Virus record (IMG/VR): IMGVR_UViG_3300045131_001722
Location: 1 to 23,885 of that record
Length of the DNA: 23,885 nt
Source of the DNA: a virus
Strand: one strand, 5' to 3'
The notes under the pieces are model-generated. The model saw nothing but the letters and a program-made list of their open reading frames with translations. It made no database searches and was not told the origin of the DNA. Made by a program: the position numbers and the translations under genes. How positions within the stretch are numbered: the first letter of the stretch is position 1; each line of letters starts with the position of its first letter. Shown here in pieces: positions 1-23,885 of the stretch.

Positions 1-544
1 CGTCTTCAGTAGGCATCTCGTAGAAAGACTTACGTCCAGGCTTAACGTGCTTATATCTTTCAGGAAGTTCAACAAACGATTTCTGTAGGTTAATCTTAGG
101 AAACACCAAACACTCTGTATTACATGGTTTAACGGTAATAGAAGCGGCAATGATTTTGGTCTTGAGTAGTTCCTTGCCTCGGCGCTCAAGCGTAGCGCCT
201 TCGACTGATAAGCCTACAGGGAAACCTGGAACCTGCTGCGCGTATCGGATGAGACCTTCAGCAGCAGCTGCGTTTGGATGCTCTGGAGTGGCCAGAGCTC
301 CTTCCATATAGATGAATGGCTTACGGACTCTTGTCCAACACTTGTGCTCAAACTCAGACAGGCAGTCTTGTTCGCTAAATATCTTCTTAGAAAGAGTGCA
401 ACTGCCCAAAATTGTAAAGCAATTATCAGAAGCGTGCTCGTCATTCACATACTTAAGGTCACTAATATCAGCTCCCTCGATGTTAAGGATTTCTCCAACT
501 CTATCAGGGGACTGGGTAGCTAGGATACCGTAAATAGGAAACAT
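1..544 (-). CDS. Prohead core protease, XkdF-like (partial, runs off the left edge)
   Basis: The reading frame is open from an ATG at 544 to the window edge, giving 181 residues with no stop; the C-terminus is missing. An AAGGAG sits 6 bases upstream of the ATG. The centre of the protein carries a block of the XkdF/prohead-protease type: GALATPEHPNA (residues about 82-92), then GFPVGLSVEG (107-116), then a polar linker and IIAASITVKPCNTECL (131-146). This resembles the Ser-containing G-S-x-E-G strand and the later beta-strand plus P-x-N segment of these proteases. Ser113 is the candidate nucleophile; His66 or His89 could be the general base. Such enzymes cleave scaffold and capsid proteins inside the prohead. 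It lies downstream of the minus-strand 175-residue gene, probably co-transcribed. The assignment rests on motif resemblance only; the missing C-terminus could hold a fused scaffold domain. Confidence 0.6.
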   Translation of the reverse strand, partial: MFPIYGILATQSPDRVGEILNIEGADISDLKYVNDEHASDNCFTILGSCTLSKKIFSEQDCLSEFEHKCWTRVRKPFIYMEGALATPEHPNAAAAEGLIRYAQQVPGFPVGLSVEGATLERRGKELLKTKIIAASITVKPCNTECLVFPKINLQKSFVELPERYKHVKPGRKSFYEMPTED

Positions 545-609
545 GGCTTCTCCTTGGATGAATGCTGTCGAACCGACATATCAACCAATTATAGCAATGA
601 ACCTGAAGA

Positions 610-1137
610 TTAGGATTTCTTGTTCTTCTTCTTAGAAGATGGGGCAGAGTCTCCGTACAGATAATCTGATGTCTTGTTGTAGTCCTTGTCTTTTGTGCAA
701 TCAGAAGCATTGTAGTCATAGTTCAGCTCATGACGAGGGAATAGAGCCTTCTCCGCTTCTTCCATCTTTTTGTCATCAGCGTACTTAGATCTGCTTATTG
801 GCTTGAAGAAAACAACACGGCCATCATCACGGACTTGCCATTTCGTTCCTTCATTCATGATGCCGTCAACAATCCACTGGACATGAGACGAGACTACTTC
901 ATGCTTTCCTGATTTAAAAATAACAAGATTCTCTGAAACCCCTGCCACTTCGCTTAAATCATCGAAATCACTAGGAACTTCATCAAGTACACAGGAGTCC
1001 TGTGTTTCGTCTTCAATGAAAACAAGCAGTTTATAAGACTTAGACGAAATCTGTAAAATTGTGCATGGGGTTGAATCATAATGAAGGTGGCTAAGGGAAA
1101 TGGTAAGGGCTCCGGTATCTTGCGAGGGACGGCGCAT
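610..1137 (-). CDS. Hypothetical protein, 175 aa, with charged Lys/Ser-rich tail
   Basis: I do not recognise this protein. The start at 1137 is chosen because AAGGAGGAAAC directly precedes the ATG; upstream in-frame starts lack such a site and would run deep into the opposing gene. The protein begins MRRPSQDTGALTIS. The middle is mixed beta-like and acidic (residues about 30-90) and the end is highly polar, finishing in a Lys-rich stretch (SSKKKNKKS). There is no signal peptide or membrane segment. It is the first gene of a minus-strand pair with the prohead-protease-like gene, 65 bases upstream of it, so a head-assembly role is plausible but unproven. Its start codon overlaps the start codon of the divergent plus-strand gene within the palindrome CATG. 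Confidence 0.75.
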   Translation of the reverse strand: MRRPSQDTGALTISLSHLHYDSTPCTILQISSKSYKLLVFIEDETQDSCVLDEVPSDFDDLSEVAGVSENLVIFKSGKHEVVSSHVQWIVDGIMNEGTKWQVRDDGRVVFFKPISRSKYADDKKMEEAEKALFPRHELNYDYNASDCTKDKDYNKTSDYLYGDSAPSSKKKNKKS

Positions 1138-2023
1138 GTTTCCTCCTTGGCTATACGACCAGTATCGCACTAACCAGAGAATGAGGGGATTCGTGAATCC
1201 AAGCCTGATGAACGGAATTAAGCTTCCACAAGAATCAAATAGTGTTCCCGGAGGGATATATCCAGCTGGGTCGTATGCTCCGTCTGGCGTATTCAGCTTA
1301 GACGCGCACGAGAATCTAATAAGAAGCAAAGGCTTCAAGGCGATTCATTTTCGTCATGCCTTGAATCCATCTAGGTCTACGCCCGACGAAGGAGTGAATC
1401 TAGATACTATGGACATGACCGGTCTGACGTTCTATGACCAAAGAGAAATGTACATAGCTCCTCAGAACATTAACTGGCAAGAATCTTACATGGTATACGG
1501 TACATATGGAAAGCACACTATGGTATGCAACCACACGGGACGCTATACCGATGATCCAAACGTAAGGGTTTACTTTAGACCTGGAGACTTGGTTGCTTTT
1601 AAAGATTCCGGCACCACGACAGTAATGATGAAAGAGCTGATGGCCACCACTGTCTCAGGAGTAATGAGACCAAGATTCCCTGTATATTCAGTAGACTACC
1701 TTGCTTCTGCTAACAAAAGATATGAAGAAGGCCCGGACTTCACTGTAGTGAATGGAGAAATCGTTTGGAATCCAGGAGCCGATGTCCCTCCTTTTGACGT
1801 ATCAAGGAATCAGGGCGCGGTTCTATCATGTGTGTACTGGACTAGGCCGCTGTTCGTTGTCGTGGACACTCCGAAGTTATTCAGGATGTCTTGGGCAAAC
1901 GAATACGCAGAGGCTTACAGAGAATCGGAAGCTACCTATTTTCCAGGGAACGTAGTTCTTTCCATGGCATGGTTGCATCCTAGCGCAAAATTTGACAATA
2001 TAATCTGGCCAACTCAGGAGTAA
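1136..2023 (+). CDS. Putative virion/neck protein, 295 aa
   Basis: This is an unrecognised structural candidate. The frame is also open from an ATG at 1100, but the ATG at 1136 (MFPPWLYDQYRTNQ) has GAGGGA about 7 bases upstream and keeps the divergent genes abutting rather than overlapping. The protein is aromatic-rich and beta-rich, for example YMVYGTYGKHTMVCNHTGRY near the middle, a hydrophilic loop (VRVYFRPGDLVAFKDSG) and a conserved-looking C-terminal part (LSCVYWTRPLFVVVDTPKLF). It has no signal peptide or coiled coil. It heads a run of five plus-strand genes leading to the tail sheath, the position where contractile-tailed phages usually carry neck and head-completion proteins, and its length is in the range of T4 neck proteins. 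The neck assignment is inference from context, not from a recognised domain. Confidence 0.75.
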   Translation: MFPPWLYDQYRTNQRMRGFVNPSLMNGIKLPQESNSVPGGIYPAGSYAPSGVFSLDAHENLIRSKGFKAIHFRHALNPSRSTPDEGVNLDTMDMTGLTFYDQREMYIAPQNINWQESYMVYGTYGKHTMVCNHTGRYTDDPNVRVYFRPGDLVAFKDSGTTTVMMKELMATTVSGVMRPRFPVYSVDYLASANKRYEEGPDFTVVNGEIVWNPGADVPPFDVSRNQGAVLSCVYWTRPLFVVVDTPKLFRMSWANEYAEAYRESEATYFPGNVVLSMAWLHPSAKFDNIIWPTQE

Positions 2024-2030
2024 CAAAATC

Positions 2031-2693
2031 ATGCCATTGCCGATTCACGAACACGTAGACGCTAATACCGAACCTCAGCCATTTTCCCTAGAACCTAAAG
2101 TTCTTTCGATGAAGGCTTACACTGTGAATAATAAACCTCTGTTCTACGGGCACGAAGGAGCAGGAGAATCTTTCTGCGTACCAGAGAAGAAATGGGTGCA
2201 GTCACCTTCTTATTTGGACTTTTTCGACCAACGAGAAGTAGCTCATTCTGATATGGGAGACTTAGTTCTTAATGGTCTCATCGACGATAACGACTTCAGT
2301 GCCCTTGATTCTGCTGGCATGATGGACCCAATGCTTCAGCAACTGTACAAAAAGATTCAAGAGCTTAATCAGAAGGTAGCGCAGTTAGAGGGGCTGAACA
2401 AAACGGACGATACACCTATTGCGGATGAACCTGAAAAAGTCATCGAAGAATCAGAGGATGGCGAACAGACTGAATCGTACGAGACTTCTCAGACAGAAGG
2501 TTCAGAGGAATCCGAAGAACTTGACGTAGAGTCCAGCTCTGTGCTCCAACAGATCTTAGAAGGCGTATCAGACTTAGATATTTATGAAAAGAAGATCCTT
2601 GAACTAATTTCTGAAAGATTATCTAAGCCATCTCCTTCTGTAGAAAGCCGTGAAAATGAACCACAGCCAGAAGAGTCGGTCGAAGAAAATTAA
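2031..2693 (+). CDS. Hypothetical acidic protein, 220 aa
   Basis: The start at 2031 has AGGAG about 10 bases upstream, overlapping the stop of the preceding gene, so the two are translationally close. The N-terminal half (residues 1-95) looks globular and aromatic (SPSYLDFFDQREVAHSDMG). A short heptad-like helix follows at about 103-122 (LQQLYKKIQELNQKVAQLEG), which looks like a small coiled coil. The rest is extremely rich in Glu, Ser and Asp, typical of a disordered acidic tail, with a predicted helix near 170-195. The last about 40 bases overlap the next gene. I do not recognise a family. Acidic-tailed coiled-coil proteins in this position could be scaffolding or assembly chaperones, which is inference only. 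Confidence 0.75.
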   Translation: MPLPIHEHVDANTEPQPFSLEPKVLSMKAYTVNNKPLFYGHEGAGESFCVPEKKWVQSPSYLDFFDQREVAHSDMGDLVLNGLIDDNDFSALDSAGMMDPMLQQLYKKIQELNQKVAQLEGLNKTDDTPIADEPEKVIEESEDGEQTESYETSQTEGSEESEELDVESSSVLQQILEGVSDLDIYEKKILELISERLSKPSPSVESRENEPQPEESVEEN

Positions 2694-3579
2694 GATACAG
2701 TTCCCGGCTTCTCTAAAAAGGGAACTAATAGAAAGATTAGCTGAAGAGTATTCCAGCAGGTATAGCAAGCCTGTTCGCAGAAACATGGCTGAAGCTAAAA
2801 TAGAGAATCTGATTCCTGACATGAAGGCTGTCGCAGCTAGAGAGTTACAGAGATATGCCGAGTCTCTTATAGACAAAAACCTGGAATGGTTGAATATGAG
2901 TCCAGAGAATCTTGCTAAGTACTCTAGCGCATTCTCTGTTGAACACGATACCTCTAGTATTACGATTAAGTTCTATACAACAGATTGGCTAATAGGCGCT
3001 ATGGAAGAAGGAGCCGGTTCCTTTTCTATTAAAGAGGCTATGCTTAGGAACGTCATGCCGAACGAAAACACAGGAAACAGAAGCAGAACAATAAGAATAG
3101 AGAATTCTGCAAATGGTTCTGGACAAAATGGAAAAATGCCGACAGTAGGAAGCCAGATAGGAACAGAAATAGCAGATACGATTATTCGGACAATGAAAGA
3201 AGGTGTCAATAAAGACACGAAGGACTATGAACTGTCCGAAGGGGAAGAGACGATAACGGTAGCTACAGAGACCGGAAATAAGAGATTCTTCCGAAAACGA
3301 GAAGGCGTAAAACTAAAGACGACCACCAATGAAGGAAGAAGCGGCGGAAGAACAACAGAAAGAATTGAGACATACACAAGCAAGAGGGCCTTCGCTCAAG
3401 GAAAGAAACCAATAGGAGTAGGCTACTCTTCTTTTAAAACCATTTCAGATAAACCAGGTTCAGCAGCGTGGCAGCATCCAGGCTTCCCAGGAAACAAGAT
3501 ATTTGACAGAACTGTCGAGATGTGTGAAGCTGCGGTTCAAGAATTGGTGGAAATCTGTATTCGAAAAATAACGGAGTAA
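2656..3579 (+). CDS. Putative head-tail joining / tail-completion protein (HK97 gp10-like ending)
   Basis: The frame overlaps the previous gene by about 38 bases. A GTG at 2650 and an ATG at 2656 are both possible starts; the ATG is 8 bases from a weak GAAAG and is preferred. The protein (307 aa) begins with a very basic segment (SQKSRSKKIKIQF) and a long helical region. Near the C-terminus it has a segment around residues 266-290 (GSAAWQHPGFPGNKIF) followed by a helix. A W-x-H-P-G turn followed by a terminal helix is typical of the HK97 gp10 / tail-completion fold. Position between neck candidates and the sheath agrees. The central region is rich in Gly, Thr and charged residues and may be a loop. 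The family assignment rests on this one motif and on context. Confidence 0.7.
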   Translation: MNHSQKSRSKKIKIQFPASLKRELIERLAEEYSSRYSKPVRRNMAEAKIENLIPDMKAVAARELQRYAESLIDKNLEWLNMSPENLAKYSSAFSVEHDTSSITIKFYTTDWLIGAMEEGAGSFSIKEAMLRNVMPNENTGNRSRTIRIENSANGSGQNGKMPTVGSQIGTEIADTIIRTMKEGVNKDTKDYELSEGEETITVATETGNKRFFRKREGVKLKTTTNEGRSGGRTTERIETYTSKRAFAQGKKPIGVGYSSFKTISDKPGSAAWQHPGFPGNKIFDRTVEMCEAAVQELVEICIRKITE

Positions 3580-3586
3580 CGCGCTC

Positions 3587-4468
3587 ATGGCAGGTCTACA
3601 GCCTCATGTACTTGTGCTAAGTCTGATAAAACGAGTGTTCGAGAGTCTGCGAAAAGACCCCGACCTTATTCATTTCATTCTTAGTGGATATGAACAGGAT
3701 GGAGCTATCTCGAATATTTACGGGGACACTTTTATCCGTAATGCAGTGGAATACTTACGCACCGTGAACATTCACTATGTTCTCGGATACCGAATAGATA
3801 CAGCTAAACTTCCGAATATCTGTGTGACCTGCGAAGGAGGCACAGAGGCCACTCAATTCATTGGAGATTTTGGAAGAATCGAAAATCAAAGTCTGCCTCC
3901 AGCCAAATACGGAACGTTCCATATCTCTTCTCTAGACTCAGACGGAAATCCGCTTGTATCTGTCGAATTCAAACCAGGAGCCATTCTTTGGCCAGGAGTT
4001 CAGATCGTAGACAAGACCAATAAGATCACAAGAACCGTAAGAGGACTGATTCAGGCTCCAGGAGCTCAAGAAGTGACTGTAGAGTTGAATAAACCTCTAA
4101 AACTTGAGAACGGATTAGACGGATGGACCTCTATTTCTCCCAATAAGAGCAGAATTCGAACAATAGGTTCGTCTTTAGACGCAGTTACTGTCAAAATTTA
4201 TATGGACGTCGCGGGCGACCCTGAACTATGCGATGTCATGAACAGTGTGATGAGACACGCAATTAAGCAGTCTAGGCTTCTTCTAATGGCATACGGCTTT
4301 AATAAGCCTACCGCCAGATACTCCCAGATCGCTAAGAACACTTCGTATCAGGGAGAAAACGTCTGGACAGCAGAGTTCTCTATTTCAGGTGAAATGACAG
4401 ATGAATGGGTCTTATCCGACTCAGAAACAATAGATGCGATTCAACTTAATTTTATTTGTAAGGAATAA
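3587..4468 (+). CDS. Putative neck/tail-terminator protein, 293 aa
   Basis: The ATG at 3587 follows GGAG by 10 bases, the site overlapping the end of the preceding gene. The N-terminal part (about 1-60) is helical with LSLIKRVFESLRKDPDLIHF; the remainder is beta-rich with repeated Gly/Pro turns (KPGAILWPGVQIVDKTN). The C-terminus has the pattern VWTAEFSISGEMTDEWVL. There is no transmembrane segment. It is the fourth gene of the pre-sheath run, and its size is close to tail-terminator proteins such as T4 gp15, but I see no diagnostic motif. An alternative is another head-to-tail connector. It was probably co-transcribed with its neighbours, given gaps of under 10 bases. Confidence 0.75.
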   Translation: MAGLQPHVLVLSLIKRVFESLRKDPDLIHFILSGYEQDGAISNIYGDTFIRNAVEYLRTVNIHYVLGYRIDTAKLPNICVTCEGGTEATQFIGDFGRIENQSLPPAKYGTFHISSLDSDGNPLVSVEFKPGAILWPGVQIVDKTNKITRTVRGLIQAPGAQEVTVELNKPLKLENGLDGWTSISPNKSRIRTIGSSLDAVTVKIYMDVAGDPELCDVMNSVMRHAIKQSRLLLMAYGFNKPTARYSQIAKNTSYQGENVWTAEFSISGEMTDEWVLSDSETIDAIQLNFICKE

Positions 4469-4473
4469 AGACA

Positions 4474-4770
4474 ATGATAAAGAAGACCAAGAAGGAAGCG
4501 AAGGCTGAGCCAGCGTCCATAAAAGAATCAGTGGAGGCAGCCGTTGCAGAAGCCACTAGAGAGACCCTTCCTAAGAAAGAAGCGGTAAAGCCTCTTTTGA
4601 TGATTGAAGAAGTCGCTAGAGACTATGTGTCCTTCAGACCACAGCATGTTCCGATTATTGTTGCGTTCTGTAATTCAAGGGGTTTTCCCACGAAAGCTAC
4701 GGAAGAAGAGCTCATGAAGACATTGGCAGAATTTGGCTGGCCTGCTTCTAGACGTCGGAAGCCACGGTGA
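4474..4770 (+). CDS. Small Lys/Ala/Glu-rich protein, 98 aa
   Basis: The start lies 5 bases after the previous stop, with AAGGA just upstream. The first about 40 residues are almost all Lys, Glu, Ala and Thr and look disordered or helical. The last about 55 residues form a compact-looking segment (DYVSFRPQHVPIIVAFCNSRG) followed by a basic end (PASRRRKPR). I do not recognise a family. Its place directly before the sheath gene suggests a small virion or assembly factor. It is the last gene before a 107-base gap that holds a possible promoter. Confidence 0.7.
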   Translation: MIKKTKKEAKAEPASIKESVEAAVAEATRETLPKKEAVKPLLMIEEVARDYVSFRPQHVPIIVAFCNSRGFPTKATEEELMKTLAEFGWPASRRRKPR

Positions 4771-4790
4771 ACGGTTAACTCTTCACTTAT

Positions 4791-4821
4791 TTGGCATCTT
4801 AAGAGGCGGATAGCGCATAAT
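4791..4821 (+). promoter_or_regulatory. Possible sigma70-like promoter before the sheath gene
   Basis: In the 107-base gap before the sheath gene there is TTGGCA (4791-4796) and CATAAT (4816-4821). The spacing is 19 bases, longer than ideal. The gap itself, before a gene with distinct codon usage, makes independent expression plausible. Weak call. Confidence 0.3.
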
Positions 4822-4877
4822 CTGCTGTAGCTATGTAGATTGAAACTAGTTTCTCGAACGAAAGGAACATTTGGGTT

Positions 4878-7739
4878 ATGACGATTGCAATTTCAGTTAA
4901 CGGTTCAAGAGTAGTGGTCCCAGGAACCTACTCTCAATTTTTGGTAGATAACAGCTTGGCGAGCATCGCACCTGGTCCTCGCAACGTTGTTGTCTTAGGC
5001 GAAGCAACCAAGGGCGCTCCTGGTAGCGAACTTGACATTCGCGGCGTTTATTTCAACGATTTCAACACCTTGCGTGACTACTACGGCGCTGGTACAATCG
5101 TTGATGCAGCTAGAGCCCTGTTTACTTCTCAGGCTTCTCCTGCGTTTTCTGGAAGCATCGGTAATGTTTACGTCTACAAGACGAATAACAGCGGCCTTGC
5201 TAGCAGCCCCATCCTCCAAGGTGCCACCGCTTATGGCACAGTCTCTGCCTCCGAGTACGGCGAAGACGGCAATTTGATCAGGATTCAAGTCCGCCAAGGA
5301 ACCACCGAAGTACTTCCTTCGTTCACGGCTCACTGGGTTCCAAAAGCAGAAGCAGCTAACTTCAGCGTTCGAGTATCTGGCGGAGCAGAACAAGACGTTT
5401 CTGTTGCTTCCGAAGAACTTCCTTCAGCTATCGTGGCTTCTATCAATGGATTGACTGGAGTAGCTGCCTCTGGCGGTGCAACTCTCGAAATCATCGATCC
5501 CGTACAGGTTACTGCAAGCGAAGAAATCAAACTCACTGTAGTTTCTGGAAGCAGAGTCTCTCTTTCTATGTTCGTAGCTGGCGGCGGAACTGCAAGTGCA
5601 TTCCAAGGTGCAGACATTGACTCTGTTGTTGCTGGCACAGTTATCTATATTCCCGCTGGTTCTGCTATCAAGGGCGCAGGAAGCGAAAACGTCGGCGCAT
5701 ACGCTGTTGTTTCGGCTAACTCTAGCTTGATTGTCATGGACAAAATCTCTTCCGTCTCTGCTGGCGTGGAGTCCACTCCCATCGCTCCAGCCGCTGTTGG
5801 TCCTGTCTCTCTTTCTGGCGACCAATCGATCGCTTCTGGCGCTGAAGTAATGGCATTCGCTCCTGTTACTGTAACTGTTGACGCAGTAACCGTTGACGGT
5901 ATCGGCGCATCTCTCGAAATGTACATGGCTGCTGGCAACAAGAGCATCGCTCAACGCTGGTACAGCGCCGACCTCCAAAAGACACCTGTTTCTGCAACCG
6001 CAGCTATGGCTGGTTCTGTCGCTCTTTCTGCTTCTGCCGGAACCGGAACCTTCTCGATTACTGGCGGCGCTTTCTCTGTGATTCCTTCTGCTGGACAAAC
6101 TCTCTGGATTCCCGCAACTTCAGTACTGGCTGGAGCAGGAAGCGCAAATCTTGGTGCATGGATTGTTGTGAGCGCAGGCTCTACTTCTATCGTTGCCCGC
6201 AAGGTTGCTGGAAACGGAATTTCTGTGGCATCGACTGCTCTTGCTGGAGCCGAAAATCCCTTCCTCGTTCAGAACGCATTCGCAAGTACTTCGATTGCAT
6301 CCTATCTTCATATCTCTAATGCTGAAGCTCAAGTATTCGTAGAAGCTTCTCGTCAGACTGACGGCAAGAGCTTCCCTACTACCCTTGTTGGCGGGCGCGT
6401 TGTGTTCATGTTGAGCTACACCGGCAGCGCAACAGCTACCATGTCTATCTCGAATGGAATCCTGACCACTTCTTGCGCTGACGTTAATGGAAATCTCCGT
6501 ATTAACCTCGGTCAGTTCGCTACTCTTGCTGACTTGGTTGCTTACATCAATACGAAGGCTGGTTACTTTGCTAAGTCTGCCTCTCTTTCTTTCAACGCTC
6601 TTGCTCCAAGCGTCGTTCTTGATGAAGTTCAAGCAGTTGGAATCGGAAGCGGTGTCGCTGGCGTTCCTGCTTACGGATGCCGTGTAAAGACTGACTACTA
6701 CAGCTTCGCTAAGTTCTTGGCTGACAACGAAGGATTGATCACATTCGCGGAATCGGCTGCTCTTCTCTTTAAGTGCGGTCTTCCTTCAGTGATGGCCACT
6801 GCTTCCTTCTTGGAAGGTGGTTCGATTGGTGCAACTAACGACGCTGCAATTGCAGACGGTTACGACGCTGCTCTCAAAGTAAACGCAGTGAACGTTCTTC
6901 CTTTGTTCTCTCGCGACGCTTCGAAGGACATAGAAGACAATCTTACAAACGAAGCTTCGACATATACAATCGATGCAATTCTTCAGGGCGCTAAGGCTCA
7001 TGCTCTTACTGCGAGCAATGCACTTAACCGTAAGGAACGTTTCGCTTCTGTAAGCTTCCACGGTTCTTTCGCAGACACCAAGCTCAAGGCTGCTGCTCTT
7101 TCCAGCGAACGCTGCCAAATGGCTTTCCAGATGATTCGTACTGTTGCTGCTGACGGTTCCGTTAAGTGGTTTTTGCCTTGGATGGAAGCCTGCGCTCTTG
7201 TTGCTGGCCGTACTCAGGCTGCTCTTGGTATTCCTTTGCTTCGTAAGAGCTTTACTGTTACTGACGTTAAGCACATCGGCGATATCAGTATCTACAGTGA
7301 CACTCTCGTTCGTGACTTCGATCCTGACACCAAGGACCTTGACGAAGCAATTGAGGCTGGCCTTGTAGTTCTTAAGCCCGTAACTGGCTTCGGAATCCGC
7401 ATGGAGTCTCCAGACCTTTCGACTCGCTCTCGTGAGAACGATCCTAAGGCTTGGGTTTACGAGCGTATGTCCGTGTTGTTTGTCTGTGACCAAGTTATCT
7501 CGACCTCAAGAACAGTTATGGATAACTTCATCGGAAGCAGAGACACAGACGTTTCTCCTGCGCTGTTGACCTCTTCTCTCAACACAGCTCTTAACTCTTT
7601 TGTGTTGAACAGCGCACTTCGCGGCTTCTCTATTGATTCCGTGAAGAAAGAAGGAACTGGATACAAGCTTACTGTGTCGATCCTACCTTCGGAGGCTATT
7701 GAATTTATCACGCTAGATGTAGTAGCTACAAGAGAATAA
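4878..7739 (+). CDS. Contractile tail sheath protein with large central insertion
   Basis: This 953-residue protein is the tail sheath subunit that surrounds the tail tube and contracts on infection. The N-terminus (VPGTYSQFLVDNS, then GPRNVVVLGEATKGAPG at about 33-49) and the C-terminus (TLVRDFDPDTKDL, then a final strand ending LPSEAIEFITLDVVATRE) are typical of phage sheath proteins. T4 gp18 is 659 residues, so this one is about 300 longer. The extra length lies in an Ala/Ser/Gly/Val-rich beta region at about residues 150-600. That region contains a duplication: residues about 253-290 and 406-445 share the pattern IPA-x-S, GAGS-x-N-x-GA, VVSA-x-S and IV-x-x-K. The gene uses more CGT/CGC, CTT/CTC and GCT codons than its AGA-rich neighbours, as expected for a highly expressed virion gene. 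AAAGGAAC lies upstream of the ATG. It is followed by an intrinsic terminator. Confidence 0.92.
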   Translation: MTIAISVNGSRVVVPGTYSQFLVDNSLASIAPGPRNVVVLGEATKGAPGSELDIRGVYFNDFNTLRDYYGAGTIVDAARALFTSQASPAFSGSIGNVYVYKTNNSGLASSPILQGATAYGTVSASEYGEDGNLIRIQVRQGTTEVLPSFTAHWVPKAEAANFSVRVSGGAEQDVSVASEELPSAIVASINGLTGVAASGGATLEIIDPVQVTASEEIKLTVVSGSRVSLSMFVAGGGTASAFQGADIDSVVAGTVIYIPAGSAIKGAGSENVGAYAVVSANSSLIVMDKISSVSAGVESTPIAPAAVGPVSLSGDQSIASGAEVMAFAPVTVTVDAVTVDGIGASLEMYMAAGNKSIAQRWYSADLQKTPVSATAAMAGSVALSASAGTGTFSITGGAFSVIPSAGQTLWIPATSVLAGAGSANLGAWIVVSAGSTSIVARKVAGNGISVASTALAGAENPFLVQNAFASTSIASYLHISNAEAQVFVEASRQTDGKSFPTTLVGGRVVFMLSYTGSATATMSISNGILTTSCADVNGNLRINLGQFATLADLVAYINTKAGYFAKSASLSFNALAPSVVLDEVQAVGIGSGVAGVPAYGCRVKTDYYSFAKFLADNEGLITFAESAALLFKCGLPSVMATASFLEGGSIGATNDAAIADGYDAALKVNAVNVLPLFSRDASKDIEDNLTNEASTYTIDAILQGAKAHALTASNALNRKERFASVSFHGSFADTKLKAAALSSERCQMAFQMIRTVAADGSVKWFLPWMEACALVAGRTQAALGIPLLRKSFTVTDVKHIGDISIYSDTLVRDFDPDTKDLDEAIEAGLVVLKPVTGFGIRMESPDLSTRSRENDPKAWVYERMSVLFVCDQVISTSRTVMDNFIGSRDTDVSPALLTSSLNTALNSFVLNSALRGFSIDSVKKEGTGYKLTVSILPSEAIEFITLDVVATRE

Positions 7740-7796
7740 TAGCTAATAATTAACCGATAGTTGAAATCCTCCATATCATACGTCTGACCTGAAACG

Positions 7797-7830
7797 GGGC
7801 TAGAGATTTCCCTCTCTAGCCCTTTTCTTT
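7797..7830 (+). terminator. Intrinsic terminator after the sheath gene
   Basis: A 10-bp perfect stem (7797-7806 with 7813-7822, GGGCTAGAGA / TCTCTAGCCC) with a 6-base loop is followed by TTTTCTTT. It lies about 60 bases past the sheath stop codon and separates the virion run from the packaging block. Confidence 0.85.
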
Positions 7831-7856
7831 GAACGAATGTCTCTCTTCTGTAAAAA
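7829..7856 (+). promoter_or_regulatory. Possible promoter for the packaging block
   Basis: TTGAAC (7829-7834), a 16-base spacer and TAAAAA (7851-7856) lie directly after the sheath terminator and 26 bases before the small-terminase candidate. The terminator-then-promoter order supports it; the elements are only fair matches. Confidence 0.4.
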
Positions 7857-7881
7857 TTAAATTTAATCCAGAGGACAACCA

Positions 7882-8577
7882 ATGAGCTTCAAAAACCAGC
7901 TAACTTCAGACAAGACGCTCTGCTTCTCAAGGGCAAAACCGGATGACATTACAGACGAACAGTGGGAATTAGCAAAAGCTCACGCAGCAGATACAGCAAT
8001 AAGACTTCCAAAAGAACAAGAGCAGTCCGCCTTTTATTTCTATTACATCGGCGATACTTTTGAAGACATATCTTCAAAACTGTCCTTGCCTTTGGAAGTG
8101 GTTCTCTATACCGCCATTTATTTCGAATGGGATAAGAGAAAAGAAATGTCCACCAGCGTACGAGCTGGTTCTAAAGTAACCAGAGCTGATGCCGCCGCCA
8201 TCGACCTCATCACTGACTCTATCGTCGCCACCGCAGCAATCTATAAAAGCAAACTGGCAGAAGCCATCAAAGACCCAAAGATGGCGGCTTCCTGCCCTTT
8301 GATTCCAAGAAACTTCAAAGAACTACAGACTCTACTGATGATGCTTCAAAGTCTCCAGACAGATAAAGTGGAGACAGGCAAGGCTGGCCCAGCTCCAGTT
8401 AATATCAATATCGCAAACCTCACTGGGCCGCAAAATGGAAATAACGGAGTTCGAGCAATCGAGGCAGAAGAGGCCGATCCTCTCTTGATTGAAGCCGAAG
8501 GCCAGAAGACGGAGTACCTTACTCCAACAGAAAAGATAGACATTCTTAAACTCTTAGAGAAAGCCAAAAGAACGTGA
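7882..8577 (+). CDS. Candidate small terminase subunit, 231 aa
   Basis: AGAGGAC precedes the ATG by about 7 bases. Residues about 56-83 (GDTFEDISSKLSLPLEVVLY) fit a helix-turn-helix of the kind found in small terminase subunits, where a D/E-x-x-I-x-x-x-L core precedes a recognition helix. A long helical region follows at about 100-170, then a Gly/Asn/Pro-rich linker and an acidic C-terminus ending in a Leu/Lys helix (KIDILKLLEKAK). Small terminases bind the packaging site, form oligomeric rings and hand DNA to the large subunit. The gene is in the packaging block, two genes upstream of the large terminase. The alternative is an unrelated HTH regulator. The last 4 bases overlap the GTG start of the next gene, implying translational coupling. 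Confidence 0.55.
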   Translation: MSFKNQLTSDKTLCFSRAKPDDITDEQWELAKAHAADTAIRLPKEQEQSAFYFYYIGDTFEDISSKLSLPLEVVLYTAIYFEWDKRKEMSTSVRAGSKVTRADAAAIDLITDSIVATAAIYKSKLAEAIKDPKMAASCPLIPRNFKELQTLLMMLQSLQTDKVETGKAGPAPVNINIANLTGPQNGNNGVRAIEAEEADPLLIEAEGQKTEYLTPTEKIDILKLLEKAKRT

Positions 8578-9515
8578 CAAATCTAAGCAATCTATACAAG
8601 CATTGGGACAAGTATTCTCAGATTCCAGAAGTCTCAGGAAAAGAATACGAGATTCCTTTAGATTCAGAAGTAGAACAAGCTTTCTGGAATTTCGTTACAG
8701 AGAGAATGAATGTTTGGCATAAGAGAACCTCCGGGCTACCTGCTCCTTGGTCTGAAGATGAAGTGCTGCAAAAAGTAAGATTCACTAACATCTATAGAGA
8801 ACTGGACAGACAGACTATCCATTGGCATAGCCTTCTTAAGCCAATGGAGAATGATCTTGAGCTGTGGTTCTTGAACATGATGCACTGCAGGCTCATGTGT
8901 AGACCAGAGACAGTAGAATACATCGGACTCCTTAACTTCAATGAAGAAGAAAACAAGGTTAGACATCAGAAGTTCCTCGACATGCTTCCGCCAAAGACAG
9001 GATCGAGTTACAACTTTGCTCAGTATGAGGCGCAGCTGATGGGCTATCAAGGAAGACACGACGTACTCTATCTTCATGTTCCGAAGGTAGCAAAAGCCTG
9101 CGCTAAGGTGTTCACAGACAAGAAGAACGCCGGAGTAGTGGACATCGTAGAACGAATGGTTCCTGCCTTCGAAGGAAGAATGAGATTCATTCTCACTGAA
9201 ATCGTTATGGACGCCGGTTACCAATGGCCAGAGCATGTGAACGAATTCGATCGGTTCCATATTGGTCCAGGAGCTGAACCTTTATGTAAAGCTATGAACA
9301 AGAAGGCAAACCCAGAAGACGTAGCTCTTACCTTGATGAAGCACCAGCCATTTGGTGCAGAAGGTTTTCCTCATCTTGAGATGAACGGACATAAGGTGGT
9401 CTTAACTACAGCGGCCATTGAACAGGCTCTGTGCGAATACCGTAAGTATCTGAACATCAAGGCAGATATGAAGAAAAGCCGGAAACGTCTGTACAAGCCC
9501 GGACCAATGCCCTGA
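8574..9515 (+). CDS. HMUDK_hel / aGPT-PPlase-like protein (thymine hypermodification)
   Basis: The GTG start overlaps the upstream stop (GTGA). The 313-residue protein is mainly helical. Residues about 68-79 read VRFTNIYRELDR, the hallmark R-F-T-N-x-x-R-x-x-D-R motif of the alpha-glutamyl/putrescinyl-thymine pyrophosphorylase family (also catalogued as the 5-hydroxymethyl-dU DNA kinase helical domain). A second conserved-looking stretch is HIGPGAEPLCKAM near residue 230, where G-P-G often sits in this family. Known relatives act in phages that convert 5-hydroxymethyluracil in DNA to hypermodified thymines through a pyrophosphorylated intermediate. The protein has no P-loop, so the kinase step would need another gene outside this window. 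Location next to the terminase genes fits post-replicative modification before packaging. Family assignment is by motif; the exact chemistry cannot be read here. Confidence 0.8.
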   Translation: MTNLSNLYKHWDKYSQIPEVSGKEYEIPLDSEVEQAFWNFVTERMNVWHKRTSGLPAPWSEDEVLQKVRFTNIYRELDRQTIHWHSLLKPMENDLELWFLNMMHCRLMCRPETVEYIGLLNFNEEENKVRHQKFLDMLPPKTGSSYNFAQYEAQLMGYQGRHDVLYLHVPKVAKACAKVFTDKKNAGVVDIVERMVPAFEGRMRFILTEIVMDAGYQWPEHVNEFDRFHIGPGAEPLCKAMNKKANPEDVALTLMKHQPFGAEGFPHLEMNGHKVVLTTAAIEQALCEYRKYLNIKADMKKSRKRLYKPGPMP

Positions 9516-9535
9516 AGAAAACTGAACACAGCTGC

Positions 9536-9564
9536 TTGCCTTTTTGCTAAACACGGTGTACATT
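9536..9564 (+). promoter_or_regulatory. Probable sigma70-like promoter
   Basis: TTGCCT (9536-9541), a 17-base spacer and TACATT (9559-9564) lie in the 80-base gap before the 145-residue gene. Spacing is optimal and each box matches the consensus at four positions. Confidence 0.5.
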
Positions 9565-9595
9565 ACATTCAAACAGGCAGCAAAGGTGGTGTTCA

Positions 9596-10033
9596 ATGGA
9601 AGGTAAGGTTTCGTTCTCGCACAACAATGGTGGGCATAGGTCGTTTAGATTCTCCAAGCACAAACCATATCCGTCTGCTTCGACTATTGCCTATATGACC
9701 AACGCCTTTCCTAGTAATCAAGAAGATGAGAAATCGTTTCTAGCTGGTGTCCTGTACTGCATCCTTAACAAAGATGCAGAAATGAAACTTATGATGGGAT
9801 TTGCTGAATGTCACCCAGACGACCAGTTTTCAAGAAAGACTGGACGAGAGATCTCTGAGTCTAGTATGAAAGAAGTTACGATCAAGGGCCTGACTATCCA
9901 CGCGTCTACGGAATCTCCTGAGCACAATCGGGTGGACTTCGAAGTAGACCACAATAAGAGAACCTATACCTGCGTGGTTAGGCGTTCCCCTAAGGGGACG
10001 TGGTTCATCAACGACCATTACATCAATCCGTAA
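9596..10033 (+). CDS. Hypothetical protein, 145 aa
   Basis: The ATG at 9596 is preceded by AAAGGTGGTG about 5-12 bases upstream. The product starts with a His/Ser/Lys-rich segment (SFSHNNGGHRSFRFSKHKPY), continues into a helical stretch with KSFLAGVLYCILNKDAEMKL (about 46-65) and ends in a beta-rich part with RTYTCVVRRSPKGTWFINDH. I recognise no family and see no membrane segment. It has its own likely promoter and is followed by an intrinsic terminator, so it appears to be a single-gene transcription unit between two packaging genes. That arrangement is typical of late-acquired phage accessory genes, which is inference. Confidence 0.75.
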   Translation: MEGKVSFSHNNGGHRSFRFSKHKPYPSASTIAYMTNAFPSNQEDEKSFLAGVLYCILNKDAEMKLMMGFAECHPDDQFSRKTGREISESSMKEVTIKGLTIHASTESPEHNRVDFEVDHNKRTYTCVVRRSPKGTWFINDHYINP

Positions 10034-10067
10034 ACTTCATGCGCTGTCTCCCCATTCGGCGCATTCG

Positions 10068-10098
10068 CCCCAGACCACCGCTCGGTCTGGGGTTTTTC
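10068..10098 (+). terminator. Intrinsic terminator before the large terminase gene
   Basis: A 9-bp perfect stem CCCCAGACC / GGTCTGGGG (10068-10076 with 10084-10092) with a 7-base loop is followed by TTTTTCTTT. It closes the single-gene unit of the 145-residue protein. Confidence 0.88.
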
Positions 10099-10151
10099 TT
10101 TATGTCGTAATCCGTTAAAATTAAGAGTAAAATGAGCGTTTCGGGAGAAGC

Positions 10152-13100
10152 ATGACGGATTTAGTTCGATTTGAACCAAACAATATAGATGGTGCGCTAG
10201 AGAAACAGCTGGAGTCAGTATATGAACAGATGCTTTTACAGCCATGCCACACAAAAGAAGAACTGAATCAATGGATTAAGACATTCCTTGGAATATCTTT
10301 GCCAGATGCTACATTGGACACTGACAACAGCAATTCCAGCCCACTGGGTTTTATTTGGGACGTGTACGAAGCAGCGTTGACCGGAAACACAGAGAAGACA
10401 AGCTTCGTCGTTGCAGCTTCAAGGAATTCCACCAAGTGTCTAAAAGAAGGAACATTGGTAGCCACGCCGAGGGGTCCTGTCGAGATACAGGAACTGAAAA
10501 CTGGAGATACTGTCTACGATGAATACGGAAAACCAGTAAAAGTCACTGCAGTGCACGATCAAGGAATACAAGATTGCGTAGATTTAGTTCACTCTAGAAG
10601 CGTGATAGCTACGTGTACGAGGAACCATAAGTGGTCTACGTTCGATGTAAGAAGACCAGAGAGCATAGTAGACAAAAAGGTCGAAAATTTTCACGCTAGC
10701 ACAAGGATAAAGAGAAATACTCTAGATCTCCCATTAGGCGACAAGAGAGAACCGCTGGCGTACGTGTTAGGAGCTTTTCTTGGAGACGGATGCTCTACGG
10801 AATGGGGGTTAAGGATATCCAGTCAGAACGATTTAATACCAACAAAAGTAGCGAATATATTAGGTACCAGCTGGTCTAAGATGAAAGGAAACTTCACCTA
10901 CATAATAAAGAGCCAGAGGCCTGGAGTTAGATGGAATTTCTCTGATTTTTATGAAAAGTGTATCCGAAACAGGAAAGCTCACGAAAAGATAGTAGATATG
11001 GAAGAACTCAAAAAGTGGGACAGACTGAGCCTATTGGAATTCGTTGCAGGTTTATTGGACACAGACGGATCTGTTTACACAACCGCAGTCACGGGGTTTC
11101 AAGTTCACATCAACTTTGGAGTACAGTCAAAGGACATGGTGGACGCGTTCATATACGCCTGTCAAGCTCTGTGGCAGTTTACGCCAAATTTGAAAATTTC
11201 CAAGCAAACACATTATGTTAATGGCCCTCTGTACTACGTTAAGATCAATCACGCCTATTACTGTAAAAGGATGCTGAAGGAACTAGACCCACATCTAGTT
11301 ACTCCAAGTAAAAAATATAAAGAAGAATACGACTCCATAGCTCCAAATAACTTTTCAGAAAGAGGTTATGGGGTAAGAATAAGAGACGCAGGGAGGCACC
11401 CCTGTTGGGACATTACCGTTGATTCCCCGACTTCCCTATATACACTGTATAACGGAGCAGTGACTCATAACACTTTGGGAGTTTCGATCTTAGAATTCAT
11501 GCTAATGTTGCACTTTGGTAGAGATATTATTCACATGGCGGCCATTCTTGACCAGTCTGACGCTGCGGTGAACTACCTGAACAACTTCCTAAGAATACCG
11601 GCTGTAAAAAGGTTTGCCTCCACTGATAACCGTCGTATGAAGGTTCTTAAAGGTCTTCCAAAAACAGAAGACAGGCCTACCACTTCTTGTAGGATGAGGG
11701 TTATTGTTGCCAGTAAGGAATCGGCTAACGCTCAGCGTGCTTCTGTTCTATGCGTTCCTGGTCACACAAAGATAGTCACAGAAGACGGAGACATTACAGC
11801 CAAGGAACTGCACGAAGCTATCGTAAACAATGAAGAAGTAAATGTACTGACAGTGGATGAAAGTTCTGGAAACTTCCAACACCAAAGAGTGTTTGCGACT
11901 TATTCCAGAAAAGAAACCAAGCGAATTAAGCTATTCTTGACGTCTGGTGACACTCTAGAGGTTACTCCTGAGCATCCTGTGGCAGTTTGCGCTAATAGCG
12001 GGCCGTTCACGTGGATAAAAGCAGGAAGCTTAGAAAAAGGAATGCTTCTGTGGCGAGTAGAAGGCAAAAGCCTTCTGACCGATACGATCTCAAGAATTAA
12101 GAAGTATCACGATTTTGAAGATCAAGTCGTGTATGACTTCTCTGTGATGACGAATCATAACTTCTTTGCTAATGGTATCATGGTTCATAATTGTTTCGAC
12201 GAACTTGATCTTATTGAAGAGAAAGTTCTGTCTGAATCAGCCATGATCGGTGACCCAGACAGAAACGGCAAGCCACCAATATTCATCTATCTTTCATCCA
12301 GAAAGTCAGCTTCTGGCCCGATTCAGAAGAAGATCGATCAAAGCACGAACCCAAAGAACGGCATTGCTTTGCATAAGTGGAACCTGACGGATATGATGAG
12401 GAAATGTCCAGACGAAGTCCATAGACCTGACCTTCCTGGAATCCCACTCTTTATTGAAAGAGAAGCCCTTGACGTAAAGACACAAGAACAGATAGACCAA
12501 CTTCCACTAGAAAAGAAGGAAGGATACGACAAGTACGATGCGTACGCTGGATGCCTAGAATGCCCTGCTTTCTTGGCATGCAAAGCGAAGTCTCCTGGAC
12601 AATACAGTCAAGAATCTTCCATTCTTAGAGACATTCCGTTTGTTAGAACAGTGCTTCGAGAAACAGGGGACCCTGAACAAATCAAGGCCCAGGTTCTTAA
12701 CCTTAAGCCAGAAAGCTCTGGCGTAATCTACAACAGGTTTAGCCGAAACCTTCATTACCGTCCGTTGAACGAAGTCTATAGGTTCGCTTTTGGAGCATAT
12801 CCAGATAAAGGAAAATGGGTCACTAGAGAGGACTTCGTAAGAGAACTGAAAGAAAACGGCTGGCGTATCACATGCGGAGTCGACTTCGGATATACAGATC
12901 CAGCTACCGCAGTAATCATTGCATATAGCCGTTCACAAGATAAAGAAATCATCATAGACTGCGATACAGCAACAGGCTACTCGAACCCGGACTGGCTCGG
13001 GCATGTCCGTAATACCCTGTTCGTTAAGTACGGATTCGACCTACTGTGCCCCGATACGGCAGACAAGTCCTCTCCTGGAGTCGCCTCTAAGCTCGGCATG

Positions 13101-13601
13101 CCATCAAGAAGCAAGAAACCGCTGAGAGTAGAGACTGGAGTCAGCTGGATACGAGACCATTTGTGGAATGTATCCAGACAAGAGACCAGGTTTATGATCG
13201 TTGAACACAAGAGCAACGAAGAATTCGTCTTGTCTATGGAGCAATGGCAATACAAGAGAAGTGTCATGGGTTTCCAGTACGGGCATTTCGAGGACGACAC
13301 GTGGCCCACTCACTTCCAAGACGCCCATAGGTATGGAATCGACCCATACGTCATGGTGGGGGCAGCCTCTTACTCCGTATCCTCAGAGATATCGAGAGCT
13401 GGAGCGGTTAGGGACGAAGATGAAGCCAAGGAAATCCTGTCAACGGTGGAGGAAACCCTGTCTAGTCCGAATAGGTTCTATCAGGCCATGTCAGATGAAT
13501 ACTACCAGCAATCGAGAATAAGAGTGGACTTTTCCAAAGAACATGTTAAAACAAAAGGTACGAATGAAACTGGAAACTTCTTCTTCTCTTTTGAACAATA
13601 A
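10152..13601 (+). CDS. terL: Terminase large subunit, carrying two inteins
   Basis: The precursor has 1149 residues; removing two inteins leaves about 657, normal for T4-like large terminases. This ATPase/nuclease drives DNA into the prohead and cuts the concatemer. The spliced Walker A reads SRNSTKTLG (K95 joined to T441), a variant P-loop as in other terminases. The spliced Walker B reads ASVLCFDELDLI (L533 joined to C681; D683 and E684 catalytic). The nuclease is RNase H-like: GVDFGYTDPATA (D911 of the precursor), CPDTADK (D968) and FQDAHRYGID (D1057) supply the acidic triad. A Cys cluster C801-x2-C804-x5-C810 may bind metal. GGGAGAAGC lies just before the ATG. The extein reading frame is continuous through both inteins, so no frameshift or stop breaks it. 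Activity should require both splicing events. Confidence 0.95.
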   Translation: MTDLVRFEPNNIDGALEKQLESVYEQMLLQPCHTKEELNQWIKTFLGISLPDATLDTDNSNSSPLGFIWDVYEAALTGNTEKTSFVVAASRNSTKCLKEGTLVATPRGPVEIQELKTGDTVYDEYGKPVKVTAVHDQGIQDCVDLVHSRSVIATCTRNHKWSTFDVRRPESIVDKKVENFHASTRIKRNTLDLPLGDKREPLAYVLGAFLGDGCSTEWGLRISSQNDLIPTKVANILGTSWSKMKGNFTYIIKSQRPGVRWNFSDFYEKCIRNRKAHEKIVDMEELKKWDRLSLLEFVAGLLDTDGSVYTTAVTGFQVHINFGVQSKDMVDAFIYACQALWQFTPNLKISKQTHYVNGPLYYVKINHAYYCKRMLKELDPHLVTPSKKYKEEYDSIAPNNFSERGYGVRIRDAGRHPCWDITVDSPTSLYTLYNGAVTHNTLGVSILEFMLMLHFGRDIIHMAAILDQSDAAVNYLNNFLRIPAVKRFASTDNRRMKVLKGLPKTEDRPTTSCRMRVIVASKESANAQRASVLCVPGHTKIVTEDGDITAKELHEAIVNNEEVNVLTVDESSGNFQHQRVFATYSRKETKRIKLFLTSGDTLEVTPEHPVAVCANSGPFTWIKAGSLEKGMLLWRVEGKSLLTDTISRIKKYHDFEDQVVYDFSVMTNHNFFANGIMVHNCFDELDLIEEKVLSESAMIGDPDRNGKPPIFIYLSSRKSASGPIQKKIDQSTNPKNGIALHKWNLTDMMRKCPDEVHRPDLPGIPLFIEREALDVKTQEQIDQLPLEKKEGYDKYDAYAGCLECPAFLACKAKSPGQYSQESSILRDIPFVRTVLRETGDPEQIKAQVLNLKPESSGVIYNRFSRNLHYRPLNEVYRFAFGAYPDKGKWVTREDFVRELKENGWRITCGVDFGYTDPATAVIIAYSRSQDKEIIIDCDTATGYSNPDWLGHVRNTLFVKYGFDLLCPDTADKSSPGVASKLGMPSRSKKPLRVETGVSWIRDHLWNVSRQETRFMIVEHKSNEEFVLSMEQWQYKRSVMGFQYGHFEDDTWPTHFQDAHRYGIDPYVMVGAASYSVSSEISRAGAVRDEDEAKEILSTVEETLSSPNRFYQAMSDEYYQQSRIRVDFSKEHVKTKGTNETGNFFFSFEQ
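10437..11471 (+). other. Intein 1 in Walker A, 345 aa, with LAGLIDADG endonuclease
   Basis: Residues 96-440 of the precursor. It begins with Cys96 (CLKEGTLVATPRG, block A), has block B with TCTRNHKW (T-x-x-H), two LAGLIDADG motifs (LAYVLGAFLGDG at 202-213 and LLEFVAGLLDTDG at 294-306) and ends with block F/G (WDITVDSPTSLYTLYNGAV, then THN). The next extein residue is Thr441. These are all the residues expected for class 1 protein splicing, and both acidic residues expected in the endonuclease motifs are present, so it may still be mobile. The insertion lies between Lys and Thr of the P-loop, the most conserved part of the gene. Codon usage is richer in ATA than in the surrounding exteins, which would fit acquisition. 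Confidence 0.93.
11751..12191 (+). other. Intein 2 in Walker B, 147 aa mini-intein
   Basis: Residues 534-680 of the precursor. It starts with Cys534 (CVPGHTKIVTEDGDIT, block A), has block B LEVTPEHPVAV (T-x-x-H) and ends VYDFSVMTNHNFFANGIMV plus HN, followed by extein Cys681. No LAGLIDADG motif or room for an endonuclease is present, so this is a mini-intein that can splice but not home. It sits between Leu533 and Cys681 of the Walker B strand, two residues before the catalytic Asp-Glu. Its sequence differs strongly from intein 1, which argues for separate origins rather than duplication. Confidence 0.92.
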
Positions 13602-13628
13602 CGCAATTTATCCAGGAGTGCAACCGCC

Positions 13629-14609
13629 GTGTCTTTCTTAAATCTTTCAATAGTCAGAACCGCTTACACGGATACCACGCCATCTGTATCCCCTGCAGAG
13701 AGCCTGTTTGATCATAGATTCTCGAAAAGCGGTATTCCAGTAGATGATCCATCAGGGAGTGTCTATACGGTTGGCGCTGGTCAGACGGTATCGCTAGGCT
13801 CTACAGCTAGGGCTCTGACGTACACCGCAACTACTGAGTTTAATATCAGTTTCCCGGTCACTGGATCTCAGACTGTGCGCATGAGATGGACAGGAACGGG
13901 TACTGCCCCCGGATTTCGTACATATCGAAGCATGGCCGGAGCCGCCAACACCGTTGTAGATCTTGTTAGAGTATCTCCGACTGCACTGAAGATTATCAAT
14001 AACTCAGGAACTGCTCTGGATTTCTCTACCGTAGTGACAGGAGATGAAGTTCACTTCCACGCAAACGAGGAATCTTTCACTAACCCGTTCCCTTATGGAA
14101 TGTGCGGGCAGACCTACCAGATTATAGAATCCGCTGCGAACTTTATCATCGTTAGAGATAACGGCGCTGGAAGTGCAATGACAGACCTAGCTCTGGGAGC
14201 TATTTATGCAGATGCTATGAGAATTTTTAGCAGCAACGGAGTTCAGATCGGAGATAAGGTTTCCTTCAGCCCTGCCTGTGCATTCTCTTACGATAACCGA
14301 GCTTACGTTCAGACAGTCACTAGCGTCACAGACCGTGAACTTGTTTTCATCAATCCGTATGCTCTTCCTGAAACAACAGTCCCAGGAGTCGGAACCATTT
14401 CTGTGTTCATGAAGACAATTGGATTCATCGCGATTCAAGCATCTGGAGCCCTTGAGCTATTTCTTGATGGTGGGACCGAACCTATTCGCATGAGCGAACT
14501 GGATCAAGGAAACGCTGTCTTTTTGGGTTCTATTAAGGCAAACAGCATGTCCGCAAAGAACCCAACCAATGAACCCATTTATGCACTTGTTCATACCTGT
14601 TCAATTTAA
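13629..14609 (+). CDS. Putative structural protein, 326 aa, beta-rich
   Basis: The start is a GTG at 13629 with AGGAG about 11 bases upstream. The protein is rich in Ser, Thr, Gly and Val with alternating hydrophobic patterns suggesting beta-sandwich domains (for example FNISFPVTGSQTVRMRWTG in the first third, LELFLDGGTEPIRMSELDQG near the end). There is no signal peptide, membrane segment or coiled coil. It lies between the large terminase and the portal, with only 5 bases before the upstream end of the portal frame, so it should be made with them. A virion decoration, neck or fibre-like protein is plausible from composition and position. I recognise no family. Confidence 0.7.
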   Translation: MSFLNLSIVRTAYTDTTPSVSPAESLFDHRFSKSGIPVDDPSGSVYTVGAGQTVSLGSTARALTYTATTEFNISFPVTGSQTVRMRWTGTGTAPGFRTYRSMAGAANTVVDLVRVSPTALKIINNSGTALDFSTVVTGDEVHFHANEESFTNPFPYGMCGQTYQIIESAANFIIVRDNGAGSAMTDLALGAIYADAMRIFSSNGVQIGDKVSFSPACAFSYDNRAYVQTVTSVTDRELVFINPYALPETTVPGVGTISVFMKTIGFIAIQASGALELFLDGGTEPIRMSELDQGNAVFLGSIKANSMSAKNPTNEPIYALVHTCSI

Positions 14610-14620
14610 GGTGAATGCAA

Positions 14621-16648
14621 ATGAAGATCCCGTTCTTGGGTAATAAAAACAGTCTACAGATTTCCTTTGAAGGCGAATCTTTAGAAAAGAGCGTAAAGCC
14701 TACCACAATAAATCCTATTCTCGAAGGTAATGTCGAAAAGAGTAAGATTGTCTTTGATTTAGAAAGCTTACGTGCTTCTGTAGATAACATCTACAATAAA
14801 TCTGGAAGAATCACGGACAAGGAACTGAGAAACGTAGCAAACTACGATTCCATCATTTCTTTGATTATTGCCACCAGAGCTAATCAGGTGATGAGCTTCG
14901 GTAAACGCTCTAAAAGTAAGTACAATCGTGGTTTCCTACTTAGAGAAACATTGCCAGTTCAGGATGACGAATCCATTCCTCCAGAACGTAAGGAAGAAGA
15001 ATGCAGACACAGGTCGGCATTAGCGGACGTCGTAGCTAAATGGATCAAGAACTGCGGAACTTCTAGCAAAGAAATCCGAGACTACGCCTTTCAGGGATCT
15101 GATTCATTCTTCAAGGAATGTACTCTAGCGGAATATCTTTCGGCTCAAGCTAGAAACCTGCTTACGTTCGGTAGATTTGCTACACAAATCATCAGAAGCA
15201 AAGACGGTGTTCCTTTGATGTGGAGGCCTATTCCTGTTGAAACTCTATACAGAGTTATCGATGGTCGTTATATTGCTATGACTGGAGCAGACAAAGACGT
15301 AAATGACGTAGGCGCAGAAGACGCTAAGGAATGGAACGAGATAGCAAAAGAACGCCAGCCTATCGCTTACGTTCAGAAGATTAACGGTAAAACGGTATCT
15401 TTCTTCACTGAAGACGAGATCATTGTCGGATACTACCAGAAACAGGCATTCGAGAATCTTAACGGCTATCCAATGGCCCCTATTGAGATGGCTTACTATT
15501 CTGTTTTGATGAACTTCTATACCCAGTCCTACATGCAGAACTTCATGACAAAGGGACTAGGAACTAAAGGTCTAATCAACCTGAAAACAACAGAAGGCGA
15601 CTATCTTAGCAAGGAAGACATCGAAAGTTTCAGAAAACTGTTCAGTAACTACGTTGCTAGAAACGATAACGCCGCCACCATTCCAGTTGTCGCAGGAGCA
15701 GTGGACGTCGAATGGATTCCATTGACGGCCTCTCCTAAAGACGTCGAATTCACTAAGATGTTCGACAGAATCCTGCTTATCGTCTGTTCTAGCTTCCAGA
15801 TATCTCCTCATGAAATTGGATTTGGTTCATTAGACCCAGAAGGCGCTGGCGCTGGAAACATGGGGATGAAGCAGGACCAGATAGTGCAAGGAGAAGAAAG
15901 AGGTCTCAGACAAATCATTGAGCAACTTCTTGATCATGTGTACCAAATGGTGGAAATGGCATTCCCTCAAGCCAGAGAAATGTTTATGCTTGAAGCAGTT
16001 GGTCTTGGTCAAAACACCAAGGAAGCCGACCTTGCTTTGTATAAGGAAGAACTCCAGACCTCCGGTACGTTCGCTAAGATTTGGTCAGACTCAGAAAGAA
16101 CTGACGCATTCCCGTATGGCGGTCACGTTCCTTCGTCTCCGGTGTTTCATCAGAGTGTGGCTAAGTACATGAAGTACTCTCTGTTCATGTATCACTTCTT
16201 TCAAGATAAGGAAGCTCTAAACAATCCTGCTTATGACTTCATCATCGATCCTGCTCTCAACGAAGCCTACCAGAATCTTAAGGCCCAGAAGCCAGAGATT
16301 GAACAGCAAGCTGCTCTAATGGACCTTGAACAGAAAAAGCATCAAATGCAGATGGAACAGACCCAAATGGGAATGCAAATGCAACAGGCCCAAACAGAGC
16401 AGAACCAACCTCAGCCAGAGCCGCAGCCTGATCCTAACGTAGAGTTAGAGAAGCAGAAGCATGAGCAGAAGATGACTCACGACCAACAGAAGCATGAGCA
16501 AAAGATGGCTCATGAAAAAGATAAGCATAACCTCAGCTTACGTGTAGCCTTCGCAGAAATGCAAAGAAAGCAACAAGACGCCAAGCTCAACAGAATGGCA
16601 AATGTCATTCAAGCAGCCAAGTCTCCAAAGCCTCCAGTAGCTGGTTGA
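14621..16648 (+). CDS. Portal protein
   Basis: The ATG at 14621 is preferred to the ATG at 14615 because AAGGTG (14608-14613) lies 7 bases from it but only 1 base from the other. The product has 675 residues. It has the mixed helical/beta organisation of phage portal proteins, with the wing segment (LLTFGRFATQIIRSKDGVP, then MWRPIPVETLYRVIDGRYIA), the conserved stretch GYPMAPIEMAYYSVLMNFY, and the stem/clip region FQISPHEIGFGSLDPEGAGA. It forms the dodecameric ring at one capsid vertex and binds the terminase. The C-terminal 100 residues are dominated by Gln, Met, Lys and His with near repeats KHEQKM(T/A)H at residues about 611-637, a highly charged helix. The portal follows the terminase and the structural gene, the usual order in such phages. 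Confidence 0.88.
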   Translation: MKIPFLGNKNSLQISFEGESLEKSVKPTTINPILEGNVEKSKIVFDLESLRASVDNIYNKSGRITDKELRNVANYDSIISLIIATRANQVMSFGKRSKSKYNRGFLLRETLPVQDDESIPPERKEEECRHRSALADVVAKWIKNCGTSSKEIRDYAFQGSDSFFKECTLAEYLSAQARNLLTFGRFATQIIRSKDGVPLMWRPIPVETLYRVIDGRYIAMTGADKDVNDVGAEDAKEWNEIAKERQPIAYVQKINGKTVSFFTEDEIIVGYYQKQAFENLNGYPMAPIEMAYYSVLMNFYTQSYMQNFMTKGLGTKGLINLKTTEGDYLSKEDIESFRKLFSNYVARNDNAATIPVVAGAVDVEWIPLTASPKDVEFTKMFDRILLIVCSSFQISPHEIGFGSLDPEGAGAGNMGMKQDQIVQGEERGLRQIIEQLLDHVYQMVEMAFPQAREMFMLEAVGLGQNTKEADLALYKEELQTSGTFAKIWSDSERTDAFPYGGHVPSSPVFHQSVAKYMKYSLFMYHFFQDKEALNNPAYDFIIDPALNEAYQNLKAQKPEIEQQAALMDLEQKKHQMQMEQTQMGMQMQQAQTEQNQPQPEPQPDPNVELEKQKHEQKMTHDQQKHEQKMAHEKDKHNLSLRVAFAEMQRKQQDAKLNRMANVIQAAKSPKPPVAG

Positions 16649-16673
16649 CATTATTCCTATTTCTCCTTAAGAT
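16645..16673 (+). promoter_or_regulatory. Strong sigma70-like promoter
   Basis: A perfect TTGACA (16645-16650) is followed by a 17-base spacer and TAAGAT (16668-16673). The first box overlaps the portal stop codon and the promoter reads into the 149-residue gene, whose start is 52 bases downstream. Confidence 0.65.
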
Positions 16674-16724
16674 TTATTTAAGAGTCCATTTATCTTAATA
16701 GCTTCTTAAGGAGAGTCTCCGTAC

Positions 16725-17174
16725 ATGACAGACAAGATAATTGATTTATTGTCAGAGAGAAACAAACGAGCTCCGAAACCTGACAAGTCAGAGTTAGAGC
16801 AAAGCGCTCTTGATACCCAGATGCTCAGCGAATACAAGAAGCAAATTGAAGATTTGTATAAAAACAAAATTAACGAAAAAGAAGTTGAATCTTTATCTAA
16901 ACTGTTGCTTTTCTTCAGCAAAAGAGTCAAAAGCGTACTAGGTAAGGTTCATAAAGCCGCTAAGGAAGACCCAAGGTTCGGCCTGCTAATGTCTTCGGTT
17001 CTTACTGAGATTGCCGCAGACGAACTGCTTAGAATCGGGCTATGCGGCGCAGTAGATAAGGATGATTTCGATGATTACGTGAACAGAATCATCGAAGAGC
17101 TAGGCGGTCTAGAGTATTTTGAAGATTTTGAAATGTTAGATGAATTGGAGGATTTTGACGATGAAGACTGTTAA
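16725..17174 (+). CDS. Hypothetical acidic helical protein, 149 aa
   Basis: AAGGAG lies about 11 bases before the ATG. The protein appears almost entirely helical: a charged N-terminal segment with a likely coiled coil at about 20-60 (YKKQIEDLYKNKINEKEVES), a hydrophobic core at about 80-110, and a C-terminus that is almost all Asp and Glu (MLDELEDFDDEDC). It has no known motif that I recognise. It is the first gene of a three-gene unit starting at a strong promoter and overlaps the next gene by 14 bases. An acidic DNA-mimic or regulator would fit the composition, but this is speculation. Confidence 0.75.
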   Translation: MTDKIIDLLSERNKRAPKPDKSELEQSALDTQMLSEYKKQIEDLYKNKINEKEVESLSKLLLFFSKRVKSVLGKVHKAAKEDPRFGLLMSSVLTEIAADELLRIGLCGAVDKDDFDDYVNRIIEELGGLEYFEDFEMLDELEDFDDEDC

Positions 17175-17421
17175 TATGTTGTCTGGTGCGAAGCGTAAGA
17201 AAGAAGAGAAAGCCGCTATTGAATCGATGGAGACCCTTAAGAGCGAGATGCTTCACTTCATCTCTGCTGCGTCTAATGTAATGTCTATCTTGGAAGAACA
17301 CAGTAAGTCCATCGCGTACCTTTTGTCAAAGGACAAGGACTGGCTAGAGGCAAACAAAGAGTTGCTAGCTGAGTACGAGAATCTTGCGAAAGGAAAAGAG
17401 GATGTCGAAGAAGCCAATTAA
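17161..17421 (+). CDS. Small helical protein, 86 aa
   Basis: The start at 17161 (MKTVNMLSGAKRKKEEKAAI) is chosen over an upstream ATG at 17140 because GGAGG lies 9 bases before it, inside the end of the preceding gene. The product is a Lys/Glu/Leu-rich helix with heptad-like spacing through most of its length, probably a coiled-coil dimer. No family is recognised. It overlaps the neighbours at both ends (14 and 20 bases), so it is part of the same translationally coupled unit. Confidence 0.72.
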   Translation: MKTVNMLSGAKRKKEEKAAIESMETLKSEMLHFISAASNVMSILEEHSKSIAYLLSKDKDWLEANKELLAEYENLAKGKEDVEEAN

Positions 17422-17908
17422 GAAGACACACTTTCAGCAAGTCTGTAAGCTAGGTCTTTCTTCTCCGCTAGAACTAGACGGTTTCTGTGAACACGGTTTA
17501 GCAAGAGCTAGATGGTGTTCAGAGAACCATAACTCGTCTTCAGCAGAAGAACTAAGTTCTCGTGGCTGTCCGTATTTCGTGATTTCTGAGGACGAAGACG
17601 GATACTGCTTCTTCAAGATGGCTTCAAAGAAGAGCTTCACTGGAATGGCGGAAGAAGACATTGCAAAGAGACTGGGAATAAACGTCAATCAAGTGAGAGC
17701 TATTTTAGCTAGAGCTTTGATGAAAATCAGAGGAACGGAACTTCATAAAGAACTAGAAGAACTCAGAAAAGACGGCTGCTTGTATGACGAATCGTATGAA
17801 GAAGATCTAGATATGTACTGTGTTTCTGCTGATGGAGACTTCTTTGAAGAAGTCGGAGTAACCGGTGATGGAGAGGTATCCGCAGAGGAACCTTCCGCCT
17901 CGGCTTAA
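17402..17908 (+). CDS. Sigma region 4-like HTH protein with Cys-rich N-terminus
   Basis: The start at 17402 (MSKKPIKK) follows AAAGGAAAAGAGG; the protein has 168 residues. Residues about 84-112 (EEDIAKRLGINVNQVRAILA, then RALMKIRGTE) match the pattern of sigma70 region 4.2, in which an E-x-x-I-A-x-x-L-G-V turn leads into a recognition helix and ends with AR-A-L-x-K-x-R. The first 70 residues hold five cysteines (15, 29, 39, 56, 69) and a His-rich stretch, suggesting a metal-binding fold. The last 50 residues are acidic. A helix-turn-helix of this kind without regions 2 and 3 cannot be a full sigma factor; it may be a regulator that contacts the -35 region or the RNA polymerase beta flap, as small phage late-transcription factors do. 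Function beyond DNA binding is inference. Confidence 0.65.
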   Translation: MSKKPIKKTHFQQVCKLGLSSPLELDGFCEHGLARARWCSENHNSSSAEELSSRGCPYFVISEDEDGYCFFKMASKKSFTGMAEEDIAKRLGINVNQVRAILARALMKIRGTELHKELEELRKDGCLYDESYEEDLDMYCVSADGDFFEEVGVTGDGEVSAEEPSASA

Positions 17909-18219
17909 GGGATGATGTTGATCTTCTTGAAGTTCACTTCTTCATTCAAGTGCATGGCCTTAATCTGTTCAGATAAGGCCTTTTTCATGAACGTTGCCTT
18001 AAAAAGCACAACGAGGAACCTAGCCCATCCTATGCTGATCCTAAGGGCGTAGTTGTTGTCTTCGTCTAGCTTACGAATAGCCACGCTAGACCCACGGAAC
18101 AACCAGCTCTTCTTGCAGTTTGCTGTTACAATATCTCCAATCACGGCATTCCTTACCTTTCCTTCAGACATTCTGTTAACCATTGACCCCATATCAAGGA
18201 AATACTTTTGCCAGTTCAT
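17905..18219 (-). CDS. Hypothetical basic protein, 104 aa
   Basis: This is an unrecognised protein. The stop codon overlaps the stop of the convergent plus-strand gene by two bases. The product is basic, with VIGDIVTANCKKSWLFRGSS in the middle and a hydrophobic segment ISIGWARFLVVLFKATFMKK (about 62-81) that may be amphipathic rather than a true membrane span. It overlaps the upstream minus-strand gene by 26 bases, so the pair is one transcript. The 3' end of the gene also encodes the plus-strand terminator hairpin, constraining its codons there. Confidence 0.72.
   Translation of the reverse strand: MNWQKYFLDMGSMVNRMSEGKVRNAVIGDIVTANCKKSWLFRGSSVAIRKLDEDNNYALRISIGWARFLVVLFKATFMKKALSEQIKAMHLNEEVNFKKINIIP
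17956..17985 (+). terminator. Intrinsic terminator inside the opposing gene
   Basis: GGCCTTA (17956-17962) pairs with TAAGGCC (17974-17980), an inner TCT/AGA pair extends the stem, and TTTTT follows at 17981-17985. It lies about 50 bases downstream of the sigma-like gene stop and within the C-terminal coding part of the minus-strand gene, ending the plus-strand transcript. Confidence 0.8.
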
Positions 18220-18658
18220 CGATGAATTCCTTTGAGCGAATGAGGTTCATTGCAGGAAGACTGAGTACTTTAGCCTTAGTTTCGCTCTCTACCTTATAAA
18301 GTACCTCAAGATTGGCCCATTTCTCTTCATCGGACACGAAATCGACGATCTTCTCTTGATCGGAAGGAAGCAGGGAAACAGGTTCGTTCTCTTCCTCTTC
18401 AGTCTTAGCGAGTCTAAGCGCAACATCTGTGAGCCAAGCTTCGTGAATCTTCATTTTCAGAGGAGCCTTTGGCGCTTCGACCTTTTGACATAGTTGATAC
18501 AAGAAACTCTCCAAAGTTAAACTAACCTTTAACTTCTCTTCAAGATCTGAAATTCCGAAGAATTCCTTAGACTTAGCTATAAAGTCTTCGTTTTCATTCT
18601 CTTCTTGAGTGAGAAAGGCTTTTGCTGAGATTTCCATCATGAATAGCTTATTCGACAT
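18194..18658 (-). CDS. Hypothetical acidic protein, 154 aa
   Basis: The start at 18658 (MSNKLFMMEISAKAF) has AAGGAG 10 bases upstream; the longer open frame to 18715 lacks such a site and would place the start in the promoter region. The protein is Glu/Lys/Leu-rich and helical throughout, with FYQL-type hydrophobic patches and a Cys at about residue 60 (SFLYQLCQKV). No family is recognised. It leads the minus-strand pair and is divergent from the phosphatase gene, with both promoters overlapping in the 102-base gap. Confidence 0.75.
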   Translation of the reverse strand: MSNKLFMMEISAKAFLTQEENENEDFIAKSKEFFGISDLEEKLKVSLTLESFLYQLCQKVEAPKAPLKMKIHEAWLTDVALRLAKTEEEENEPVSLLPSDQEKIVDFVSDEEKWANLEVLYKVESETKAKVLSLPAMNLIRSKEFIDELAKVFP

Positions 18659-18686
18659 AGGCTTGAAACTCCTTAATGAGATTAAC

Positions 18687-18715
18687 TTGACAACCTTAAG
18701 CAGCAAAAGTAACAT
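18687..18715 (+). promoter_or_regulatory. Promoter for the phosphatase/ClpP run
   Basis: Perfect TTGACA (18687-18692), a 17-base spacer and TAACAT (18710-18715) read toward the HAD phosphatase gene, 46 bases before its start. Confidence 0.65.
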
Positions 18716-18734
18716 AGGTGTAAACAGATATCAA
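18706..18734 (-). promoter_or_regulatory. Possible divergent promoter for the minus-strand pair
   Basis: On the minus strand TTGATA (18734-18729), a 17-base spacer and TACTTT (18711-18706) face the 154-residue gene. It overlaps the plus-strand promoter, so only one polymerase could bind at a time. Confidence 0.4.
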
Positions 18735-18760
18735 TTACTGAAGAAAGGAACTCTCCGAAA

Positions 18761-19207
18761 ATGAACCTTCAACCCCCTGCCATTATTGTTGACCTCGATA
18801 ACACCCTAATCGCAACCCCTCCGCCTCCGCCTCTACCTTATGACCAAGTGGACTGGGCTAAGGTATCGGAAGACAACCGTCACTGTCCCCCTATTGACGG
18901 AATCAAGATGATGGTTCGGTCGTTCCTTGCTTCCGGTATGAGCGTCATTTACATGACAGGGAGAAACTACAACGATGCGCCACTAACCACCGAGTGGCTG
19001 CAAGAACATGGTCTTTTGGCCAAAGACTTAACCCACATGCTAATGAGGACTCCGGGAGACTTCCGACCAGATCCGGTCATAAAGGAAGAGCTTACGAAGA
19101 TTGCCTTGGAGCACTTCCAAGTTGTTGCCGCAATAGATGACAGAGAGGATAATATAGATATGTGGAAGAAGGAGTTTCCGAACATAGTCCGTCTCCATAA
19201 AAAGTGA
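18761..19207 (+). CDS. HAD-family phosphatase, polynucleotide 3'-phosphatase type
   Basis: The 148-residue protein has all four HAD motifs. Motif I is VDLDNTLI (D11 nucleophile, D13 acid/base), motif II is YMTGR (T66), motif III is the Lys at 108 (DPVIKEEL) and motif IV is IDDREDN (D126, D127). The TGR motif and the DDR-x-x-N-x-x-MW ending closely follow the phosphatase half of T4 polynucleotide kinase/phosphatase, which removes 3'-phosphates during nucleic acid repair. No kinase domain is fused. A proline run at about residues 20-24 lies directly after motif I. AAAGGAAC precedes the start. A role in DNA or tRNA end repair, or nucleotide salvage, is inferred from the family. It is first in a run with the ClpP-like protease. 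Confidence 0.85.
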   Translation: MNLQPPAIIVDLDNTLIATPPPPPLPYDQVDWAKVSEDNRHCPPIDGIKMMVRSFLASGMSVIYMTGRNYNDAPLTTEWLQEHGLLAKDLTHMLMRTPGDFRPDPVIKEELTKIALEHFQVVAAIDDREDNIDMWKKEFPNIVRLHKK

Positions 19208-19212
19208 TATAA

Positions 19213-19242
19213 GTGTGTGTGTGTGTGTGGTGTGGTGTGTGT
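19213..19242 (+). repeat. GT-only tract
   Basis: Thirty consecutive bases contain only G and T, mostly as (GT)n, directly after the phosphatase stop codon. It is the only simple repeat of this size in the window and lies in the roughly 200-base stretch before the likely ClpP-like start. Confidence 0.8.
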
Positions 19243-19406
19243 CAAAGGCTGCTGAGAGCGGGGTTCAAATAATACTTATGGCAGAGAAGCTGTTGTCGTC
19301 GTCGTCCATTCTTCTGAAGAAAAGCAAGACTTCACCGTTTCCTGTCACCGGTAGCAGAGGGACGGGCTGCAAGAGTAAAGAGACCGTTTCTGGCGGAGCC
19401 TCAAGC

Positions 19407-19955
19407 ATGTCGAACACAGTGTTTCTCGGAGACATAGACGATAAGACTCCTGAGATATTCAGAAGGAGAGTTTCTCAGAGGCTTGCTTATTTCCCAGAAG
19501 ACCCTATTGTAATTACCATTGACTCTCACGGTGGAGACGTCTATTCGGCGTTCGCCATCCTTGATTTCATGGAACACATCCGAAAGGACTGTGGGTGTTC
19601 CATAGTTACTGTATGCACTGGTAAGGCCATGTCTGCCGGAGCCTTAATCTTGTCTGCCGGTGACGTTCGGGCAGCCTCTCCTAATTCGGTCATCATGATT
19701 CATGAAACTCTTGCTGCCATTCCCTTCTCTTCGTTTAGAGACGTTGTTGTAGAAACTGAAGAGATACAGAGAGTTAACGATCAAATGCTTAAGATAATGG
19801 CAAAAAATATGAAATCTACCGTTCCTGCTCTGAAAGCTCTGTTTGGAAAGAAGAGGGACATCTACTTGACTCCTCAGCAGGCCCTGGATATAAACCTCAT
19901 TGACAAGATTGGTTTTCCCGAAATCAAGATAACCACTTCAATGGAGATATCCTAA
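19407..19955 (+). CDS. ClpP-like serine protease (S14 family)
   Basis: From the ATG at 19407 the product has 182 residues and starts MSNTVFLGDIDD, which is where the ClpP fold begins. GGAG lies about 9 bases upstream. The oxyanion strand IDSHGGDVYSAFAILDFM, the nucleophile motif GKAMSAGALIL (Ser about 76), the His motif NSVIMIHE (His about 99) and RDIYLTPQQALDINLIDKIG (catalytic Asp candidate in RDIYL) complete the Ser-His-Asp triad. Phage members of this family act as head maturation proteases or capsid-associated proteases. The frame is open upstream; an ATG at 19278 would add 43 Ser/Lys/Gly-rich residues but has no ribosome binding site, and a longer GTG lies in the GT tract. The stop overlaps the next start (TAATG). 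Confidence 0.85.
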   Translation: MSNTVFLGDIDDKTPEIFRRRVSQRLAYFPEDPIVITIDSHGGDVYSAFAILDFMEHIRKDCGCSIVTVCTGKAMSAGALILSAGDVRAASPNSVIMIHETLAAIPFSSFRDVVVETEEIQRVNDQMLKIMAKNMKSTVPALKALFGKKRDIYLTPQQALDINLIDKIGFPEIKITTSMEIS

Positions 19956-20155
19956 TGAATCCCTCTAATTCAAAACTAGCTTCTTTTGTTATGTTCTTTG
20001 TTCTCTTAATCATCGCTATTGTGTGGTTTATCTGTAGACTTCCTAAGAATACTTGGAACTTCTTGTTTGGAGTAGGGTATTGCGTGGAATGTCATAACTT
20101 CAGACCAAACTGGATTCTTCTTTACAAAGGCACCTGCTTCTGGCATCGCCCTTGA
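19955..20155 (+). CDS. Small single-span membrane protein, 66 aa
   Basis: The start overlaps the stop of the ClpP-like gene in TAATG, with GGAGA about 7 bases upstream. One hydrophobic segment spans residues about 10-28 (SFVMFFVLLIIAIVWFICRL), followed by a short basic and aromatic region with C43-x2-C46 and C61, which could bind a metal or form disulphides. A short N-terminus followed by a span fits a small inner-membrane protein. Holin or spanin-like roles are possible but no lysis neighbours are present, so this is unassigned. Tight coupling to the protease suggests co-expression. Confidence 0.7.
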   Translation: MNPSNSKLASFVMFFVLLIIAIVWFICRLPKNTWNFLFGVGYCVECHNFRPNWILLYKGTCFWHRP

Positions 20156-20180
20156 CAAGTCTTTTCTTTTGTGCCATGCT
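20152..20180 (+). promoter_or_regulatory. Possible extended -10 promoter
   Basis: TTGACA (20152-20157) is perfect; the -10 at 20175-20180 (CATGCT) is poor but preceded by TG in the extended -10 position, with 17-base spacing. It would serve the 102-residue gene at 20207. Confidence 0.42.
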
Positions 20181-20206
20181 CTTCTTTTTAAAGGAGAAAC
20201 AAACAC

Positions 20207-20515
20207 ATGGCGCTAGACCCTTCTTCCCTTGAAACAAAAATGTCTAAAGAAATGGTGTCGGCTCTTGACTCTGCTTTTGGAGCAGGGGTCAAGGAATCCG
20301 CTGAGTATCGTAAGAAGTTTTGCGATGCCATTGCGAAAGCGTGTGCAAAAACCGTGGTTGACCACATTAAACAAATGGGCGAGGTGAACGGTTCCTGCTC
20401 TGTGACTATTGTTCCAGGTATCCCTGTTGCCACTGCCGGTTCTCCTGCAGCTCAAACTGGAGCAACGACCGGACCGGGCTCTGGAACAGGAACCATTACT
20501 GGAAAGATTCTTTGA
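20207..20515 (+). CDS. Hypothetical protein, 102 aa, with Gly/Thr-rich tail
   Basis: AAAGGAGAAAC precedes the ATG by about 6 bases. The first about 65 residues are helical (MSKEMVSALDSAFGAGVKES and KKFCDAIAKACAKTVVDHIK). The last 35 residues are an Ala/Thr/Gly/Pro-rich low-complexity tail (GATTGPGSGTGTITGKIL). It resembles small phage structural or assembly proteins in general layout, but I recognise no named family. It is the last plus-strand gene before a hairpin that may terminate the run, and it converges with the zinc-ribbon gene. Confidence 0.72.
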   Translation: MALDPSSLETKMSKEMVSALDSAFGAGVKESAEYRKKFCDAIAKACAKTVVDHIKQMGEVNGSCSVTIVPGIPVATAGSPAAQTGATTGPGSGTGTITGKIL

Positions 20516-20538
20516 GAGGGCGCTTTAGCGCATTCTCT
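20514..20538 (+). terminator. Possible terminator between convergent genes
   Basis: AGAG (20515-20518) and CTCT (20535-20538) enclose GCGC-TTTA-GCGC (20520-20531), an interrupted stem. The downstream sequence is pyrimidine-rich (TCTTTC) but not a true U tract. It separates two convergent genes. Confidence 0.4.
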
Positions 20539-20545
20539 GCTCTTT

Positions 20546-20782
20546 CTAGTCCTCTTCTTTGCCTGCAATTTTTCGGTGCTTCTTTCGCCCGACCCTGCAC
20601 CCGCAGCTTTTTTGATCGCCCCTTCTTAGGTACTTTCCAAGTACCGAGAACTCGCTCCCGCATAGCTTGCAGCTGCAAACCCAGTATGCCTTCGTTGTGT
20701 TCGCCCTGTCTCGGTCGCGGTACAGCACCCTGTAGGTCTCGGTTTCGTGTCCGGTCATGTCTATCATTTCGCATCTTGCCAT
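20546..20782 (-). CDS. Zinc-ribbon miniprotein related to phage HNH/AP2 accessory domains
   Basis: The 78-residue product has a clear zinc-ribbon pattern: YWVCSCKLCG (C-x-C-x2-C), then VLGKYLRRGD and KSCGCRVG (C-x-C). This is the layout of the small zinc-binding domain that often precedes HNH or AP2 domains in phage homing endonucleases and related proteins. The protein ends with a basic tail (RKKHRKIAGKEED). It has no nuclease motif, so it is either a free-standing DNA-binding zinc ribbon or a remnant of a larger endonuclease gene. AAGGAAGG lies about 11 bases before the ATG on the minus strand. The overlapping longer frame on the same strand is out of frame and lacks the Cys pattern. Confidence 0.72.
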   Translation of the reverse strand: MARCEMIDMTGHETETYRVLYRDRDRANTTKAYWVCSCKLCGSEFSVLGKYLRRGDQKSCGCRVGRKKHRKIAGKEED

Positions 20783-21017
20783 ATGTATTGCAACCTTCCT
20801 TGAGCAGCCCGTGAGTCTTTCCTACAATTATACCCACTTACCCCCATAATATAGCGTTTTTATAGAAATATATTTTATTTAGACCACCTACCCATAATCC
20901 TAAAAATATTACCATAGTAGAGACTCACCCCCATAATCCTAAAAATATTACCATAGTAGAGACTCACCCCCATAATCCTAAAAATTACCATAGTAGAGAT
21001 GTGGGGCCACCCGGATC
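20783..21017. other. AT-rich gene-free segment with tandem repeats
   Basis: No gene is supported here. Positions 20822-20880 are AT-rich with runs such as TAGAAATATATTTTATTT. Three 39-bp repeats follow. The segment marks the transition from the phage module to DNA with different composition and could be an origin, a regulatory region or a junction. Confidence 0.6.
20891..21001. repeat. Three 39-bp direct tandem repeats
   Basis: Repeat units begin CCCATAATCCTAAAAAT at 20891, 20930 and 20969, a constant 39-base period. Units 1 and 2 are the same across their whole length; unit 3 lacks two bases (AT) in the A/T core and diverges after TAGAGA. A degenerate partial copy (CCCATAATATAG) precedes them at about 20843. 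There are no spacers, so this is not a CRISPR array. Iteron-like arrays of this form occur at replication origins and repressor sites. Confidence 0.85.
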
Positions 21018-21034
21018 CCTTACTGTTTGCAAAC

Positions 21035-21054
21035 AAGCCACAAAAGGCTTTTTT
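21035..21054 (+). terminator. Small terminator-like hairpin at the left edge of the cassette
   Basis: AAGCC (21035-21039) pairs with GGCTT (21046-21050), followed by TTTT. A 12-base palindrome TGTTTGCAAACA (21024-21035) directly precedes it. The stem is short, so the call is weak. Confidence 0.4.
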
Positions 21055-21060
21055 ACAATA

Positions 21061-21094
21061 AACAAAACACCTGTTAGGCCTTGCGTGTTTTGTT
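21061..21094. repeat. 10-bp inverted repeat
   Basis: AACAAAACAC (21061-21070) and GTGTTTTGTT (21085-21094) are perfect complements with a 14-base loop. It is the first of a series of stem-loops in the gene-free part of the cassette. Confidence 0.7.
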
Positions 21095-21280
21095 GGGTTA
21101 TGTTACTTTGTTGGTAAGCAAGGGTTTGGCGCAGGGGCGGCATACTACGGGCTAGGGCAAGCGGCCGTAAGGCTACCCAACACAACACGGGTGTTATGTG
21201 TTTGGGCAAAGCAGGTAAAACGCTTGCACTTAAAAGTAAGGTTATGCTTAAACCTAAAAGCAGCACAACAAACACTAACA

Positions 21281-21310
21281 GGCCAGTAGGTAATTGCACT
21301 ACTGGCCTTT
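21281..21310. repeat. 9-bp inverted repeat, terminator-like
   Basis: GGCCAGTAG (21281-21289) and CTACTGGCC (21299-21307) form a perfect stem with a 9-base loop, followed by TTT. With AACA before and TTTG after it resembles a weak terminator. Confidence 0.65.
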
Positions 21311-21371
21311 GCATACGTTAACAAACAAATACGTTTGCACAAAGGGGCGGGGCCGGTAAGGGCCTGCCACT

Positions 21372-21391
21372 TTGTGCTTAAGTAAGCACAA
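21372..21391. repeat. 9-bp inverted repeat with 2-base spacer
   Basis: TTGTGCTTA (21372-21380) and TAAGCACAA (21383-21391) are perfect complements. A 2-base loop is too tight for a simple RNA hairpin end, so it may be a protein-binding palindrome. Confidence 0.65.
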
Positions 21392-21395
21392 GGGC

Positions 21396-21423
21396 GCTAC
21401 TACTACGGGGTGTAGCTAGTAGC
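21396..21423. repeat. 11-bp stem-loop with one bulge
   Basis: GCTACTACTAC (21396-21406) pairs with GTAG-C-TAGTAGC (21412-21423) with one bulged C and the loop GGGGT. It lies between the preceding palindrome and the likely operator. Confidence 0.65.
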
Positions 21424-21432
21424 ACCAAACAA

Positions 21433-21466
21433 CGTGTACCGGTACACTGGCCGGCAACGGTACACG
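21433..21466. promoter_or_regulatory. Operator-like inverted repeat upstream of the orphan ORF
   Basis: CGTGTACCG (21433-21441) and CGGTACACG (21458-21466) are an exact 9-bp inverted repeat 16 bases apart. The left copy also overlaps a 14-base palindrome GTGTACCGGTACAC (21434-21447). The arrangement, 29 bases before the ORF start, resembles a dimer-binding site. Confidence 0.45.
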
Positions 21467-21494
21467 CAACCACGGCCATACCTTAGGGGGTATT

Positions 21495-22142
21495 ATGGTT
21501 ACACAGTTTGTTAATGCAGCAATGGCTACCTTTATTAGCGGGGCGGCTACAGCCCCGCAACTGGTTAGCGCCTGCCGTGCACTGGCGGCGGACGACGCCG
21601 CCATTACCGCTGCACTGCGGGTAGCGTTTGCCGAGGGTAGCCTTACCCTTGGCCAAGTGGGGGATGTGGCCTTGGCTATGGCCTGCACACTGGCGGAGGC
21701 AGGGTATACGGCTGCACCCGCCGCCGAACCCAAGGCCAAGCGGCAGGCATTACCTGCCCATGTTACCTTGGCTAGGGCGGCAGCCCGCCAAGTGGCAAGC
21801 AAGGCGGCTATGGACGCCGCCGGCAGTGGTACGCTGCTGGCTTGGGCAGCTAGCCTTGGCTGTGCACCGGAGGCCATGCCCGACGGCAGGATGGGCGTAC
21901 GAAAGTACCGCTTGGAGGCCGCTATGCACAAGCACTACGGGGACGACCGATGCGAAGACAACACAGGCCACTACCTGTGCGGTATTACCGAGGCCTTGGG
22001 ACGCAGCCCATTGGTGGACAGCCACCGCATTGAGACCAAGAACGAGGCTGGCCAAGTGCGTGCCAGCACTTGGTACGCGGACAGGGCAGGCGAGGCCGGT
22101 GTGCGTGTGGGCGGTTATACCCGCAACCGCAAGGCTAAGTAA
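21495..22142 (+). CDS. Orphan Ala-rich protein, 215 aa, encoded without TC dinucleotides
   Basis: The ATG follows AGGGGG by 5 bases. The N-terminal half is extremely rich in Ala and helical (AACRALAADDAAITAALRVA-like), and a Pro/Ala/Lys linker lies near residues 74-88. The C-terminal half has a compact-looking part with LRKY/HKHYGDDRCEDNTGHYL, two conserved-looking Cys, and a basic end (GGYTRNRKAK). I recognise no family and see no membrane segment. Codon choice is strikingly restricted: Ser only AGC/AGT, Phe only TTT, Ile only ATT, no Leu CTC or Val GTC. The long run without TC or TGA-like stops means open frames are easier to find here, but the strong codon-level avoidance with GA kept at Asp/Glu codons argues that this frame is really translated. 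The basic C-terminus suggests nucleic-acid binding, which is only inference. Confidence 0.75.
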   Translation: MVTQFVNAAMATFISGAATAPQLVSACRALAADDAAITAALRVAFAEGSLTLGQVGDVALAMACTLAEAGYTAAPAAEPKAKRQALPAHVTLARAAARQVASKAAMDAAGSGTLLAWAASLGCAPEAMPDGRMGVRKYRLEAAMHKHYGDDRCEDNTGHYLCGITEALGRSPLVDSHRIETKNEAGQVRASTWYADRAGEAGVRVGGYTRNRKAK

Positions 22143-22155
22143 GACACAGGCCGAA

Positions 22156-22191
22156 ACGTACCGACAGGTACGTATAGCAGTTTAGCTGCTA
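22156..22191 (+). repeat. Two consecutive hairpins after the orphan ORF
   Basis: ACGTACC-GACA-GGTACGT (22156-22173) is a perfect 7-bp stem-loop. TAGCAG (22175-22180) and CTGCTA (22186-22191) form a second stem with the loop TTTAG. No U tract follows, so factor-independent termination is uncertain. Confidence 0.6.
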
Positions 22192-22235
22192 CTGACGAGG
22201 CGCTACTGTCAGCTTAACTAGTCATCCGGGTGTTC

Positions 22236-22271
22236 CGGTTGGCTCCTCTGGGGTCGCTACCTACGCAGAGG
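22236..22271 (+). promoter_or_regulatory. Structured leader A
   Basis: CGGTTGGCTC (22236-22245) is followed by a stem CCTCTG (22245-22250) / CAGAGG (22266-22271) enclosing a loop that contains GCTAC and ACG. It precedes the 112-residue gene. A related leader (B) lies at 22938-22981. Confidence 0.5.
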
Positions 22272-22303
22272 ATGAGATTATGGTAGCAAGGAGATATATC
22301 GCT

Positions 22304-22642
22304 ATGGCTAATCAAGCTCGTTCCAATGGTGTTGAAAAGTTCCTCCGTATGATGGGTCACGACCCCATCTACTCGTGCAACGTCACTGCACGTGTCAACC
22401 ACGAGGAGAGCGATGAGCTCGTCCTCACCTTCGTCGGGTGTGGGCCCGACGACGCATACGTTGGTGTATGCATCATCACCGACTCTAAGTTCGAGTTCAC
22501 TGAGTTGGTGTACATGAACTCAGAGCTCAAGGTAGTTACTACCTCTGACGAAACTCCTATGGCTAATCCATGGGAAGAGTCGGTGGCTGAGTTCGACGAG
22601 GCATCCGCCGAAGTCGTACGCAACTTCATCGGCGCGTACTAA
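22304..22642 (+). CDS. Hypothetical acidic protein, 112 aa
   Basis: AAGGAG lies 10 bases upstream of the ATG at 22304; an in-frame ATG at 22280 is possible but weaker. The product starts MANQARSNGVEKFLRMMGHD, then shows alternating beta-like strands (DELVLTFVGCGPDDAYVGVC and TELVYMNSELKVVTT) and ends with an acidic helix (ESVAEFDEASAEVVRNFIGA). It has no signal peptide or membrane segment. I do not recognise a family. It is first of the small-gene run and sits behind leader A. A small phage early-type protein would fit, by context only. Confidence 0.72.
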   Translation: MANQARSNGVEKFLRMMGHDPIYSCNVTARVNHEESDELVLTFVGCGPDDAYVGVCIITDSKFEFTELVYMNSELKVVTTSDETPMANPWEESVAEFDEASAEVVRNFIGAY

Positions 22643-22656
22643 GGAGGATACAACCC

Positions 22657-22926
22657 ATGAGATACGACTTTTTTGTAGTAGTCGGTGACACTGAGGTCAC
22701 TGGCTACCAAGAGGATAACTTCTCCCACCGTGATCACACAGGTGAGCCTGTGTACGGTAAGGAAGAGACAATCATCACAGAGGCAATTGACCAGGCGCCT
22801 CCTGAAGGTTGTTCAGACAAGCTCGATGTCGATGCTTTGATGGCCGACAAAGAGTTCATGAGTAGCTTGGAGAGCGCTATTGCCGATGGGCAGTGTGACG
22901 CGTACGAAGCAAGATTCGGTATTTAG
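22657..22926 (+). CDS. Hypothetical acidic protein, 89 aa
   Basis: AAGGAGG precedes the ATG by 10 bases, 14 bases after the previous stop. The product (MRYDFFVVVGDTEVTGYQED...) has an N-terminal beta-like strand, a charged loop and a C-terminal acidic helix (DALMADKEFMSSLESAIADG). I recognise no family. It is probably co-transcribed with the 112-residue gene, and a leader hairpin follows its stop. Confidence 0.72.
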   Translation: MRYDFFVVVGDTEVTGYQEDNFSHRDHTGEPVYGKEETIITEAIDQAPPEGCSDKLDVDALMADKEFMSSLESAIADGQCDAYEARFGI

Positions 22927-22937
22927 TGTCTGGGCCT

Positions 22938-22981
22938 CGGTTGGCTCAGGCTCCTGTGTGGCAGCTACACCGACGCACAGG
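22938..22981 (+). promoter_or_regulatory. Structured leader B
   Basis: CGGTTGGCTC (22938-22947) is followed by a stem CCTGTG (22953-22958) / CACAGG (22976-22981) around a loop containing GCTAC and ACGC. Relative to leader A, the fourth stem base is G instead of C and its partner is C instead of G, so pairing is kept. An alternative fold (GTGTGG with CTACAC) overlaps it. Confidence 0.5.
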
Positions 22982-23011
22982 GTTATTTAGGTGAGCAGGA
23001 GTGTATATATT

Positions 23012-23164
23012 ATGACTACTGAGGCTGACCTCGCTATTAGCCTCGAATGCTACAACGAAGGTCAATACAAAGAGGAAGTCGACGCCATTGTCGATGAGCT
23101 CCATAAGAGTGATGACGACTTCGGTAGGTTTATGAATGACATCATGGGAGTATTTAATGAATAA
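23012..23164 (+). CDS. Very small acidic protein, 50 aa
   Basis: The ATG at 23012 opens a frame of 50 codons ending TAA at 23162-23164. AGGAG lies about 12 bases upstream. The product (MTTEADLAISLECYNEGQYK...) is rich in Asp and Glu with one Cys and looks helical. The stop overlaps the start region of the next gene by 8 bases. It lies behind leader B, in the same pattern as the 112-residue gene behind leader A. No family is recognised. Confidence 0.6.
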   Translation: MTTEADLAISLECYNEGQYKEEVDAIVDELHKSDDDFGRFMNDIMGVFNE

Positions 23165-23474
23165 GCTAGATAGGCTAAAGATAGCTGGCGTCCTCCTGTT
23201 TGAGGGCGCCGACGACGTTGTGTTCTATACCAGTACGACCTCGGTTGTACTGGAGATTGTGTTCATAGTGAACAAGCTCCACTGTGGACGGATTCGGTTG
23301 GCTCATAACCGGTTCGAAATGCACTGTCTGTCTGGGGCATTCAACCCAGACACAAACTTCACCTCACTAGAGGTAGCTCTCACTGTCGCTACAGTAGAGA
23401 GTGGCGAACAATATGTGGACAGACTACTGGATGACCCAGTAGTCACTAAATGGTTAGGAGATTTATATGAATAA
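23157..23474 (+). CDS. Hypothetical protein, 105 aa
   Basis: The ATG at 23157 (MNKLDRLKIAGVLLFEGADD) is preferred to an upstream ATG at 23136 because GGGAG lies 8 bases before it. The product alternates beta-like hydrophobic strands (FYTSTTSVVLEIVFIVNKL) with charged turns, with two Cys (residues about 49 and 61), and ends with a helix (VDRLLDDPVVTKWLGDL). No family is recognised and there is no membrane span. It overlaps the genes on both sides by 8 bases, implying translational coupling to the lipoprotein gene. Confidence 0.7.
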   Translation: MNKLDRLKIAGVLLFEGADDVVFYTSTTSVVLEIVFIVNKLHCGRIRLAHNRFEMHCLSGAFNPDTNFTSLEVALTVATVESGEQYVDRLLDDPVVTKWLGDLYE

Positions 23475-23835
23475 GATCATTGTGTTAGCCTCATCGGTAT
23501 TAACTCTCGTAGGCTGTGGCAAAGCAGCTTACTCGGATGACCACGATCCCAAAGTCACAGTCACTGACAGGACTCGCGAGTGTACTCGTACCTACATCTA
23601 TGGCGAAACACCTCCGCCATGGACATGCAAGGAGACAGTAGTGACGTCTCCAGTGGAAGTAGACGTGCAGGTCACTCCTACTCCAACAGCAGCTCCTCAA
23701 CAGCAACAAAAGCAGAGCCCCAAGCTCTATAAGTGCAAGTGTGGCTCGTACAAGTCTCCGAAGAACAGACAGGAATTAGTCTGTACTCTTGAAGACTTGA
23801 AGGACTCGGCCAAGCAGTGTCACATCGTTTACTGA
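23467..23835 (+). CDS. Putative lipoprotein, 122 aa
   Basis: TAGGAG lies 7 bases upstream of the ATG. The N-terminus (MNKIIVLASSVLTLVGC) is a classic type II signal peptide with the lipobox L-V-G-C and Cys17 as the lipidation site. The mature part is Thr/Pro/Gln-rich (around PTPTAAPQQQQKQ) and ends with a Cys-rich segment holding C90, C92, C106 and C118, plus C39 and C54, likely disulphides in the periplasm or on the outer face. A small lipoprotein on a phage is often used for superinfection exclusion or lysis timing; on a plasmid it may be an entry-exclusion or envelope protein. The function here cannot be decided. Confidence 0.75.
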   Translation: MNKIIVLASSVLTLVGCGKAAYSDDHDPKVTVTDRTRECTRTYIYGETPPPWTCKETVVTSPVEVDVQVTPTPTAAPQQQQKQSPKLYKCKCGSYKSPKNRQELVCTLEDLKDSAKQCHIVY

Positions 23836-23864
23836 AAACACATACTCTAGATAGAGGTACGGAT

Positions 23865-23885
23865 GTATGGTAGTGAGTACCATAC
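23865..23885 (+). repeat. Hairpin at the right end of the window
   Basis: GTATGGTA (23865-23872) and TACCATAC (23878-23885) form a perfect 8-bp stem with the loop GTGAG. The stem ends on the last base of the window, so a following U tract cannot be seen; it may be the terminator of the lipoprotein unit. Confidence 0.5.

Follow-up and report, generated by a model that had tools for sequence, protein, structure and literature searches.

A 1.1-kb leader and gene in a viral contig lack TC and nearly all avoidable GA: possible selection against dinucleotide-directed attack

Why would a gene and the non-coding DNA in front of it do without a particular dinucleotide? The question is raised by the window analysed here, a complete IMG/VR virus record of 23,885 b (IMGVR_UViG_3300045131_001722) that is probably a fragment. 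A recount of all dinucleotides found no TC between positions 21,018 and 22,142, where base composition predicts 57.3; the original prediction had the zero right, and its expectation of about 70 had assumed equal use of all dinucleotides. The uninterrupted TC-free run extends from 21,018 to 22,208. Counts in sliding windows bore this out, with TC in 21,001–22,200 being the most extreme depletion of any dinucleotide window-wide (Poisson log10 P −24.5). GA is likewise missing over about 577 b (21,016–21,590), as had been claimed for the first 570 bases or so, which means that the minus strand has no TC there; in the non-coding half of the block alone, 36 GA were expected and none was observed. 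Outside the block both dinucleotides are ordinary or raised, with observed/expected ratios of 1.21 (TC) and 1.24 (GA) over positions 1–20,000 and about 1.15 (TC) over 22,143–23,885. The second-longest TC-free run within the window measures 102 b. Across 317 kb of phage and virus DNA used as a control, the longest TC-free run is 200 b and the longest runs free of either TC or GA are 289 and 267 b, both of them GA-free and located at the A-poor left end of phiKMV. That likeness was set aside, since low A content explains the phiKMV runs and TC is normal there. Chance and base composition are excluded as causes of the TC loss by the count of 0 against 57.3 and the associated probability. Avoidance of the palindrome GATC, a candidate prompted by low GA, AT and TC, fails as the sole cause because only about two GATC are expected in the leader and because TC and GA are missing in every context, not just within GATC. 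The observation is true and extreme, and its basis is one contig.

The block consists of a non-coding leader of about 480 nt (21,018–21,494, plus strand) and an open reading frame (ORF) for an Ala-rich protein of 215 aa and pI 8.9 (21,495–22,142, plus strand). The ORF contains 26 GA dinucleotides, 20 of which are the first two bases of Asp or Glu codons, that is, at codon position 1. This phasing shows that the 215-aa ORF is a real, translated gene and that the avoidance acts on synonymous sites, where GA has been removed. Codon usage follows suit: serine is always AGC or AGT (9/9), phenylalanine always TTT (3/3) and isoleucine always ATT (4/4), just as the original prediction had stated, and neither GTC for valine (0/13) nor CTC for leucine (0/16) is used. 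In the left-hand genes, by contrast, 308 of 426 serine codons are TCN. The predicted avoidance at codon junctions was also found, with no T|C and three G|A. When synonymous codons were permuted among positions, keeping the protein and the codon counts, none of 5000 trials gave zero T|C or as few as three G|A junctions. Codon choice in the ORF is mixed and natural-looking, and its ribosome-binding site (RBS) is AGGGGG, without the usual GGA. Simple codon bias is excluded by the junction permutation and by the non-coding half obeying the same rule, which upholds the view that neither low GC nor ordinary codon bias is responsible. The rule spans coding and non-coding DNA, and Asp and Glu codons alone break it within the gene's first 390 nt.

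The two strands do not follow the rule over the same length. Up to 21,889 there is no avoidable GA, and to that point GA is confined to Asp/Glu codons as claimed; the claim fails in the 3′ part of the ORF (21,890–22,142), where six avoidable GA occur (AGG|ATG, CGA, CGA, GGA, GAG|ACC and AAG|AAC) and TC is still zero against 8–10 expected. The plus-strand TC ban outruns the minus-strand ban by 250–320 b, so the avoidance that had been described for both strands is nearly, not fully, symmetric. Beyond the stop codon GA is normal, and TC is missing for a further 66 b, in which only about three are expected. AT is scarce in the non-coding half as well, with 10 against 31 by composition, or 25.6 once the expectation takes the two empty cells into account. 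Under quasi-independence, the ORF has neither TT (26 vs 25.9 expected) nor AA (22 vs 23.2) in excess. In the leader, GG, AC and TT are all raised; TT stands at 39 vs 26.4, alongside the AT deficit, and AA at 53 vs 48.5. Deamination of TC to TT had been proposed as a cause that a TT and AA excess should separate from selection. It is disfavoured by this comparison, in which the ORF has no excess and the leader has raised TT with AA hardly changed.

The leader RNA is predicted to fold strongly from either strand (z −4.3 for plus, −6.3 for minus) and begins with a terminator-like hairpin, AAGCCacaaaaGGCTTTTTTA. Its predicted stems contain no TC (12.9 expected) and no GA (12.2 expected), and the same is true of its predicted loops (0 vs 2.1 for TC, 0 vs 7.0 for GA). 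As both words are missing from stems and loops alike, the rule takes no account of RNA pairing, and on the predicted folds an RNA enzyme specific for single strands is disfavoured as the sole agent. In the predicted unpaired parts of the 3′ end of the ORF, GA occurs 9 times against 7.0 expected. The leader may also hold a short coding sequence, a candidate 41-aa ORF (MCLGKAGKTLALKSK..., 21,196–21,321, plus strand; pI 10.3, no Asp or Glu) that has no family match. A search of Rfam with 20,500–22,800 gave no match up to E 1, and a DNA-pattern scan with the leader hairpin GGCCAGTAG returned only two unrelated contigs with ordinary TC. A viroid-like circular RNA was considered and rejected, as the circular fold is two-thirds paired but short-range (median span 29 nt) and forms no rod.

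The block is the first part of a segment running from 21,017 to the end of the contig at 23,885, which is unlike the rest of the contig in its gene relationships, composition and RNA folding. Between the right-hand 1.6 kb and the left, the dinucleotide signatures are 154 apart, and equal-size left-hand windows reach at most 118. In 400-nt windows, RNA folding has a mean z of −0.5 on the left and lies between −2.1 and −5.9 on the plus strand from 21,018 onwards. With protein and codon counts held fixed, the five genes in order from 21,017 have folding z of −5.1, −4.3, −4.1, −6.9 and −1.8 (mean about −4.4), and ten left-hand genes have an equivalent value of about −1. As a yardstick, 40 genes from seven double-stranded DNA phages average −1.5, with a minimum of −5.0 in phiKZ and about −3 for the early genes of N4, and the single-stranded RNA phage MS2 averages about −5.8. 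Strong folding is thus unusual, not unknown, among DNA-phage early genes. We also compared the segment with single-stranded RNA phages: the right-hand genes range from −1.8 to −6.9, the RNA-phage mark lies at about −6 and phiKZ, with double-stranded DNA, reaches −5.0; no maturation, coat or replicase gene was hit in PHROGs or Pfam, and the ORFs are small and mostly acidic. The folding excess extends into genes that contain TC, and four of the five genes have codons arranged for folding (−4.1 to −6.9).

Right of the block, small and mostly acidic ORFs follow one another, together with repeated CGGTTGGCTC/hairpin elements, in an arrangement like that of the T7 early region. Directly after the 215-aa ORF comes a hairpin, ACGTACC-GACA-GGTACGT (22,156–22,173, plus strand), the first in a series of three hairpins. 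The CGGTTGGCTC motif first occurs at 22,236–22,245 (plus strand) and has three exact copies (22,236, 22,938 and 23,295), all right of the block and none on the left. The first and second copies are followed by a similar hairpin and then an RBS, like a repeated promoter or 5′-UTR element; the composite pattern had no match when IMG/VR was scanned. The ORFs, all on the plus strand, encode an acidic protein of 112 aa (22,304–22,642; pI 4.2, ordinary TC and GA, folding z −4.3), acidic proteins of 89 aa (22,657–22,926; pI 4.1, z −4.1), 50 aa (23,012–23,164, behind the second CGGTTGGCTC element) and 105 aa (23,157–23,474; z −6.9), and a small lipoprotein-like protein of 122 aa (23,467–23,835; z −1.8). 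The 112-aa protein was modelled as a helix, five strands and a helix (pLDDT 67), with no convincing fold match, and protein searches with the right-hand genes found nothing. The contig terminates exactly on a perfect 8-bp hairpin, GTATGGTAgtgagTACCATAC (23,865–23,885), a possible assembly break or genome end. We read 21,017–23,885 as an early region that begins with the TC-free block and belongs either to this phage or to another one joined to it.

For the left-hand 20 kb a distant relative is Myxococcus phage Mx1 (OR576727.2), by its terminase (30%), portal and HNH region; Mx1 has neither a TC-free block nor a relative of the right-hand segment. A contig found through the terminase and portal shares about 75% DNA identity with 12,283–19,213 of the window, and the similarity stops at about 19,213, short of the block. 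A search with ClpP gave four distant contigs, just one of which has further similarity to the window; none of the four contains a TC-free run above 200 b. No relative among those searched spans the border at 21,017, and none of the collections searched yielded a relative for any of the genes between there and the end of the contig. The left segment ends in a 39-bp tandem repeat of about 2.8 copies (20,891–20,999, plus strand) with a weak promoter-like site per copy. The border itself is sharp, within about 20 b, and marks a sharp change in composition; it falls in a BamHI-type GGATCC, which is by definition the last GA and the last TC. We asked whether the block is a mobile element with terminal inverted repeats CACCCGGAT (21,008–21,016) and ATCCGGGTG (22,224–22,232). 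The pair is real, has no target-site duplication and is one of fifteen inverted-repeat pairs of at least 9 nt in this hairpin-rich region, so the nine-base repeat is not significant alone and the mobile-element reading was set aside.

The 215-aa ORF had no match in Pfam, PHROGs, NCBIfam, PADLOC or the PDB, and tblastn of phages and plasmids together with scans of IMG/VR and GTDB found no homologue; none of the defence or anti-defence families searched, PADLOC included, matches it. A single-sequence structure model is poor (pLDDT 48), with N-terminal helices and a strand-rich C-terminal part, and Foldseek with this model gave nothing below E 0.1. With the patterns used, no TC-free relative was found in IMG/VR, the GTDB genomes, 50,697 phage records or 72,556 plasmids, and the plasmid and phage records held no vector or spike-in match to the block. 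The IMG/VR and GTDB scans used exact eight-residue words, and diverged homologues may exist. The claim that no described element follows such a rule held in the databases and literature searched; the lack of a published description is weak evidence, as subscription journals lay mostly outside the search.

Selection against a nuclease or similar enzyme is the leading class of cause. Tentatively, we take the block to be an early-region phage cassette under long-standing selection against DNA attack directed at 5′-TC, a reading we regard as possible. The leader and first large gene (215 aa) would open the early-region segment of an uncultured bacteriophage, and long selection would have left the plus strand TC-free throughout and the minus strand without avoidable 5′-TC over the first 0.87 kb. 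The agent would be an enzyme attacking DNA at 5′-TC or at a short degenerate site built on TC, for example a DddA-kind deaminase paired with uracil excision, or a short-site nickase. The cassette would meet it before its own product acts, like the earliest genes of T7 and T5, and, being thus exposed, might be expected to encode an early counter-defence or host-takeover protein. In favour of selection at the DNA level is a rule that extends into non-coding DNA, takes no notice of predicted RNA pairing and gives way, over the first 0.87 kb, to amino acids alone. Slightly less probable, in our judgement, is the fuller proposition that a phage early cassette was selected over a long period, in its coding and its non-coding DNA, to lack 5′-TC on either strand unless amino acids force it, which implies an undescribed dinucleotide-reading defence and its evasion. 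Several points weigh against selection at the DNA level. TC and GA abound both in the left-hand phage and in the genes right of the block, so the agent would have to spare both; a plus-strand ban at least 250 b longer than that on the minus strand is not predicted for a symmetric enzyme acting on duplex DNA; and we know of no restriction enzyme or restriction–modification system with a two-base site. The reading is further weakened by the 215-aa ORF having no homologue found and no defence or anti-defence family match.

Precedents for parts of this reading exist. Dropping short restriction sites is common among phages, and roughly one prokaryotic virus genome in ten has lost such sites completely or almost completely (Rusinov et al. 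2018, PMC6286503); this avoidance resembles the block in that short DNA words are lost on both strands and at synonymous sites. It differs in concerning defined, mostly Type II sites and in being genome-wide; here the absent word is two bases long, shorter than any restriction–modification recognition site we know of, and is absent from a 1.1-kb block only, TC being at 1.21 and about 1.15 of expectation to its left and right. T7 gene 0.3 (ocr) and the first-step-transfer DNA of T5, whose early-injected region carries anti-restriction functions (PMC9345386), share with the block the order of a leader, an opening gene and then several small early ORFs, and exposure to host defence is expected there before protection exists. 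In those phages, however, it is the encoded proteins that protect, the 215-aa protein resembles neither, and the T7 early DNA we examined has ordinary TC and GA. The rule is matched by DddA, a double-stranded DNA cytosine deaminase with exactly 5′-TC specificity (PMC10442228). DddA is, however, an interbacterial toxin, the TT/AA excess that marks its action is missing from the ORF, and no DddA-type gene was recognised in the window.

Protection could instead operate on RNA, the message having been cleared of UC throughout and of GA over its 5′ 0.87 kb to escape a dinucleotide-directed RNA enzyme, which we consider somewhat unlikely. RNA-level selection does act here, as the genes from 21,017 on fold strongly beyond the needs of protein and codons; the strand difference at 21,890–22,142 suits a rule on the sense strand, and so does an RBS without GGA. 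In the SHERLOCKv2 work CcaCas13b reportedly prefers UC and PsmCas13b GA. Enzymes with suitable preferences are on record, since Cas13 orthologues have orthogonal dinucleotide motif preferences in collateral cutting (PMC11417378) and CmdT of the CmdTAC system ADP-ribosylates the A of GA, one of the block's two missing words, in single-stranded mRNA (PMC11618068). CmdTAC is, however, a single-strand-specific host defence enzyme that leaves the loss of UC and the loss from stems unexplained. More generally, an RNA-level account requires two independent bans that are by coincidence reverse complements, and ssRNA-specific enzymes would spare the predicted stems from which UC and GA are gone, whereas the predicted unpaired parts at the 3′ end of the ORF tolerate GA. 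The GA of Asp and Glu codons would keep the mRNA targetable, and structured neighbour genes have ordinary UC and GA. Mutation without selection, in which repeated deamination of TC to TT and GA to AA erased the dinucleotide, is very improbable. The specificity of DddA for 5′-TC in double-stranded DNA and the raised TT of the leader favour it, but leader AA is hardly raised, the TT rise accompanies an AT deficit, and the ORF has no excess of either product. Moreover, the frame is intact, with 20 Asp/Glu GA, while every TC was lost, and total saturation across 1.1 kb without collapse of the gene would be hard to reach.

Other accounts place the origin of the rule outside this phage. A recent import from a virus or plasmid lineage that is TC/GA-free genome-wide, the 3′ GA reflecting recombination or relaxation since arrival, is unlikely. 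The sharp left border with its change in composition and the return of GA before TC at the right fit an import, as do the ORF, which replaces its lost TC steps without TT/AA excess as expected after a long ban, and the joint rise of GG, AC and TT in the leader; against it stand the failure to find a TC-free relative, with the patterns used, in any of the four collections scanned and the fold signature shared with the right-hand neighbours, which suggests that block and neighbours belong together. About as unlikely is a designed cassette, or an assembly chimera that joined unrelated genome pieces at about 21,017. Such an origin would suit a border lying in GGATCC just behind the 39-bp repeat, a contig end placed exactly on a perfect hairpin, and segments that differ in dinucleotide signature (154 vs at most 118), relatives and RNA folding. 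A chimera would account for the border, but not for the TC ban, and the GGATCC is there by definition as the last GA and TC. The original prediction had named designed DNA among the causes, and there it keeps a place, made less likely by the phasing of GA on Asp/Glu codons, which is the signal of a real gene, by the mixed, natural-looking codons and by the lack of a vector or spike-in match among plasmids and phages; the folding excess, too, continues into TC-containing genes. Selection against attack at 5′-TC in DNA stays the reading we prefer.

Phages drop restriction sites of four to six bases. The complete exclusion of one dinucleotide from a gene together with its leader appears to be undescribed within the searches made and, provided the sequence is natural, has no known counterpart. 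If natural, it would indicate a host activity able to recognise as little as two bases of DNA or RNA, a form of immunity that surveys based on sites would miss, and the product of the 215-aa gene would naturally be a candidate for counter-defence. Runs of at least 500 b without TC offer a simple genome-wide criterion that could reveal more cases.

In the left-hand segment, a small HNH endonuclease-like ORF (20,546–20,782, minus strand; PHROG 374, E 2e-8) lies near the left border of the block. The ORF for the terminase large subunit (10,152–13,601, 1149 aa) apparently carries two intein-like insertions: intein/homing-like regions lie between its terminase matches, and one junction reads ...VHN|C.
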